Shown here piece after piece: positions 1-64,000 of a stretch of 64,000 bases of DNA. The first letter of the stretch is position 1; every line of letters begins with the position of its first letter. Source of the stretch: Gammaproteobacteria bacterium. GTDB lineage: Bacteria; Pseudomonadota; Gammaproteobacteria; Xanthomonadales; SZUA-36. The position numbers and the translations under genes were made by a program. The notes under the pieces were generated by a model. The model searched no databases, was not told the origin of the DNA, and saw nothing but the letters and a program-made list of their open reading frames with translations. The DNA lies in assembly GCA_030426265.1 (NCBI GenBank), contig JAUHYP010000002.1, positions 1-64,000 of the forward strand, written 5' to 3'.

Positions 1-2645
1 CTGTGCGAGGCGACGTAGATGTCCTCGTTCAGGTCGCCGCCGACCTCGTCCAGGTACTCGCTGCGGTAGGACCAGGCCAGGCGCGCCTCGAAGCCGGCGC
101 GTTCGAAGTACAGGGCCGCGTTGCCGATGTGGTCGGGCTGCAGGAAGAAGGGCAGCTTCTCGTCACGGTCGAACACCGTCGCTTCCGAGTCGGTGTACGT
201 GTAGTTCATCCCCACGCCGAAGCCGTTGAACGGGGAGGGCAGGTCCACGAACTGCTGTTGCCAGCCCAGTTCCACGCCGCTGATCTCGCCACTCTCGGCG
301 TTCTCGGGCCGGGTGCGTTCCAGCTCGGCGAAGAAGCGGCCGCCGAAGTCGATTTCCTCGAAGCTCTCGGTGCGGCTGTAGATGGGCCGGTCGATGCTCT
401 TGTGGAACAGGCCCAGCGACAACAGGCCGCCGGAGGCCAGGTAGTACTCGGCCGAGAAGTCCAGGTTGGTGGACTCCAGGCGATCGAGTTCCGGGTTGCC
501 TTCCTCCAGTTCGCCCTCGAGCTCGTCGTCGTCGTTGGGCTCGTACTCGAAGATCTGGTACGGCACCAGCTGCACGTAGGCGGGGCGCCCGATGGTCTTG
601 GTGGCGCCGGCGCGCAGGATCAGTTCGTCGGTGGGCTGGAACTTGACGATGAGGCTGGGCAGGGTGTCGTTGTACTTCTGGCCGCCGAACTGCGGCACGG
701 CCCCGGCAAAGTCGCCGTCGTCGAATTCCAGGGCGAAGGCGCTGTAGTCGGACTCGGTCTGCTCGAAGCGCACACCACCGGTGATGGTCCACATTCCCGT
801 TTCGATGGCGCCCATGAAGTAGGCCGCCGTCACGTCCTCGTCCACCGTGAAGTCTTCACCGAAGTCCTCGGCGCTGGTGTCGTCGGCGTTGAGCTCGAAA
901 CCGGACTGGTTGGCGTTGAAGAACTCCTCGGCTCGGGGCAGGTCCACGATCGGGCCGAAGGTGTAGAAGCCGGGACGTACGGAGTGGTAGAAATCGCTGC
1001 GTCCCGGAGCCGAGAACATGGACAGGAACAGGTCGTCCTCGAATCCGTCGTAGATCGGCCCACCCAGGTCACTGGATTTCTCGCGCGAGGTGCGTTTCAC
1101 GCCGCCCTTGAGATAACCACTGGACTGGCCGCCGAATTCCACGTCGTGGCGCAGGTCCGCCTGCAGGATGCGCAGGTCTTCCTCCACGATCTGGTTCAGG
1201 CGGCCCACCTCGTTGAACTCCCAGAACGCCGGGTCCTGGAAAGCGCCATCCGTGCTGATGCGCGGGAAGAAGTCCGAGGTGTCGTAGGCCATGGGCAGGG
1301 CGTCCTCGACCTCGAAGCTCCATTCGATGTCGAAGGGCGTGTCCTGCTCGGTTTCGCCCGCCGTGGCGTTCAGGGTCAGCGTGGTGTTGCCGAACAGGAA
1401 CTCGCCACCGAGGGTGGACTGGGCGATGGTCTGCTTCTCCAACCGGTGTTTGTAGGTTTTTTCGCCCTCGCCCTCGGTGAACACACCGGAGGTGGGCGTC
1501 TGGTCCTCGAGGTCGCCCTCGCGGTAGTCGTAGACGGTCTCGATGCGATCTTCGAGGTCCTCGAAACGGTTCCAGAGGTTGCGGAACCAGACCTTGGTGC
1601 TGTCGCTGGGCCGCCACTCGAGGTTGGCCACGATGCCCTGGCGCTCGCGTTCCAGGGTGTAGTCGCGCAGCACCAGGTCTTCCGGCACGAAGTAGTCGTC
1701 CTCCTCTTCCCAGACGTTGCCCTGCACGTTTTCGGAGCGGTACTCGCGCTTGCTGTAGCTGCCGGACAGCAGGATGCCGAACTGGTCGTCGGAGCCGAAC
1801 ACCTGGCCCCAGGCCAGGGAGCCGCCGTAGGGGCTTTCTTCGTTCAGGTCGTAGTAGCCGATCTCGGCGGAGGCGGAGAACATGAAACCGTCTTCGTCGT
1901 CGTAGGGGCTGGGCGTGACCAGGTTCACGGCGCCACCGATGGAGTTGCCGTCCATGTCGGAGGTGATGGTCTTGACCACCTCCAGCTTGGCCAGGACATC
2001 CGCCGGGATGGTGTCCAGCGCGATGCGGCGGTCATCCGCTTCCGGCGCGCCGATGGTCTGGCCGTCGATGGTGATGTTGTTCAGGCCCGGGTCGATGCCG
2101 CGCACGGCCACGTAACGGCCCTCGCCCTGGTCGATGGTGATTGACACGCCGGGCACCCGCTGCAGGGCCTCGGCGGCGTTCTGGTCCGGCAGCTTTCCGG
2201 CGTCATCGGCCGTGATGGCGTCCTTGACCACGTCCGCGGCGCGCTTGTCCTGAACGGCGCTCAGCTGGGCCACGCGGAAGCCCTCCACCAGGACTTCCTC
2301 GGTGGCGGAGACCGCGGTCAGCGAAAGGTTTTCCTGCACCGGGTCGGTGCCGCTGATGGTCAGGCGTGTCTCGGAGACGCCGTAACCGACGTAGTTGACC
2401 TGCAGGGTCCAGGTGCCGGCGGGCACCTCCCCGAAGGTGTAGCGGCCCGATGAGTCGGTGACCGCGCGACGGTTCAGTTCGGTGATGCGCACCTCCGCGG
2501 CCGGCAGTGGCCGGTCGTTGGCGGCGTCGACGATGCGGCCCTGGACCAGCGCGTCGGCGAGGGCCGCGGGAGCGAGGGAGAGCGCGCTGAGGCCGAATCC
2601 CAAAAGGATCGGCGTACCGCTCATGCGGCGTTTGGATCGTGACAT
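1..2645 (-). CDS. TonB-dependent receptor, 3' end cut by window
   Basis: Outer-membrane TonB-dependent receptor that would import a scarce ligand using proton-motive force relayed by TonB. The reading frame is open from the ATG at 2645 (MSRSKRRMSGTPIL...) to the left edge, about 881 residues, so only the last strands of the barrel are missing. In order it shows a signal peptide ending near ALADA, a carboxypeptidase-regulatory-like beta-sandwich (VQGRIVDAANDRPLPAAEVR), a plug with LPDQNAAEALQRVPGVSI and VAVRGI, and the barrel. This layout matches the Xanthomonas/Caulobacter-type receptor subfamily. It lies 188 bp downstream of a phytase on the same strand, behind a PhoB-box-like site, so phytate, inositol phosphates or their metal complexes are likely ligands. 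That substrate is inferred from context, not from the receptor itself. Confidence 0.93.
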   Translation of the reverse strand, partial: MSRSKRRMSGTPILLGFGLSALSLAPAALADALVQGRIVDAANDRPLPAAEVRITELNRRAVTDSSGRYTFGEVPAGTWTLQVNYVGYGVSETRLTISGTDPVQENLSLTAVSATEEVLVEGFRVAQLSAVQDKRAADVVKDAITADDAGKLPDQNAAEALQRVPGVSITIDQGEGRYVAVRGIDPGLNNITIDGQTIGAPEADDRRIALDTIPADVLAKLEVVKTITSDMDGNSIGGAVNLVTPSPYDDEDGFMFSASAEIGYYDLNEESPYGGSLAWGQVFGSDDQFGILLSGSYSKREYRSENVQGNVWEEEDDYFVPEDLVLRDYTLERERQGIVANLEWRPSDSTKVWFRNLWNRFEDLEDRIETVYDYREGDLEDQTPTSGVFTEGEGEKTYKHRLEKQTIAQSTLGGEFLFGNTTLTLNATAGETEQDTPFDIEWSFEVEDALPMAYDTSDFFPRISTDGAFQDPAFWEFNEVGRLNQIVEEDLRILQADLRHDVEFGGQSSGYLKGGVKRTSREKSSDLGGPIYDGFEDDLFLSMFSAPGRSDFYHSVRPGFYTFGPIVDLPRAEEFFNANQSGFELNADDTSAEDFGEDFTVDEDVTAAYFMGAIETGMWTITGGVRFEQTESDYSAFALEFDDGDFAGAVPQFGGQKYNDTLPSLIVKFQPTDELILRAGATKTIGRPAYVQLVPYQIFEYEPNDDDELEGELEEGNPELDRLESTNLDFSAEYYLASGGLLSLGLFHKSIDRPIYSRTESFEEIDFGGRFFAELERTRPENAESGEISGVELGWQQQFVDLPSPFNGFGVGMNYTYTDSEATVFDRDEKLPFFLQPDHIGNAALYFERAGFEARLAWSYRSEYLDEVGGDLNEDIYVASH

Positions 2646-2727
2646 GTCGATGTCCCTGGTGTTGTGTTGGTGTCCCGCGCCGGTGCGACGGCGGTTTCAG
2701 GCATTGCGGCCGCCCCACGACGGCACA

Positions 2728-2747
2728 GCCCCCCATTCTCGGGGGGC
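2728..2747 (-). repeat. GC hairpin in the receptor leader
   Basis: A perfect 7-bp inverted repeat, GCCCCCC and GGGGGGC around a 6-nt loop, lies between the phytase stop and the receptor start. No T-run follows on either strand, so it is not a classical intrinsic terminator. It could form an RNA stem in the receptor leader or partly separate the two genes. Confidence 0.5.
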
Positions 2748-2750
2748 GTC

Positions 2751-2768
2751 ATGACACTTTCTTGACAG
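2751..2768 (-). promoter_or_regulatory. Candidate PhoB box upstream of TonB receptor
   Basis: On the minus strand the site reads CTGTCAA-GAAA-GTGTCAT. These are two direct 7-mers in 11-bp register with a 4-bp A-rich spacer. Each half differs from the PHO-box half-site CTGTCAT at one position (12 of 14 matches). It starts about 106 bp before the receptor ATG. Placement beside a phytase makes phosphate-starvation control by PhoB/PhoR plausible. The match was made by eye. Confidence 0.6.
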
Positions 2769-2833
2769 GGAGGTGGGCGGCTCGGCCCGATGACCGGTCA
2801 CCGGGGCCGACGGGTCGTACCTGGAGCGGGAAC

Positions 2834-4924
2834 TCAGTCCAGCGACAGCGCCTCGGCGATGTCCCGCCAGGAGACGAGCTTGAAGTTCTGGGGGGCTGCC
2901 GGGGCGAGGTTGCGGCCGTCCTGCACCACCAGCAGGCCATCGGGAAAGGCGGCCCCGAGCGGGGCGCTGGTCACTTCCAGGCCGTCGGTTTCCGAGGCGC
3001 CGTCGCCGTTCTCGCCGGCCACGATGAAGAACTCGCCCACGTAGGCGTGATCGCCATTGCGGCGGTAGAGCAGGTAGCTGTCATTGCCCTGGTTTGAAAC
3101 CACCAGGTAGCCACTGTCGCCGGGGCCTTTCCAGAGCGCGACGCCTTCGACGTCGGGCACCACGCGGCCGCCCTCGGGGCCGTCGACGAGAATGCGCTCC
3201 TCGCCGTCAGCGGCTTCGGCGGGGTATTTCCAGATGCCATGACCCTCCTCGGCGATGAACAATGCGCCGGTTTCGTCATCGGCCACGCAGCCTTCCGCCT
3301 GGCTGCCGACGTGGATGTCCCGCAACCGTTCGTGGGAGATGCCGCCGGCGCCGTCGTCCTGCAGGCGGAACTGCACGGCCCGCCCATCGACGCTGTCGTT
3401 GACGATCACCTGGAAGGAGCCGTCGCGGGCGCTGCGATACAGGCAGAGTCCGTAGGGGTCGGTGAGGTCCGTGGGCACGAAGCTGCCCGGCAGGGCGCTC
3501 AGCCGCCCGGCCTCGCCGTCGAGCAGGAACAGGGCGACACCGTCCCGCGTCCGGTCGCTGCCGGCCACCAGCGTGACCTCGCGGCCTCCGAGCGGGAACC
3601 CGTCCCGCAGGTCGACGTTGTTGATGCGCCCGGCCTCCAGGAACTGCCGTTCACGCCCCTGGAGGTCGTAGACGTGGATGCCGCCCTTCTTCTGGCTGCC
3701 CAGCACCAGGCTGCGCGCCGGATCCGTGGGATGGACCCAGATGGCGGGGTCGTCGGCGGCGTCGCCCCAGCTGTCCACGACGTCCGTTTCCACGACCGGG
3801 TGGACGACGGCGGGTGTCCCCGAATTCAGCATGGGCCGGGAAGGCGTGGTGTCGAGGCCCAGCGCTCCGAGCAGCGAGGCGCCATTCAGGACGACGGCAG
3901 CGCGCGCGCCCGGTGACTCGTCTTCGTCCGCGATGGCCAGGTGCAGAGCCCCGTCCAGGCTGGCGACGGCGAGGCCTTCGCCCTCGCCCAGTCCCTCGAC
4001 GCGCAGGGCCGCCAATTGCGTACCGGAATCGGTCGAGATCATCCTCAACTGGCCATTCGCGACATCGGACACCAGCAACAGGCCTTCATCCTCGCCGCCA
4101 CCCAGCAGCGCCAGGCCTTTCAGGTCGTCCGAGATCGGGCCATGGGGTTCGGGCAGGGCCAGGAATGAAAAGGCGGGGTCGCTTTCGGGCTCCGAGCCCG
4201 TCGTCCAGATACCGAGGGATTCCTGCACCAGGTACAGCGTCCGGTTGACCGGGTCCACCGCGCAATGGCCGGCGCCCTTGCCGGCGTACAGGGTGCGCAG
4301 TTCGCGCGCCGGAGCCTCGCCGGAAGGGTCCAGGGACCACTGCCGCACCGCGCCCGAGTCGGTGGCGGCGAACAGCAGCCACTCCTGCGACAAGGTGCTG
4401 TAACCATGACAGAGGCCGGTGATCTCATCGCCCACTTCGATGGCGGGCAGGGCCGTGTCCACCAATCGCCCCGCAATCGGGTCCACGGTGACGAGTCGGA
4501 TGGCGCTGGCGCGGGCATCGGCCACAGCCACCAGGGCCTGGCCGTCGGTCGTGCGGGGGGTGCCGCCAAGTGGATGGCCGTCGAGCGTCTCGACCAGCGT
4601 CGCCTCGAAGCGTTGGTCACGGCCCAACTCCTGACCGCCGAGGTCGAACCAGGCCAGGCCGCCCTCGCCCAGGGCGGTCAACAGCAGCACATCGCTGTTT
4701 CCCGCCGCCGGCGACAGCCAGGCCACGTCGGATGGAACCGCGACACCGGCAGGATGGGCGCGCAGGTCCGCCGCCACGACCGATTCGCCGGATTCCGGGC
4801 TGGAACTGGCGGTGGGCGCGGCGCAGGCAGCGGCGGCGAGGCCGAGGCTGGCGATGGCGCAGCGCAGGAACAGATTTCGTTCGGGGTTTCGATCGGGGGC
4901 GCGAAGAGGCCGGCGTGAAGTCAT
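2834..4924 (-). CDS. Two-domain beta-propeller phytase lipoprotein
   Basis: Predicted secreted, calcium-dependent beta-propeller phytase that removes phosphate from phytate (696 residues). The C-terminal half carries the family signature: DDPAIWVHPTDP at residues 391-402, then SQKKGGIHVYDLQG and later GCVADDETGALFIAEEGHGIW. The N-terminal half (about 50-350) also looks propeller-like but lacks the DDPAIW signature, matching known tandem phytases with an incomplete first domain. The N-terminus has a long basic region, a hydrophobic stretch and a lipobox-like AAAC (Cys34), so a lipid-anchored form is likely. The ATG at 4924 is preceded at about 53 bp by a PhoB-box-like site. The TonB receptor gene follows. 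Family assignment is strong; the role of the first domain is inferred. Confidence 0.93.
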   Translation of the reverse strand: MTSRRPLRAPDRNPERNLFLRCAIASLGLAAAACAAPTASSSPESGESVVAADLRAHPAGVAVPSDVAWLSPAAGNSDVLLLTALGEGGLAWFDLGGQELGRDQRFEATLVETLDGHPLGGTPRTTDGQALVAVADARASAIRLVTVDPIAGRLVDTALPAIEVGDEITGLCHGYSTLSQEWLLFAATDSGAVRQWSLDPSGEAPARELRTLYAGKGAGHCAVDPVNRTLYLVQESLGIWTTGSEPESDPAFSFLALPEPHGPISDDLKGLALLGGGEDEGLLLVSDVANGQLRMISTDSGTQLAALRVEGLGEGEGLAVASLDGALHLAIADEDESPGARAAVVLNGASLLGALGLDTTPSRPMLNSGTPAVVHPVVETDVVDSWGDAADDPAIWVHPTDPARSLVLGSQKKGGIHVYDLQGRERQFLEAGRINNVDLRDGFPLGGREVTLVAGSDRTRDGVALFLLDGEAGRLSALPGSFVPTDLTDPYGLCLYRSARDGSFQVIVNDSVDGRAVQFRLQDDGAGGISHERLRDIHVGSQAEGCVADDETGALFIAEEGHGIWKYPAEAADGEERILVDGPEGGRVVPDVEGVALWKGPGDSGYLVVSNQGNDSYLLYRRNGDHAYVGEFFIVAGENGDGASETDGLEVTSAPLGAAFPDGLLVVQDGRNLAPAAPQNFKLVSWRDIAEALSLD

Positions 4925-4976
4925 GAGGGCTCCGGGTGCGGGATGCGTGGAAAGCCGGTCAGTGTCACCGCCGAAT

Positions 4977-4994
4977 ATGACCGTCTCGTGAAAC
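4977..4994 (-). promoter_or_regulatory. Weaker candidate PhoB box upstream of phytase
   Basis: On the minus strand the site reads GTTTCAC-GAGA-CGGTCAT, again two 7-mers in 11-bp register. It agrees less well with CTGTCAT-N4-CTGTCAC than the site at 2751-2768. It ends about 53 bp before the phytase ATG, a normal activator position. Having a second site in the same locus raises its credibility. Confidence 0.42.
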
Positions 4995-5030
4995 GGCGGC
5001 CCGGGACTTGTCCGGCAGGGTCGGGCGTCT

Positions 5031-5399
5031 TCAGTCGCTGCCGACCTGGCGTTGCATCTTGTCGAGGTAGGCGTCGAGTTCGGCTTCGGAGCTGAACACC
5101 GATTGCACCGGAACGGCCTTGACGATGTCGAAGACCTTGCGCACCTGGGGCGAAGGTTCGCTGACGACGAAGCGCCCGCCGTGCTCTTTCATGAGTTTCT
5201 TCATCTGGAACACGCAGCGCAGCCCGGCGGAGGAAATGTAGTCCAGGTCCTTCAGGCGCAGGACGAGCACGCTGGGCGGTTGGCCGGCCAGTCCCTCGAT
5301 GACCGGGCGCAGTTGCGGGGCCGTGTCCGTGTCGAGTTCTCCCACCAGGTTGAGGCGGGCCGTCGTTCCGTCGTTGTCCTGCTCGATGATCAGGGGCAT
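5031..5399 (-). CDS. STAS-domain anti-sigma factor antagonist
   Basis: Small cytoplasmic STAS protein (122 residues), SpoIIAA/RsbV-like. The conserved segment LRLKDLDYISSAGLRCVF around residues 47-64 carries the Ser that the partner kinase phosphorylates in this family. Unphosphorylated, it would sequester the RsbW-like ATPase encoded just upstream; the SpoIIE-type phosphatase two genes upstream would reactivate it. It is the last gene of the partner-switching set, 73 bp after the ATPase gene with a hairpin between them. No sigma factor is encoded nearby, so the final target (sigma factor, diguanylate cyclase or other) is unknown. Confidence 0.92.
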   Translation of the reverse strand: MPLIIEQDNDGTTARLNLVGELDTDTAPQLRPVIEGLAGQPPSVLVLRLKDLDYISSAGLRCVFQMKKLMKEHGGRFVVSEPSPQVRKVFDIVKAVPVQSVFSSEAELDAYLDKMQRQVGSD

Positions 5400-5459
5400 G
5401 AGTGGGTCTCCGTTCTTGTCGCCGCGATTCCATGTTTCGCGAGCGTTTTTTCCAGGATC

Positions 5460-5483
5460 CCGGGGTTCGACTTCAAACCCCGG
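5460..5483 (-). repeat. Intercistronic hairpin overlapping the RsbW-like stop
   Basis: Perfect 8-bp arms (CCGGGGTT and AACCCCGG) with an 8-nt loop span the stop codon of the RsbW-like gene. No T-run follows. It may act as a processing or stability element that sets the ATPase:antagonist ratio; that role is inference. Confidence 0.45.
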
Positions 5484-5895
5484 TGAAGGTCAGGAGCAGC
5501 CGGTTCCGGCCGTCCTCCCGGCGGTAGCCGACCTCGCTCGCCAGGGCGCGGATGAGCAGGATGCCCATGCCGCCCTCGCAGCGTTCGTCGTCGCTGAGAT
5601 CGTCCTCGTCCTCGCCGAGGGGATCGAAGGGGTCGCCGGGATCCTCGAAGGCGAGTTCCAGGCGGTCCGGCCACATGCGCCAGCGCACCGTTCCCGAAGC
5701 CCCCCGCTCCGCGGCGCCGCTGTATTTCACCACATTGGTCAACACCTCTTCCACGATCAGGCGAAGGTCTTCCGGCGCGCAGGCGGACAACCCCGTGGCG
5801 TTTGCCTGCGCCAGCAGGCGCTCGAGGACGCCCTGGTGGCAGTCGTGTTCGAGGGGGAACTCCAGGGTCCCTTCCATGGGTCCGCCGGGGCTCAC
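5473..5895 (-). CDS. RsbW/SpoIIAB-like anti-sigma ATPase
   Basis: GHKL-fold serine kinase/anti-sigma factor (140 residues). The N box LRLIVEEVLTNVVKYSG and the late GGMGILLIRALASEVGY glycine segment are visible. In this family it binds either a sigma factor or the STAS antagonist, and phosphorylates the latter. The frame can begin at GTG 5895, which overlaps the stop of the phosphatase gene by 4 bp (GTGA) and implies translational coupling. An ATG six codons later (5877, MEGTLEFPLEHD) is a credible alternative and would give a more typical N-terminus. Confidence 0.9.
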   Translation of the reverse strand: MSPGGPMEGTLEFPLEHDCHQGVLERLLAQANATGLSACAPEDLRLIVEEVLTNVVKYSGAAERGASGTVRWRMWPDRLELAFEDPGDPFDPLGEDEDDLSDDERCEGGMGILLIRALASEVGYRREDGRNRLLLTFTGV

Positions 5896-7835
5896 ACGGC
5901 GCTTCCCGAGACGGGCCGGCGCACCACCAGCAGCGTGAGGTCGTCGGCCTGTTCGGCCCCATCGGCATAGTGTTCAACCGCTTCGACCACGGTCCCGAGC
6001 AGGCTGGCAGCGTCCGAACCGCGGGCCAGGCGCAGGGCGGCGGCCAGGCGCTCGTCGCCGAACAGCCGGCCTTCAGCGTCGCGGGCCTCGGTGACGCCAT
6101 CGGTGTACGCCACCAGGGCATCGCCCGCGTCGAGTTGGAGCACCAGTCCCTGGAACTGCGCGTCCTCGTCCAGGCCCACCGGCGGCCCATTCTCCAGCCG
6201 CACCCATTCCACCTCGCCATCGGCGCGAACGTACAGGGGGGCGTCGTGTCCGGCGCTGGCGAGTTCGAGGCGTCCGGTCTCCAGGTCCAGGATGCCGGCC
6301 AGCAGGGTGACGAACATGCACAGTTCGTTCTCCTCGCTCAACGAGGCATTGACCAGGTCCAGCACCTCGGAAGGCGAGTCGCCGCGACCGGCGGCGCCCT
6401 TGATCAGGGCATTGGCGCGGGTCATGAACAGGGCGGCCGGCACCCCCTTGTCCGACACGTCGCCGATGACGAAGAACAGGCGCCGCTCGTCCAGGCGCAG
6501 GTAGTTGAACAGGTCCCCGCCCACGGCGCGCGCGGAGCGCACGGTGGCGGCGAGATCGACGCCGACGTCCTCCTCATCGGGACGCTCACGGGGCAGCAGG
6601 GCGTGCTGCAGCAGGCGGGCGGTGGTCAGTTCCGCGTCCATGCGCTCGCGGTCGGCGGTCGCCCGTGTGAGATCCTCGATGTAGTGCTGCAGGTGTTCCT
6701 GCATCAGGTGGAAGGCGCGTGAGAGCCGGCCGATTTCGTCCTTGCGCTGCAGTCCCGGCGTGTCGCCCTGGAACTCGCCGCGGGCGATGGCGCGGGTGCG
6801 GTCCGCCAGTTCTCCCAGCGGGCGCAGGCTGCGCAGGGAAACCAGGGCCAGGGTCGAGGCCAGCAGGATCAGCAGGGCAAGGGCGAACATGAGCCGGAAC
6901 CGCGTGGCGGCCTGGATGTCCGCCAGGAAGTCGTCGTCGGAGAAGTACACGCCGATGCCCCAGCCGGCCTCCTTCAACGGCAGCACCAGCAGGCGGCCGG
7001 GCCGTCCGGGATCCCCGCCGATCACGCCTTCGTGCATGCCGTCTTCGGGGCGCAGCCACAGCTCCTGTTCATCGGCCACCCTTGCGGGGACCTGCGCGAG
7101 GCCCTGCAGCCCCGGGCTGGTGGCGAGTTCGGACAGGCGACGTTCCAGCAGCCAGCCGTCCTCCGGGTGGGCGACGAAGCGCCCGCCGCGGTCGAAGACG
7201 ATCACGGCCCCGGGGCGGCCCAGCAGGCTGGAGCTGGCGATCTCGCTCAAGAAGCCCAGCTCCAGGTCCGCCGTCAGCACGGCGCGGCTGCCCGCCAGTT
7301 CGAGGGGCACGGAGTAGGTCACCATGCGCACTTCACCGCCCCCTTCGTCGAAATAGGGGTCGCTCCACACGCCGCGGCCGAGTTCCAGGGGGCGGGTGAA
7401 CCAGGGTTGCTCCCGGTAGCGATAGGCGTCACCGGCCAGGCTGGTGGCGGTGATGCCACCGGCAGAGCGGTGGACGTAGGTGGCGAATCCGGCGGCATCC
7501 CCCGGGACGGTCTCGAGGGCCAGGGCGCTGCCGTAGACCAGCGGAAGCCGCTCCACCACGCGTTCCAGCACGTCCACGGTGGTGGCCTCGTTCGCTTCGG
7601 GCAGATGCACCAGGGGGACCGCCAGCGCCTCGACCGCGGACTTGCTGCTGCGCAGCACGCCCTGTAGTTCTTCCTTGACGGTGGCGGCCAGGTTGGCGGC
7701 GGCGGTTTCGCCGGTCTGGATCATGGCCCGGCTCGCGGTGCGCGTTTCCAGCCAGGTCGAGGCGAGCATGAGCAGGCTGAGCGGCACCAGCATGGCCACG
7801 ACGAGCCGCGTGGACAGGCTGCGGAATCCGGTCAT
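5892..7835 (-). CDS. SpoIIE-type PP2C phosphatase with dCache sensor and HAMP
   Basis: Membrane-bound RsbU-like phosphatase (647 residues) that would dephosphorylate the STAS protein after an extracytoplasmic signal. In order: TM1 (about 10-28); a periplasmic dCache domain (40-310) with the hallmark PWFTRPLELGRGVWSDPYFD; TM2 (313-333); HAMP (about 330-385); a short coiled linker; and a SpoIIE phosphatase (400-640) with metal-binding GGDLFNY (439-445) and GDVSDKG (458-464). I chose the ATG at 7835 because GGGGAG lies about 8 nt upstream; the in-frame ATG at 7862 has no such site. It overlaps the RsbW-like gene and follows the antiporter gene closely. Confidence 0.93.
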   Translation of the reverse strand: MTGFRSLSTRLVVAMLVPLSLLMLASTWLETRTASRAMIQTGETAAANLAATVKEELQGVLRSSKSAVEALAVPLVHLPEANEATTVDVLERVVERLPLVYGSALALETVPGDAAGFATYVHRSAGGITATSLAGDAYRYREQPWFTRPLELGRGVWSDPYFDEGGGEVRMVTYSVPLELAGSRAVLTADLELGFLSEIASSSLLGRPGAVIVFDRGGRFVAHPEDGWLLERRLSELATSPGLQGLAQVPARVADEQELWLRPEDGMHEGVIGGDPGRPGRLLVLPLKEAGWGIGVYFSDDDFLADIQAATRFRLMFALALLILLASTLALVSLRSLRPLGELADRTRAIARGEFQGDTPGLQRKDEIGRLSRAFHLMQEHLQHYIEDLTRATADRERMDAELTTARLLQHALLPRERPDEEDVGVDLAATVRSARAVGGDLFNYLRLDERRLFFVIGDVSDKGVPAALFMTRANALIKGAAGRGDSPSEVLDLVNASLSEENELCMFVTLLAGILDLETGRLELASAGHDAPLYVRADGEVEWVRLENGPPVGLDEDAQFQGLVLQLDAGDALVAYTDGVTEARDAEGRLFGDERLAAALRLARGSDAASLLGTVVEAVEHYADGAEQADDLTLLVVRRPVSGSAV

Positions 7836-7878
7836 GGTGGCTCCCCTGTGCGCAAGCCGCATTGCTGCGGCGCCGCAT

Positions 7879-9732
7879 TCAATCTAGCACAGCGTCCGGC
7901 GCCCCGCCGTTCTTCAGCCGTTCCTGCTTGAGGGATTCGACCAGCTCGCGTGGCACCAGGCTGGCGAGCACCCAGCCGGGCCCGGGCTGGAGCTTCTCTT
8001 CGTCGGTCACCCAGCGCAGCCGGCCCTCTTCGTCGAGAGCGAACAGCGGAATCGTGCCTTCGCCCATGCGGGCGCGGTATTCCTCCAATCCGTACTGTTC
8101 CGTCAGGCGCGTGGAGCGGATCTCGCCCCCCTGTCCCAGCATGCTGGCCATGCGGGTCCATGTCGTTCCTTCGCGGAACAAGGGGTTGAAGCGCAGCTCC
8201 GGCACGATGTCCTCCTCGTCCGTGGCGGAATCGATGGCGCCGTTGCGGATGGAGAACAGGTGCCGCGAATCGAACTGGTGGCGGAACTGGGAGCAGACCA
8301 CGACGTTGGACTCGTGCCGGCGCGAGGCCGCCAGCAGGTAGTTGTAGCGGGTCATGTCCAGGTAGCGCTCCGTGTACTCCGACAGCGGATTGCCGAAAAA
8401 GGTGTCCAGCGAGCGCATGCGCGCCCGGTGCAGGCCGGCGCGGTCGGTGTCGACCAGGGTCACCTTGACGTCCAGCTTGTGCAGGGCCTCGGCGATCGCC
8501 AGCGCCACGCGGTTGGAGCCGGCCACCAGCACCCCGTCCCGGTCGCGGCTGGACAGCCCCAGCTTCTGCGCCACCGTTCCGGCAGTGAGGCTCTGCACCA
8601 CCACCGTTCCGATGATGATCACGAAGGTCAGCGGTACGATCAGCTGGGCCTGTTCGTTGCCCTCGGCCGACAGGCGCAGGGCGAACAGCGAGGAAACGGC
8701 CGCCGCGACGATGCCGCGCGGCGCCACCCAGGACAGCAGCAGCTTCTCCCGCGTGTTGACGCTGGTGCCGATACCGGAAATCCACACGGACAGGGGGCGC
8801 GCCACGAACAGCGCCACGGCCAGTACCCAGAGGCTGGGCACCAGCACGCCCATCAGTTGCTCCACCTGCAGGCGGGCGGCCAGCAGGATGAACAGCATGG
8901 ACAGGGCCACCAGGGTCAGGTCCTCCTTGAAGGAGAGCAGGTCGCGCACGTCCAGCCCACGCGTGTTGGCCAGCACGATGCCCATCACGGTGACCGTGAT
9001 CAGTCCCGACTCCTTGCCCAGCAGGTTGGCCGCGCTGAACACCAGGAGCACGAAGGCGAGGGCGAGGTAGTTTTCCAGGAAATCCGGCAGCCAGCGGCGC
9101 TTCAGGCCCTGGGCCATGGCGAAGCCGGCCGCGAGGCCGATCAACGTGCCGATCAGGATGATCTTGCCGAACTCGAGCAGGGAAGCCGCTTCGGCCCCGC
9201 CGGTGTGGATGAACTCGAACACCAGCACCGCGAGCACGGCGCCGATCGGATCCACCAGGATGCCTTCCCAGTGCAGCACGTTGGAGACGCGTTCGCTGGG
9301 GCGCATGCTGCGCAGCATCGGCACGACCACCGTCGGCCCGGTGACCGAGACCAGCGCCCCGAACAACAGGGCCAGGGGCCAGGACAGGCCCACGAGGTAG
9401 TGCGCCGCCGCGCCCATCACGCCCCAGGTCACGAGAACACCGACGGTGGTCAGGTTGCGGATGATGCGCGTGACGCTGCGGATGTCGGACAGGCGCAGTG
9501 TCAGCGCGCCCTCGAACAGGATGATGGCCACGCCCAGCGACACCACGGGAAACAGCAGTTCGCCCAGCGCGGCGTCGGGGTCCAGCACCCCGAAACCGGG
9601 TCCCAGAGCCAGGCCGGTGAGCAGCAGGAACAGGATGGCCGGCAGGTTCACCCGCCATGCCAGCCAGTTGCACAGGGCGCCGACCCCCACGAGGGCGGCG
9701 CCGTAAAAGGCGATCAGCGAACTGTTTTCCAA
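7879..9732 (-). CDS. CPA1-family Na+(K+)/H+ antiporter with TrkA-N domain
   Basis: Inner-membrane monovalent cation/proton antiporter (617 residues). Residues 1-390 form about 12 membrane segments, with the CPA1 core VSVTGPTVVVPMLRSM and EGILVDPIGAVLAV, which carry the ion-binding acidic residues of this family. The C-terminal part begins with a Rossmann/TrkA-N segment (GVLVAGSNRVALAIAEALHKL) that in relatives senses nucleotide or redox state. It is a likely pH and sodium homeostasis protein. The gap to the SpoIIE-type phosphatase gene is 43 bp on the same strand, so the two may share a transcript. Ion specificity (Na+ or K+) cannot be read from the sequence. Confidence 0.92.
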   Translation of the reverse strand: MENSSLIAFYGAALVGVGALCNWLAWRVNLPAILFLLLTGLALGPGFGVLDPDAALGELLFPVVSLGVAIILFEGALTLRLSDIRSVTRIIRNLTTVGVLVTWGVMGAAAHYLVGLSWPLALLFGALVSVTGPTVVVPMLRSMRPSERVSNVLHWEGILVDPIGAVLAVLVFEFIHTGGAEAASLLEFGKIILIGTLIGLAAGFAMAQGLKRRWLPDFLENYLALAFVLLVFSAANLLGKESGLITVTVMGIVLANTRGLDVRDLLSFKEDLTLVALSMLFILLAARLQVEQLMGVLVPSLWVLAVALFVARPLSVWISGIGTSVNTREKLLLSWVAPRGIVAAAVSSLFALRLSAEGNEQAQLIVPLTFVIIIGTVVVQSLTAGTVAQKLGLSSRDRDGVLVAGSNRVALAIAEALHKLDVKVTLVDTDRAGLHRARMRSLDTFFGNPLSEYTERYLDMTRYNYLLAASRRHESNVVVCSQFRHQFDSRHLFSIRNGAIDSATDEEDIVPELRFNPLFREGTTWTRMASMLGQGGEIRSTRLTEQYGLEEYRARMGEGTIPLFALDEEGRLRWVTDEEKLQPGPGWVLASLVPRELVESLKQERLKNGGAPDAVLD

Positions 9733-9867
9733 CTTGCCTGACTCCCCCGGACCGAGCGGGCCATCTTACCCGAAGGCCGTGAAGCGGCCAGGACGCCGTG
9801 TCCGGCCACGGAGGTCCGGGTCGAGCGCCGCCGCTCAGGTCGTCCGGACAGTGAAGCCCGGGCAAAG

Positions 9868-9894
9868 AAAAAGCCGGCACGGGGCCGGCTTTTT
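9868..9894 (-). terminator. Intrinsic terminator of the EF-G gene
   Basis: An 11-bp perfect stem (AAAAAGCCGGC / GCCGGCTTTTT) with a 5-nt loop lies 19 bp after the EF-G stop. A/T runs on both sides could allow termination in both directions, but only the minus-strand gene ends here. Confidence 0.9.
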
Positions 9895-9913
9895 CGGGGA
9901 GCGTGGAGTTCGC

Positions 9914-12010
9914 TCAGGCGTGGCGCGCCTCTTTGCGGGCCTGGGCCTCGGCGATCACCTCGTCGGCGACGTTCTTCGGCGCCGGCGAGTAGTGCGAGAA
10001 CTCCATGGAGAACTGGCCACGACCGGAGGTGATCGTGCGCAGGTCGCCGATGTAGCCGAACATCTCGGCCAGCGGAATCTCGGCCTTGACGCGCACGCCC
10101 ATGGCGCCCTTCTCCTGGTTCTTGATCATGCCGCGGCGGCGGTTCAGGTCGCCGATCACGTCACCGACGTTGTCTTCCGGCGTGAACACGTCCACCTTCA
10201 TGATCGGCTCCAGCAGCTGCGGGGCCGCCTTCGGAATGGACTGGCGGTAAGCAGCGCGAGTGGCGGCTTCGAAGGCCATGGTGGAAGAGTCCACCGCGTG
10301 GTACGCGCCGTCGCGCAGGGTGAACTTCACGTTCACCAGCGGATAGCCCGCCAGCGTGCCTTCCACCATCATCTTGCCGAAGGCGTTGCCGATGGCCTGC
10401 CAGTATTCGCGCGGGACGTTACCGCCCGTGACCACGGATTCGAACTCGTAGGTCTCGCCTTCTTCGCTGACCAGGGGTTCGATGGAGTAGTCGATCTTGC
10501 CGAATTGGCCGGAACCACCCGTCTGCTTCTTGTGGGTGTAGCTGTCATCCACGGCCTTGGTGATGGTCTCCTTGTAGGCCACCTGCGGCTTGCCGACGAT
10601 CACGTCGATGCCGTGGGTGCGCTTGAGGATGTCCACCTTGATGTCCAGGTGCAGTTCGCCCATGCCCTTCATGATGGACTCGCCCGTTTCCGGGTCGGTT
10701 TCCACGCTGAAGGACGGGTCCTCGGCGATCATCTTGCCCAGGGCGATGCCCATCTTCTCCGTGCCCGCCTTGTCTTTCGCGGCGATGGCGATGGAGATCA
10801 CCGGATCCGGGAACACCATCGGTTCCAGGGTGGCCGGGTCCTTGGGGTCCGCCAGGGTGTGGCCGGTCTGGGTGTTCTTCATGCCCAGCAGCGCGACGAT
10901 GTCGCCTGCCTGCGCGGAGTCGATCTCTTCACGCGAGTTGGCGTGCATCTCCACGATACGGCCGATACGCTCGGTCTTGCCGGTGTAGGTGTTCAGCACC
11001 GTGTCGCCCTTGGCGATGCGGCCGGAGTAGATGCGCGTGAAGGTCAGGGCGCCGTACCGGTCGTCCATGATCTTGAACGCCAGGGCGCGGAGCGGTTCGT
11101 TCGGATCCACGATGGCGAACTCACCGGTTTCGTTGCCTTCCAGGTCCACTTCGGGCTGCGGGGGCACTTCCGTCGGGCTCGGCAGGTAGTCGACCACGCC
11201 GTTGAGCACGTTCTGGATGCCCTTGTTCTTGTAGGCGGAGCCGCAGAAGGTCGGGAAGAACGCCAGCGCGATGGTGCCCTTGCGGATGCAGCGCTTGAGG
11301 TCCTCGATAGAGGGCTCTTCGCCTTCCAGGTAGGCTTCCAGCAGGTCGTCATCCTGTTCGACGGCCGTTTCGATCAGCGTCTCGCGGTACTGCTGGGCCT
11401 TTTCCACCATGTCCGCCGGGATGTCGGTGATTTCGTAGTTCTCGGGCAGACCGCTGTCGTCCCAGATCCAGGCTTTCATGGTCAGCAGGTCGACCACGCC
11501 CTTGAACTCGTCCTCGATACCGATCGGCAGCACCATCACCAGCGGCTTGGCGGCCAGCACGTTCTTGACCTGGTCCACGACGCTGTAGAAGTCGGCGCCC
11601 AGGCGGTCGAGCTTGTTCACGAAGATCACGCGTGCGACCTTGGAGTTGTTGGCGTAGCGCCAGTTGGTCTCGGACTGGGGCTCCACGCCGCCGGATCCGC
11701 AGAACACGCCGATGCCGCCGTCGAGCACCTTCAGGGAGCGGTACACCTCGATGGTGAAGTCCACGTGCCCGGGGGTGTCGATGATGTTGAAGCGATGACC
11801 GTCCCAGAAGCAGCTGGTGGCAGCGGATTGGATCGTGATGCCGCGCTCCTGCTCCTGTTCCATGAAGTCCGTGGTGGCCGCGCCATCGTGCACCTCGCCG
11901 GTCTTGTGGATCTTGCCGGTCAGCTTGAGGATGCGCTCGGTGGTCGTGGTCTTGCCGGCATCCACGTGGGCGAAGATGCCGATGTTTCGGTACGTGCTCA
12001 GGTCGGTCAT
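9914..12010 (-). CDS. fusA: Elongation factor G, stand-alone second type (FusB/FusA2-like)
   Basis: Translational GTPase that drives ribosomal translocation or recycling (698 residues). The start [25 protein letters not shown] is chosen because an upstream in-frame extension has no EF-G homology. G1 is AHVDAGKT (14-21); DTPGHVDF (G3) and NKLD (G4) follow. Domains II-V are complete, with [16 protein letters not shown] and RRGMIKNQE. Wording such as [27 protein letters not shown] resembles the stand-alone second EF-G of gammaproteobacteria (FusB/FusA2). The neighbours are not rpsL, rpsG or tuf, so this is not the str-operon copy. Whether it acts in elongation, recycling or stress is not decidable here. 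Confidence 0.95.
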
Positions 12011-12340
12011 GACAGCTCTACACTTGAAGTAATGGTCGGGTTTGGGTCGGGATCGGCGGCCCGCGCGCTCCGCCAGCTTCCACGACCAGGGTTTCGTCCC
12101 AATAAACAACGGCGCACTGACGAGCAGGGCGCCGTGTCAGAACTCGGTTTTTGAGGCCCACAGCTTCCGGGGAAGCAAGCGCTTAAAAAGTGGGCCCGCG
12201 CGTCGGGCGCGGAATGATAACAGGATGGGCCTCCAACCGCCAGCGACGAGGGCCCGCTGGCGCGGTGGCCGGAAGCCGCCCGGCAGGGCCGGGTCGTCCG
12301 GCGTGGCGGGGGCGGCCACGAGTTGTTACATTCTGCGCCC
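12011..12340. other. Divergent intergenic region, no gene seen
   Basis: This 330-bp stretch separates the EF-G start from the membrane-protein start on the other strand and must hold both promoters. I see no convincing -35/-10 pair, RNA gene or conserved structure. A TACATT hexamer at 12325-12330 lies very close to the plus-strand ATG and is only weakly suggestive. Confidence 0.6.
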
Positions 12341-13291
12341 ATGAGCCAGCCAGCAGACCCGGGAAGCCGCGTTCAGGGCGCCGCATCCGCCCAGTCCGGA
12401 TCCCCGGTGCGGGCCCTGCTGGTCGGTGACCTCGGCAGCCGGCTGCTGGCCATCGCACTGACCGTGGCCATGGCCCTGGTGCTCCAGGACTGGAACCTCT
12501 GGATCGGCTTCGTGATCAGCTTCGGCTTCGCCCACTACCTGTTGTCCTTCTGGTACGCCCGCAAGCGCATCGGCGCGCTGGCCCGCGACCGGGACCTCGC
12601 CGTGCCCCTGCTGGGTCTGGGCACCCTGCTGCTGCTGGTGGTCTTCCTGCGATTTCCGCTGGAGATCTATTTCGGCATCCACCACGCCTGCAACGAGGCC
12701 TACCTGCGGCGCAGGGGTCCGGCGGACGAGGACCGCACCGGCCGCCTGGCGGCGGCACGGGGCCTGCTGCACCTGGCGGCCTACCTGTGCATCCTGCGGG
12801 ACGACACCCGCGTGTCGGTGATCCCGGAGCCCGCCTTGTGGGGATTGCTGGTGCTTTCCCTGGGGGTCCTGCTCCACCAGGCGGTGGACGATGCCCGCAA
12901 GGCTGGAGACGGGTTCGCCGCGGCCCTGCGCGACCTGTCCGTGGAGTGGCTGATGCTGGCCGTGGTTCTGGCCTCCTTCCTGGTCGAGATCACCTTCCTG
13001 CAACTGGTGCTCTACCACTTCGTGCTGTGGACCATCGTTCCGGTGCGGATTCTGCGGCAGCAGGGCGGGGGGGCGATGGTGGAGTACAGCGTACTGACCG
13101 TCGGCGCACTGGCGCTGTTCCTGGCGCTGGCCTTGCTGCAGGCTGCCGGCGAAAGGGCGGACCTCGGCTTCTGGTACGCGCAGTTCCTGCTCTGGTCGTA
13201 TGTCCACATCACCACGTCCTTCGCGCTGTCGGCGGCGCACCCGGCGTGGATCGTGAAACTTTTCCGGCCCGGGCCTTCGCCATCGCGGTGA
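12341..13291 (+). CDS. Polytopic membrane protein of unknown function
   Basis: I do not recognise this 316-residue protein. After about 25 polar residues (MSQPADPGSRV...) it alternates hydrophobic segments and basic loops, giving roughly eight membrane spans. Histidines recur near membrane edges: GIHHACNEAYL, LHLAAYL, VLYHFVLW, YVHITTSFALSAAHPAW. This could reflect a metal site in a membrane enzyme, but no catalytic family is assigned. The ATG at 12341 is preferred over one six codons upstream because it begins a normal polar N-terminus. The next gene, 95 bp downstream, encodes a lipoprotein-like protein; a functional pairing is possible but unsupported. Confidence 0.75.
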   Translation: MSQPADPGSRVQGAASAQSGSPVRALLVGDLGSRLLAIALTVAMALVLQDWNLWIGFVISFGFAHYLLSFWYARKRIGALARDRDLAVPLLGLGTLLLLVVFLRFPLEIYFGIHHACNEAYLRRRGPADEDRTGRLAAARGLLHLAAYLCILRDDTRVSVIPEPALWGLLVLSLGVLLHQAVDDARKAGDGFAAALRDLSVEWLMLAVVLASFLVEITFLQLVLYHFVLWTIVPVRILRQQGGGAMVEYSVLTVGALALFLALALLQAAGERADLGFWYAQFLLWSYVHITTSFALSAAHPAWIVKLFRPGPSPSR

Positions 13292-13298
13292 TTCACCC

Positions 13299-13319
13299 AG
13301 AAATCGTGGTACGATTTCT
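13299..13319. repeat. Short hairpin between the two unknown genes
   Basis: Perfect 8-bp arms AGAAATCG and CGATTTCT enclose a 5-nt loop just after the membrane-protein stop. No T-run follows, so it is at best a weak terminator or an mRNA stability element. Confidence 0.4.
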
Positions 13320-13386
13320 AGAACCCGGGCGTAAGAACCGGTATCAACAAATAAACGCCAGTCACGGCAGACGTCGAGGGGAGACG

Positions 13387-14193
13387 ATGATGAAGCTTTT
13401 CCAGGGGCTGCGCGCCCACGTTCTTTTGTTGCTGGTCACCCTGGCCCTGGTGGGCTGTGACTCCAGCGTCCTGACCGCTTTCAATGCGCCGGCGACCGCC
13501 ACGCCCTCCGAGGTCGTGTCCGCGACGGTGGACCACGAGTGGCAGTTCGATGTCACCGATTTCGACAACACCGGTGAAGCGTGGGACATGGTGTTCGTGC
13601 TCGGCCTCCCTGCCGGGTGGGACGTGAGCAACACGGTCACCTATAACGGGACGCTCGGGGGCAACCCGGTTTCGGTCACCCTGGATCGGCTGCCCGGCCC
13701 GCCGGCCGGCAACTTCGAAGTCGGGCTGTCGCCGACCGACCTCGCGGAATACGAGATGTCTTCCTGCAGTTATGATCCGAGCGTGTTCCCCGGCACCCTG
13801 ACGCCGGTGTTCTTCCAGGCATCGGCGCCGTTTACCGTGAACGCCATCCAGGGCGAAAGCGGGACGTTTTCTTTCGACCTGGTCGCCAGTTCGCAGGTCG
13901 GGGCTTACGACTTCCAGGTGGCGCATGGCCTTTATGCGACCTTTACTGATTTCAATGGCCCCGCCCAGGACCTGACTTCCTGCTGGTACTTCCTGGAACC
14001 TCCGCCAGGGCAGCAGGGCGACGCCATCATCAATTCCGTGCTGACCCGGATTTCCGTACTCGGCGCGGCCGTGGGCGCCGCGACCGTGGCGGTGCCCGTT
14101 GGCGGCGCCTGGCTGGCGCTGTTGATGGCGCTCGGCCTGATCGGTACGGGCATGTGGTTCGGCTGGCGCAGGGACCGGGCATCGAAAACCTGA
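13387..14193 (+). CDS. Secreted lipoprotein-like protein with CTERM-like tail
   Basis: Unknown exported protein (268 residues), starting at ATG 13387 after GAGGGGAG. The signal sequence ends in a lipobox-like LVGC (Cys24). The middle looks like an all-beta extracellular domain with SSCSY and LTSCWYF cysteines that could pair. The last 33 residues (from about 236) read VPVGGAWLALLMALGLIG and then MWFGWRRDR: a Pro, a Trp, one hydrophobic helix and a terminal arginine cluster. This resembles the IPTL/PEP-CTERM class of sorting tails, though the canonical IPTL or PEP motif is absent. A lipobox and a C-terminal sorting helix together would be unusual; one may be coincidental. A strong hairpin terminator follows. 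Confidence 0.75.
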   Translation: MMKLFQGLRAHVLLLLVTLALVGCDSSVLTAFNAPATATPSEVVSATVDHEWQFDVTDFDNTGEAWDMVFVLGLPAGWDVSNTVTYNGTLGGNPVSVTLDRLPGPPAGNFEVGLSPTDLAEYEMSSCSYDPSVFPGTLTPVFFQASAPFTVNAIQGESGTFSFDLVASSQVGAYDFQVAHGLYATFTDFNGPAQDLTSCWYFLEPPPGQQGDAIINSVLTRISVLGAAVGAATVAVPVGGAWLALLMALGLIGTGMWFGWRRDRASKT

Positions 14194-14219
14194 GCTTCGT
14201 TCCACACTGATCGAACCCG

Positions 14220-14251
14220 AAGCCCCGGGTGACAGGCGTCACCCGGGGCTT
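14220..14251 (+). terminator. Strong GC hairpin terminator
   Basis: A 14-bp perfect stem (AAGCCCCGGGTGAC and its complement) with loop AGGC begins 27 bp after the stop of the lipoprotein-like gene and is followed by TTCT. The U-run is short but the stem is very stable. It separates this gene from the Mrp operon. Confidence 0.75.
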
Positions 14252-14358
14252 TCTCGATGTGGCGCCGCCGATTCCGCCGATGACGTGGCGATTTCACACC
14301 CCCGGCGCGGATTGAGCCGGTAAAATGACGCCATGCATTCGATGTCCTCGACCGATTC

Positions 14359-14844
14359 ATGAATTCGGCCCTGCGCTTCGCCATCCTGCTGGCGGCCCTG
14401 GTGTTCACCTGGCTGGCATGGTCGGGCCTGTTCAAGCCCCTGTTGCTGGGCCTGGGCGTGGTGGCCGTGAGCCTGACACTCTGGCTCAGCGCCCGCATGG
14501 GCCTGCTGCGCCGGGAAGTGTTCGCGCTCGATCTCACGCCCAGGATGTTCGGCTTCTGGGCCGGCCTGCTGGTGGACATCGTCAAGTCCAATTTCGTGGT
14601 CGCGCGGATCATCCTGTCGCCGTCCCTGCCGATCTCGCCCTGCATGATTCGCCTGCAGCCGCCGCTGCCCGGCCAGGTCGGGCGCGCCACCCTGGCCAAC
14701 TGCATCACGCTCACGCCCTCCACCGTCACCGTGGACGCCCACCGCGGCGTCTTCCTGGTCCACTGCCTGACCCGCGAGAGCGCCCGGGAGACCCTGGACA
14801 GCGACATCGGCGAGCGCCTGCACCGGGCGTTGGGCGATCGCTGA
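14359..14844 (+). CDS. mrpE: Mrp antiporter subunit E
   Basis: Membrane subunit of a multisubunit Na+/H+ antiporter (161 residues). It matches MnhE/MrpE: two N-terminal hydrophobic segments, the middle RMFGFWAGLLVDIVKSNFVVARIIL, and the conserved TLANCITLTPSTVTVD followed by a soluble C-terminal domain with FLVHCL. It is the first gene of a nine-gene run whose members overlap or abut, so it is probably the promoter-proximal gene. Its TGA shares bases with the ATG of mrpF. Mrp complexes expel sodium and help hold cytoplasmic pH in alkaline or saline habitats. Confidence 0.95.
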   Translation: MNSALRFAILLAALVFTWLAWSGLFKPLLLGLGVVAVSLTLWLSARMGLLRREVFALDLTPRMFGFWAGLLVDIVKSNFVVARIILSPSLPISPCMIRLQPPLPGQVGRATLANCITLTPSTVTVDAHRGVFLVHCLTRESARETLDSDIGERLHRALGDR

Positions 14845-15173
14845 TGCTGACCGGCGCCGTCGTCGCCATCGCGGTGACCATGTTGCTGGCCCTGGTGCGG
14901 GCCCTGCTGGGCCCCAGCGTGTATGACCGCGTGCTCGCGGTGAACATGTTCGGCACCAAGACCGTGCTGCTGCTGGCCATCGTGGCCTTCGTCGCCGGCC
15001 GTGACGACTACCTGGACCTGGCCCTGGCCTACGCGCTGATCAACTTCATCGGCGTGCTGGCCGTGCTGGAGTTCTTCCACCAGCGCAAGTTCGGCCACGT
15101 GCCCCAGGTGGCCAACGGCAGCGACCTGCAGCCCCCGGAGAACGAAGCCACGCCATCGGAGCGGGAACCGTGA
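14844..15173 (+). CDS. mrpF: Mrp antiporter subunit F
   Basis: Small three-span subunit (109 residues) with the MrpF pattern RALLGPSVYDRVLAVNMFGTK and YLDLALAYALINFIGVLAV. The C-terminal 25 residues are polar and longer than usual. Its ATG overlaps the mrpE stop (TGATG), and its own stop overlaps the GTG of mrpG, indicating coupled translation and fixed stoichiometry. Confidence 0.95.
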   Translation: MLTGAVVAIAVTMLLALVRALLGPSVYDRVLAVNMFGTKTVLLLAIVAFVAGRDDYLDLALAYALINFIGVLAVLEFFHQRKFGHVPQVANGSDLQPPENEATPSEREP

Positions 15174-15493
15174 GCTGGCTGGACTGGGTGAGCGCCGTTC
15201 TGGCGACGGGGGGCGGTCTGTTCGTCCTGGTGGGGGGCATCGGCGCGCTGCGTATGCCGGACCTCTACACCCGCATGCACGCCTCCAGCCTGACCGACAC
15301 GCTGGGCAGCATGCTGATTCTCCTCGCCCTGGCCCTGCAGGCGGGCGTGAGCCTGGCCACCCTGAAACTCGGCGCCATCGGGCTCTTCCTGCTGTTCACC
15401 AGTCCCATCTCCAGCTACGCCCTGGGCAATGCGGCCCTGCTTTCGGGGCATGAACCCGTGGGGGAACGACTCGACGGGGAGGGCGGGGAATGA
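15170..15493 (+). CDS. mrpG: Mrp antiporter subunit G
   Basis: Three-span subunit (107 residues) with the MrpG/MnhG signature GGLFVLVGGIGALRMPDLYT followed by RMHASSLTDTLGS, and ISSYALGNAALLSG near the end. It begins with GTG at 15170 inside the mrpF stop region (GTGA). Its stop overlaps the next ATG by 4 bp. Confidence 0.95.
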   Translation: MSWLDWVSAVLATGGGLFVLVGGIGALRMPDLYTRMHASSLTDTLGSMLILLALALQAGVSLATLKLGAIGLFLLFTSPISSYALGNAALLSGHEPVGERLDGEGGE

Positions 15494-16476
15494 CCTCCCT
15501 GCTGACCGTGTTCCTGCTGGTGCTCGCCCTCATCACGGCCCTGGGCGTGGTGCGCGCCCGCAACCTGTTCGCCGCCGTGATGCTGATGGGCATCTTCAGC
15601 CTGCTGATGGCGGCCGTGTTCCTGTTGCTGGATGCCCCCGACGTCGCGCTGACCGAGGCGGCCGTGGGCGCCGGGATCTCCACCGTGCTGTTGCTGTCGG
15701 CCATGGCGCTGACGGCGGAAGAGGAGCTCGCCGGCGGCATCCACCCGACGCCGGCGCTGGCAGTGGTGCTGGTCACCGCGGCGGTGATCTTCTACGGCAT
15801 GTTCGAGAAGCCCCTGGTGGGTGACCCGGAGGCCCCGGTCAACACGCACCTGGCGCCGCAGTTCTTCGAACTGACCCGGGAGCAGATGGAGATCCCCAAC
15901 GTGGTCACGGCGGTGCTGGCCAGCTTCCGCGGCTACGACACCCTGGGCGAGGTGATCGTGGTGCTGACGGCGGCCATCGGCGTGCTGTTCCTGATCGGGC
16001 CGGACGCGCCCCAGGGCAGCCGGGCGCCCTCCGGCGGCAACCTGGCGGGTGGCGGTCTCAAGCACCACCAGCCGCTGCGCATCGTCGGCAAGATCGCCAT
16101 TCCCTTCATCCTGCTGTTCGCCTTCTACGTGCAGTACCACGGCGAGTACTCGCCGGGCGGCGGCTTCCAGGCAGGCGCGCTGCTGGCGGCGGGCATCATT
16201 CTGTTCGGGCTCCTGGAAGGCCGCGAGGCTGCCGCCGCGGTGATTCCGACGCGCGTGCTCAAGGCCATGGCGGCGGGCGGCGCGCTGGTCTTCGGGGGCG
16301 TCGGTGTCGTCACGCTGCTCATGGGCGGCCAGTTCCTGGAGTACCGCGTGCTGCTGGACCACCCGGTCAGCGCACAGCAACTGGGCATCGTGGTCATCGA
16401 AGTCGGCGTGGGCGTGACCGTTTCCGGCGTCCTGCTGCTGATCTACCACGCCTTCGCCGCGCGGGGTCGCGGCTGA
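15490..16476 (+). CDS. mrpB: Mrp subunit B fused to MrpA C-terminal (MbhD/MbhE-like) domains
   Basis: A 328-residue fusion. Residues 1-80 are DUF4040/MbhD-like (FAAVMLMGIFSLLMAAVFLLL, DVALTEAAVGAGIS). Residues 85-175 are MbhE-like (YDTLGEVIVVLTAAIGVLFL). Residues 190-328 are MnhB proper (YVQYHGEYSPGGGFQAGAL, EVGVGVTVSG). In classical Mrp systems the first two domains are the C-terminal part of the large MrpA subunit; here they are joined to MrpB and no full-length MrpA is encoded. The two halves are bridged by a polar Gly/Pro linker near residues 175-190. It overlaps neighbours by 4 and 1 bp. Confidence 0.93.
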   Translation: MTSLLTVFLLVLALITALGVVRARNLFAAVMLMGIFSLLMAAVFLLLDAPDVALTEAAVGAGISTVLLLSAMALTAEEELAGGIHPTPALAVVLVTAAVIFYGMFEKPLVGDPEAPVNTHLAPQFFELTREQMEIPNVVTAVLASFRGYDTLGEVIVVLTAAIGVLFLIGPDAPQGSRAPSGGNLAGGGLKHHQPLRIVGKIAIPFILLFAFYVQYHGEYSPGGGFQAGALLAAGIILFGLLEGREAAAAVIPTRVLKAMAAGGALVFGGVGVVTLLMGGQFLEYRVLLDHPVSAQQLGIVVIEVGVGVTVSGVLLLIYHAFAARGRG

Positions 16477-16835
16477 TGCTGGCGCTTGACCTGTTCAACT
16501 CCTGGATCTTCGTGCTGCTGTTGATGGTCGGCTTCTACGCCGTCATCGCGCGCGACAACCTGGTCAAGAAGCTGATGGGCCTGTCCATCTTCCAGTCCGC
16601 CGTGTTTCTGCTGTTCATCACCATGGGGACGGTCACGGGCGGGACGGCTCCGATCGTGCTGGGCGACGACTGGGGCGCGGTGTTCTCCAACCCCCTGCCG
16701 CAGGTGCTGATCCTCACGGCCATCGTCGTGGGCATCTCCACCCTGGCGCTGGGGCTCGCCATCGTGGTGCGCATCAAGGAGAGCTACGGGCGCATCAGCG
16801 ACATCGACGCGCCGGAACGGGACCGGCGCCTGTGA
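16476..16835 (+). CDS. mrpC: Mrp antiporter subunit C (NuoK-like)
   Basis: Three-span NuoK/MnhC-like subunit (119 residues) with NLVKKLMGLSIFQSAVFLLFI and PLPQVLILTAIVVGISTLALGLAIVVRI. Homology with complex I subunit NuoK places it in the proton/sodium path between the ND5-like subunits. It starts at ATG 16476 on the mrpB stop and its stop overlaps the GTG of mrpD1. Confidence 0.95.
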   Translation: MLALDLFNSWIFVLLLMVGFYAVIARDNLVKKLMGLSIFQSAVFLLFITMGTVTGGTAPIVLGDDWGAVFSNPLPQVLILTAIVVGISTLALGLAIVVRIKESYGRISDIDAPERDRRL

Positions 16836-18322
16836 ACCTGGAGCCGCACCTTCCCGCGCTGCAGGTGGTGGTGCCATTGCTGACGGCGCCGCTGGTCGTG
16901 CTCCTGCGCGACGCCCGCCTGGCCTGGTGGGCCGCGCTGGCGGCCAGCGCGATGAATTTCGCCGTGGCCGTGGCCATCACCGGACAGGTGCTGGACGGCG
17001 CGGTGGTGCGCTACGACATGGGCGGCTGGGCGGCGCCGCTGGGTATCGAACTGCGCGTCGACGCGCTCAGCACCATCCTGCTGCTGGTGGTCAGCGGCGC
17101 CTCCACCCTGGCGCTGCTGGGAGGACGGGCCAGCCTGCTGGAACAGGTGGGCGAGGCCCGCCAGCCCCTGTTCATGGCGGCCTGGCTGCTCGCGCTGGCG
17201 GGCCTGGTGGGCATCCTGGTCAGTGGCGATGCCTTCAACATCTTCGTGTTCATGGAAATCTCCTCGCTGGCCACCTACATCCTCGTGGCCGGCGGGCCGG
17301 ATCGGCGCGCCTTGCCGGCGACCTTCAAGTACCTGGTCGCGGGCACCGTGGGGGCGACCTTCTACCTGATCGGCGTGGGCATGGTGTTCATGATGACCGG
17401 CACGCTGAACATCGCCGACATGGAACTGCGCCTGGCCACGGTGGGCGACACCAACATCGTCTACGTCGCCGCCGGCTTCATCACCATCGGCCTGGCGCTG
17501 AAGGCGGCGATCTTCCCGCTGCACGCCTGGATGCCGAACGCCTACACCTGGGCGCCCCACGTCGTGACCGCCTTCATCGCCGCCTGCGCGACCAAGGTGG
17601 CCCTGTACGTGCTGCTGCGCATGGACTTCTTCGTGTTCCAGAAGAACCTCGTGGACCACGAGCTCCAGTTCGCGTTCGTGCTCATGCCCCTGGCGGCGAT
17701 GGGCATCCTGTTCGGGTCCATCGCCGCGGTGTTCGAGCCCAACCTCAAGCGCATCCTGGCGTTCTCGTCCCTGGCGCAGATCGGCTACATCCTGCTCGGC
17801 GCCTCGCTGGTGACCGTGGCCGGCTTCAATGCCTCGGTGCTGCACCTGTTCAACCATGCCCTGGCGAAAGGCGCGCTGTTCCTGGCGGTGGTCTGCCTGG
17901 GACTGCGCTATCGCCATCTCGACCTGGCGGACCTGCAGGGGGCGGGGCGGCACATGCCCTGGACCCTCACCGCTTTCGCCCTGGCGGGCCTGAGTCTCAT
18001 CGGCGTTCCGGGCACGGCGGGCTTCGTGAGCAAATGGGCGCTGATCATCGCGGCCCTGGAACGCGGCGCCCTCGGCGTGGCGCTGGTGGTGCTGATCGTG
18101 GTCAGCTCCCTGCTGGCCGTGGTCTACGTGGCGCGCATCGTCGAACGGCTGTGGTTCGGGGAGCCGCCGGGCGAGAACCCGGCGGTGAGCGAAGCGCCCT
18201 GGCCGACGCTGGCGGTCACCTGGCTGGCGGTGGGCGCGAACTTCTGGTTCGGCCTGAACGCCAGCCTTCCCGGCGAACTGGCCCAACGTGCCGGTGAAGC
18301 CTTCCTGAGGCATCTGCCTTGA
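16832..18322 (+). CDS. mrpD: Mrp antiporter subunit D, first ND5-like copy
   Basis: ND5/NuoN-like proton-conducting subunit (496 residues, about 14 spans), starting at GTG. Key family residues are present: the TM5 glutamate in FVFMEISSLATYI, the TM7 lysine in GLALKAAIFPLHAWMPNAY, the TM8 lysine in ACATKVALY, and a downstream NLKRILAFSSLAQIGYI. It is therefore expected to be competent in ion translocation. It overlaps mrpC by 4 bp and the next D-like gene by 4 bp. Confidence 0.95.
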   Translation: MNLEPHLPALQVVVPLLTAPLVVLLRDARLAWWAALAASAMNFAVAVAITGQVLDGAVVRYDMGGWAAPLGIELRVDALSTILLLVVSGASTLALLGGRASLLEQVGEARQPLFMAAWLLALAGLVGILVSGDAFNIFVFMEISSLATYILVAGGPDRRALPATFKYLVAGTVGATFYLIGVGMVFMMTGTLNIADMELRLATVGDTNIVYVAAGFITIGLALKAAIFPLHAWMPNAYTWAPHVVTAFIAACATKVALYVLLRMDFFVFQKNLVDHELQFAFVLMPLAAMGILFGSIAAVFEPNLKRILAFSSLAQIGYILLGASLVTVAGFNASVLHLFNHALAKGALFLAVVCLGLRYRHLDLADLQGAGRHMPWTLTAFALAGLSLIGVPGTAGFVSKWALIIAALERGALGVALVVLIVVSSLLAVVYVARIVERLWFGEPPGENPAVSEAPWPTLAVTWLAVGANFWFGLNASLPGELAQRAGEAFLRHLP

Positions 18323-19785
18323 GTCCGCAGTCGCTCATCGCCGCGGCCCTTGCGGTGCCCCTGGCGGGCGCGGTGCTCATCGCCCTGGCGGGGCGCTGGC
18401 CGAACCTGCGCGAAGGCGTGACCCTGGTCACCGCCGGTTCGCTGATGTTCTGCGTGTGGAGCCTGCTGCCGGAGGTCTTCGCCGGCGGCCGCCCGGCCCT
18501 GGTCGTGGGCGAGATGATGCCCGGCTTCGCCATCGCCTTCACGGTGGAGCCGCTGGGCATGCTCTTCGCCGCCCTGGCCTCCTTGCTCTGGATCGTCAAT
18601 TCCGTCTATTCCATCGGCTACATGCGCGGCAACCGTGAGAGCCGCCAGACGCGCTTCTACGCCTGTTTCGCCATCGCCCTCGCGGCGACCATGGGCGTGG
18701 CCTTCGCCGGCAACCTGTTGACGCTGTTCCTGTGCTACGAGGTGCTCACGGTCTCCACCTATCCGCTGGTGGCGCACAAGGGCGACGCGGCGACCGTCCG
18801 TTCCGCACGCGTCTACCTGGGCATCCTCATCGGCGCGTCCATCGGCCTGTTCCTGCCGGCCATCCTCTGGACCTACACCGTGGCGGGCACCCTCGATTTC
18901 GTTCCCGGCGGCATTCTCGAGGGACACATCGCGGGGCCGGCCGTCGGCTTCCTGCTGGCGCTGTTCGTCTTCGGCATCGCCAAGTCGGCGGTGATGCCCG
19001 TGCACCGCTGGCTACCGGCGGCCATGGTCGCGCCCACGCCGGTCAGCGCGCTGCTGCACGCCGTCGCCGTGGTCAAGGCCGGCGTGTTCACCCTCACCAA
19101 GGTGGTTCTCTACGTCTTCGGGATCGACTTTCTCGATGCACAACCGAGCGCCGAGTGGCTGGCGCCCCTGGCGGCCTTCACCATCCTGGCCGCCAGCGCC
19201 GTGGCGCTGGCCCAGACCAATCTCAAACGGATGCTGGCCTACTCGACCATCAGCCAGCTGTCCTACATCGTCATGGCGGCCGCCGTGCTCAAGCCCCTGT
19301 CGGAAGTCGGCGCCTCCATTCACATGGTGTCCCACGCCTTCGGCAAGATCACGCTGTTCTTCGCCGCCGGGGCCATCTATGTGGCCTCGAAGAAGACCGA
19401 GCTTCACCAGTTGCACGGTATCGGCCGGCGCATGCCCTGGACCATGGCGGCCTTCACCATCGGCGCCCTGTCCATGATCGGTGTTCCGCCCACGGCCGGG
19501 TTCGTGTCGAAGTGGTACATCCTGGGCGGCTCCCTGCAGGCGGGGAACCTGGTCGCCGTATTCACGATCATCGGGTCCACGGTGCTCAACGCGGCCTATT
19601 TCCTGCCCATCGTCTACCGGGCCTGGTGGCGGACCGAGGAGAGCCCCCCGGCCAGGGAGCATGGCGAGGCGCCCTGGCCCATGGTGGTGGCGCTGACGGG
19701 CACGGCGCTGCTGACCCTGGCCTTCTTCCTGTACAACCAGCCGGTGATCGACCTGGAGTCACAGTTGGTGGGGCGGGTGAAATGA
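18319..19785 (+). CDS. mrpD: Mrp antiporter subunit D, second ND5-like copy
   Basis: Second proton-conducting ND5-like subunit (488 residues). It begins with TTG at 18319 inside the previous stop (TTGA overlap). The core is intact: TM5 FLCYEVLTVSTYPL, TM7 GIAKSAVMPVHRWLPAAMV, TM8 HAVAVVKAGVFTLTK, and NLKRMLAYSTISQLSYI. It is closer to MrpA-N/NuoL-type antiporter modules than to the first copy in wording, and could supply the role of the missing MrpA N-terminal half; this is inference. Confidence 0.94.
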   Translation: MSPQSLIAAALAVPLAGAVLIALAGRWPNLREGVTLVTAGSLMFCVWSLLPEVFAGGRPALVVGEMMPGFAIAFTVEPLGMLFAALASLLWIVNSVYSIGYMRGNRESRQTRFYACFAIALAATMGVAFAGNLLTLFLCYEVLTVSTYPLVAHKGDAATVRSARVYLGILIGASIGLFLPAILWTYTVAGTLDFVPGGILEGHIAGPAVGFLLALFVFGIAKSAVMPVHRWLPAAMVAPTPVSALLHAVAVVKAGVFTLTKVVLYVFGIDFLDAQPSAEWLAPLAAFTILAASAVALAQTNLKRMLAYSTISQLSYIVMAAAVLKPLSEVGASIHMVSHAFGKITLFFAAGAIYVASKKTELHQLHGIGRRMPWTMAAFTIGALSMIGVPPTAGFVSKWYILGGSLQAGNLVAVFTIIGSTVLNAAYFLPIVYRAWWRTEESPPAREHGEAPWPMVVALTGTALLTLAFFLYNQPVIDLESQLVGRVK

Positions 19786-20153
19786 CCGATCGCAACATTC
19801 ACCCCACCCCGAAGCCGGACGTGCCCCGCGTGGCGCCGGGCTCCGACGACCACTGGCTGAGCCGGCCTGCGACGGTCCGCGCGGCCTGGCGGGTGCTGGG
19901 CGTGGTGCTGGGCCTGCTGGTGCTGGCCCAGTTCCTGGTACCCGTGAAAGGCCATTTTCCGCTGGAGAACACCTTCGCCTTCGGCGCCTGGTTCGGCTTC
20001 CTCGCCTGCCTGGCCATGGTGCTGGCGGCCCGGGTGCTGGGCTGGTGGCTGAAGAAGCCGGAGAGCTACTACGGCGAAGCCGACACCCCGATCGATGCAG
20101 GCCCCGGTGGCGGCGACGCCGGTCCGGAAGCCGGGGGCGATGACCGTGCCTGA
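19782..20153 (+). CDS. Small two-span membrane protein in the Mrp operon
   Basis: Accessory protein of 123 residues with an ATG overlapping the previous stop. A polar Pro-rich N-terminus is followed by two hydrophobic segments (VLGVVLGLLVLAQFLVPV; FGAWFGFLACLAMVLAARVLG) and an acidic Gly/Asp-rich tail. No standard Mrp subunit matches. Position between the second and third D-like genes suggests it is a fixed component of this Mrp variant, perhaps binding the third ND5-like subunit. The next gene starts 14 bp before its stop. Confidence 0.8.
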   Translation: MTDRNIHPTPKPDVPRVAPGSDDHWLSRPATVRAAWRVLGVVLGLLVLAQFLVPVKGHFPLENTFAFGAWFGFLACLAMVLAARVLGWWLKKPESYYGEADTPIDAGPGGGDAGPEAGGDDRA

Positions 20154-21828
20154 CTTTCTGCCACCGGGCCTCGTACTCCTTGCCGGCGCCGTGCTGGTCG
20201 CGCTGACCCGGGGCGGTCTGCGAAACGTCGTGGTCCTGGGGACGCCGCTGGTGGCCCTCTGGCTCACCTGGCAGGTGCCGGACGGGGTCGTGGCCACGGC
20301 CACCTACCTCGATTACACCGTCCAGTGGGTGGAGGGCAGCGCGGTGCGGCGCCTGTTCGCCACCATCTTCTGCATCATGTCGTTTGTCGGGGGGCTGTAC
20401 GCGTTCCGTACCGCGCGCGGCCACGAGCTTGCCGCCGCCTTCGCCTATGCGGCCGGGGCCGTGGGCGTGTGTTTCGCCGGGGACCTCATCACCCTGTTCC
20501 TGTTCTGGGAACTGATGGCCATCTTCTCCACGGTGATCGTGTTCTGCGGCGGCACGGAGCGCAGCCGGGCCGCCGGCATCCGCTACGCGGTGATCCACCT
20601 GCTGGGGGGCGTGATCCTCAAGGTCGGCATCGAGTCCATCATGGTCACCACCGGCTCCATCGAGATCCGTGCGCTGCAGGCACAGGACTTCGGCACCTGG
20701 ATGGTGCTGCTCGGTATCCTGGTCAACGCCGCCGCGCCGCCGCTCTCGGCCTGGCTGGCGGACGCCTATCCCGAGTCCAGCCCGACGGGGTCCGTGTTCC
20801 TGTCCGCCTTCACCACGAAGACCGCCGTGCTCGCGCTGATCCTGCTGTTTCCCGGTGAATCGGTGCTCATCGGCGTGGGGCTGTGGATGGTGTTCTACGG
20901 CATCATCTACGCGCTGCTGGAGAACGACGCGCGGCGCATCCTGGCCTATTCCATCGTCAACCAGGTCGGCTTCATGGTGACCGCGGTGGGCATCGGCACG
21001 GAGACGGCGCTGAACGGCGCCGCGGCGCACGCTTTCGCCCACATCATCTACAAGGCGCTGCTGTTCATGAGCGCAGGCGTGGTGGTGTACCGCACCGGCC
21101 TGAACCGCTGCAGCGACCTCGGCGGCCTGTTCCGCACCATGCCCCTGACCTGCGCGTGCGGCATCATCGGCGCGCTGGCCATTTCCAGTTTCCCGCTGAC
21201 CTCCGGGTTCACCACCAAGACCCTGATCTCCGAAGGCGCGGCGGCGCAGGGCATGGCGGCGGTGTACTACCTGCTGGCGGCCGCCTCGGCGGGGGTGTTC
21301 CTGCACGCGGGCATCAAGTTTCCCTGGTTCGTGTTCTTCCAGAAGGATTCGGGCCTGCGGCCCAAGGACGCGCCCTGGAACATGGGCCTAGCCATGATGA
21401 TCTTCGCCGCGGCCTGCATCGGTCTGGGTGTGTACCCCGATCCACTCTACGCACTGCTTCCGTATCCCGAGGACGCGGACTTCTACAAGCCCGGCAAGGT
21501 GCTGTTCTACCTTCAGCTGCTGTTGTTCAGCGGCCTGGCCTTCTTCCTTTTGCTGCCGCTGATGAAGCGCACCGAGACGATCTCCCTGGACGTGGACTGG
21601 CTGTGGCGGCGGGCGCTGCCGCTCGCCTGGTCCTGGGCCCAGTCCTCGCTCGACGCGATCCGGGACAAGGCCGTGGCCGACCTGCATGATGCCAAGGTGA
21701 AGCTGAGCGCCTGGTTCGCCACGCACTGGGGCGGCGATGGGTTTTTCGCCCGCTCCTGGCCGATCAGCGCCACCGCGCTCTGGATCGCGGCGCTGCTGGC
21801 CGCGTACGTGCTGGTGTATTTCCTGTGA
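20140..21828 (+). CDS. Third ND5-like Mrp subunit, TM7 lysine replaced
   Basis: Proton-conducting transporter family protein of 562 residues. The ATG at 20140 (MTVPDFLPPGLVLLAG) is preferred over an in-frame ATG 15 codons upstream that would overlap the previous gene more. TM5 FLFWELMAIFSTVIVF and TM8 FTTKTAVLALI are normal, but the TM7 motif reads LVNAAAPPLSAWLADAYPE: Asn stands where antiporters have Lys and Ser where they have His. About 80 residues at the C-terminus form an added region, with amphipathic stretches around DAIRDKAVADLHDAKVKL, before a last TM helix. It may be structural or ion-selective rather than a pump. Confidence 0.9.
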   Translation: MTVPDFLPPGLVLLAGAVLVALTRGGLRNVVVLGTPLVALWLTWQVPDGVVATATYLDYTVQWVEGSAVRRLFATIFCIMSFVGGLYAFRTARGHELAAAFAYAAGAVGVCFAGDLITLFLFWELMAIFSTVIVFCGGTERSRAAGIRYAVIHLLGGVILKVGIESIMVTTGSIEIRALQAQDFGTWMVLLGILVNAAAPPLSAWLADAYPESSPTGSVFLSAFTTKTAVLALILLFPGESVLIGVGLWMVFYGIIYALLENDARRILAYSIVNQVGFMVTAVGIGTETALNGAAAHAFAHIIYKALLFMSAGVVVYRTGLNRCSDLGGLFRTMPLTCACGIIGALAISSFPLTSGFTTKTLISEGAAAQGMAAVYYLLAAASAGVFLHAGIKFPWFVFFQKDSGLRPKDAPWNMGLAMMIFAAACIGLGVYPDPLYALLPYPEDADFYKPGKVLFYLQLLLFSGLAFFLLLPLMKRTETISLDVDWLWRRALPLAWSWAQSSLDAIRDKAVADLHDAKVKLSAWFATHWGGDGFFARSWPISATALWIAALLAAYVLVYFL

Positions 21829-21890
21829 CTTCCAATAACGATGCTTCCGGCGCCTTCGCGCCTTTGGCCCACGACTGATCAAGGACGACG

Positions 21891-23474
21891 ATGAGCGATA
21901 CGACCCTCGAAGCACCCCGCAGCGGACTGTTCCGCCGTTTCCTGGACACGGTGGAGTGGCTCGGCAACCTGCTGCCGCATCCCGTCTCGCTGTTCGCCCT
22001 CTTCTGCCTGGGCGTGGTGCTGTTCAGCGGCCTGGCCGGCTGGCTGGGCCTGTCGGTGGAGGACGTGCGTCCCGACGCATTGCCCGGCGCCCGTATCGAG
22101 GCCGTGAGCCTCATGAACGGCGATGGGCTGCGGCGCATCGTGGAGGGCCTGGTCACCAACTACACGTCCTTCGTCCCCCTGGGCACGGTGCTGGTCGCCA
22201 TGCTGGGCGTGGGCGTGGCGGACAAGTCGGGATTGCTCACGGCATTGATCCGCACCGTGGTGCTCAAGGCGCCCCGTCACCTCGTGACCGTGGCGATCGT
22301 CTTCGCCGGTGTCTTGTCCAACACGGCCTCGGAAATGGGCTACGTGGTGCTCGTGCCCCTGGCCGGCGTGGTGTTCTACGCCCTGGGGCGACATCCCCTG
22401 GCCGGCATGGCTGCGGCCTTCGCCGGGGTGTCCGGGGGCTACAGCGCCAACCTGCTGATCGGCACCGTGGATCCCCTGCTGTCGGGCATCACCCAGGAAG
22501 CGGCGCGGCTCATCGACGCCGACTACGAGGTGCACGCGGCGGTGAACTGGTACTTCATGATCGCCAGCACCTTCCTGGTGGCGGCCGTCGGGTCCCTGGT
22601 CACGATCTTCATCGTGGAACCGAGGCTCGGGACCTATGACCCGTCCACGGCCCAGAAAGGCGCCCTTACGGAAGCGAAGCTCGAGCCCCTGGACGCCACC
22701 GAGCGCCGGGCCCTGGCCTGGGCCGGCGTTGCCGCTGGCCTCATGACCCTGCTGATCGCCCTGGCGGTGGTGCCCGAAGGCGCGGTGCTGCGCAATCCGG
22801 AGACCAGGGCGGTTCTGCACTCGCCCTTCCTGCGGGGCATCGTGGCCATCATTTTCGTGTTCTTCCTGATTCCCGGTTTCGTCTACGGCAAGCTCACGGG
22901 CACGATCAACAATGACCGGGACCTGATCAAGGCCATGTCCGACACGCTCGGCTCGCTCGGCCTCTACATGGTGCTGGTGTTCTTCGCCGCCCAGTTCGTG
23001 GCCTTTTTCGGCTGGACCAACCTCGGCGCCATCATCGCGGTGACCGGTGCGAAGACCCTGCAGGCCATCGGCCTCACCGGGCCGCTGGTGTTCATTCCCT
23101 TCATCATGCTCTGCAGCTTCATCAACCTGATGCTGGGCAGCGCGTCTGCGCAATGGGCCGTGACGGCGCCCATCTTCGTGCCGATGCTGATGCTGATCGG
23201 CTACAGCCCGGAAGTGATCCAGGCGGCCTACCGGATCGGCGACTCCACCACCAACATCATCACGCCCATGATGAGTTACTTCGGCCTGATCCTCGCCTTT
23301 GCGGCCCGTTATGATCGCAACATGGGTATCGGCACGCTGGTCGCGACCATGTTGCCGTACTCGATCTGTTTCTGGATCGCCTGGGTGGGGCTGTTCTTCC
23401 TCTGGGTCTTCGGCCTGGACCTGCCGGTGGGCCCGGCAACGACGACCTACTACCCGGCGCAGGCGGCCGGCTGA
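21891..23474 (+). CDS. AbgT-family transporter, first copy
   Basis: Inner-membrane AbgT family transporter (527 residues, about 12 spans). Characterised members move p-aminobenzoyl-glutamate or export p-aminobenzoate and sulfonamides using ion gradients. Family features: GVGVADKSGLLTALIRTVVLKAPRHL (split across positions 104-130), SNTASEMGYVVLVPLAG, HPLAGMAAAFAGVSGGYSAN, GSASAQWAVTAPIFVPMLM and RIGDSTTNIITPMMSYF. It begins 62 bp after the Mrp operon on the same strand and no terminator is visible between them, so read-through is possible. A second AbgT gene follows after 37 bp. Confidence 0.93.
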   Translation: MSDTTLEAPRSGLFRRFLDTVEWLGNLLPHPVSLFALFCLGVVLFSGLAGWLGLSVEDVRPDALPGARIEAVSLMNGDGLRRIVEGLVTNYTSFVPLGTVLVAMLGVGVADKSGLLTALIRTVVLKAPRHLVTVAIVFAGVLSNTASEMGYVVLVPLAGVVFYALGRHPLAGMAAAFAGVSGGYSANLLIGTVDPLLSGITQEAARLIDADYEVHAAVNWYFMIASTFLVAAVGSLVTIFIVEPRLGTYDPSTAQKGALTEAKLEPLDATERRALAWAGVAAGLMTLLIALAVVPEGAVLRNPETRAVLHSPFLRGIVAIIFVFFLIPGFVYGKLTGTINNDRDLIKAMSDTLGSLGLYMVLVFFAAQFVAFFGWTNLGAIIAVTGAKTLQAIGLTGPLVFIPFIMLCSFINLMLGSASAQWAVTAPIFVPMLMLIGYSPEVIQAAYRIGDSTTNIITPMMSYFGLILAFAARYDRNMGIGTLVATMLPYSICFWIAWVGLFFLWVFGLDLPVGPATTTYYPAQAAG

Positions 23475-23511
23475 CCGACAACCCCGAACAAGAAAACAGG
23501 GAGTGCACCGC

Positions 23512-25068
<1,557 letters not shown>

Positions 25069-25089
25069 GACGGCAACGGGTCGCACAAA

Positions 25090-25113
25090 AAAGCCCCCGG
25101 TATCGGGGGCTTT
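25090..25113. terminator. Bidirectional terminator between abgT and purE
   Basis: A 10-bp perfect stem (AAAGCCCCCG / CGGGGGCTTT) with a GTAT loop lies between convergent genes. The long A-run on its left gives a good U-tail for purE on the minus strand; the plus-strand tail (TTTG) is shorter. Confidence 0.85.
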
Positions 25114-25147
25114 GTCGTTTCCGGTCCCGGTCGATCGCGCGTCAGCC

Positions 25148-25675
25148 CTACGGGGCCTCCAGTTTTCTGACCTTGTCCATCACCTTCGCCTCCAGCGACT
25201 GCTTGTAGTCCCGGATTCGTCCGCGCAGGGCGGCGTCGCCCGTGGACAGCATCTGCGCGGCCAGGATGCCGGCGTTGGCGGCGTTGTCGATGGCCACGGT
25301 GGCCACGGGTACGCCGGCGGGCATCTGCACGATGGAGAGCAGGGCGTCCTCGCCGGACAGGCAGGTGGCGCTCACCGGTACGCCGATCACCGGCAACTCA
25401 CAGAGCGCCGCGGCCATGCCGGGCAGGTGCGCCGCGCCGCCGGCGCCGGCGATGATGACGCGCAGGCCGCGTTGTTCCGCCGTGCGGGCGTATTCATAGA
25501 GCCGGTCCGGCGTGCGATGGGCGCTGACGATGGTCATCTCGTACGCCACCCCGAGTTGGTCGAGCATCTCGGCGGCCGGGCGCATGGTCGGCAGGTCCGA
25601 GTCGCTGCCCATGATGATGCCCACGAGCACGATACCCGTAGTGGTGTCCGGGGTGTTGTTCTGCGGTTCGCTCAT
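25148..25675 (-). CDS. purE: N5-carboxyaminoimidazole ribonucleotide mutase
   Basis: Cytoplasmic class I PurE (175 residues), which converts N5-CAIR to CAIR in de novo purine synthesis. It shows [35 protein letters not shown] and [16 protein letters not shown], which form the CAIR-binding and active-site segment with the catalytic His. The last 40 residues ([17 protein letters not shown]) form the usual C-terminal helix. Its ATG overlaps the purK stop by 4 bp, so PurK and PurE are made together. Confidence 0.97.
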
Positions 25676-26907
25676 GGCGTGAGGGTCTCCGGGGTGCGGG
25701 GCGATACCGGCTTTCGAGGCGTCGCGTGCAGTCGTTCCAGGGCGGCCTCCGCGGCGGCGCGCACGCCGGCGACGTCCGCCCCCGTAGCCGTCAGGTGGCC
25801 CATCTTGCGTCCGGCCTGTCCGGTGGATTTTCCATACCAGTGGATGCGGACGGGAATGTCACCGTCGATGTCCTCGACGCCGGGCTGCGACGGGCAGGCG
25901 GCTTCGAGGGCGTCGTCGTACAGGATGTTCAGCATCACGGAAACCGGCGCCGCCGGCGTGATCGGCGCCAGGGGCAGGCCCATGACGGCGCGCACGTGCT
26001 GCTCGAACTGGGAGTGGTCGAAACCCTCCAGGCCCAGGTGGCCGGAATTGTGCACCCGGGGCGAAATCTCGTTGATGGTCACCGTGCCCTCGCGGTCGAC
26101 GAACAGCTCCACGGCGAAGACGCCGGGGGTGGCCAGGCGGCCGATGGCGTCCAGGGCGATCTCGCGGGCGTGCGACACCAGGCCGGGGTCCACTTCGGCC
26201 GGGCTGGTCACGCTGTGCACGGCGTTGTAGCGCTCGTCGAAGGTCATGGAGACCGGCGGGTAGGCCACGAGTTCGCCCCCGGCGCCACGCACCACCACCA
26301 CGGACAGTTCCAGGCAGGGGTCCAGCGCGGGCTCCAGGTAGCTGGGCACGTTCCAAAGGCTGTTGAGGTCGGTGGGTTGACGCAGCAGTTGCACGCCCTT
26401 GCCGTCGTAGCCGCCCCGGTGCGCTTTCTGCACCACCGGGGTGGTCCAGCGGCCATCGTGCAGTTCCGTCGGTGTCGCGCCGTTTTCGACGTCGAGGAAA
26501 GGCAGGGTGGGCAGGTGCTGCTCGCTGAGCCAGCGCTTCTGCACGCCTTTGTCCTTGAACAGGCTCAGGGTGTCCGCGGAGGGGTGCACCTTGATGCGGC
26601 CCGCGCGCTCCGCAGCACGGAGCAGGTCGAGGCTCTCGTCGGGAATCGCCTCCAGTTCGAAGGTCACCACGTCGCTGGCGTCGATCAGCCGGGCCACGGC
26701 ATCCGCGTCACCCAGGGGGGCGACGATGGCCGCATCGGCGTAGGGCAGGGCGGAGCCGGCGGGATTGGCTTCGAGCACGGTGGTGCGCACGCCCAGGGCA
26801 TCCGCGCACTGGCACAGGAACATGCCCAGCTGGCCGCCACCCATGATCCCGAGGCGCGTCGCGTCGCCGCTGTCCTTACCGCTGCCTGAAGCGTTTCCGC
26901 CGTTCAT
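25672..26907 (-). CDS. purK: N5-carboxyaminoimidazole ribonucleotide synthase
   Basis: ATP-grasp enzyme (411 residues) that makes N5-CAIR from AIR, bicarbonate and ATP, feeding PurE. Landmarks are [21 protein letters not shown] near the N-terminus, [27 protein letters not shown] (ATP-grasp loop) and [20 protein letters not shown] (metal/ATP-binding carboxylates). I start at ATG 26907; the N-terminal 20 residues are Gly/Ser-rich and longer than in most PurK proteins. The operon is purK-purE; no PurR-like operator was recognised. Confidence 0.96.
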
Positions 26908-26969
26908 TGGAACTCCTCTCGCAGCGCCGCCCCGGGGGCTGCGCTGAAAGCCGGGTAGCATACCCCAAC

Positions 26970-28334
26970 TCAGGTGTCGGCGGCTTCGGCGTCCTTCGCC
27001 CCGTCCGGCTTCTGCGCGTACAGGTGCACGTCACGCTGCGGAAAGGGAATGGAGATGCCCGCCTCGTCGAAGCGCCGCTTCACGGCGCGGGTGAGGTCCC
27101 AGTACACCTCCCAGTAGTCCTCTGTCTTCACCCAGGGGCGGCAGACGAAGTTCACGGAGGAATCCGCCAGTTCGTGCACCTTGACCACCGGCTCCGGGTC
27201 CTCGAGCACCTTCGGGTGCGCCTTCACGGCCTCCACCAGGAGGGCCTCGACCTGGTCCATGTCGTCGTCGTAACCGACGCCGAAGACCAGGTCCACGCGC
27301 CGCTGGGTGACGCCCGTATAATTGGTGATGACATCGCCCCAGATCTTGTTGTTCGGGACGACGACCTGCTTGTTGTCCACCGTCCCGATGGTGGTGTTCA
27401 CCATGCTCATGGATTTCACGGTGCCCTGGATGCCGGCCACGTCCACGTAGTCGCCCTCGTCGAAGGGCTTGTACAGCATGATCATGACGCCGCTGGCGAA
27501 ATTGCCCAGGGTGTCCTGCAGCGCGAAGGCGATGATGAAGCTGGCGCCGCCGATCAGCGCGATCAGGGGCGTGATGTTGACATTGAGCGCGGCCAGTCCC
27601 GCGAGGAAGCCGACCAGCAGCATGAATCGTGGCAGGTTGCGGCGATTGAACTTTTCGATCATGCGCGAAGAACGGCCGGACAGGGAGAGCCCCTTGTTGA
27701 TGGCGCGGGCCATGACATGGCCGATGAGAAAGAAGGCCACGATGAATCCCAGGACGATCGCGGTGTTCTTCATCCAGCGCTTGCCGCCCTCCGGATCGGT
27801 GAACCAGTCCCTGAACTTCGCCAGCACCGTGTCGGCGTCCTCGATGTCGGCGTGAATGTCGTCCACCGCGGCGATGTAGCGACGGGCGAGCACCACGTCC
27901 TCCGGCGGCAGCAACTGGTCGTCCACGCCCACCTTGCGCGTGATCTCGTCGAGGACGACCTCGAGTCGTTCGATGGTTTCGTCCCGTGCGCGGCCGAGTT
28001 CCCTGAGCCGATCCTGCCGGGCCGCGTGGGCTGCCTCCGCCTCGGCTTCGGGTTCTGGCGGCGGGCTGCCATCCGCCGTCGTTTCCTGCTCCTGCGCCAG
28101 CACCTCGAGTTCCACGGCGCCGAGTCGTTCCACGGCTTCGCGCAGGCGGTCCTGCCAGGCCTCGGCCTCGACACGGAGTTCCTCCACCGTGAGGGGCGCG
28201 AGCCGGATCTCCAGGACGCGCAGGCTGATGTCCGGATCGTCGGCGGTGGTGGCCTCGCCTTCCTGGGCGGAGGCGGCAAAGGGCAGGAAGGCGGCGAGCC
28301 ACAGCAGGGCGAGCCAGGGCGAGATTCGACGCAT
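26970..28334 (-). CDS. MscS-family mechanosensitive channel
   Basis: Small-conductance mechanosensitive channel homologue (454 residues). A signal peptide (to AASAQ) is followed by a periplasmic, Glu/Ala-rich coiled-coil of about 150 residues, membrane segments, and the MscS pore helix and beta domain: LIALIGGASFIIAFALQDTL, NFASGVMIML, EGDYVDVAGIQGTVKSM, VVVPNNKIWGDVITNYTG. The periplasmic extension makes it larger than E. coli MscS, as in MscM/YbdG-like relatives. It would release solutes on hypo-osmotic shock. The ATG at 28334 begins a clear signal peptide. It is divergent from the deacetylase gene. Confidence 0.93.
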   Translation of the reverse strand: MRRISPWLALLWLAAFLPFAASAQEGEATTADDPDISLRVLEIRLAPLTVEELRVEAEAWQDRLREAVERLGAVELEVLAQEQETTADGSPPPEPEAEAEAAHAARQDRLRELGRARDETIERLEVVLDEITRKVGVDDQLLPPEDVVLARRYIAAVDDIHADIEDADTVLAKFRDWFTDPEGGKRWMKNTAIVLGFIVAFFLIGHVMARAINKGLSLSGRSSRMIEKFNRRNLPRFMLLVGFLAGLAALNVNITPLIALIGGASFIIAFALQDTLGNFASGVMIMLYKPFDEGDYVDVAGIQGTVKSMSMVNTTIGTVDNKQVVVPNNKIWGDVITNYTGVTQRRVDLVFGVGYDDDMDQVEALLVEAVKAHPKVLEDPEPVVKVHELADSSVNFVCRPWVKTEDYWEVYWDLTRAVKRRFDEAGISIPFPQRDVHLYAQKPDGAKDAEAADT

Positions 28335-28438
28335 GCGGGAACCGGTCTTCTGAGGGAGAGCCTTGATGATAAACGAGAACGATCGGCCGGCCCGACCGGG
28401 GGATATACTCGGACCCTCTCCCCTCGAAGCCCCCGACG

Positions 28439-29407
28439 ATGAGACCAACCCTTCGTTCAATGCTGTTGATGGCCACGGCGATGACCGCACTGGCGGCCCA
28501 GGCCCGCGAAATCGCGATCACCTTCGACGATGCGCCGCGGGGCGACGGGCGCGTGTTCACGGGTCCGGAGCGGACAACGGCCCTGTTGGCGTCCCTGGAC
28601 GAGGCCGGTGTCGAGGGGGCGATCTTCTTCGCAGTGGGACAGCAGGTGGATTCGCCCGGCGAGCGCCGGCTGCGCGCCTATTCTGCGGCCGGCCACTACC
28701 TCGCCAACCACAGCCACACGCACGGCTCCCCCGAGAGGCTGGGGGTCGAGGCCTACCTGGAGGATGTCCGCCAGGCGGACCATGTGCTCTCACCCCTGCC
28801 GTCATACCTGCGCCTGTACCGCTTTCCCTTCCTCAACGAGGGCCGTGACGAAGCGACCCGCGATGCCCTGCGCGATGGCCTGGTCGCACAGGACCTCGGG
28901 CAGGGCTACGTGACCGTGGACAACTACGACTGGTACATGGAGTACCTGCTGCAGCAGGCCCTTTCGGAAGGCCGCGAGGTCGATTACGAACGCCTTGGCG
29001 CGCTCTACGTCGGGTTGCTGAGCGAGGCCGTCGAATTCTACGACCGCATCGCCGTCGAAACGCTCGGCCGGTCCCCGCGGCACGTGCTGCTGCTGCACGA
29101 GAACGACCTCGCGGCCCTGTTCGTGGACGACCTGGTCAGGGCCCTGCGCGACGCCGGCTGGTCCATCATTCCGGGCCCCGTCGCATACGAGGACGCCCTC
29201 GCCGGGCGCGTGCCGGACACCCTGTTCCTCGGACAGGGCCGCGTGGCCGCCCTGGCGGCGGAAGCGGGCCGTCCACGGCCCGAGCTGGTGCACGAGGCCG
29301 AAGACGAGGACTGGCTGGAAGCCCGGTTCGAGGCGGCCGGTGTGTTCGGCCCACTGCCCGCGTCGGACACGGGAACATCGATCCCGGAAGCAGCCGGCCG
29401 GCCATGA
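28439..29407 (+). CDS. Exported polysaccharide deacetylase (NodB domain)
   Basis: Carbohydrate esterase family 4 protein (322 residues) with a signal peptide ending near AAQA. The NodB core starts at once: AITFDDAPRGD with Asp30/Asp31, a metal-binding His pair in NHSHTHGSP (His91 and His95), and LRLYRFPFLNEG, which replaces the more usual RPPYG. Late in the domain VLLLHENDLAALF supplies the catalytic His motif. It should remove N- or O-acetyl groups from a periplasmic or surface polysaccharide or peptidoglycan. A 4-bp ATGA overlap couples it to the next gene. Confidence 0.9.
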   Translation: MRPTLRSMLLMATAMTALAAQAREIAITFDDAPRGDGRVFTGPERTTALLASLDEAGVEGAIFFAVGQQVDSPGERRLRAYSAAGHYLANHSHTHGSPERLGVEAYLEDVRQADHVLSPLPSYLRLYRFPFLNEGRDEATRDALRDGLVAQDLGQGYVTVDNYDWYMEYLLQQALSEGREVDYERLGALYVGLLSEAVEFYDRIAVETLGRSPRHVLLLHENDLAALFVDDLVRALRDAGWSIIPGPVAYEDALAGRVPDTLFLGQGRVAALAAEAGRPRPELVHEAEDEDWLEARFEAAGVFGPLPASDTGTSIPEAAGRP

Positions 29408-30294
29408 AGGCCCTGCGCGTCGGCGGCGTCCCCGAGCATTTCAACCTGCCCTGGCGGCTGGCGCTGGAGGCCGGAGCCTTCGAGGCGGCCGGCGTGCCGG
29501 TGCGTTACACAGACTATCCCGGAGGCACCGGGGCCATGGCGCAGGCCCTGGCGGAAGGCGAACTGGACCTCGCCCTGATGCTGACCGAAGGCGCGACCCT
29601 GGACATCCTCCGTGGCGGCGATCACCGGCTGGTCAAGGTCTGGGTGTCCTCGCCGCTGGTGTGGGGCATCCATGTGCCTGCCGGCTCCGGCATTCGCGGG
29701 ACCGCCGGGCTGGCCGGCGGGCGCATCGCGATCAGTCGCCATGGTTCGGGCTCCCACCTCATCGCCGTGGTGGACGCCCAGGCGCGGGGCCGTGATCCGG
29801 AATCCCTGGAGTTCGTGGTGGTCAACGACCTGGAGGGCGCGCGGGCCGCCCTGGCAGAGGGCAGGGCGGAAGTGTTTCTCTGGGAGCGGCACATGACCCA
29901 GCCGCTGGTCGACGCCGGCGAATTCCGGCGCGTGGGAGAACGGGTCGTGCCCTGGCCTGCCTTCGTGGCCAGTGTCCGGACCCGGGTCATCGGGCGCCGC
30001 GGCGAAGAGGTTCGATCCGTGCTGGACATCGCGAGCCGCTGGGCGCGGCGCCTGAAGCGCCGAGCCGGCGCCGCGCAGGAGATCAGCGAACGCTACGGAC
30101 TGGAAAAAGCCAGTGCACGGTCCTGGCTGGAAACCGTGCACTGGCCTGCGGGCTATCGCCGTCCGACATCGGCCCTGGCCCGTGTCCATGCGGCGTTGCG
30201 CAGCCAGGGGGCCCTCGACGGACGGGATCCGGCATCCCTGCCGGATCCGTGGGTGTCGATTCAGTTGGGAAGAATCACTGCATCGATCACGTGA
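29404..30294 (+). CDS. NMT1/THI5-like binding-protein fold without signal peptide
   Basis: Protein of 296 residues with the type 2 periplasmic-binding fold of NMT1/THI5 and ABC solute receptors: [48 protein letters not shown] and [19 protein letters not shown]. There is no signal peptide or lipobox, and no permease or ATPase gene nearby, so it is probably cytoplasmic and not a classic transporter receptor. Ligand unknown. It overlaps the deacetylase gene by 4 bp. Its 3' end overlaps the convergent fasciclin gene by 34 bp, in frames that leave both intact. Confidence 0.85.
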
Positions 30295-30764
30295 ATGACG
30301 CCGTTGCTGGCCATGATGTCGGCCTTCGCGACGGTCGCGTTGTCGATCTTCACCATGCCGTTCTCGACCATGATGTCGACCGCCGCTCCGTTCACCGTGG
30401 TGGCGCTGGACAGCCCGGCCACCTGGGTCGAGGTCACCTTGCCGGGAACGACGTGGTAGGTGAGGATGGCGGTGAGCTGGTCCTTGTTCTCCGGCTTGAG
30501 CAGGTTCTCCACCGTGCCGGCGGGCAGCTTCGCGAAGGCCTCGTCGGTCGGGGCGAACACCGTGAAGGGGCCGTCGCCTTTCAGCGTTTCCACCAGGCCG
30601 GCAGCCTTCAGCGCCGCGGCCAGGGTATTGAAGTCGCCGGCGCTCACGGCCGTGTCGACGATGTCCTTTCCTTTCTTGTCGTAGCTGCCGGCAAGAACGG
30701 GGTTGAAAGCCACCAGGGCGGCGCCGGCAACCAGGCCGGCCAGTGTCAGGGTGCGAAATTTCAT
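30261..30764 (-). CDS. Fasciclin (FAS1) domain secreted protein
   Basis: Single FAS1-domain protein (167 residues) with a signal peptide (to VLAGS). It contains the two conserved FAS1 boxes: [21 protein letters not shown] (two parts of H1) and [10 protein letters not shown], with [14 protein letters not shown] (H2) at the end. Bacterial FAS1 proteins act in adhesion or cell-surface interactions. It is transcribed alone and converges on the binding-protein-like gene, with a 34-bp 3' overlap. Confidence 0.95.
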
Positions 30765-30990
30765 GGGTCGATCCTCTCAGTGTGCGATTGGGAGTCCGCC
30801 GGCCGGCAGTGGCCGGACCCGGCGATATCCGATGCCGTCGGCACCGGAGTGCGCAGTCTCGGCGAGCGGTGGTGAATGCGGCGTGCGTGCCGCGTGAAAA
30901 GCCCGTCAGGATGTTCCTGATCGCCGCAGCCCGGCTTTTCCCCGGGCCCCTGGGCGGCGACAATGGGGTGATTCCATTCGGAGCTTCGCC

Positions 30991-31197
30991 ATGCTCGGTC
31001 TTCCCCAACGCCTGACCCGCTGGATCGGTGGCCTGCGGTTCCCGGTCCTGCTGCTGGTGACCGCCGTCGTGTTCCTGGTCGACCTTTTCGTCCCGGATGC
31101 GCTGCCACTCGTCGACGAATTGCTGCTGGCGCTGCTGACCGTGGTGCTGGCGAAGCTCAAGCGCAAACCCGGAGCGGTCACGAAAACCCCTGAATGA
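30991..31197 (+). CDS. Small DUF6116-like membrane protein
   Basis: A 68-residue protein with an amphipathic start (LPQRLTRWIGGLRFP), one hydrophobic helix LLLVTAVVFLVDLFVPDALP and a second segment LVDELLLALLTVVLAKLKRK. This pattern matches what I recall as the DUF6116 small membrane proteins of Xanthomonadales-like bacteria. Function unknown. The 226 bp between it and the fasciclin gene hold nothing else I recognise. Confidence 0.75.
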   Translation: MLGLPQRLTRWIGGLRFPVLLLVTAVVFLVDLFVPDALPLVDELLLALLTVVLAKLKRKPGAVTKTPE

Positions 31198-31217
31198 GGC
31201 GTGTATCATCCGGTTCA

Positions 31218-31243
31218 GGACCCGCCGGCGACGTGACGGGTCC
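31218..31243 (+). repeat. Hairpin in the leader of the small barrel gene
   Basis: 7-bp arms GGACCCG and CGGGTCC with a 12-nt interior lie about 40 bp before the start of the next gene. No U-run is present, so a leader stem is more likely than a terminator. Confidence 0.35.
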
Positions 31244-31284
31244 CGACAACAATGCCGACAACGGCGAACGGAGAGGAAAACACC

Positions 31285-31848
31285 ATGCAAGCACTGACCC
31301 TGATGCGGGGCGGGCTCTTTGGCCTTTGCCTCGCGGCGTCGCCCCTGGCGGGGGCCGATGATCTTTCGTGGACCTACCTGGATGTCACCGTGGAGCAGGC
31401 CGACCCGGACATCGGCGATGCCGATTTCGGCTTCCGGGCCGAGGGCTCCCTGGGGCTGTTGCTGGGTTTCTACGGCTTCGCCCGCTGGGAAGAGGTGGAT
31501 GTCGAGGATGTGAGCGGTGACCTCAGCGCCAAGGACCTCGGCCTGGGCTGGCACATCGGGCTGGGCGATACGGTCCAGGGCCTGGCCGAACTGGCCTGGA
31601 GCGACCGCGAACTCGGCCCCTTCGACACGGACGGCTACACCGCGGCCCTGGGCGTTCGCGTGGCGCCGGGCGATCGCTGGGAGTTCGGCGCCAAGGCCGG
31701 CTACCGGGACCTCGATGCAAACCTCGAGGGCGGCTACGGCGAGGCCTATGTCCTGTGGAAGTTCGCCGGCGTGCTGGGCCTGACGGCCAGGGCCGAACTG
31801 GCGGAAGAGGCCAACCGTTTCGGCGTCGGGGCGCGCATCAGTTTCTGA
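31285..31848 (+). CDS. Small outer-membrane beta-barrel protein
   Basis: Exported protein of 187 residues. The ATG at 31285 follows GGAGAGG by about 8 nt and begins a signal peptide cleaved near PLAGADD. The mature part alternates polar and hydrophobic residues in eight or so strands (DLSWTYLDVTVEQAD, LGLLLGFYGFARWEEV, WHIGLGDTVQGLAELAWSD, AKAGYRDLD) and ends in Phe (GVGARISF), as expected for Bam-assembled barrels. Likely an 8-stranded porin-like or OmpA-barrel-type protein of unknown function. Confidence 0.85.
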   Translation: MQALTLMRGGLFGLCLAASPLAGADDLSWTYLDVTVEQADPDIGDADFGFRAEGSLGLLLGFYGFARWEEVDVEDVSGDLSAKDLGLGWHIGLGDTVQGLAELAWSDRELGPFDTDGYTAALGVRVAPGDRWEFGAKAGYRDLDANLEGGYGEAYVLWKFAGVLGLTARAELAEEANRFGVGARISF

Positions 31849-31881
31849 GCGGTGTGCCCGCCCCGGGCGCGCCCGGGGGCG

Positions 31882-32550
31882 TCAGCACCAACTCGCGCCG
31901 GGGCGATCGTCGCGGAGATACTCCTCGAGATTGGCCTCGATGATGCGGTAACCGACGTTGCCGTACAGCAGTTGCCGGCCTGAATTCATGGCCCAGGTGG
32001 GGCTGCCGGCAATCCGCTCGGCCTGGGAGCGCTTGAAGTCCGCCGCCAGGGCCGCCTGCGCCTTGCCGTTGTCCATCGTGTCCTGAAGCGCCGTCACGTC
32101 CAGGCCGAGTCCACGGGCGATCCGCACCAGTTCGGTGGCGCGCGAGATGTCCCGTCCCTCCACGAAGAAGGCTCCCCGCAGCGCCCTGGCGTAGTCGGCG
32201 GACTGTTCGGCGGAAGCCGCCAGTTCCGCGGCCTTCAGATGCAGGTGTGCCGGCAGCGAGCCGGTGGGGCGGACAGTGTCCCAGAGCCCGGAATGCAATT
32301 GCGTGTGCGGGTGCCCCTCCGCGGAGGATTGGACATGGTGCGCGAACCGTTCGAAGCCGTCTTCTTCGCCCCATTGCCTGCGGATCTTGCCGTGGGCGTC
32401 TCCGAACACGTCCACGCAGCGGGGCCGCAGGGTGATGCGGTCGCCCCAGCGATCCGCGACTTCCTCCAGTCGCGGTTGGCCGATCCAGGCCCAGACACAC
32501 AAAAGGTCGCTCCAGTATTCGACGACCGGCTTGTCACTGGTTTCATTCAT
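31882..32550 (-). CDS. DsbA/FrnE-family protein lacking the second active-site Cys
   Basis: Thioredoxin-fold protein of the DsbA/2-hydroxychromene-2-carboxylate isomerase family (222 residues), no signal peptide. The active-site stretch is SDLLCVWAWIGQPRL, so C-V-W-A (Cys18, Ala21) replaces the C-P-W-C typical of FrnE-like disulfide isomerases. The cis-Pro loop is GSPTWAMNSGRQLLYGNVGY. With a single cysteine it could act in glutathione-dependent isomerisation or reduction of mixed disulfides rather than dithiol oxidation. The ATG at 32550 precedes NETSDKPVVEYWSDLL. It is convergent with the barrel gene. Confidence 0.88.
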   Translation of the reverse strand: MNETSDKPVVEYWSDLLCVWAWIGQPRLEEVADRWGDRITLRPRCVDVFGDAHGKIRRQWGEEDGFERFAHHVQSSAEGHPHTQLHSGLWDTVRPTGSLPAHLHLKAAELAASAEQSADYARALRGAFFVEGRDISRATELVRIARGLGLDVTALQDTMDNGKAQAALAADFKRSQAERIAGSPTWAMNSGRQLLYGNVGYRIIEANLEEYLRDDRPGASWC

Positions 32551-32874
32551 GTGGGTGGTCCTGGCGATTACCCGCGGGCGCGCGGGTCTGGGCTGGGAAA
32601 CCATTCTAGCGCCGGCAGGAACGGCGCGTCAGGCGCCGCTCTAGCCCATCAGTCATACAGACTCGGAAATTTCGAGGCGGCATAATACGATTTACTTCGT
32701 AGATAAGCCCGCCAAAAAAACGGGAAACGTCGTACGAAGTAGAACGTATAGAACTGCCGTCAATGCATCAGGGACGGCCGGCCTGGGAGGGACCGGGTCG
32801 GTGGGTCGGTCAGGCGACGTTGCGGTGCCACCGTCAACGAGCGTGCCCGTGGGGCACGTGCCGAGGAGTTCAGC
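32551..32874. other. Divergent intergenic region with inverted repeat
   Basis: This 324-bp stretch between the FrnE-like gene and the TonB receptor holds no gene. It is locally AT-richer around 32685-32755 than its surroundings and contains the inverted repeat described separately; promoters for both genes should be here. Confidence 0.6.
32693..32741. repeat. Inverted repeat upstream of Oar-like receptor
   Basis: Arms TACTTCGTA (32693-32701) and TACGAAGTA (32733-32741) are perfect complements separated by 31 bp, about 135 bp before the receptor ATG. The spacing of about 40 bp centre to centre (near four helical turns) would suit two sites for a dimeric regulator or a DNA loop. It also contains a shorter TCGTACGA palindrome. 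Confidence 0.5.
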
Positions 32875-35751
32875 ATGACACCTGATGGCAACAACTTGCA
32901 CCGTTCCCTGAAGTTCTCCCTCCTGGCCTGCTGCATTGCCGCCGCGACCGGCGCGATGGCGCAGGACCAGGACGATGAAGACGGCGACAACCTCGTGCTC
33001 GAGGAAGTCGTGGTCACCGGCTCGCGCATCAGCCGGGTCCAGGTGGAGGGGCCTTCGCCCGTGGTCAGCATCGACGCCGAGACCATGGACGCGGAGGGCT
33101 TCACCACCGTCTACGAGGCCCTCAATTCCCTCACCCAGTTCTATGGCAACACCCAGGACGACCAGTTCGCGGGCGGCTTCACGCAGAACGCCAATACCGT
33201 CGACCTGCGCGGGCTCGGCCCGGGCCGCACCCTGGTCCTGATCAACGGCCGCCGGACTACCGATTATCCCTTGCCCTTCAACGGCCAGAGCAACCTGGTG
33301 AGCCTGGCGTCGGTCCCGATTGCGGCGGTAGAGCGTGTCGAGGTCCTCGCCAGCGGCGCCAGCGCCATTTACGGCTCCGACGCCGTGGCCGGCGTGATCA
33401 ACCTCGTCATGAAGGAACAAGTCGAGGGCGTGGACGTTCGCCTGCGACTGGGCGACACCACGGAGGGCGGTGGCGAGTCCCAGCGCCTGCAGGTGGTGGG
33501 CGGTTTCAGCGGGGACGACTGGGACCTGACCTACGCCCTCGAGTACTTCAACCGCGAACCGATCTGGGGCTACCAGCGCGATTACATGGACTCCATCGAG
33601 GACGACCCGGACGGCCCGCCCTTCGTCAACACGCGCAACCTGCTGGCCCTGGACAACTTCGACGCCTTCCGTGTCGGCAACGTCGGCCTGCGCTACATCG
33701 ACCCGACGCCCGCGGCCTGTGACATCTGGCCGGAGCTCGAGCACTCCTTCCGTCCCGGCGCGGGCTTCTACTGCGGCCGTGCGGACGACATTTCCCAGTT
33801 CACGATCCGCAACGGCACCGAGAACTATTCCGCCTTCCTCAACGGAAGCTGGCGCCTGAACGACAACGTCGAACTGTTCGGCTACATGAGCTACGTCGAC
33901 CGTGATTCGGAGTTCAACGTCGGGACGCTGTTCTGGACCTCGAACTTCTACGGTGAGTTCACGGACCAGTCGAACAGCTTTTCCAACCTCGGCAACATCG
34001 TCCAGTACGACCTGACGCCCTTCGGGCTCGGCGTGATCGAATGGCCGCAGGTCACCCTGTTGCAACGCATCTTCACCGCCAACGAAATGGGTGGCGAGGA
34101 CGTGAACAACAACAACTTCGACGAGCAGAGCATCGACATCACCCTGGGGGCGCGCGGCGACTTCGGCGCGAACTGGACCTGGGAAACGGCGTTCACCTAC
34201 GCCGAGTACGACCTCACCCGTGAACGCCGGCTGATCCTGGCCGCGGAGGCCGACGCCTTCTTCGCCGGCGACTTCCTCCAGAACCTCGAGCCCGACCCGC
34301 TGTTCGGCGGATTCTTCGCCGATTTCGGCGACCTGTCGGATCCCAACAACGTCTTCAACCGGCCGCTGACGCCCGCGGAGTTCATGTCGATCTCGGCGAT
34401 CGACCGGACCGAGGCGGACTCCAGCAACGCCACCATCGACTTCCAGGTGGTCGGAGACCTGTTCACGTTGCCCGCGGGCCCCGTGTCCATGGCGGCCGTG
34501 GCGGAATGGGGTACGCAGGAGTACGACATCCGTCTCGACCCGCGCCTGATCGCTGGTGACTGGGTCGGTTTCACCGGGACGGGCGGGGGCGGCGAACGTG
34601 ACCGCTACGCCATCGGTGCGGAGTTCCTGATTCCCGCGACCGACACGCTGACCTTCACGGCCGCCGCGCGCTACGACTACTACGACGACATCACCGACGT
34701 GGACGGCGCACCCACCTGGGCCCTGGGTGTCGAATACCGGCCCATCGACAGCCTGCTGCTGCGCGGCCGTTATGCCACCAGCTTCCGCGCTCCGGACATG
34801 CACTTCGTGTTCGCCAATCCCAGCGGGTTCTTCCAGACCGTGCCGGACTACTACCTTTGCGCGCGAGACTTCGGTATCGACGAGAGCTCGCCCGGCGGCC
34901 TGGATGCCTGTGTGGACCCGATCCGCGGGGATCTCGGCGCCTCCAGCGTCCAGGGTTCGCGTTCGGGCAACCCCGGCCTGGAGGAGGAAGAGGGCGAGTC
35001 CTACACCGTGGGCTTCGTCTGGCAGGCGCTCGACAACCTGACGCTGAGCGTGGACTACTACGACATCCACCTGGAAAACATCGTCGTGGACCGTTCGGTG
35101 GACACGCTGCTCAGGGATGAACGGGCCTGCCTGCTCGGGGCCCCCTACGTGGTCACACCCGGTACGGACTGCGCCGACGTGGCCAACCGCATCGTCCGGT
35201 TCCCGGTCACCAGTGGCGTGAACTCCGAAACCATCAACACGGTGGCGGTGGGGCCGTTCAACCAGGCGGTGCAGGAGACCAACGGCATCGACGCCGCGCT
35301 GAACTACACCCTGGACACGTCGAAGGCCGGCCTGTGGTCGCTGGACATGGCATGGACCCGGGTGTTCGACCAGAAGTCGGCGACGTTGCCGACGGACCCG
35401 GTGGAGTCCTTCACGGACCTCACGCAGGACTTCCGCAGCCGCTTCCGCACCACGGTGGGCTGGATGTACGAGGACTTCTCGGCCACGGTGCTCTGGAACC
35501 GCCTGGGCTCCTCGCTCACCAGCGACAGCCTGTTCAGCGACAACAAGACCCGCGTCGACGCCCTGGACCTCTTCAACGCCACCGTGCGCTACCAGTTCAC
35601 GGACGCCTTCAGCGTGACCCTGGTCGGCAACAACATCTTCGACGAGGAGCCGCCCATCACGTCCGAAGAGGAGTATCCGTACTTCAACATCTTCAACTAC
35701 GACCCTTACGGTCGCGAGCTGTTCATCGAACTCGGCTACGTCTTCAACTGA
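32875..35751 (+). CDS. Oar-like TonB-dependent receptor
   Basis: Complete outer-membrane TonB-dependent receptor (958 residues). The ATG follows GAGGAG. After a signal peptide (to AMAQ) an acidic segment leads to the TonB-box region LVLEEVVVTGSRISR (about 39-53) and a plug with TVDLRGLGPGRTLVLINGRR and SGASAIYGSDAVAGVINLVMK. The barrel follows and ends in the aromatic-rich GRELFIELGYVFN. Wording of the plug (VVVTGSRI, GLGPGRTLVLINGRR) fits the large subfamily common in marine gammaproteobacteria for peptides, oligosaccharides or other large nutrients. No substrate genes are adjacent, so the ligand is unknown. A clear terminator follows. Confidence 0.95.
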   Translation: MTPDGNNLHRSLKFSLLACCIAAATGAMAQDQDDEDGDNLVLEEVVVTGSRISRVQVEGPSPVVSIDAETMDAEGFTTVYEALNSLTQFYGNTQDDQFAGGFTQNANTVDLRGLGPGRTLVLINGRRTTDYPLPFNGQSNLVSLASVPIAAVERVEVLASGASAIYGSDAVAGVINLVMKEQVEGVDVRLRLGDTTEGGGESQRLQVVGGFSGDDWDLTYALEYFNREPIWGYQRDYMDSIEDDPDGPPFVNTRNLLALDNFDAFRVGNVGLRYIDPTPAACDIWPELEHSFRPGAGFYCGRADDISQFTIRNGTENYSAFLNGSWRLNDNVELFGYMSYVDRDSEFNVGTLFWTSNFYGEFTDQSNSFSNLGNIVQYDLTPFGLGVIEWPQVTLLQRIFTANEMGGEDVNNNNFDEQSIDITLGARGDFGANWTWETAFTYAEYDLTRERRLILAAEADAFFAGDFLQNLEPDPLFGGFFADFGDLSDPNNVFNRPLTPAEFMSISAIDRTEADSSNATIDFQVVGDLFTLPAGPVSMAAVAEWGTQEYDIRLDPRLIAGDWVGFTGTGGGGERDRYAIGAEFLIPATDTLTFTAAARYDYYDDITDVDGAPTWALGVEYRPIDSLLLRGRYATSFRAPDMHFVFANPSGFFQTVPDYYLCARDFGIDESSPGGLDACVDPIRGDLGASSVQGSRSGNPGLEEEEGESYTVGFVWQALDNLTLSVDYYDIHLENIVVDRSVDTLLRDERACLLGAPYVVTPGTDCADVANRIVRFPVTSGVNSETINTVAVGPFNQAVQETNGIDAALNYTLDTSKAGLWSLDMAWTRVFDQKSATLPTDPVESFTDLTQDFRSRFRTTVGWMYEDFSATVLWNRLGSSLTSDSLFSDNKTRVDALDLFNATVRYQFTDAFSVTLVGNNIFDEEPPITSEEEYPYFNIFNYDPYGRELFIELGYVFN

Positions 35752-35774
35752 CAGCCGTCACCGATCGTCTCGTT

Positions 35775-35796
35775 CGCCCGGCGCCACCGCCGGGCG
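35775..35796 (+). terminator. Intrinsic terminator of the TonB receptor
   Basis: An 8-bp perfect GC stem (CGCCCGGC / GCCGGGCG) with a 6-nt loop is followed directly by TTTTCTTT, 23 bp after the receptor stop. Confidence 0.88.
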
Positions 35797-35875
35797 TTTT
35801 CTTTGGGCCCATTGCGCACGGCGGGGCGACCTCGCCTATGCTGGGAGTCGTGAATCGCTGGGAGGAGAGACCCGG

Positions 35876-36136
35876 ATGGATGTGAATGCGGCCGCCATTT
35901 CCCTGGCCGGAAACAATTTCGTGGTGGTGCTGGTGCCGCTGGAACTCGTCCAGAAGGGCGGAGAAGCCGACATGGCCCTGGACACGCTCCAGGGCCGGTT
36001 CGGAGTGACGGTGGTGCTCATGGGCCAGCGCGAGGACGGCTCGCCGGTGTATTACGGCGAAGAAGACCTGGTCCGCCTGCTGCGCGACGTTTCCGTCGAC
36101 GACATGCCCTGGAAGGAGTACTCGCTCCAGGGCTGA
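35876..36136 (+). CDS. Small protein of unknown function
   Basis: An 86-residue protein preceded by GGAGGAGAG, a strong ribosome-binding site, which supports it as a real gene. It is soluble, with beta-rich NNFVVVLVPLELV, TVVLMGQREDG and an acidic C-terminus (DLVRLLRDVSVDDMPWKEY). I recognise no domain. It stands alone between the TonB receptor terminator and the convergent sugar dehydrogenase gene. Confidence 0.72.
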   Translation: MDVNAAAISLAGNNFVVVLVPLELVQKGGEADMALDTLQGRFGVTVVLMGQREDGSPVYYGEEDLVRLLRDVSVDDMPWKEYSLQG

Positions 36137-36178
36137 CCCGGGCCCTGGTGGCGCCGCCCGGGCCTTCCCCGCGGCGAT

Positions 36179-37342
36179 TCAGTCCAGGGGCGCCCGCGGT
36201 ACCGGTTCCAGCCTCAGGATCGGCGTGCCTTCGCCGTCCCGGTGATCGATGGCCACGTAGACGAAGCCGTCCGGGCCGACGCGCACATCGCGAACCCGCC
36301 CCTGGCCCCGCAGCAGGATTTCCTCGCGCACGACCTTGCCATCGTCCAGGCCGATGAGGTCGATGCGCTGCCCGGACAGGCCGCCGGCCAGGAAATGGCC
36401 GCGCCAGTGCGGAAAGGCCTCGCCGTCGTAGAGCGCCAGGCCCGAGACCCCCGTGGACGGCACCCAGACCTTGACCGGGTTTTCCATGCCCTCGCGCAGC
36501 GTGCCCTCGTGAATGGCCTTGCCGCTGCCGTAGTGAACCCCGTAGCCGACCACCGGCCAGCCATAGTTCTTCGCGGGTTCGACACGATTGAGTTCGTCAC
36601 CACCCTGGGGGCCGTGCTCGGTGATCCAGACCTCGCCGGTGGCCGGGTCGACCACGAGTCCCTGCGGGTTGCGGTGGCCGAAGGACCAGATTTCCGGCAG
36701 CGCGTCATCGTCATCGACGAAGGGGTTGTCCTCCGGCACGCTTCCGTCTTCGTTCAGCCGCAGCACCACGCCATGGTGGTTGCTCAGGTCCTGGGCCGGG
36801 TGGGCTTCCAGGTCACCTTCCGCAGCGGCCTGGCGGTCCCCGACGGTGATGAAGAGGTAATCCTCCGCGTCGAAGGCCAGCCGTGACCCGTAGTGCCCCC
36901 GGCCCCGGCTGCGGGCCTCGAAGACTTCCTCCTGGTCCACCCAGGAGAGGCCGTCCAGTCGCCCGCGCACCACGGCCGTGGTGGAGGCGTCGTCCGCCAG
37001 GGGCCGGGCATAGCTGAGGTAGATCCATCCATTCTCTTCCCAGTCGGGATGCGGCACCACGTCCAGCAGCCCGCCCTGGCCGACATCGTGCACGGCCGGC
37101 AGGCCGCTCACCGCGTCTTCGAGCAACTGGCCGTCACGGATCACGCGCAGCTGTCCGGACTTTTCCGTGACCAGCAGGTCGCCGTTGGGAAGGAAAGCGA
37201 TCGACCAGGGCCGCACCAGGCCCTCGGCGACGGTCACCACGCGATAGTCGTGGAGGGCCGAGCGTCCCGTGTCGGGACTGGCCACGGCGGAAAGGGTCGC
37301 CGAGGCGAGGGCGAGGGCGAGCACAAATCGGGTCAGGAGCAT
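36179..37342 (-). CDS. PQQ-dependent aldose sugar dehydrogenase (YliI-like)
   Basis: Secreted six-bladed propeller oxidoreductase of the glucose/sorbosone dehydrogenase family (387 residues). A signal peptide (MLLTRFVLALALASATLS...) precedes GLVRPWSIAFLPNGDLLVTE, GGLLDVVPHPDWEENGWIYL, SFGHRNPQGLVVDPATGEVW, HGPQGGDELN and NYGWPVVGYG, which include the catalytic His and PQQ-binding residues of the soluble enzymes. It would oxidise aldoses in the periplasm with PQQ as cofactor; no PQQ synthesis genes are in the window. The start was set at the signal peptide Met, 37342. Confidence 0.93.
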   Translation of the reverse strand: MLLTRFVLALALASATLSAVASPDTGRSALHDYRVVTVAEGLVRPWSIAFLPNGDLLVTEKSGQLRVIRDGQLLEDAVSGLPAVHDVGQGGLLDVVPHPDWEENGWIYLSYARPLADDASTTAVVRGRLDGLSWVDQEEVFEARSRGRGHYGSRLAFDAEDYLFITVGDRQAAAEGDLEAHPAQDLSNHHGVVLRLNEDGSVPEDNPFVDDDDALPEIWSFGHRNPQGLVVDPATGEVWITEHGPQGGDELNRVEPAKNYGWPVVGYGVHYGSGKAIHEGTLREGMENPVKVWVPSTGVSGLALYDGEAFPHWRGHFLAGGLSGQRIDLIGLDDGKVVREEILLRGQGRVRDVRVGPDGFVYVAIDHRDGEGTPILRLEPVPRAPLD

Positions 37343-37401
37343 GCCGGGGTTCCTTGCATCAGAATCGGTCAAAGGGTGCCAGTGTCGGTGTGAGGGCGCC
37401 G

Positions 37402-39177
37402 TCACCGGCCCGAGGGCAGCCCTCCCGGAACGCGGATGTTCTCCACCAGTTGGCGGATGTGCTCCGGTGGCGGCGCCGTCATTCTTGAGACCGTCCAGGC
37501 CACGATGAAGTTCGCCACCGCGCCCACGGCGCCGAACGCCTCCGGGGAAATGCCCAGCAGCCAGTTGTCCGGCGTGTTGTCCAGCAGTTCGGTGCCGGGG
37601 ATGAAGAACACACCCTTGAACACGACGATGTAGGTCACGGTCACGGTGACGCCCGCCAGCATGCCCGCGATGGCGCCGGCGCGGTTCACGCGCAGGCTGA
37701 AGATACCCATCATCAGCGCCGGGAACAGGGACGAGGCCGCGAGGCCGAAGGCGAGGGCGACGGTTTCAGCCGCAAAACCGGGTGGGTTCATCCCCAGGTA
37801 TCCGGCCACGAGGATGGCCCCCGCCATGGCCAGGCGGCTGGCCATCAGCTCCTGTCGTTCGCTGATGTTCGGCGCGATCATGCCCTTGAGCAGGTCGTGG
37901 CTCACGGCGGAAGAGATGGCCAGCAACAGACCCGCGGCGGTCGACAGGGCGGCCGCGAGTCCGCCCGCCGCCACCAGGGCGATCACCCAGTCGGGCAGGC
38001 CGGCGATCTCCGGGTTGGCCAGCACCATGATGTCCCGGTCCACGGTCACCATCTCGTTGCCCTTCCATCCATGGGCTTGCGCCTGCTCGGCGAAGCCGGG
38101 ATCGGCGTCGTTGTAGTACTGGATGCGCCCGTCGCCGTTCTTGTCTTCGAAGCCCAGCAGACCCGTGGTCTCCCAGTTGCGGAACCACTCCGGTCGTTCG
38201 GCGTAGACGAGGTTGCCGTCCACGGCGCCGACGGCGCCGGGCTGAACCGTTTCCACCAGGTTGAGCCGCGCCATGGCGCCGACGGCCGGGGCCGTGGTGT
38301 AGAGCAGGGCGATGAACACCAGGGCCCAGCCGGCGGAAGAGCGCGCGTCCGCCACTTTCGGCACCGTGAAAAATCGCACGATCACGTGGGGCAGGCCGGC
38401 GGTCCCGATCATCAGCGAGGCCGTGAGCAGGAAGATGTTGAGGTCCGTGCTCTTCTGCGCCGTGAACGCCGCGAATCCCAGGTCGGTGACCACCTGGTCC
38501 AGGCGGTTCAGCAGGGAGACCCCCGAGCCGTCCGCCATGTCGGCGCCCAGGCCGACCTGCGGCAGCACGTGGCCGGTCAGGTTCAGGGAGATGAAGATGG
38601 CCGGCACGGTGTAGGCGAAGATCAATACGCAGTACTGGGCGATCTGGGTGTAGGTGATGCCCTTCATCCCGCCCAGCACGGCATAGATGAAGACGATGCC
38701 CATGCCCACCAGGACGCCGACCTCGAACGGGACTTCCAGGAAGCGGCCGAAGGCCACGCCGACACCTTTCATCTGGCCGATCACGTAGGTGATGGAGGCG
38801 ACGATCAGGCAGAACACGGCCACCAGGCGCGCGGTACGGGAGTCGAATCGATCACCGATGAATTCCGGCACGGTGAACTTGCCGAACTTGCGCAGGTAGG
38901 GCGCCAGCAGTAGGGCCAGCAGGACATAGCCGCCGGTCCAGCCCATGAGGTAGACCGAGGCGTCGTAACCCAGGAAGGCGATCAGGCCGGCCATGGAAAT
39001 GAAGGAGGCGGCGGACATCCAGTCCGCGGCCGTGGCCATGCCGTTGGCGACGGGGTGCACGTGGCCGCCGGCCACGTAGAACTCCCCGGTGCTCGAGGCG
39101 CGTGACCACAGGGCGATGCCGATGTAGAGCGCGAAGGTCGCGCCCACCACGAGGTAGGTCAGGGTCTGGAGTTCCAT
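37402..39177 (-). CDS. Sodium:solute symporter large subunit, VC_2705 subfamily
   Basis: SSS-family symporter (591 residues, about 13 spans) related to acetate permease ActP. Motifs include ATAADWMSAASFISMAGLIAF, GQMKGVGVAFGRFL, LGGMKGITYTQIAQYCVLI and GLAAALSTAAGLLLAISSAVSHDL. Association with the DUF4212 gene 5 bp upstream defines the two-subunit VC_2705 type, thought to take up small carboxylates with Na+. An external loop holds an EF-hand-like DKNGDGRIQYYN (345-356), suggesting Ca2+ binding. The ATG at 39177 gives the normal family N-terminus MELQTLTYLVVGATF. Confidence 0.94.
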   Translation of the reverse strand: MELQTLTYLVVGATFALYIGIALWSRASSTGEFYVAGGHVHPVANGMATAADWMSAASFISMAGLIAFLGYDASVYLMGWTGGYVLLALLLAPYLRKFGKFTVPEFIGDRFDSRTARLVAVFCLIVASITYVIGQMKGVGVAFGRFLEVPFEVGVLVGMGIVFIYAVLGGMKGITYTQIAQYCVLIFAYTVPAIFISLNLTGHVLPQVGLGADMADGSGVSLLNRLDQVVTDLGFAAFTAQKSTDLNIFLLTASLMIGTAGLPHVIVRFFTVPKVADARSSAGWALVFIALLYTTAPAVGAMARLNLVETVQPGAVGAVDGNLVYAERPEWFRNWETTGLLGFEDKNGDGRIQYYNDADPGFAEQAQAHGWKGNEMVTVDRDIMVLANPEIAGLPDWVIALVAAGGLAAALSTAAGLLLAISSAVSHDLLKGMIAPNISERQELMASRLAMAGAILVAGYLGMNPPGFAAETVALAFGLAASSLFPALMMGIFSLRVNRAGAIAGMLAGVTVTVTYIVVFKGVFFIPGTELLDNTPDNWLLGISPEAFGAVGAVANFIVAWTVSRMTAPPPEHIRQLVENIRVPGGLPSGR

Positions 39178-39182
39178 GACGA

Positions 39183-39497
39183 CTAGGCCCGGTCGGCCGG
39201 GGCGTCGTCTTCCTGGACGCCGAAACGGCGGTCCAGGCGATTCATGCGCCAGGCGTAGAAGAAGATCAGCACGACGAAGACGTAGATCGAGCCCTGGGTC
39301 GCAAACCAGAATCCGAGGGGATAGTTGCCCAGGTGGAAGCGGTCCAGCGGATCCGCCAGCAGGATGCCGAATCCATAGGACACCAGGAACCACACGGCCA
39401 GGCAACCGGCCACCAGCCGCAGGTTCGCCTTCCAGTAGGCGGCGGCTCGGTGACGGGCGTCCTGAGCGGGGACGGCGTTCTCCTTGCTTTCTGTCAT
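39183..39497 (-). CDS. DUF4212 small subunit of sodium:solute symporter
   Basis: Two-span membrane protein (104 residues) typical of the small partner of VC_2705-type symporters: AAAYWKANLRLVAGCLAVWFL, the conserved FGILLADPLDRFHLGNYPLGFWFATQGSIYVFVVLIFFYAWRMNRLD region in residues 45-92, then an acidic tail. The ATG at 39497 follows GAGGAG by 7 nt. It precedes the large subunit by 5 bp, so the two are made together. Confidence 0.95.
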   Translation of the reverse strand: MTESKENAVPAQDARHRAAAYWKANLRLVAGCLAVWFLVSYGFGILLADPLDRFHLGNYPLGFWFATQGSIYVFVVLIFFYAWRMNRLDRRFGVQEDDAPADRA

Positions 39498-39677
39498 TCT
39501 TGTTCTCCTCGTTGGCACGGTCTGGTTCGTCGTGGCCGTCCGGAATCATGGCACAGGCCGGCATGCCGGCGCCAAGGTGCCCGATGGCCCGACTGCGGTC
39601 CCCGAAACCCGGAGTGACACGAAACCTTAACCGGGGCGTCACACAATGGCCACGAATTCCCTCCAGCCGTGTGCCCA

Positions 39678-41336
39678 ATGAATCTCGAGCCCCAGACCCT
39701 CATCGCGCTGTTTGCCCTCGGCCTCCTGGCCCTGTCGCTCCCGAAGGCCTGGCGGCGACTGCAGTTGTCCCGCGCCAAGCATCCCTCCCTGGCGGGACAC
39801 GGGCGCATGTCGCGGCGACTGGCGCGCCTGGTGCCGTTCTACGAGTATCCCGAGAACCTCGCCTTCGGCGTCGACGGGGCGCCGGCGGACATCGTGGCTC
39901 GGCGACGTACCGCGTTCGATGCGTTGCGCGAAGAACTCCGCGTGAAATCTCCGAATACACGGGCGGCGATGGAACGGCTCGCCCCGGCCGTTTCCGACGT
40001 GCAGTTCACCCGCAACAACCGGGCGCCGTTCCAGTTCCGCAGCCTGGACGCCAGCCTGCCGTCCGGCGGCATGGCGGCGGAAACCCGCGGGCGCGAGATC
40101 GCCGATCTCGACGGCAACTGGTCGCTGGACCTCGGCGGCTCCTACGGCGTGGACCTGCTTGGCAGCGACTTCTACAAGGACTGCATCGACCGGGGCGTGG
40201 CGCGCGCCCGGGGCCTGGGGCCGGTGCTGGGGCCCTATCACCCGGTGGTGCCGGAAAACGTGGACCTGCTGCGCAAGGTGTCCGGCCTGGACGAGGTGTC
40301 CTTCCACATGTCCGGCACCGAGGCGGTGATGCAGGCCGTGCGCCTGGCCCGCTACCACACGGGCCGCTCCCAGCTGGTGATGTTCTGCGGCGCGTACCAC
40401 GGCTGGTGGGACGGCGTGCAGCCCGGCGTGGGCAACCGCCGCTCACCCAAGGACATCTTCATGCTCGAGGAGATGAGCAGGGACACGCTGCGCGTACTCG
40501 ACAGCCGCAAGGACATCGCCTGCGTGCTGGTCAACCCCCTGCAGGCGCTCACGCCCAACCGGGGCGCCGCCAGCGACGCCCTGCTGGTGGAGGGCCGCAA
40601 GGACGCCGCGCTCGACCGCGCGGCCTATGCCGACTGGCTACGGGAGCTGCGGGCCGTGTGCGACCGGCGGGGCATCGCCCTGATCCTGGACGAGGTGTTT
40701 CTCGGATTCCGCCTCGCGCCCGGGGGCGCCCAGGAGTTTTTCGGCGTTCGCGCCGACATGGTCACCTACGGCAAGACCCTGGGCGGCGGCCTGCCCGTGG
40801 GCGTGTTGTGTGGAGCAGCCCGGTGGATGCGGCGTTTCCGCGAGGACCGGCCCGGTGACATGTGCTTCGCACGCGGGACCTTCAATGCCCATCCCTACGT
40901 GATGACCTGCATGAACGAATTCCTGCGCCACGCCACGGGCCCGGCGTTCGCTGCCCAGTCGGCGGTCCAGGCGGAAACCTGGGACCGTCGCTTCGAGGGG
41001 CTCAACCGCCGCCTGGAAGAACACGGCCTGCCGCCGCGGCTGCGCAACCTGGTGTCGGTCGCCACGGTGACCTTCGAACGTGTCAGCCGATACCACTGGC
41101 TGTTGCAGCACTACCTGCGCGCCGAAGGGCTGTCGCTGTCCTGGGTAGGCACCGGTCGGTTCATTTTCAGCCACGACTGGACTGACGAGGATTTCGAGTC
41201 GTTCAGCCGCCGTTTCCTGGCCGCCGCCTCGCGCATGGAGGCCGACGGCTGGTGGTGGGACAGCGGTCGGTCGGCGAAGGAGGTGAAGCGCCAGGTGCTG
41301 AAGGAAGTGCTGGCGCGAAGGTTCGCCGGGGTCTGA
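39678..41336 (+). CDS. Membrane-anchored class III aminotransferase, GSA-aminomutase-like
   Basis: PLP enzyme of the glutamate-1-semialdehyde aminomutase-like class III group (552 residues, about 120 longer than HemL). It starts with a hydrophobic anchor (LIALFALGLLALSLP, 8-22). PLP-site motifs: MSGTEAVMQAVRLAR (211-225), AYHGWWDGVQPG (239-250), LILDEVFLGFR (335-345) and the Schiff-base Lys366 in VTYGKTLGGGLPVG. It is unlikely to be HemL, because of the anchor, extra N-terminal region (30-120) and lipid-gene surroundings. It may aminate or deaminate a membrane-associated aldehyde or ketone. An in-frame GTG at 39669 is a possible alternative start. Confidence 0.88.
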   Translation: MNLEPQTLIALFALGLLALSLPKAWRRLQLSRAKHPSLAGHGRMSRRLARLVPFYEYPENLAFGVDGAPADIVARRRTAFDALREELRVKSPNTRAAMERLAPAVSDVQFTRNNRAPFQFRSLDASLPSGGMAAETRGREIADLDGNWSLDLGGSYGVDLLGSDFYKDCIDRGVARARGLGPVLGPYHPVVPENVDLLRKVSGLDEVSFHMSGTEAVMQAVRLARYHTGRSQLVMFCGAYHGWWDGVQPGVGNRRSPKDIFMLEEMSRDTLRVLDSRKDIACVLVNPLQALTPNRGAASDALLVEGRKDAALDRAAYADWLRELRAVCDRRGIALILDEVFLGFRLAPGGAQEFFGVRADMVTYGKTLGGGLPVGVLCGAARWMRRFREDRPGDMCFARGTFNAHPYVMTCMNEFLRHATGPAFAAQSAVQAETWDRRFEGLNRRLEEHGLPPRLRNLVSVATVTFERVSRYHWLLQHYLRAEGLSLSWVGTGRFIFSHDWTDEDFESFSRRFLAAASRMEADGWWWDSGRSAKEVKRQVLKEVLARRFAGV

Positions 41337-41343
41337 AGGCGAA

Positions 41344-41367
41344 ACGCCCGGCGAGGGCGCCGGGCGT
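41344..41367. terminator. GC hairpin between convergent genes
   Basis: 10-bp perfect arms (ACGCCCGGCG / CGCCGGGCGT) with an AGGG loop lie just after the aminotransferase stop. A second inverted repeat (GGCTTCGA / TCGAAGCC, 41373-41380 and 41392-41399) follows up to the convergent stop. U-runs are poor, but the position suits a two-way transcription barrier. Confidence 0.55.
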
Positions 41368-41399
41368 CGTGGGGCTTCGAAGGCTTCCCGCTCGAAGCC

Positions 41400-42086
41400 T
41401 CAGCGGGTGACGGGGCTGGCCTCGGCGTCCGCCTCGTCCGGGTCGATGCCGTGGCGCACGTGGATCATCGGATCGATCAGTTCGCCGCGCAGCAGGTGGA
41501 TCGGCGACTTGCAGTAGATCCGGAAATCGTGGAACGGATCCGTCAGGATCTTGGTCGCCCACACCAGGCCGGTCTGCACGCTGTGGATGAAGAACAGCTG
41601 CACGGTACGGAAGGCGAGGGCGGCCCCGGCCAGCAGCAGCCACAGCAGGCTCAGGTTGTGCAGGTAGCCGTCGCGGTCCGAGTGCGGCTGCAGCAGTCCG
41701 AACAGGTCCGGTACGGTGTACAGCAGCACCGGTGTGAATCCCCAGATCGCCAGCAGCACGCGCTTGCGCACCAGGTTGTAGCCGATCTTGATGTCTTCCT
41801 TGTGATCGAAGCTGGCGCCGTTGACCTCGTCGAAGCCCTTGGGCTCGAAGAAGAAATGGCCGATCTGGCGTGACCACATGGCGAAGATCCAGCCCAGCAG
41901 CGCCGCCGCGCCCGGGTCCAGGAACAGCAGCGTGTACGTGGTCATGAAGCAGATCGAGCTGAACAGGTGCAGCGACTGGTTGATCCGGCTGTGGTGGTAG
42001 TAGCGGTGGTCGTCCCAGCGCTGTTGGCGCAGTTCTTCGCGAAAGGAAAGTTTCCGGGTGGTGCTTCGTTCTTCTCGTGCGGTCAT
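41400..42086 (-). CDS. Mpo1/DUF962-like membrane protein
   Basis: Polytopic membrane protein (228 residues). Residues 30-81 carry the pattern of the YGL010w/Mpo1 (DUF962) family: YHHSRINQSLH (HxxxxNxxxH) and WSRQIGHFFFE (QxGHxxxE). In yeast, Mpo1 is an Fe2+-dependent dioxygenase that alpha-oxidises 2-hydroxy fatty acids. The remainder is longer than usual and ends in an acidic tail. Assignment rests on these motifs and the hydrophobic pattern, with moderate confidence. It is the last gene of a minus-strand set after the acyltransferase and phosphatidylserine decarboxylase. The ATG at 42086 is preferred over a GTG seven codons upstream. Confidence 0.72.
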   Translation of the reverse strand: MTAREERSTTRKLSFREELRQQRWDDHRYYHHSRINQSLHLFSSICFMTTYTLLFLDPGAAALLGWIFAMWSRQIGHFFFEPKGFDEVNGASFDHKEDIKIGYNLVRKRVLLAIWGFTPVLLYTVPDLFGLLQPHSDRDGYLHNLSLLWLLLAGAALAFRTVQLFFIHSVQTGLVWATKILTDPFHDFRIYCKSPIHLLRGELIDPMIHVRHGIDPDEADAEASPVTR

Positions 42087-42240
42087 CGACCCATCCCCGT
42101 CAGGCACATTGCGACCAGCCTAAGGACCGATTGTTGCGGGGGCTTGACCGCTGGGTGTCCGTCACGGGTCAGTCGCGTGACAGTTCTGCGACGATCCCCT
42201 GCGAACGCGCGAGGTGGACGGACCGGGATTCCGCGTGCCT

Positions 42241-43194
42241 TCAGAGCCGTTGCAGGAGGGCCTGGCCCATGCGGACGGTGTCGCCCTGCCGCCATCCTTC
42301 GCACAGGGTGGCGCCCCGCGGCGCCAGAACCACCAGGGTCGAGCCATGCTGGAACCAGCCCATCTCCTCGCCGCGGGTGTAATCCCGGTCGAGGTCGATC
42401 AGCGTGGGGCCGCCCCAGTCGAGGTCCAGGGGGTGCTCGAGGCCGTGGATGCCGACGCTGGCCACCAGCACGGCGGCCACCGCCACCAGGGTCAGAGGGG
42501 GGCCGTCATCGGCGGGTTGGAACGGAAACACCACCCGCTCGTTGCGGCAGAACAGGCGCTCGACCACTTTCAGGGCCACCGGGTTCACGTTCCAGGTGTC
42601 GCCCGAGAGATAGCGGATGCGCCCGACGCGACCGTCGGTCGGGGCGTGGAAGCGGTGGTACATGCTCGATTTGAGCCGCAGCGTGAGGTAGAAGCCGCCG
42701 CGATGGCGTTCGGCGGCCTCCGGGTCACCCAGCAGTTCGTCGATGCCATAGGGAAAGCCCTTCGCCTGCAGCGCCGCCAGGCCGTCCAGTTCGCCATGGG
42801 CGCCGATGATGGCGTCGCAGGGACTGGTGAACACCTCCGGCCGTGGGTCCACCGGGCGGGCGCCGGGCCTCAGGCGCCGGGTGAAGCACTGCTGCAGGCT
42901 GGCAAACCGGGTCTGCTCGGCCTCGAACAGGCGCAGGTCGTCGACGAAGCATTGCCACAGGCCGATGCTCGCCTTCGCCAGCAGCCGGTTTTCGATGCGG
43001 CTGAACCAGCCCATGAAGCGGGTGGCCGCCTGCCGCGGGATGCGGTTGGTGAGCAGGAAATTGAGGCGCTCCGCGGCGCTGAGTTCCCCCAGCGGGCGCA
43101 GTCCGTGAGCCGGTGCTGTCTTCGATGCGGCGTTCAGTGCGCCTGTCGTGTCCACGCGGGTGTGTCCGGCCGATGCTTGATTGCCGACCACCAT
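42241..43194 (-). CDS. psd: Phosphatidylserine decarboxylase proenzyme
   Basis: Pyruvoyl-dependent membrane enzyme (317 residues) that makes phosphatidylethanolamine. Landmarks: RIPRQAATRFMGWFSRIE near the N-terminus, FTSPCDAIIGAHGELDG (Asp and His of the self-cleavage triad), MYHRFHAPTDGRV, GDTWNVNP, and the processing site WFQHGSTLVVLAP, where the Ser of GST becomes the pyruvoyl group. The family usually has LGST or FGST; QHGST is a small variation. The ATG at 43194 follows GAGG at a good distance; an in-frame ATG lies at 43242. It sits 90 bp downstream of the acyltransferase gene on the same strand. Confidence 0.94.
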   Translation of the reverse strand: MVVGNQASAGHTRVDTTGALNAASKTAPAHGLRPLGELSAAERLNFLLTNRIPRQAATRFMGWFSRIENRLLAKASIGLWQCFVDDLRLFEAEQTRFASLQQCFTRRLRPGARPVDPRPEVFTSPCDAIIGAHGELDGLAALQAKGFPYGIDELLGDPEAAERHRGGFYLTLRLKSSMYHRFHAPTDGRVGRIRYLSGDTWNVNPVALKVVERLFCRNERVVFPFQPADDGPPLTLVAVAAVLVASVGIHGLEHPLDLDWGGPTLIDLDRDYTRGEEMGWFQHGSTLVVLAPRGATLCEGWRQGDTVRMGQALLQRL

Positions 43195-43284
43195 TCCACA
43201 GCCTCGTGACAGATTCGTTTCACGCCCGGGGTGGGGCGGCATGGCGTCAGCCTGGAAGGGTGGGCCCCCAGGGGAACCCGGGGT

Positions 43285-44058
43285 TCAGGCGGGCCGGGTG
43301 TCGAAGTAGGCCTTCGCCTGCCGGTCGGCGTCCTTCAGCCGTTGTTCCAGTTCCAGCCGGATGGGCTCCAGCTCGTCGATGGGGGTGCCTTCCGGGACGC
43401 GCAGCGGCTCACCGACGACGATGACGATGCGGGAGAAGGGCCGGGGCACCATGAAGCGGTCCCAGCTGTTCCACAGCAGCGCCGAACTGGCGCCGCAGGC
43501 CACCGGGACCATGGCCGTGGCGGTCAGCCGGGCGAGCAGCACGGCGCCGATCTTCACCACTTCCGCCGGGCCCTTGGGACCGTCGACGGTGATCACCGGG
43601 GACACGCCTTCCTTGCGGACGGTCAGGTACATGTCGCGCAGGGCCTGCCCGCCGGTGCGGGTGGGGGAACCGCGCACCACCGCCGCGCCCCAGGAGCGCG
43701 CCATGGCCGCGGGCACCTCGCCGCTCACCGAGGGGCTGATCAGGAAACCGACGTTCAGGCCGCCTTCCTTCAGTTCCAGCATGTAGCGGGTGCAGAACAG
43801 GTGCATCTGGTGCCAGTAGCAGGGAATGATGGGTTCGCCGGCGGCCAGCGCCGCGTCCATGTGCTCGGCGCCGATCACCTTCTCAACGCGGCAGGTGGAC
43901 CACAGCGACTTGACCAGCACCTTGGCCAGCGCCACCAGGAAGGCGTACCAGACCTTGCGTCCGGCGGACATGCGCCGGCGCGAGGTCGCTTCCTCGCCGG
44001 TGGTCCGCGAGCGCTGGGCCTTCTGGCTTGGCGCGTAGCTGCGTTGTGGGTCGGTCAT
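43285..44058 (-). CDS. Lysophospholipid acyltransferase-like protein (DUF374)
   Basis: Acyltransferase-fold protein of the DUF374 group (257 residues). The start MTDPQRSYAPSQKAQR gives a basic N-terminus and one weak membrane segment (VWYAFLVALAKVLVKSLW). Core motifs: IIPCYWHQMHLFCTRYM, SVSGEVPAAMARSWGAAVVRG, SPTRTGGQALRDM and TVDGPKGPAEVVKIGAVLLAR, as in DUF374 acyltransferases, which transfer fatty acids from acyl-ACP or CoA onto lipids. It is the first gene of the minus-strand trio with psd and the Mpo1-like gene, and is transcribed divergently from the P450/FAAL-ACP pair. Confidence 0.9.
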   Translation of the reverse strand: MTDPQRSYAPSQKAQRSRTTGEEATSRRRMSAGRKVWYAFLVALAKVLVKSLWSTCRVEKVIGAEHMDAALAAGEPIIPCYWHQMHLFCTRYMLELKEGGLNVGFLISPSVSGEVPAAMARSWGAAVVRGSPTRTGGQALRDMYLTVRKEGVSPVITVDGPKGPAEVVKIGAVLLARLTATAMVPVACGASSALLWNSWDRFMVPRPFSRIVIVVGEPLRVPEGTPIDELEPIRLELEQRLKDADRQAKAYFDTRPA

Positions 44059-44124
44059 GGGCCCTGGGTCGGCTGCCGGCGGCCGGTGGCCACCTCCTGG
44101 GGCGAAGGGTACACCATTGAGGGT

Positions 44125-44194
44125 TGGGCATTGGCGCCCGGGCATTGCACCCCGGGCATCGTCCGCCGGGCATTGCGCCAACGGCATTCCATGG
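44125..44194. repeat. Tandem 14-bp imperfect repeats in a divergent promoter
   Basis: Four contiguous 14-bp units begin at 44125, 44139, 44153 and 44167, with a decayed fifth at 44181. The second reads CGGGCATTGCACCC; the core [C/T]GGGCAT[T/C]G is kept in units 1-4. They fill the region between the acyltransferase and P450 genes, ending 22 bp before a TATAAT. Phasing is exact, with no spacers. Confidence 0.75.
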
Positions 44195-44216
44195 CCGGTC
44201 CCGCCCGGCTCCGGTG

Positions 44217-44222
44217 TATAAT
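44217..44222 (+). promoter_or_regulatory. Candidate -10 box for the P450/FAAL operon
   Basis: A perfect TATAAT in otherwise GC-rich DNA, 52 bp before the P450 ATG. No good TTGACA lies 16-18 bp upstream; that space is occupied by the end of the 14-bp repeat array, so activator-dependent use is possible. Confidence 0.5.
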
Positions 44223-44274
44223 TCGCCGCTTGTATCACGCGGCCCCGTGGGGCCCCGGCGGCAAGCGCGACCCC

Positions 44275-45591
44275 ATGAGCCAGACCCCCCAGACCACGCC
44301 CACAGCACCCGGACCGGTGGACCCCCACCCCCTGGACTGCGACGAGGCCACTTTTCACCTGATTCCGCGCCTCGTGGCGGAACATGGCGAAGTGGTGCGC
44401 GTGGCCGCGCCCAACCTGGACCGGCCCACCTGGGTGATCGCCGACCCGGCCGACATCCGGCGGGTGCTGGTGAGCAACCATCGCAACTACGTCAAGGGCG
44501 TGGGCTTCGAGCGCGTGGAGATGCTGCTGGGCAACGGCATCATCGTCAGCGACGGCGCCTTCTGGCGCCGGCAGCGCACCATGATCCAGCCGGCCTTCAG
44601 CCGCGGCAACATGCCGCGTTTCTTCGATATGGTGCGCGAGGTGACCCTGCGCCTGAAGGAAGAATGGCTGGCCGCGGCCCGCGAGGGTGGGGAAATCGAC
44701 ATCACCCGGGCGACCAGCGACTACGCGCTGGAAATCATCCTGCGACTGATCTTCAGCGACGACCTGGAGTTCTTTGTCGACCAGGAAGGCATCAACCCCT
44801 TCCTGTTCCTGACCGAGGATCCCTCGCGGGACCTGCGGGTGGCCATGAAATTCCGCCAGTTGCTCAAGCAGGTCCGGGTGCTGATCGAACGACGCCGCGA
44901 GACCGGCGAGCGACCGTTCGACCTCTTGTCCATGATGATGGACGCCCGCGCCAGCCGCACCGAGGAAGCCATGAGCGACAAGGAGCTCGTCGACGAGGTC
45001 GCCACGCTGATCATCGCCGGACACGAGACCTCCGCCGGCACGCTGAACTGGGCCTGGACGCTCTTGTCCGGCGACGAGGACAGCGCCCGGGCCCTGCGCG
45101 AGGAATCGCGACGCGTCTGCCCCGACGGCGAGCTCACCTACGAGCACCTGGAAGAACTGGTCTTCACCCGCCAGGTGCTGGATGAAACCCTGCGCCTCTA
45201 TCCCCCGGTCTGGCTGTTCACCCGCCGTGCGGTCGAGGCCGACGAACTCGGCGGCCATGCCATCGAGGCCGGGGACAACGTGTTCCTGTCGCCCTGGCTC
45301 ACCCAGCGGCTCGAGCGCCTCTGGCCGGAGCCGGACGCCTTCCGGCCGGAACGCTTCGCGCCGGGCCGGGACGAGGCACGCGAGGACCAGGCCTTCTTTC
45401 CCTTCTCCGCCGGGCCGCGCCGTTGCATCGGCGAATTCTTCTCCTACGTGGAAATGCGGACCCACCTGGCCTTGCTGGCCCCGGTGTTCCGCCTGCGGCT
45501 CGTGCCCGGGCAGGACATCGCGCTGGAGCCGGCCATCAACCTGCGCACGAAACACAACCTGCGCATGACCGTGGAGGCCCTGCAGCCATGA
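44275..45591 (+). CDS. Cytochrome P450
   Basis: Soluble bacterial P450 (438 residues), predicted to hydroxylate or further oxidise a fatty-chain substrate. All hallmarks are present: I-helix IIAGHETSAGT (246-256), ExxR as ETLR (304-307) and the heme loop FSAGPRRCIGEFF with ligand Cys384. Sequence style is nearer to fatty-acid-hydroxylating classes (CYP102/CYP4-like) than to CYP107 macrolide oxidases. Electron partners are not encoded nearby. The stop overlaps the ATG of the acyl-AMP ligase-ACP gene (ATGA), so the two proteins are probably made together and the substrate may be the ACP-bound acyl chain. Confidence 0.94.
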   Translation: MSQTPQTTPTAPGPVDPHPLDCDEATFHLIPRLVAEHGEVVRVAAPNLDRPTWVIADPADIRRVLVSNHRNYVKGVGFERVEMLLGNGIIVSDGAFWRRQRTMIQPAFSRGNMPRFFDMVREVTLRLKEEWLAAAREGGEIDITRATSDYALEIILRLIFSDDLEFFVDQEGINPFLFLTEDPSRDLRVAMKFRQLLKQVRVLIERRRETGERPFDLLSMMMDARASRTEEAMSDKELVDEVATLIIAGHETSAGTLNWAWTLLSGDEDSARALREESRRVCPDGELTYEHLEELVFTRQVLDETLRLYPPVWLFTRRAVEADELGGHAIEAGDNVFLSPWLTQRLERLWPEPDAFRPERFAPGRDEAREDQAFFPFSAGPRRCIGEFFSYVEMRTHLALLAPVFRLRLVPGQDIALEPAINLRTKHNLRMTVEALQP

Positions 45592-47555
45592 GCCCGGCAA
45601 AGGACACCCTGGGCGGCCTGCTGTCCGCCGCCATCGCCCGTGGACCGCGTTCGGTGACCTTCATCGAGGGCGCGCAGGAAGAAGTCCGCGTTTCCTACGA
45701 CGACCTCCGCGCCCGCGCCCTGGGCGTGCTGCGTCACTTCCAGGCCGCCGGCCTGGAGCCGGGCGACGAACTGATCCTGTTCACCAACAGCAACGAGCAG
45801 TTCGTCGACGCCTTCTGGGCCTGCATCCTCGGCGGTATCGTGCCGGTACCCGTGGCCGTGGGCATCAGCGACGACCACCGCGCCAAGCTGCTGCGGATCT
45901 TCGCCTCGCTGCGCAATCCCTGGCTGTACACGGAGCGCAACCTCGCACGGCGCCTGGAGCGCTTCGGGGAAGGTCATGACCGCCTGGCCGAGATTGCCCG
46001 CCTGCTCGAGCGAACCCTGGTGGTGGACGACATCGAGGACATCGGCACCCCTGGCCGGGTGCATGCCGCGGCGCCGGACGACGTGGCCTTCATCCAGTTT
46101 TCCTCCGGCTCCACCAGCGAGCCCAAGGGCGTGGTGCTGACCCACCGCAACGTGATCACCAACATCCGCGCCATCTGCGAGGGTTACGGCAGCCGCGACG
46201 ACGACGTCGCCGTCAGCTGGATGCCGCTGACCCACGACATGGGCCTGATCGGTTTCCACCTGTGCATGATCGCGGCCAACAACGACCACCACGTCATGGC
46301 CACGAGCCTGTTCGTCCGGCGTCCCCTGTTGTGGATGCAGAAGGCGGCTGAGAAGGGTGCGACCCTGACGTGCTCGCCCAACTTCGGCTACAAGCACTTC
46401 CTCAAGGTGTTCGAGTCGAAGGGATTGGACGGCATCGACCTGGGCCGCGTGCGCCTGGTGTTCAACGGGGCCGAGCCCATCTCCGCCGCGCTCGCGCGGC
46501 AGTTCCTGGAAGCGCTCGCACCCCACGGCCTGGACCCGGACTGCATGTTTCCGGTCTACGGTCTCGCCGAGGCCAGCCTGGGCGTGACCTTCCCCGAGCC
46601 CGGGGCGCCCCTGCGCACCGTGATGGCCCATCGCCACGGCCTGGCCGTCGGGGAACCCTGGTCGCCCGCCGAAGGCGACGACCAGGATGCCGTGGAGTTC
46701 GTCCTGCTCGGCACGCCGATCCGCGACTGCCAGGTCCGGCTCTGCGACGACCAGGACCACGTCCTGGAGGAAGGGCGGGTCGGCCACGTGCAGATCCGCG
46801 GCGGCAACGTCACGCGGGGCTATTACGGCTACCGCGGCAGGAGCCGGGATGTGTTCGCCGACCTCGACTGGCTGCGGACCGGCGACCTGGGCTTCTTCCA
46901 CGAAGGCCAGCTGGTGATCACCGGTCGCTCCAAGGACATCATTTTCGTCAACGGCCAGAACTACTACCCCCACGACATCGAGGCCTTGGCCGGGGAGCTC
47001 GACGGGCTGGAACTGGGCAAGGTCGTGGCCGCCGGCGTCACCAGCCCTGAAGCGGGCACGGACGAACTGCTGCTGTTCGTGCTCGACCGCGGGGACGTCG
47101 CCACCTTCGCGGACCTCGCGCGCCGCCTGCGGGCCCACGTGGGCGAGACCACGGGCCTGGAAGTCGGCCAGGTCATCCCGGTGACGCGCATTCCCAAGAC
47201 CACCAGCGGCAAGGTGCAGCGGCACAAGCTGACGGAGGCCTACCTGGACGGGGAGTACGCCCCGGTACTGGCCGAACTCGCGGCCCTGGAGACGGTGACC
47301 GAGGAAGACCCGGTCCCGGCCGGCGGCATGGAGCAGGCTCTGGCGCAGATCTGCAACAGCATCGTGGTCGACCGCCCGGTCGGCCTGGACGACAACCTGT
47401 TCGAGATCGGCATCAGCTCGCTGGCCCTGGCGCAGATCCACGCCCGCGTGGACGAGCTGTACCCCGGTGAAATGGACATTGCCGACGTGTTCGAGTACCC
47501 GACCATCCGCGAGCTGGCCGCCTTCCTGGAAGCGCGGCGCGCCGGCGGCGCCTGA
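45588..47555 (+). CDS. Fatty acyl-AMP ligase fused to acyl carrier protein
   Basis: Two-domain protein (655 residues). Residues 1-570 are an adenylate-forming FAAL: AFIQFSSGSTSEPKGVVLTH, SWMPLTHDMGLIGFHL, VFNGAEPI, YGLAEASLGVTFP and TGDLGFFHEGQLVITGRSKD. The FAAL-type wording (HDMGLIG, NGQNYYPHDIE) distinguishes it from CoA ligases. Residues 581-655 are a carrier domain with phosphopantetheine Ser611 in FEIGISSLALAQ. It should activate a free fatty acid as acyl-AMP and load it on its own ACP. With the overlapping P450, a FAAL to ACP to P450 relay is likely, comparable in logic to BioI acting on acyl-ACP. No PKS or NRPS is present. Confidence 0.94.
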   Translation: MSPAKDTLGGLLSAAIARGPRSVTFIEGAQEEVRVSYDDLRARALGVLRHFQAAGLEPGDELILFTNSNEQFVDAFWACILGGIVPVPVAVGISDDHRAKLLRIFASLRNPWLYTERNLARRLERFGEGHDRLAEIARLLERTLVVDDIEDIGTPGRVHAAAPDDVAFIQFSSGSTSEPKGVVLTHRNVITNIRAICEGYGSRDDDVAVSWMPLTHDMGLIGFHLCMIAANNDHHVMATSLFVRRPLLWMQKAAEKGATLTCSPNFGYKHFLKVFESKGLDGIDLGRVRLVFNGAEPISAALARQFLEALAPHGLDPDCMFPVYGLAEASLGVTFPEPGAPLRTVMAHRHGLAVGEPWSPAEGDDQDAVEFVLLGTPIRDCQVRLCDDQDHVLEEGRVGHVQIRGGNVTRGYYGYRGRSRDVFADLDWLRTGDLGFFHEGQLVITGRSKDIIFVNGQNYYPHDIEALAGELDGLELGKVVAAGVTSPEAGTDELLLFVLDRGDVATFADLARRLRAHVGETTGLEVGQVIPVTRIPKTTSGKVQRHKLTEAYLDGEYAPVLAELAALETVTEEDPVPAGGMEQALAQICNSIVVDRPVGLDDNLFEIGISSLALAQIHARVDELYPGEMDIADVFEYPTIRELAAFLEARRAGGA

Positions 47556-47595
47556 ATTTTCCTATACTCGCGGGTTTCCATGCCGAAGCCCGCCC

Positions 47596-49848
47596 ATGCC
47601 CATTTCACGCTCTCGCGCCGCCCTCGCGGTGTGTCTCACGGCTTGTCTCGCACTGGATTGCAGCGACGTCATGTCCGATGAGCTCGATATTGCACGGCTC
47701 GAGGCCAGCCCGGGCCTCGACGGCCCCGTGGCCCGGGGCGTGGAAATCGCCCCGGACGCTTCCCGTGTCACTTTCCTGCGCGGCCGCGAGGACGACCGGC
47801 AGCAACTCGACCTGTGGGAATTCCACATCGCCGACGGGGTGGAGCGCCGGCTGGTCGACAGCCAAGCCCTGCTGGGCGCGCCGGAGGTCCTGGACGAGGT
47901 CGAGAAGGCGCGCCGGGAACGCCAGCGCGTGTTCTTCACCGGCATCGTGGAATATGCGTGGGCCCCGGACGGCCGGTCACTGCTCTTTCCGCTGGGCGGC
48001 GACCTCTACCACCTGCCCCTGGGGGGCGAGCCCCGCCGCCTGACGGACACGGAGGCGACGGAAACCGACGCCCGGGTCTCGCCCGGCGGGCGCTATGTCT
48101 CCTTCATCCGCGACCGGAACCTGCACCTCGTCGACCTGGCATCCGGCGATGCCCGGGCCCTGACCGATGGCGCCACGGACACGGTGTCCTTCGGCATGGC
48201 CGAATTCGTGGCCCAGGAAGAGATGTACCGCTTCACCGGCTACTGGTGGTCGCCGGACGATCGCCGGCTGGCCTTCACCCGGGTGGACGAGGCGGGCGTG
48301 AGCCTGGTCAACCGTTACGAGATCGGCGCGGACGGTGTCACCACGGTGCCCCAGCGCTATCCCTTCGCCGGCGAAGCCAATGCCCGGGTGCAGCTGTTCC
48401 TCCTGGACCTGGCGACCGGTGAACAGCGCGAAGTGGCGTTCGACGCCTCGGGTGACGACTACCTCGCCCGGGTCGATTTCGCCCCCGACGGCACCCTGGT
48501 GTTCCAGCGCCAGTCCCGGGACCAGCGCCGGCTGGACCTGGTGTTCGTCGACCCGGTCACGCTCGAGCAGACCGTGGTCCTGACGGAACGCGCCGACACC
48601 TGGATCAACCTGCACAGCGATCTGCACTTCACCGCCGACGCGCAGCGCTTTCTCTGGACTTCGGAGCGCGACGGTCAGCGCCATCTCTACGTGTTCTCGC
48701 GGGATGGACAGTTGCTGCGACAGCTCACGGACGGCGACGGGTCCGTGGCGGAAACCGGCCGCGGCGGCGGGGGCGTGCGCGCGCTCGACGAAGCCAACGG
48801 CCTGGCCTGGTTCCTGGCCGGACGCGAGACGCCGATCGAGCAGCATCTCTACCGGGTTCCACTGGATGGCTCGGCCGGGCCGGAGCGCGTCACGGAGGCC
48901 GGTGGCTGGCACGAAGCCACGGTCGCCCGCGACGGGTCCTTTTTCGTCGACCGGGGCCAGTCCCCGGACCGTCCTCCCTACACGGCCATCCGCGACGGGG
49001 AAGGCGGCCTGCTGGCCTGGGTGCTGGAAAACGCGCTGGACGACTCGCATCCCTATCACCCCTACCTGGCCGGTCACCGCCCCGCGGAGTTCGGCACCCT
49101 GCCCGGGGCCGACGGCACGCCGCTGTACTGGGAGATGATTCGACCGGTGGGCTTCGATCCTTCCGGAAAGCACCCGGCGGTGGTGTTCGTCTACGGCGGG
49201 CCGGGCGGCGCCCAGGTGCGTCGCGACTGGACCGTGGATTTCCGCCAGGTGCTCGCCCGGGAAGGCTTCGTGGTGTTCACCGTGGACAACCGGGGGACGG
49301 GCGGGCGAGGGACGGCCTTCGATGCCCCGATTCACCACCGGCTGGGCTTCGCCGAACTGGAGGACCAGGTCGCGGGGGTCGACTGGTTGGCGCAGCAGCC
49401 CGGCGTGGACGGCGAACGCATCGGTATCTACGGCGGTTCCTACGGCGGCACCATGACCCTGCTGTCCCTGTTCCGCGCCCCTGAGCGCTTCGCCGCGGGC
49501 GTCGCCCTGGCCCCGGTGACCGACTGGCGCCTCTACGACACCCACTACACGGAACGCTACCTGGGTGATCCGGCGGCCGGCGACGCCTACGAGATCACCA
49601 GCCCGATGCGCTATGTCGACGGCCTGGCGGATCCACTGTTGCTGGTGCACGGCATGGCCGACGACAACGTGTTCTTCGACCACAGCGTCAAGCTGATGGC
49701 CAGCCTGCAGGGCGCCGGCAAGACCTTCGAACTGATGACCTATCCGGGCAAACGCCACCGCATCACCGGTGAGGCGGAACGCACCCACCTGTACACGATG
49801 ATGCTGGAATTCTTCCGGCGCCACCTCGCACCGGCGGAAGAGGGGTGA
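47596..49848 (+). CDS. Exported prolyl oligopeptidase-family peptidase (S9, DPP-IV-like)
   Basis: Serine peptidase of 750 residues. A short signal peptide ([14 protein letters not shown]) precedes an N-terminal propeller (about 40-480) with [19 protein letters not shown] and [11 protein letters not shown], which carries the DPP-IV-type Glu motif [11 protein letters not shown]. The alpha/beta-hydrolase domain has [10 protein letters not shown] (Ser615), [13 protein letters not shown] (Asp689) and YPGKRHRI (His721). It should release N-terminal X-Pro or X-Ala dipeptides in the periplasm or outside. Start ATG 47596. It is 40 bp after the FAAL-ACP gene, so the same transcript may include it; TATACT at 47563-47568 is a possible separate -10. 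Confidence 0.94.
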
Positions 49849-49849
49849 A

Positions 49850-50419
49850 TCAGCCGAACGGCGCCACGCCGATCCAGGCCAGGTGCCACCAGCGCACGAA
49901 AAGCACGTAGAGCGCCAGCCCCAGGGCCAGCAGGATGAAGTCGTTGGCCCGGCTGTGGGTCACCACCGGGGTCTCGTTGGCGGGCCGCCAGCGGTAGGAG
50001 ATGCGGCAGACCACGGCCCAGGCCAGCAGGCTGCCGAACAGGACGATGTCCGCCAGGGTGCCGTTCACCAGCAGGTGGGCGAGGGCCCAGAGCTTGAGCG
50101 CGACCAGCTGGGGGTGCTTCAGGGTGGTCTTGATGCGGCCCGGAAAGTAGGGCGCCAGGAAGAACACGAACACCGGCAGGAGCAGCAGGGCCGCCACGTG
50201 GCGCAGCCAGGTGGGCGGCACCCAGAGCAGCACCGGATCCAGGCGGGCTTCCGCGTAGCCTTTCACGATGCCGACCACACCCGCGAGGGCGACGAAGACC
50301 ACCAGGGCTTTCCAGGCCGCCTTGTGCTTGTCGGCGAAACGGTCGCGCCAGCCGGGAGCGACGACGGCCACGGAGTGGCTGCCGATGAACAGCACCAGGC
50401 CTAGAATCATTTTTTCCAT
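49850..50419 (-). CDS. NnrU-family membrane protein
   Basis: Polytopic membrane protein (189 residues, five or six spans) of the NnrU family: MILGLVLFIGSHSVAVVAP, RIKTTLKHPQLVALKLWALAHLLVNG and ILFGSLLAWAVVCRISYR. NnrU was first found in denitrification clusters but is widespread; no nitrogen-oxide genes are near. It is related to the NnrU/isoprenylcysteine methyltransferase-like fold, and its reaction is unknown. GGGGGA lies just before the ATG. It converges with the peptidase gene with a single base between stops. Confidence 0.9.
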   Translation of the reverse strand: MEKMILGLVLFIGSHSVAVVAPGWRDRFADKHKAAWKALVVFVALAGVVGIVKGYAEARLDPVLLWVPPTWLRHVAALLLLPVFVFFLAPYFPGRIKTTLKHPQLVALKLWALAHLLVNGTLADIVLFGSLLAWAVVCRISYRWRPANETPVVTHSRANDFILLALGLALYVLFVRWWHLAWIGVAPFG

Positions 50420-50502
50420 GGATCCCCCGTCGTCCTGGCTGGAATGTTAATTCGGCGAGCGCGCCACCGCCAGTCTGGCGGTCAGCCAGGCGTCCCTGCC
50501 GT

Positions 50503-51264
50503 TCAGAGCAGGTCGTCGATGTTCATGACGACGGTCGAGCCGTCGCCGATGTCTCCGCAGGCCACGTAGATCAGGGTGACATTGTCCGGCGCGCCGCGGA
50601 CCAGGGCCGTGTGCAACAGGGACTGGACGACTTCCTCGCTGTCGCTGTTGTTCATCATTTCGTCGATTTCCCGGTCCTCGACCAGCCGCGTCAGCCCGTC
50701 GGAGCACAGCAGAAACTGGTCGCCGTCCAGGACCTGGAAGGTGCGGGTGTCGATTTCCAGGGGAACGTCGATGCCGACGGCCCGGGTGATCACGTTCGAC
50801 ATGGGGTGTTTTTCCGCCTCTTCCGGGCGAATCAGGTGGTTGTCGAGCAGTTCCTGGACATGGCTGTGGTCGCGCGTGAGCTGCTCGAAGGTGTCGGACC
50901 GCCGCCGGTAGATACGGCTGTCGCCGGCCCAGACCACGGCGCCCTGGCCGTCCTGGATCAGCAGCGCGACGATGGTGCTCCCCGGTTGGCGGTCGCGGCT
51001 GAACCGCTCCGCATCGTTCACCAGGGCCTCGTTCACGTCGAGGATGTGTTGCTGTAGGTGCTCCAGTGACGCCTCGAAACTGTCGGAGCGTGACATGCGC
51101 CCCACTTCGCCGACGACGGCCTGGCTGGCCACCTCTCCGGACTCGTGGCCGCCCATGCCGTCGGCGACCACCCAGACACCTTCCTCGCCGAGGTCGAGAA
51201 AGGAGTCCTCATTGAGTTCTCGCACCATGCCGACGTGGGTCGCGGCCTTTGAAAGGATGTTCAT
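50503..51264 (-). CDS. pppA: PP2C-type phosphatase of the type VI secretion locus
   Basis: PP2C Ser/Thr phosphatase (253 residues). Metal-binding motifs: VRELNEDSFLDL, VVADGMGGHESGEVAS, VWAGDSRIYRR, LLCSDGLTRLVEDREI and GAPDNVTLIYV. In type VI systems PppA removes phosphate from the FHA protein and opposes the PpkA kinase. The gene is last in the minus-strand T6SS operon, 19 bp after tagF, and is probably co-transcribed. I start at ATG 51264 (MNILSKAATHVG); an upstream in-frame start has no sequence support. No kinase is encoded in the window. Confidence 0.92.
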   Translation of the reverse strand: MNILSKAATHVGMVRELNEDSFLDLGEEGVWVVADGMGGHESGEVASQAVVGEVGRMSRSDSFEASLEHLQQHILDVNEALVNDAERFSRDRQPGSTIVALLIQDGQGAVVWAGDSRIYRRRSDTFEQLTRDHSHVQELLDNHLIRPEEAEKHPMSNVITRAVGIDVPLEIDTRTFQVLDGDQFLLCSDGLTRLVEDREIDEMMNNSDSEEVVQSLLHTALVRGAPDNVTLIYVACGDIGDGSTVVMNIDDLL

Positions 51265-51283
51265 GGACCGACTCTCCGCGCGA

Positions 51284-52033
51284 TCATTGGGACAGGAACT
51301 CGTCGAGGACATCGTCGCCCTCGCTCTTGGGGTCTTCAGCGTCCGTGCTGACCATCATGTCGAGGAACAGGGACGTGGCCGGCAGGTGACGGCAGCACAG
51401 CAGCTGTGGGCCCACCTGGTTGGATCCGTCCTGCAACCACAGGCCGTAGCTGCCTTCCCGTCCCTCCTGGACCAGGGCATGCAGCAGTGCGTCGAGGCGG
51501 CCGGTGGCCGTGTCGGCGCCGGTGAACGCCAGGCGCATCCAGTCGTCGCCGCGTTCCAGCGTACCGGGTGAACGCAGGCCCTCGACCTCCGGTGTCGGCA
51601 GTTCATTGAGCGATTGGTCGATGCGGTCCTGGTCCCATTCGTCGCCCAGGGCCGTCAGCGCCAGGTCCTCAAGGTCACCCAGCCAGGCGTGGTGCCGGGC
51701 CAGGAAGAGGGCGGGAGAAGTCCCCGCCGGCAGCAGCGCGGCCAGGGTGAAGTTGAAGTAACGCCCCACCTTGTCGACGCTGGGAATGGTCACCCCCGCC
51801 ACGGCCTGTTCCCCACAGATGCCATTCCCCAGGACGAAGGTCCAGGCGGGGCAGCTGAGATAGAAGGTCAGCCACTCCTGCGGAAGGCGTTCCTTGGCGG
51901 CGGCGATGCCGGCCTGCAACCAGTCGTCCCAGGGCGCGGTGAAATCGCGCGGCAGGCGCTTCTGGATGAAGTCCCCGTAGGCCGGCAGCTTGCCGTAGAA
52001 CCCCGGGTCGGAGACGCGGTCGAGTTCGCTCAC
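51284..52033 (-). CDS. tagF: Type VI secretion accessory protein TagF
   Basis: TagF-family protein (249 residues) with the family opening DPGFYGKLPAYGDFIQKRLP, then WDDWLQAGIAAAKERLP, WTFVLGNGICGEQAVAGV and VGRYFNFTL. TagF represses T6SS assembly post-translationally in Pseudomonas, acting on the FHA protein. It overlaps the tssM stop by 4 bp and is followed by pppA, so the regulatory proteins are made with the membrane complex. No fused PppA domain is present; the phosphatase is a separate protein. Confidence 0.94.
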   Translation of the reverse strand: MSELDRVSDPGFYGKLPAYGDFIQKRLPRDFTAPWDDWLQAGIAAAKERLPQEWLTFYLSCPAWTFVLGNGICGEQAVAGVTIPSVDKVGRYFNFTLAALLPAGTSPALFLARHHAWLGDLEDLALTALGDEWDQDRIDQSLNELPTPEVEGLRSPGTLERGDDWMRLAFTGADTATGRLDALLHALVQEGREGSYGLWLQDGSNQVGPQLLCCRHLPATSLFLDMMVSTDAEDPKSEGDDVLDEFLSQ

Positions 52034-55000
52034 AGCTGGTCCGGGCAGCGGAAGCTGCGCAGGTCGCGCAGGTCGAAGGGGTTGAAGGCGCTCGCGGCGC
52101 GGATCTCGTACTCCGCCCAGCGCTCGTCCAGTTCGAACCGCACCTGGAAGGCTTCCGAGTTGCCCGAGGCCTGCAGCCCCGAGCGGTCGAACATGCGGAA
52201 CAGGGACCAGGGGCCGGTTTCCGAATTGCCCGAGCGGCCCGCGCTGCTCGCCGGCACGAACTGGTAACCCACCATGCCCTGGACGGCGTCACCCGGCCAG
52301 CGGAAGGTCTTGGCGATGATGGGGCCGTGGCTGTAGCTGGTGCTCTCGCCATTGATGCTGAGCGTGAAGTTCGTGGCGGCCGCATCCAGGCGTACCGGGC
52401 GCATCTCGAAGGTGACCGAGGGCAGGGCGCCACCGCCGGAGAAGAAGGCCCGCTGGATGTTCTTCGCCTGCTGCATGTAGCGCAGCGAAGACGGGTTGAT
52501 GCGGACCGTGTTGGCGTACGCCGGGCGCAACGCCCAGGTCGGCCGGGTGGTGTCCACCACCTGGGCCAGGTACTTGTTGAAGAAGGTGTCGAGAATGCCC
52601 GAGTTCGGCGCGAAGAAGGTGCCGAAATCGTACAGCGGCACGGCCTGCGTGCTGTCGCGATTGAAGGGGTACCGGCCATTGATGGCCTGGCGGCAGAACG
52701 GCGCCACCTCCGCGGACCAGGCGGCCTGGATGGCCGTGGACGCGTCCCCGGCGATCAGGTTGTCGCTCTGCGAGACCACGTCCAGCACCCAGTCCCGGAT
52801 GGGCGCCGGCGTGCGCTGCCCCCGCTGGCGCACTGCCGTGAGGGCGGAACTCGCCTCGTTCTGCATGTCGCTGATGAGCGCGTCGGCCGAGGCCCGTGAC
52901 AGGGTCTCGATGTAGCGGTACAGGTTGTCCAGGTCCGCGATCAGCGTGTCCAGCGGCGAGGGCCTGCCGTCGTCGGCGCCCCCGGCGAGTTGATGCACGC
53001 CGGCGAAGCTCCGGTCCACCATGGCCGGGTCCACGAGGTCGGGGTTGGTGCCCTGGCTGCGCAGGATGGCTTCGAACTTCTCGCGCAGGGAGGCGTCCTC
53101 CTGGGCGCCACGTATGACCTCCTCGGGCGTGAGGCGGGTGGCGTTGGACACGTTCACCAGCAACTGCCGCAGTGGCGAGGCATCGCCGGAGAGCACCAGC
53201 AGGATGCTGGCGGCCTGTTCCATGCCGCTGAACGGCCGGATGCGCACGTCTTCCAGGAAATCGATCCAGCTGCGAACGTAGTCCTCGAGGTAGGCCAGCC
53301 GGATCCCGTTGATCAGGTCCGTTTCCGAGACCTGCACGGCGTCCGTGGCCTCCGTGGCGAAGATCCAGGCCTCGTCCTCGACCTGCTCGATGGCGTCCTC
53401 TTCCGCCGGCAGGTACATCTCCTGGTAGCCCAGGGGCGAGAAGAACGCGGGCACGCCGCTGTTGAAGGGCGCGCCGCTGGAGCGGGTGAACACCAGGGGG
53501 CCGTCGGGGCCGGTCATGGTGCCGAGAGAGTAGGTTTCGCCCTCGTCGATGTGCTCGCTCTTGATGACGGAGTAGATGCGCTGGGCCAGGGTGGTCCGGC
53601 CGAGCACGATGCGCGCGCTGGTCACCAGGTTGCGGTCCAGGTCGAAGGGCGGTGACAGGGGCTGCAGGTCGAGCAGGGCGTCGAGATGCCCCTTCAGCTC
53701 GTCCAGTTGCTCGTTGGTCATGACGCGGGCCAGGTCCCTGTCCCAGTCGGCCGTGACGACCTCGCGGACGTAGTCCTCGTCCAGGCGGTCGGGCGTGCCC
53801 AGCATCAGGTAGGCCTTCAGCAGTTCGTAGACCCGGTTCGGGTCGTTCATGCTCGCGTTCAGGTCCTGCTCCATGCCGATCATGAGTCGGGGCAGGAACG
53901 CCTGTTCGAGGATGCGCTTGTAGGCCGGAATGGTGCCGTTCTCACCCAGCCGGTCCCCCTGGTACAGGCCCCAGCGCATGCGCAGGGGCGGGGACTCAAA
54001 GCTCGCCTCGTAGCCCACGGGCAGCGCCCGGGCCTCGTTGAGCAGGGGCAGGATGCCGCGCATGGAGGCATCGCTGGGCTTGACGTCGTCGATGGTCTCG
54101 CGGATTTCCACGGCGGACTGGTCGACATCGGCGATCAGGCCCTTGTTGGCGCCATGGCTGATCCACCAGGCGATGTTCAGCAGGATGGGGACGGCGATCA
54201 GCGCCGCCCAGCCGGCCTTGCGCGCAATGCCGTACATGCGCTCGACCTTCAGGTTCGCGCCGGCCAGGCCCGATTCGCCGAAGATCACCTTCATCATCAG
54301 GTCCTGGATGAAGAAGGCCTTGCCCTTGGAGGGCATGGACTGCGTGGCCGAGCGGCTCAGGCTGAAGTTGCTGGCCAGCTGGCTCATGATCCGGTTGAAG
54401 GGCGTGCCCTCCTGGGTGCCGCTGGTGAAGTACACGCCGCGAAGCAGGGGCGTGGTCTTGAAGCGGCTGGGTTTGAACACCTGGCCCAGGAACTGCTCGA
54501 TGGCTTCGCGGGAAGAGGCCATCTGCAGGGGGAAGTTGTAGATCAGCTCGCGGCGCTGGACGTCGCGCTCCTCCTGGAGGCGCTGCACCAGCCGTTCCTC
54601 CATGCGCTGCTGCAGCGCGGAGAATTCGCCGTCGAAGGCCTTCAGCGGGTCCTCGTCGAGCCCGAGGGTGAAGCCCCAGACCTGCGCCCGCTCATTGCGG
54701 TCCAGGTCGCCGTAGAACTCCATGAAGCCGGCCAGCAGGTCGGACTTCGTGAACATCAGGTAGATCGGGAACCGCACCCCCAGCTGATCGTAGAGCTCCT
54801 GGATTCGGTCGCTGATGGCCTTGGCCGTGCGCTCCTTGTCGCGCTCGCTCTGGCGCAGCAGCTCTTCCGTGCTGATGGCCAGGATGATGCCGTTGATGGG
54901 CCGCCGCGCGCGGTGCTTCTTGAGCAGCTTGAGGAAGCCCAGCCAGGCCGAGTTGTCGACATCCTGGTTGCTGTCCTGGGTGGTGTAGCGGCCGGCCGTG

Positions 55001-55551
55001 TCGATCAGCACCGCCTCGTCGGTGAACCACCAGTCGCAGTAACGCGTACCGCCCACGCCCTGGACCTTCTGGTCGCCCAGGCTTTCGGCCAGCGGGAACT
55101 GGAGGCCGGAATTGACCAGCACGGTGGTCTTTCCGGACCCCGGGGGACCGATGATGATGTACCAGGGCAGCTGGTAGATGGACTTGATCTTCTTGCCGCC
55201 GACCTCGCTTTTCTTCAGGACGGACAGGGCCTCGTCGAAGCGGCCCTTGAGTTCGGCCATTTCCTCGGCGGACTGCTCGGCCGTGGGGTCCGCGGCCGCG
55301 GCGCCCTTGGCCAGGTCCTTGGAGATCGCCTCGGACTTCTTGCGGTTGCGCCAGGCCTTGAACCCGCGAACCAGGAAATAGCCGAGGATCAGGACGACGA
55401 TCACGATGATCCGGTTCACCGGCGGCCCTAGTGGGTCAAAGCTGCCGAAGCGGATCAGCGGCCCGTAGTACCAGACCATGATCGCCAGGGCGCCCACGGC
55501 CAGCCCGGAGAACACGCCATAGGTGATCAGCATGGACATGAGGGGCCCCAT
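52030..55551 (-). CDS. tssM: Type VI secretion membrane complex protein TssM (IcmF)
   Basis: Large inner-membrane scaffold (1173 residues). Two N-terminal TM helices (about 8-28 and 46-63), a cytoplasmic NTPase-like domain with Walker A GPPGSGKTTV (135-144) and DTAGRYT (184-190), a third TM near 437-455, then a long periplasmic region ending in FNPFDLRDLRSFRCPDQL that binds TssJ. Walker A is intact, which not all TssM proteins keep. The ATG at 55551 overlaps the tssL stop (TGATG). TssM with TssJ and TssL forms the trans-envelope channel that anchors the baseplate. Confidence 0.96.
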   Translation of the reverse strand: MGPLMSMLITYGVFSGLAVGALAIMVWYYGPLIRFGSFDPLGPPVNRIIVIVVLILGYFLVRGFKAWRNRKKSEAISKDLAKGAAAADPTAEQSAEEMAELKGRFDEALSVLKKSEVGGKKIKSIYQLPWYIIIGPPGSGKTTVLVNSGLQFPLAESLGDQKVQGVGGTRYCDWWFTDEAVLIDTAGRYTTQDSNQDVDNSAWLGFLKLLKKHRARRPINGIILAISTEELLRQSERDKERTAKAISDRIQELYDQLGVRFPIYLMFTKSDLLAGFMEFYGDLDRNERAQVWGFTLGLDEDPLKAFDGEFSALQQRMEERLVQRLQEERDVQRRELIYNFPLQMASSREAIEQFLGQVFKPSRFKTTPLLRGVYFTSGTQEGTPFNRIMSQLASNFSLSRSATQSMPSKGKAFFIQDLMMKVIFGESGLAGANLKVERMYGIARKAGWAALIAVPILLNIAWWISHGANKGLIADVDQSAVEIRETIDDVKPSDASMRGILPLLNEARALPVGYEASFESPPLRMRWGLYQGDRLGENGTIPAYKRILEQAFLPRLMIGMEQDLNASMNDPNRVYELLKAYLMLGTPDRLDEDYVREVVTADWDRDLARVMTNEQLDELKGHLDALLDLQPLSPPFDLDRNLVTSARIVLGRTTLAQRIYSVIKSEHIDEGETYSLGTMTGPDGPLVFTRSSGAPFNSGVPAFFSPLGYQEMYLPAEEDAIEQVEDEAWIFATEATDAVQVSETDLINGIRLAYLEDYVRSWIDFLEDVRIRPFSGMEQAASILLVLSGDASPLRQLLVNVSNATRLTPEEVIRGAQEDASLREKFEAILRSQGTNPDLVDPAMVDRSFAGVHQLAGGADDGRPSPLDTLIADLDNLYRYIETLSRASADALISDMQNEASSALTAVRQRGQRTPAPIRDWVLDVVSQSDNLIAGDASTAIQAAWSAEVAPFCRQAINGRYPFNRDSTQAVPLYDFGTFFAPNSGILDTFFNKYLAQVVDTTRPTWALRPAYANTVRINPSSLRYMQQAKNIQRAFFSGGGALPSVTFEMRPVRLDAAATNFTLSINGESTSYSHGPIIAKTFRWPGDAVQGMVGYQFVPASSAGRSGNSETGPWSLFRMFDRSGLQASGNSEAFQVRFELDERWAEYEIRAASAFNPFDLRDLRSFRCPDQL

Positions 55552-56900
55552 CAGCCTGCCCCCCCGGCGCGCTGCATCACGACCACTTCGACCCGTCGGT
55601 TCTGGGCCCGGCCCTCACGCGTGTCGTTGCTGGCGATGGGCTGCGTTTCGCCGAGCCCTTCGGCAACGGTTCGCGCCGGGTCGAGCATCTGTTCATGGAT
55701 CACGGTCACCACCGATTCCGCCCTTGCCTGGGACAGTTCGAAGTTGGAGGGAAAACGCCCGCTGGCGCGCATGGGGACGTTGTCTGAGTGGCCGACGATC
55801 CGGACACGGCCCGTGGTCTGCTCCAGTCCCTCGCCGATGCGACGCAGGATGGGCAGGTACTCCGACTTGATCCGTTCACTGCCGGACTCGAACAGGCCAT
55901 CGCCCTTGATCGACACCACCATGCGGTCGGGGAACTCGTCCACGCTGACCTTGCCGGCCTGGATCTCGGGCGCCAGGAAACGCGCCAGGGAGAAGCGTGG
56001 TGGTTCGGGGTCGGGAATGTTCATCACCGGCTCGGGCGCCAGGATGTGGTTGGGGATGAGGCCGGCCTCGCGGCCGATGCCCATCACTTCGGCGTGCACC
56101 GGGTCGGCATGGCCGCTGAGACTGAAGCGCCAGAGACTGAACAGACCCACCAGCAGCAGGATCGCGATACAGGCGGCCAGCCACGCGGGCACCAGGGGCC
56201 CCCGCGCCGTGGCGTGCTTGTCCAGTCCTTCCCAATGCGGCGACAGGCCCGTCTCGTACTCGCCGCGGTGGTTGCGGATGACGTGGTAGAGATTTTCCCG
56301 GACGCGTTCCAGCTCATTGATCCCGTCATTGGATACCGCGTAGCGGCCCCGAAAACCGAGGGCGAGACAGAGGTAGAACAGTTCCAGGAGGTCGAGATTG
56401 CGGGCCGCGTCCTGCTCCAGCTTGTTCAGGAGCCGGAAGAATTTCTCACCGCCGAAGGTTTCCTTGTGAAACAGGCTCAGCAGGCTCTGGCGTGACCAGT
56501 TGCTCTGGGCGCCCCAGGGGGTGGCCATCACGAATTCGTCGATGGTCGAACACAGGGCGTAACGTGCGATATAAATGGTTTCCGGCGGAATGCCCTCGGC
56601 CTGGGCGCGCCGTTCGAACTGGGTGATTTCACCGGCGAGCTGCTGGTGCAGTCCTTCCGGGTTGGGGTGCGTCGGCGTGTTGCGAATCTGGCTGAGCAGG
56701 TTGAGCAGGATGGCCGCGGAACGCTCCAGGGGGTTCAGGCCCTGGCGGCCTTTCAGTTCGACCCGGCCGCGCGGTGTCGAGGGCGGCGGCGGCGCCCCGC
56801 CGCCGGGGGGTGGGGCGGTCGGCCGGCGCCCCCCGGGACTGGGCTTGATGATGGTCTTTTCTTCGTCTGGATCGAAGAACGGGTCGTCGTGTTCAGCCAT
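55551..56900 (-). CDS. tssL: Type VI secretion protein TssL with OmpA-like domain
   Basis: DotU-family inner-membrane protein (449 residues) with a C-terminal OmpA/peptidoglycan-binding domain. After a Pro/Gly-rich start (PSPGGRRPTAPPPGGGAP) comes the cytoplasmic DotU helical domain (about 50-215; AEGIPPETIYIARYALCSTIDE, PWGAQSNWSRQSLL), a TM helix (about 230-250), and OmpA residues 330-445 with FESGSERIKSEYLP, VGHSDNVPM, LSQARAESVV and RAQNRRVEV. The last carries the peptidoglycan-binding Asp/Arg pair. The fusion anchors the complex to the cell wall without a separate TagL. Confidence 0.96.
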   Translation of the reverse strand: MAEHDDPFFDPDEEKTIIKPSPGGRRPTAPPPGGGAPPPPSTPRGRVELKGRQGLNPLERSAAILLNLLSQIRNTPTHPNPEGLHQQLAGEITQFERRAQAEGIPPETIYIARYALCSTIDEFVMATPWGAQSNWSRQSLLSLFHKETFGGEKFFRLLNKLEQDAARNLDLLELFYLCLALGFRGRYAVSNDGINELERVRENLYHVIRNHRGEYETGLSPHWEGLDKHATARGPLVPAWLAACIAILLLVGLFSLWRFSLSGHADPVHAEVMGIGREAGLIPNHILAPEPVMNIPDPEPPRFSLARFLAPEIQAGKVSVDEFPDRMVVSIKGDGLFESGSERIKSEYLPILRRIGEGLEQTTGRVRIVGHSDNVPMRASGRFPSNFELSQARAESVVTVIHEQMLDPARTVAEGLGETQPIASNDTREGRAQNRRVEVVVMQRAGGAG

Positions 56901-56905
56901 GATGC

Positions 56906-58240
56906 CTAGCCCCTGATGGCCCAGAGTTCGAGCTCGAGGTCCGGAAACTTGCCCGGGTGCAGACCGAGACCGCCCGAGGTGGGCAGCTCACGCCACAGCT
57001 CGGCCGTCCGGTCCAGGCGGAAATAGTTGAACCCGGAATGGAAGGGAATTTCCCGCGGCGCCACCGGCAGGGACTCGAGCCCGATGCCCGGCAACTGCGA
57101 GGTGATCAGCGTCTTCATCTTTTCCTTCGGCCCGATCTTCGCCTGGCGCGGGAACTGCGAGCGCAGCGTTTCGGAAGGCATCGCCGCCTTGACCGCGAGC
57201 ACGAAATCCGCGTTCTCGAACAGGCCCTTGTCGTTCACCACCGCGAGGTGGATGCCGACCTTGGTGTATTCCTTCAGCACCAGCTGTTCGGCGCTGGACT
57301 CGATGATGTGGCCGAGGAGGTTGCGAAGCTCGTGCATGAGCGGCGTGAAGCCCGCGGCGATGTCCGTGTGCACGTAGTCCGGCAGGTTCTTGGGCCGCTT
57401 GCCCTCGTCCAGGAAGGTCGCCAGTTCACCGGCCAGCATGAGGCAGACCTGGAACAACGACTCGGGGTGGTAGTGCGGCAGGGACGCCAGGTGGGCGAAC
57501 AGCGGCTCGTAGCGGTTCACCACCTGCAGGATGAGGTAATCCTGGACCTGGGGCGTGCCGCCCCGGCCTTCGGCGGCCAGGCGCGCTGCGATTTCCTCCG
57601 CGCGGTGCTTGAGCAGCCCCTGCAGTTCCTTGATGTATCCGTTGAGCGTGACCTCGTTGCGGCAGTCCATGCAGGTGGGGATGTACTCGGCGTCCATCAC
57701 CAGTTGCTGGTCGGCGCGCACCTCCACCAGTCGCCCGATGGGAATGCAGGCGAACTCCTCCCGTTCGTCGTGCTCGCCGAGCAGCCGCAGTCGCGGCCGC
57801 GCCAGTTCGATGGGCGCGACGCTGTCCTCGGGCAGGCTGGTGTCACGCACGTCGGAAATCTGGACGCCGAAGCGGGTCTCTTCCCGGTCGCTTTCCTCCC
57901 GGCTCGATTCGGTGGCGTTGGGCCGCCGTTCCAGCAGGCAGAGGTAGACGTTCTCGTTCTTGAGATTCTTGTCCGGCACCATGGGCGGCGGCGCCGCGTC
58001 GGCTCCGGGGATCACGACCGCGGTCCCGTCGGGCATGACGGCCCGGCAGGAAGCGATCTCGATTTTCCCCAGGCTCAGGGCCTCCTGGCTGAGTGTCAGT
58101 TCAACCACGCCCCAGGCGTACGGACGCAGGGGCGCGGTGCGATTCTCCAGCAGGGCCTCGAAGTAGCGGTCGTTCTGCTGGAAATGCTGGGGTCGGAGAA
58201 ACATGCCCTCCGACCAGATGATCTTGGATGTCCAGGACAT
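56906..58240 (-). CDS. tssK: Type VI secretion baseplate protein TssK
   Basis: TssK (444 residues), the trimeric adaptor joining the baseplate to the TssJLM membrane complex. The family opening IIWSEGMFLRPQHFQQNDRY and the interior AGFTPLMHELRNLLG and FNYFRLDRTAELW are clear. It lies 13 bp after tssJ and 5 bp before tssL in the same operon. Confidence 0.97.
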   Translation of the reverse strand: MSWTSKIIWSEGMFLRPQHFQQNDRYFEALLENRTAPLRPYAWGVVELTLSQEALSLGKIEIASCRAVMPDGTAVVIPGADAAPPPMVPDKNLKNENVYLCLLERRPNATESSREESDREETRFGVQISDVRDTSLPEDSVAPIELARPRLRLLGEHDEREEFACIPIGRLVEVRADQQLVMDAEYIPTCMDCRNEVTLNGYIKELQGLLKHRAEEIAARLAAEGRGGTPQVQDYLILQVVNRYEPLFAHLASLPHYHPESLFQVCLMLAGELATFLDEGKRPKNLPDYVHTDIAAGFTPLMHELRNLLGHIIESSAEQLVLKEYTKVGIHLAVVNDKGLFENADFVLAVKAAMPSETLRSQFPRQAKIGPKEKMKTLITSQLPGIGLESLPVAPREIPFHSGFNYFRLDRTAELWRELPTSGGLGLHPGKFPDLELELWAIRG

Positions 58241-58253
58241 GTCGCCCCGCCGT

Positions 58254-58748
58254 TCAGTTCTGGGAGGAGGTGGTGACCTGGAACTGCCCCAGGTTCACCG
58301 CGATCGTGGTGGTGGTTCCCGCCACGATGGGCACGACCTGGCGCCAGCTCGCGTTGTCGATGTCGCGGTAGCCCGCGACGAATCCGATGGCGGAAGTCCC
58401 GGAGTCGATTTCCAGCGTCTGCAGGTTGGAACCGCCCGGCGCCACGACCAGCTGAATCCCGTTCAGTCGATCAGCGCCCAGCGCCGCGCCCGAAGGATCC
58501 GTGAGGCTGACGTAATCGAGGCTGTTGAAGGTCTCCGCGGACTTCAGTTCCAGGATGTGCAGCACGATGGGAGACGGCCGTCCCTGGAGGTCCGGATTCA
58601 CGTCCGGCGCGGCCTGGATGCTGACCGTGATGGGGTCCGGCTTTTTCGGGGCGCCGCCACAGGCGGCCAGCCCGGCCATCAGCACTGCGGCGAGACACCA
58701 CCGCGCGATGGCCCCAGTTCTGGCCATGGACTTCGATCCTTCCTTCAT
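58254..58748 (-). CDS. tssJ: Type VI secretion outer-membrane lipoprotein TssJ
   Basis: Lipoprotein of 164 residues with signal peptide and lipobox LAAC at the end of VLMAGLAAC, then the transthyretin-like TssJ fold (PSPIVLHILELKSAETFNSLDY, GTSAIGFVAGYRDID, VPIVAGTTTTIAVNL). It tethers TssM to the outer membrane. GGGAG lies about 9 nt before ATG 58748; an internal ATG at 58727 gives a shorter but workable signal peptide. It is second in the operon after tagH. Confidence 0.95.
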   Translation of the reverse strand: MKEGSKSMARTGAIARWCLAAVLMAGLAACGGAPKKPDPITVSIQAAPDVNPDLQGRPSPIVLHILELKSAETFNSLDYVSLTDPSGAALGADRLNGIQLVVAPGGSNLQTLEIDSGTSAIGFVAGYRDIDNASWRQVVPIVAGTTTTIAVNLGQFQVTTSSQN

Positions 58749-58761
58749 CGTGGTCTACTCC

Positions 58762-60420
58762 CTAGGTCTTGTTCTTGAGTCGGCTCATTTGCGCCTCGTA
58801 AGCGCGGATGAATTCCGAACCGAAGAGTTGCTGGAAATCGTCTTCCGCCTCGTTCGCGATCTCGGCGTACATGGAATTAAATATATCCCAGTATCTGGCT
58901 TTTTTTGCGCCCGGCAGGATGTTGTCCAGCACGGAGCTGGACACGAGTTTCTTCTCCAGGGTTTCCGGGCTGAACCGCCGCAGCAGTCCCTGCAATGCCG
59001 CTTCCATGCCGGCCATCACGGCGATCTGGTGGGCGTTGATGTCCTCGAAGGCTTCCTTGACCGCGCTCTCGCCCTGCAGGTAGGCGTGGTCGTCGTTCTG
59101 GCGCAGCATGCGCACCAGCGCGTCATCCGGCATGGGCGAGAACTTCAGGGGGTTGTTCTCCGAGGGCCGGATCATGGTCTGGTCCAGGCGGAACTCGTTC
59201 TTCACCGAGGCCCGTCCGCTCAATGCACGCATGATGCCCTCGGTAAAGGCCCGGTTCACCCGTCCGAGGAATTCGAAAAAGGCGTCCGGGTCATCCACGT
59301 TCAGGCCGGCGGCATCGACGCGCGCACCCCGGGCGAAGGCCGCCAACGGCGAGTCCGCGCCCGGCGTCGGGCGTTTCGGGGCAGGGGTGGGCTCGCGTGC
59401 GGGCTTCGCGGCGGGCGCCGGCTTCGCGGGTGGTGTCGGTTCGGGTTCCACCGCGGCCCGTGGCGGTTCCGGCGCGGGTGGCGGCGGGGCGGGCGCCGGC
59501 GTGGGTTCGGGCTCGGGCTCGGGCGCGGAGGGCGGCGGGGCAGGGGGCTCCGGCGCCGGGTCGCTTTCCAGGGCGTCGTCGGAACCGAACGGTTCGTCGA
59601 TGTCGGCGCTGAAGGTGCCGGTATCGCCCCAGTCGTCGGAAAAGCCGAAATCCTCGTCGGTATCCTCTTCCTTCTTCTCCGCCAGCGGGGATCGCATCAT
59701 TCCCGTTGCTTCGTCCCAGTCGTCGGGGATCTCGAGACCGCTACCGGCCGATGGCTGTGATACCGGCCGTGCTTCCCGGATGGGTTCGTTGATCACTTCG
59801 AAGCCCGACTCGGCCGGGGGCGGCGAGCGCTTCCCGCCGGTGTCATCGAGATTCAGGATGCTGTCGATATTGACGCCGCGGTCCAGCGCGTTGTGATCGA
59901 GCTGAGACAGGGGGGTGTTGATCTCGCGTTCGTCGGGATCGTCGAAAGCCGGCGCGGGCGGCGCGGGTTTCGGTTCGGCGAACGGGTCTTCCCCGTCGTC
60001 GTCGGCAAAGGGGTCGGCGGCGGGCGCCACGGGCTGGTCGAAAGCGGTGAAGCCTTCCGTCAACGGCTCCTCCACGTCCTCGCGGACTTCGACCGTGGAG
60101 TCCCCGAGTTCCACAACGAACTCGTAGTCGCCGATCCGGAACTTGTCGTGGTCGTTGATCTGCACGGAGCCGTTGCGCTCCATCCGGGTATCCGAACCGT
60201 TGACGAAGGTTCCATTGGTGCTCAGGTCGGTGAGGTAGTAGTCGTCACCCTTGCGCTCCACGCGGCAATGAACGCCCGACAGGAAACGCTGCGGGTCGGG
60301 CATCACCCAGTCGTTGTCCTTGCCTCGGCCGATCGTGAAGGCGCCGGCATCGGACCAGAACCGTTCCTGCTGGCCCGGCGTGAGTCGCTGGTAACTGCTG
60401 ATTCTCAGGCTGATCGGCAT
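58762..60420 (-). CDS. tagH: Type VI secretion FHA-domain protein TagH
   Basis: Cytoplasmic regulatory protein (552 residues). An N-terminal FHA domain (about 20-100; FTIGRGKDNDWVMPDP, LSGVHCRVE, YLTDLSTNGTFVNG) binds phosphothreonine. A long acidic linker follows, then a Pro/Ala/Glu low-complexity stretch (about 290-370), then the VI_FHA C-terminal domain (NEFRLDQTMIRPSENNPLKF; FSPETLEKKL; YWDIFNSMYAEI). In Pseudomonas the FHA protein is the phosphorylated switch controlled by PpkA and PppA. It is the first gene of the minus-strand operon; ATG 60420 follows GAGGAG at a longer-than-usual distance. Confidence 0.95.
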   Translation of the reverse strand: MPISLRISSYQRLTPGQQERFWSDAGAFTIGRGKDNDWVMPDPQRFLSGVHCRVERKGDDYYLTDLSTNGTFVNGSDTRMERNGSVQINDHDKFRIGDYEFVVELGDSTVEVREDVEEPLTEGFTAFDQPVAPAADPFADDDGEDPFAEPKPAPPAPAFDDPDEREINTPLSQLDHNALDRGVNIDSILNLDDTGGKRSPPPAESGFEVINEPIREARPVSQPSAGSGLEIPDDWDEATGMMRSPLAEKKEEDTDEDFGFSDDWGDTGTFSADIDEPFGSDDALESDPAPEPPAPPPSAPEPEPEPTPAPAPPPPAPEPPRAAVEPEPTPPAKPAPAAKPAREPTPAPKRPTPGADSPLAAFARGARVDAAGLNVDDPDAFFEFLGRVNRAFTEGIMRALSGRASVKNEFRLDQTMIRPSENNPLKFSPMPDDALVRMLRQNDDHAYLQGESAVKEAFEDINAHQIAVMAGMEAALQGLLRRFSPETLEKKLVSSSVLDNILPGAKKARYWDIFNSMYAEIANEAEDDFQQLFGSEFIRAYEAQMSRLKNKT

Positions 60421-60748
60421 GGTGAGTTCAGTGGTCTCCTCTCGGTCCTGGCCTGTACGGAAATCGCCCGGCATTCGCCGGTCCCGCCCACGTCACGGGG
60501 CTGCCTGGAAAAAGTCCAGTTCGCAGTCCGTCCCCCGATCGTTTTCCCGGGACGGCCAGCGAAGGCGGGAATGTCAGTTGCGGGTCGACCCGTTTCCCCT
60601 ATACTCAAGTGGTCCTGAGTTCTTGTTCAGTCATCATAGTCCAAGAATAGCAAAAGCAATCAGTGAACTTCCGGCACGGGTCCATCGCCTGGCGAGAACC
60701 CCGACGGGGTCCCTACGACTTCACGCAATTCGGCATTGGGGAGAATGC
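60421..60748. other. Divergent T6SS promoter region
   Basis: This 328-bp region separates tagH and tssA and must hold the promoters for both halves of the locus. Its right half (about 60605-60680) is clearly AT-richer than the rest. No gene is visible and no sigma-54 GG-N10-GC element was recognised; one sigma-70-like site is listed separately. Confidence 0.65.
60578..60605 (+). promoter_or_regulatory. Candidate promoter for tssABC
   Basis: TTGCGG and TATACT are separated by 16 bp, pointing toward tssA, about 144 bp before its start. The -10 is good and the -35 fair (4 of 6). A long leader would result. Confidence 0.45.
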
Positions 60749-61765
60749 ATGCGTATTTCCGCTGACGAGCTGAGCCAGCCTATTTCCGAGGATCAACCCT
60801 GCGGGGAAGATCTCGAGTACGACGCCGCCTTCCAGGCGATGGAAACCGCCCTGCAATCGCAGGACGCCCAGGAGATGGGCGATTCAACGAAAGAAGCCCA
60901 GGGTCCCGACTGGCAGGCCGTGGGCGCCAACGCCCTCGACCTCCTGGGCCGCACGCGCGACCTGCGCGTGTTCGTCAATCTCGCCATGGCGGGCCTTCAC
61001 ACCGACGGACTCCCGGCGTTTCACCAGGCCCTGGTGGCCCTGAACAACTGCATGGACCAGTTATGGGAAACGGTGCATCCCCAGCTCGATCCGGATGATG
61101 ACAACGACCCCATGATGCGCATGAACGTGCTGCAGAACCTCGACGACTACGCCAACGTCCGCATGGGCCTGAAGCGTTGTCCGCTGGTGGAGCTCAAGGG
61201 CTTCGGCGCATTCAGCCTGCATGACATCGAACTGGCCACCGGCGCGCGCGAGGCCGGCGAAGGCGAGGAGGTGACGGACCTGGCGATCATTCAGGGCGCC
61301 TTCGTCGACTCCGACCGTGACCAGCTCACCCTGGTGTCGGAAGCGGCGGCGGGTGCGCTGGCCGAGTTCGCGCGGATGTCGGAACTGTGGTCCGAGCGCA
61401 CCGGCGGGTACGAGCAGCCCGGCATCGACAACGTGATCGCCTCCCTGCGTGAAATCAGCCGAACCCTGGTGGAGTACGCGCCCGCGGGCACCGTGGCGGG
61501 TACGGAGGAGGAGGCGGCAGCCGAAGGCGAAAGCGGTTCGGCGGCGCCCGCGGCGCCCGGTACGATCAACAGTCCTGCCGATGTCATCCTGGCCCTGGAC
61601 CGGATTTGCGATTACTACGCAAAGACCGAACCTTCCAGCCCCATTCCCTTCATCCTCAGGCGCGCCCAGCGGCTGGTGTCGAAATCGTTCTACGAAATCC
61701 TCCAGGACATTGCCCCTGACGGGATCACACAGTTCGACACGATCACCGGGCACATGCAGGAGTGA
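60749..61765 (+). CDS. tssA: Type VI secretion protein TssA
   Basis: TssA (338 residues) with the ImpA N-terminal domain: PISEDQPCGEDLEYDAAFQAM, EAQGPDWQAVGANALDLLGR, TRDLRVFVNLA and TDGLPAFHQALVALNNCMDQLWETVHP. The C-terminal part is short and carries an acidic-Ala linker (about 245-275) before ILALDRICDYYAKTEPSSP. TssA caps or chaperones sheath polymerisation. Of two nearby ATGs the one at 60749 (MRISADELSQ) is in frame; GGGGAG lies just upstream. Confidence 0.95.
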   Translation: MRISADELSQPISEDQPCGEDLEYDAAFQAMETALQSQDAQEMGDSTKEAQGPDWQAVGANALDLLGRTRDLRVFVNLAMAGLHTDGLPAFHQALVALNNCMDQLWETVHPQLDPDDDNDPMMRMNVLQNLDDYANVRMGLKRCPLVELKGFGAFSLHDIELATGAREAGEGEEVTDLAIIQGAFVDSDRDQLTLVSEAAAGALAEFARMSELWSERTGGYEQPGIDNVIASLREISRTLVEYAPAGTVAGTEEEAAAEGESGSAAPAAPGTINSPADVILALDRICDYYAKTEPSSPIPFILRRAQRLVSKSFYEILQDIAPDGITQFDTITGHMQE

Positions 61766-61879
61766 GCGGTGCGGTGATCCGCACACGGACTCCCCGTTCA
61801 TGGTCCGGAAGTGGCAAGAAACTTGTGCTATGTATTAACCATCATCCAACGTCCCCGTCATCACCGAGGTTAGCCTTCC

Positions 61880-62398
61880 ATGGGTAAAGAAAGCAGTCAG
61901 AAATTCATTCAGCGCAATCGTGCGCCCAGGGTACAGATCGAATACGACGTCGAACTGTACGGTTCGGAGAAGAAGGTCCACCTGCCCTTCGTGGCCGGGG
62001 TGCTCGCCGACCTTTCCGGCAAGTCCGAAAACACGCCGCCGCCCGTGGCGGACCGCAAGTTCCAGGAATTCGACATCGACAACTTCGATGACCGCATGAA
62101 GGCCATCAAGCCGCGTGCCGCTTTCCGGGTGGACAACACCCTGACGGGCGAGGGCCAGCTCAACGTGGACCTGACCTTCGAAAGCATGGACGACTTCTCA
62201 CCCGAAGCCGTGGCGCGCAAGGTCGATTCACTCAACAAGCTGCTGGAAGCACGGACCCAGCTCAGCAACCTGGTGACCTACATGGACGGCAAGAGCGGGG
62301 CGGAAGAGCTCATCGCCAAGGCCATGAACGACCCGGCGCTCATGCAGTCCCTGGTTTCTGCGCCCAACCCCGACGACGCTTCCGAGAAAGAGGACTGA
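61880..62398 (+). CDS. tssB: Type VI secretion sheath small subunit TssB
   Basis: Contractile sheath subunit VipA (172 residues): SSQKFIQRNRAPRVQIEYDVE, LPFVAGVLADLSGK, FDDRMKAIKPRAAFRVDNTL, and an acidic C-terminus. Pairs with TssC to build the sheath around the Hcp tube. It follows tssA by 114 bp and precedes tssC by 3 bp. Confidence 0.97.
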   Translation: MGKESSQKFIQRNRAPRVQIEYDVELYGSEKKVHLPFVAGVLADLSGKSENTPPPVADRKFQEFDIDNFDDRMKAIKPRAAFRVDNTLTGEGQLNVDLTFESMDDFSPEAVARKVDSLNKLLEARTQLSNLVTYMDGKSGAEELIAKAMNDPALMQSLVSAPNPDDASEKED

Positions 62399-62401
62399 TT
62401 C

Positions 62402-63904
62402 ATGGCTGAAGAGAAACTCGCCACAAAGGGCGCGGCGGCAGCCGTCACCGAGGAAAGCAGTGATTTCGCGGCCCTGCTCCAGAAGGAGTTCCGCCCGAAG
62501 TCCGACCGTATCTCGGACGAAATCAATTCCGCGGTCGGCACGCTGGCCGAGTACGTGCTCAAGGACACCAACCTGGTGTCCGAGGACGCGGTGACCTCGA
62601 TCCAGGCGATGATCGCCCAGATTGACGCCAAGCTGACCGAGCAGGTCAACCAGATCATCCACCATGAGGAGTTCCAGAAACTCGAGAGCGCCTGGCGCGG
62701 CCTGTCCTACATGGTGAACAACACCGAAACCGACGAGTCCCTGAAGATCAAGGTCATGAACATCTCCAAGGAGGAGCTGGGCAAGACCCTGAAGAAGTTC
62801 AAGGGAACCGCCTGGGACCAGAGCCCCTTGTTCAAGCAGATGTACGAAGAGGAATACGGGCAGTTCGGTGGTGAGCCCTTCGGGCAGATCGTGGGTGACT
62901 ACTACTTCGACCACGGACCCGCGGACGTTGAAATTCTTCGTGGCATGGCGCAGATCAGCGCGGCCATGCACGCGCCGTTCATTTCCGCGGTGTCGCCGAC
63001 GGCGATGCAGTTCGACTCCTGGGCCGAGCTGAGCAACCCGCGCGACCTCACCAAGATCTTCCAGACGCCGGAATACGCGGCCTGGCGGTCGCTGCGTGAA
63101 TCCGAGGACTCGCGTTACCTCGGCCTGACCATGCCGCGCTTCCTCGCTCGCCTGCCTTATGGCGCGAACACCGACCCGGTCGAGGCCTTCGACTTCGAGG
63201 AGGAAACCGAGGGCGCGGATTCCAGCAAGTACTCCTGGGCCAACTCGGCCTATGCCATGGCGACCAACATCAACCGCTCCTTCAAGGTGTTCGGCTGGTG
63301 TTCGCGGATCCGCGGCATCGAGTCCGGCGGCGCGGTGGAGGAGCTTCCGACCCACACCTTCCCGACGGACGATGGCGGCGTGGCCATGAAGTGCCCGACC
63401 GAGATCGCCATCAGCGACCGGCGCGAGGCGGAACTCGCGAAGAACGGCTTCATGCCGCTCATTCATCGCAAGAACTCCGATTTCGCGGCCTTCATCGGCG
63501 CCCAGTCCTTGCAGAAGCCGCAGGAGTACGAGGATCCGGACGCCACGGCCAACGCCAACCTGGCTGCGCGCCTGCCGTACCTGTTCGCCACCTGCCGCTT
63601 CGCGCACTATCTCAAGTGCATCGTTCGCGACAAGATCGGTTCCTTCAAGGAGCGCGACGACATGCAGCGCTGGCTGAACAACTGGATCCAGCAGTACGTG
63701 GACGGCGACCCCGCGAACTCCACCGAGTCCACCAAGGCGCGCAAGCCCCTGGCGGCGGCGGAGGTCGTGGTGGAAGCGGACGAGAGCAACCCGGGCTACT
63801 ACCGGTCGCGTTTCTACCTGCGGCCGCACTACCAGCTCGAAGGCCTGACCGTGTCCCTGCGACTGGTGTCCAAGCTGCCTTCCGTCAAGGAAGGGGGCGG
63901 CTGA
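62402..63904 (+). CDS. tssC: Type VI secretion sheath large subunit TssC
   Basis: Contractile sheath subunit VipB (500 residues), complete. Landmarks: EEFQKLESAWRGLSYMVNNT, FGQIVGDYYFDHGPADVEIL, ISAAMHAPFISAVSP, AWRSLRESEDSRYLGLTMPR and the C-terminal YYRSRFYLRPHYQLEGL strand that joins neighbouring subunits. The last gene in the window; two overlapping hairpins follow its stop, and hcp or tssE would be expected next. Confidence 0.97.
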   Translation: MAEEKLATKGAAAAVTEESSDFAALLQKEFRPKSDRISDEINSAVGTLAEYVLKDTNLVSEDAVTSIQAMIAQIDAKLTEQVNQIIHHEEFQKLESAWRGLSYMVNNTETDESLKIKVMNISKEELGKTLKKFKGTAWDQSPLFKQMYEEEYGQFGGEPFGQIVGDYYFDHGPADVEILRGMAQISAAMHAPFISAVSPTAMQFDSWAELSNPRDLTKIFQTPEYAAWRSLRESEDSRYLGLTMPRFLARLPYGANTDPVEAFDFEEETEGADSSKYSWANSAYAMATNINRSFKVFGWCSRIRGIESGGAVEELPTHTFPTDDGGVAMKCPTEIAISDRREAELAKNGFMPLIHRKNSDFAAFIGAQSLQKPQEYEDPDATANANLAARLPYLFATCRFAHYLKCIVRDKIGSFKERDDMQRWLNNWIQQYVDGDPANSTESTKARKPLAAAEVVVEADESNPGYYRSRFYLRPHYQLEGLTVSLRLVSKLPSVKEGGG

Positions 63905-63918
63905 TCCTCGGGTCGTCG

Positions 63919-63960
63919 CAGGCCGCGAATCTTTTTCGCGGCCTGTGAGTTGCCTCACAG
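63919..63960 (+). promoter_or_regulatory. Two overlapping hairpins after tssC
   Basis: Hairpin 1 has 11-bp perfect arms (CAGGCCGCGAA / TTCGCGGCCTG) with a 5-nt loop (63919-63945). Hairpin 2 has 7-bp perfect arms (CTGTGAG / CTCACAG) with a TTGC loop (63943-63960). They share three bases, so full forms exclude each other. No long U-run follows either, so this looks like a processing, attenuation or expression-balancing element between the sheath genes and the next gene. Confidence 0.55.
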
Positions 63961-64000
63961 AACGGGGCCTCGGCGACGACTACAGTAAGCATACCGGGAG

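Follow-up and report, generated by a model that had tools for sequence, protein, structure and literature searches.

The Aas protein of E. coli, an acyl-ACP synthetase/2-acyl-glycerophosphoethanolamine acyltransferase, couples the ATP-driven loading of free fatty acid on acyl carrier protein (ACP) with transfer of the chain to a membrane lipid by an LPLAT-fold activity. Fusions of a fatty acyl-AMP ligase (FAAL) to an ACP have mostly been described as loading modules in PKS and NRPS systems, as in HapA, NocH and AmbG (PMC11837247), while DUF374 proteins are the LpxJ family of lipid A acyltransferases, whose LPLAT fold is related to those of LpxM and PatA and which have a conserved His and Asp, with no HX4D motif (PMC6148475). 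Two further points of reference are the PlcP-Agt remodelling of membrane lipids (PMC4796936, PMC9239053, PMC8528852) and the yeast 2-hydroxy-palmitic acid dioxygenase Mpo1, the family of which is PF06127. Relatives of these systems meet in a stretch of 64,000 nucleotides of gammaproteobacterial DNA, referred to here as the window. The reading that we favor, at a probability of about 0.6, is that the locus consists of two lipid modules that adjoin each other in a single genus, where module B would load, oxidise and esterify an acyl chain, and module A would serve lipid remodelling under phosphate starvation.

Gene layout and inheritance of the two modules

Gene calls and profile searches of the window confirmed that all six genes of the preliminary description are present and intact at 39678-47555, and its theme of lipid tailoring is well supported; as it also stated, the window locus contains no PKS or NRPS. 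The first gene (39678..41336, plus strand) encodes a class III PLP aminotransferase of 552 aa with an N-terminal hydrophobic anchor (PF00202, Aminotran_3, E 1e-26). It is followed on the minus strand by genes for an Mpo1/DUF962-like membrane protein (41400..42086; PF06127, at the curated cut-off; alternative GTG start at 42107), a second phosphatidylserine decarboxylase, psd (42241..43242; PF02666, E 1e-50), whose true start may be the ATG at 43194, and a DUF374 (LpxJ-like) acyltransferase (43285..44058; PF04028, E 9e-15). Beyond the intergenic region at 44059..44274 lies the divergent gene for a cytochrome P450 of 438 aa (44275..45591, plus strand; PF00067, E 5e-70), a divergent arrangement that is kept in most loci, and the stop of the P450 gene is overlapped via ATGA by the start of the gene for a FAAL-ACP of 655 aa (45588..47555, plus strand; PF00501, AMP-binding, 3e-48; PF00550, PP-binding, 1e-10). 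The aminotransferase, Mpo1-like and psd genes make up module A, and the remaining three genes module B. The acyltransferase, psd and Mpo1-like genes share one strand with short gaps in the window, and it is possible that modules A and B are co-transcribed in the window's genus.

The preliminary description had joined these genes into a single pathway, in which the FAAL-ACP activates and holds the chain, the P450 oxidises it, the aminotransferase aminates it, the acyltransferase transfers it and the Mpo1-like protein shortens it. All six genes are indeed adjacent in two species, the FAAL shares 39-48% identity with the FAAL-ACP loading domains of bacillomycin-type synthases, and the nearest solved relative of the aminotransferase is a domain of mycosubtilin synthase. 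Synteny, however, contradicts this pathway in both directions, as A genes were linked to B genes in none of 22 class-sampled B loci and in none of 79 other B loci outside the window's genus, and FAAL, P450 or DUF374 genes in none of 27 module A loci. Moreover, in one congener (G003) the acyltransferase-P450-FAAL block is kept at the same site and the A block is missing between the DUF4212 gene and the acyltransferase gene, and the upstream sites differ, being Pho-box-like at A with none at B. A single pathway thus seems very improbable. When the same neighborhood was looked for in other genomes, the check that the preliminary description had called for, the six-gene set did not recur outside the window's genus, but the set of acyltransferase, P450 and FAAL-ACP did. 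The aminotransferase and Mpo1-like genes, which had been assigned to the FAAL pathway, lie beside FAAL in one congener only; elsewhere they form a module of their own with psd and lipid glycosyltransferase genes, so that the suggestion that psd may be only a neighbor does not hold for module A.

Module B: conserved proteins and constant partners

Among the 83 B loci in which the FAAL is 49-78% identical, the acyltransferase gene was present in 73 and the P450 gene in 70, and in the class-sampled gammaproteobacterial genomes with a FAAL-ACP the corresponding counts were 18/22 and 17/22. Three genomes (L190, L191, L198) carry the B genes in another order. In one locus (L100) the P450 gene has decayed and other B loci are without it, with the acyltransferase and FAAL genes retained; therefore, the acyltransferase and FAAL make up the core of module B. 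A phosphopantetheinyl transferase (PPTase) gene is often joined to the module, several loci having a dedicated one, and the recurrent PPTases are of the Sfp/AcpT kind. Near module B, the only ketosynthase or NRPS gene to recur is a FabH-like KASIII in some lineages, and this KASIII, considered as a core member, was rejected as lineage-specific, being found in 42 named loci but in 1/22 of the class-sampled ones. Likewise, a sphingoid-base-type enzyme was dismissed as a common partner, for the class I/II aminotransferase beside the P450-FAAL-ACP genes of plasmid pDCB2 is unmatched in other B loci.

Catalytic residues are conserved in the module B proteins. The best PDB matches of the FAAL are FAAL-type domains (6ulw, McyG and 3pbk, 4e-92 to 1e-71), with CoA ligases matching only at about 1e-27, and its best NCBIfam match is the fatty acyl-AMP ligase PRK09192, under the cut-off of that model. 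In the carrier domain, G608, S610 and S611 (GxSS, with the phosphopantetheine serine) are invariant in 80 sequences, and PPTase genes are found in the window's genome. The P450, whose PDB matches include BM3 and CYP4-type P450s, retains the haem ligand C384, E304 and R307 of the ExxR motif, and the I-helix AGxET (A248-G249-x-E251-T252) in all of 66 sequences. As to the acyltransferase, all 42 aligned orthologues match DUF374, and Y-W-H (H89) and D-G-P-x-G-P (D165) are invariant among the orthologues. In this alignment of orthologues it is without the HX4D/E motif, the residue six from H89 not being D or E. A PDB sequence search with it gave chance matches only, and a fold search with its AlphaFold model (pLDDT 89) led to LpxM, PlsC, GPAT and PatA, all of the LPLAT fold.

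These properties bear on two other ways of reading module B. It could be that module B modifies lipid A, with the DUF374 protein acting as an LpxJ that adds a secondary acyl chain hydroxylated by the P450; its family membership (PMC6148475), the fold match to LpxM and the fact that DUF374 is single-copy in the window's genome would all fit. Nevertheless, that genome already has three PF03279 (LpxL/LpxM-family) matches over the cut-off, two strong and one weak, glycerolipid acyltransferases have the same fold, and a dedicated FAAL-ACP would be out of keeping with the known late acyltransferases, which take ordinary acyl-ACP; we regard this possibility as unlikely. The simpler idea that the DUF374 protein replaces a missing LpxM was ruled out by the same LpxL/LpxM-family genes. 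Alternatively, module B might make a small secreted natural product that is released by the acyltransferase, as would be suggested by the usual role of FAAL-ACP didomains (PMC11837247) and the recurrence of Sfp/AcpT-kind PPTases. Here the lack of PKS and NRPS genes in the window locus, with no KS or NRPS gene beyond the lineage-limited KASIII recurring near B, and a constant partner that is an acyltransferase of membrane-lipid fold argue the other way, making such a product improbable.

What we infer for module B is its substrates and products, the direction of acyl flow and the sequential action of its enzymes. The FAAL would adenylate a free fatty acid and load it onto the ACP domain of the same protein, the P450 would oxidise the tethered chain, although oxidation before or after transfer would both fit, and the DUF374 acyltransferase would shift the chain from ACP to a membrane-lipid acceptor by esterification. 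By analogy, module B is probably a split, P450-equipped counterpart of Aas. Unlike Aas, it pairs a FAAL-ACP fusion with a DUF374 acyltransferase that is a separate protein and lacks HX4D; the P450 is optional, and a PPTase is often present. Similarly, while the fold and motifs of its DUF374 protein are those of LpxJ, the gene is tied to FAAL-ACP and P450 genes in a genome that keeps its LpxL/LpxM-family genes, and while the two-domain architecture and FAAL type are common to the natural-product FAAL-ACPs, including those of bacillomycin-type synthases, in module B no PKS or NRPS lies downstream and the constant neighbors are a membrane-type acyltransferase and a P450.

Module A: partners and a probable link to phosphate

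Module A was found in 27 other loci across Pseudomonadota, with the Mpo1-like gene in 25 and psd in 23 of them. A lipid GT4 glycosyltransferase or GT fusion is nearby in 23/27 loci and a PmtA-like methyltransferase gene in 10/27, and in these loci the aminotransferase and Mpo1-like genes accompany each other more constantly than PmtA accompanies them. Agt-like GT4 genes are often, and plcP or btaA sometimes, among the neighbors.

The aminotransferase has a single hydrophobic stretch, at its N-terminus (residues about 7-25), and YGK366, with the PLP lysine, and D338 are invariant in 30 orthologues. Among solved structures it is nearest to 6kfm, the aminotransferase domain of mycosubtilin synthase (E 9e-47), ahead of GSA aminomutase (6e-31). 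It resembles the acyl-carrier beta-aminotransferases of MycA type in closest relative and PLP lysine, but not in linkage to a ketosynthase or carrier; a FAAL-ACP neighbor was present in none of the 27 orthologous loci and this linkage is confined to the window's genus. That the best solved relative works on acyl carriers would suit a linkage to FAAL-ACP, and as such speaks against the split into two modules.

The Mpo1-like protein scores 24.2 bits against PF06127 from the ATG start and 23.8 from the longer start, the curated cut-off being 24.0. All 24 orthologues match the family, orthologues scored singly gave 19.7 and 20.6 bits, and more than 50 positions are invariant, including H27, H31, H40, H77 and E81. 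Its AlphaFold model (pLDDT 83) had no PDB match in a fold search. The model of PF06127, the family of yeast Mpo1, matches all 24 orthologues, yet the scores lie at or under its cut-off, and the constant partners are an aminotransferase and psd. The psd product retains the processing site H299-G300-S301-T302, invariant in 27 sequences, and is the second copy, a better-scoring psd being located on contig C51.

Pho-box-like sites were enriched 5' of the Mpo1-like gene, with 9/23 loci positive vs 1/86 controls (Fisher 1.7e-6). The site in the window, a direct repeat at 42166..42194 on the minus strand (TCGTCGC-CTGTCAC-CTGACCC, 11-base spacing), is weak, with 10/14 matches and a shuffle p of 0.08, and that of congener G002 has 11/14 matches (p 0.016). 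In module B, the region 44059..44274 has no Pho-box-like site, the best candidate reaching 8/14. An unlinked plcP-agt operon, with its tandem Pho box, also lies on contig C98 of the window's genome, and another such operon is present in G002; in G003, the congener without the A block, no Agt homologue was found. The link of module A to phosphate is drawn because of its plcP, agt and btaA neighbors, the unlinked plcP-agt genes with their Pho box, and the enrichment of Pho-box-like sites. Counting against it are the weakness of the window site and the linkage of plcP to module A in 4/27 loci only.

It could also be argued that module A boosts the supply of PE or PC through psd and PmtA, with the aminotransferase and Mpo1-like protein in separate roles such as fatty-acid alpha-oxidation, given that psd and the PmtA-like enzyme are phospholipid enzymes by family and that Pfam describes Mpo1 as a 2-hydroxy-fatty-acid dioxygenase. 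This is a rather doubtful explanation, for the genome has a housekeeping psd at another place, the GT4, plcP and btaA neighbors and the Pho-box-like sites indicate phosphorus saving, and the aminotransferase/Mpo1-like pairing is more constant than PmtA. Instead, module A is probably a Pho-regulated set that cooperates with PlcP-Agt remodelling in phosphate starvation. Many module A loci resemble that system in an agt-like GT4, and some in plcP or btaA and in Pho-box-like sites; what module A brings in addition are genes for amination, for an Mpo1-like protein and for a decarboxylase. Neither "aminotransferase" nor "decarboxylase" appears as a word in the main text of PMC4796936, PMC9239053 and PMC8528852.

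As in module B, the substrates, products and order of action in module A are what we infer. A lipid or glycolipid would be oxidised by the Mpo1-like protein and aminated by the aminotransferase, and decarboxylation of an amino-acid-type headgroup by the second PS decarboxylase would give an amine-bearing surrogate lipid. A full scheme, offered only speculatively and together with the module B pathway, is that PlcP would release diacylglycerol for glycosylation by Agt, and that the Mpo1-like oxidase and membrane-anchored aminotransferase would convert this glycolipid into a phosphorus-free, amine-bearing substitute for PE, with the PS decarboxylase repurposed for an amino-acid lipid.

Implications for membrane lipids

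A single 8 kb stretch thus yields two recurring lipid gene sets; no description of module A or B was found in the papers within reach of our literature search. On a speculative and rather unlikely reading, a membrane-lipid pathway not described before would be encoded by module B, in which a carrier-bound fatty acid is oxidised before esterification, and module A would be an undescribed branch of bacterial lipid remodelling under phosphate starvation. If so, a FAAL-ACP would be serving membrane lipid rather than a natural product, and a P450 would be acting on a carrier-bound chain. For module A, the reading predicts that an amine-bearing lipid appears at low phosphate, and, if true, it would mean that across Pseudomonadota the rebuilding of membranes to save phosphate involves a PLP aminotransferase, an Mpo1-like oxidase and a second PS decarboxylase.

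Two gene sets at one locus

All six genes proposed in the preliminary description are present and intact on a 3.6 Mb draft genome: a class III aminotransferase (39678-41336, + strand), an Mpo1-like protein (41400-42086, -), phosphatidylserine decarboxylase (psd; 42241-43242, -), a DUF374 acyltransferase (43285-44058, -), a P450 (44275-45591, +) and a fatty acyl-AMP ligase fused to an acyl carrier protein (FAAL-ACP; 45588-47555, +), whose start overlaps the P450 stop through ATGA. They are flanked by an ActP-type symporter and DUF4212 on the left and an S9-type peptidase and NnrU on the right. The psd is a second copy, a better-scoring one lying on another contig, and the DUF374 gene is the only one in the genome, which also carries phosphopantetheinyl transferases (PPTases). 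An ordinary type VI secretion cluster (50503-60474, - strand) encodes a PP2C phosphatase, TagF, IcmF/TssM, DotU-OmpA, VasE/TssK and an FHA protein.

The idea that the locus tailors lipids is supported, but that of a single pathway is not. In other genomes the acyltransferase-P450-FAAL neighbourhood recurs (module B), but the aminotransferase, Mpo1-like gene and psd form a set of their own (module A), and among the loci compared the two are linked only in the genus of the window. Neither set is described in the literature searched; as coverage of that literature was incomplete, both are provisionally considered novel.

Module B, a conserved and probably acyl-activating set

FAAL-ACP relatives were collected from 80 loci of named genomes, mostly Gammaproteobacteria MAGs, at 49-67% identity; with congeners, one of them a Lysobacterales metagenome assembly (L043), the set comprised 83 loci, two of which are the same contig. 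The DUF374 acyltransferase was nearby in 73 of the 83 and the P450 in 70, while the aminotransferase, Mpo1-like gene and psd each accompanied FAAL-ACP only once, in the congener G002. In a class-wide sample drawn blind to neighbourhood, the didomain occurred in 22 of 368 other genomes, with the acyltransferase near 18, the P450 near 17, a PPTase near 7 clearly and 2 weakly, and the aminotransferase, Mpo1-like gene and psd near none. Among 36 relatives, the acyltransferase was found in the congeners G002 and G003, both also with FAAL, the sole further match being distant (34%). In three loci (L190, L191, L198) the acyltransferase lies on the opposite side of FAAL, so the set survives rearrangement. 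Module B is thus a conserved gene set.

About ten named loci have the acyltransferase and FAAL without the P450, and in L100 (9680-9990) a decayed P450 that has lost its haem cysteine region sits between intact partners; hence the core of the set is the pairing of FAAL with the acyltransferase, and the P450 is a modifier that can be dispensed with. Some loci carry a PPTase between acyltransferase and P450, and on the Diaphorobacter conjugative plasmid pDCB2 a PPTase adjoins P450-FAAL-ACP, which fits a functional ACP. The pDCB2 locus (42959-56872, IncP) looks like a mobile lipid-headgroup locus, with a second FAAL, an ACP, a class I/II PLP enzyme, a CDP-alcohol phosphatidyltransferase and nucleotidyltransferases as neighbours. 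A FabH-like KASIII lies directly 3' of FAAL-ACP in 42 loci (e.g. L051:11926-12891), many from Woeseiaceae-type genomes, and is rare near FAAL-ACP in the class-wide sample.

The residues that activity should require are invariant in the alignments: Cys384, ExxR and AGxET of the P450, the ACP serine region, and Y-W-H and DGPxGP of the acyltransferase. In a fold comparison, the model of the acyltransferase (pLDDT 89) matched LpxM, PlsC, GPAT and PatA. The economical reading is that a free fatty acid would be converted to acyl-AMP and then to acyl-ACP, optionally oxidized while on the ACP, and transferred to a lipid acceptor, a scheme that would work much like E. coli Aas. LpxJ-group DUF374 proteins, which lack HX4D/E, acylate lipid A (PMC6148475), and lipid A is a possible acceptor here too, but the window's genome, in which LpxL/LpxM-family genes are found, has no gap in its lipid A acyltransferases.

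Module A, an independent second set

Among other genomes, an orthologue of the aminotransferase is encoded by 8 of 273 from the class and 24 of 397 from the phylum, and these are spread across many families. Near the aminotransferase in 27 fetched loci were the Mpo1-like gene (25), psd (23), a GT4 lipid glycosyltransferase or GT fusion (23), a PmtA-like methyltransferase (10), plcP (4) and btaA (1), and in none of them FAAL, P450 or DUF374. Both loci without the Mpo1-like gene, and three of the four without psd, break off at a contig end where the gene is missing. A Sphingomonas parapaucimobilis plasmid, for example, carries asd, the aminotransferase, a hypothetical (Mpo1-like) gene and a methyltransferase. 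Module A is therefore a second conserved gene set. In the window and G002 a block of ~3.7 kb lies exactly between DUF4212 and the acyltransferase, which adjoin each other in G003 with no module A between them, indicating that module A is a unit of its own, found in some genomes and absent from others; two further genomes (G144, G297) carry both modules unlinked.

In L136 (11844-14549) and relatives (L149, L154, L157, L162-L164), module A includes a protein of ~900 aa whose C-terminal part is a GT4 domain and whose N-terminal half matches no Pfam family, looking His-rich and PHP-like by eye. One divergent locus (L141:6463-13530) also carries btaA (DUF3419), a methyltransferase, plcP and agt, a content that links it to betaine-lipid synthesis.

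Phosphate and the proposed module A product

At low phosphate, membranes are rebuilt by PlcP and Agt, often under Pho boxes (PMC4796936, PMC9239053, PMC8528852). The window's genome has a plcP-agt operon (contig C98, ~155.5-157.5 kb; L206:8040-9977), as does G002 (L207), in both unlinked to module A; G003, whose corresponding locus is without module A, yielded no homologue of Agt. Upstream of plcP is a tandem Pho box made up of four units, 7-mers at a spacing of 11 bases, of which the last reads CTGTCAT. We scored 200-base upstream regions against CTGTCATNNNNCTGTCAT, counting a site at ≥11/14 matches and reducing a heavily sampled genus to one representative. Sites preceded 9 of 23 Mpo1-like genes vs 1 of 86 control genes from the same loci (Fisher 1.7e-6), 4 of 25 aminotransferase genes (0.009) and 3 of 21 psd genes (0.02), the latter two counts not being independent because these genes, where divergent, may have a single site in common. 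For the Mpo1-like gene, dinucleotide shuffling gave a concordant result (p ≤0.05 in 10 of 27). Upstream of this gene, the best site in G002 has 11/14 matches (p 0.016); the case in the window is weak, since its best site has 10/14 (p 0.08). The P450/acyltransferase intergenic region has none.

Of solved structures, the mycosubtilin synthase domain, whose substrate is a carrier-bound acyl chain, comes closest to the aminotransferase (E 9e-47). Many His, Asp and Glu positions are invariant across the Mpo1-like family, for which a fold search returned no match; the GST site is retained in the psd. We infer, though with little confidence as to any of the substrates, that module A may combine oxidation, amination and amino-acid decarboxylation, and that its end product would be an amine-bearing surrogate lipid.
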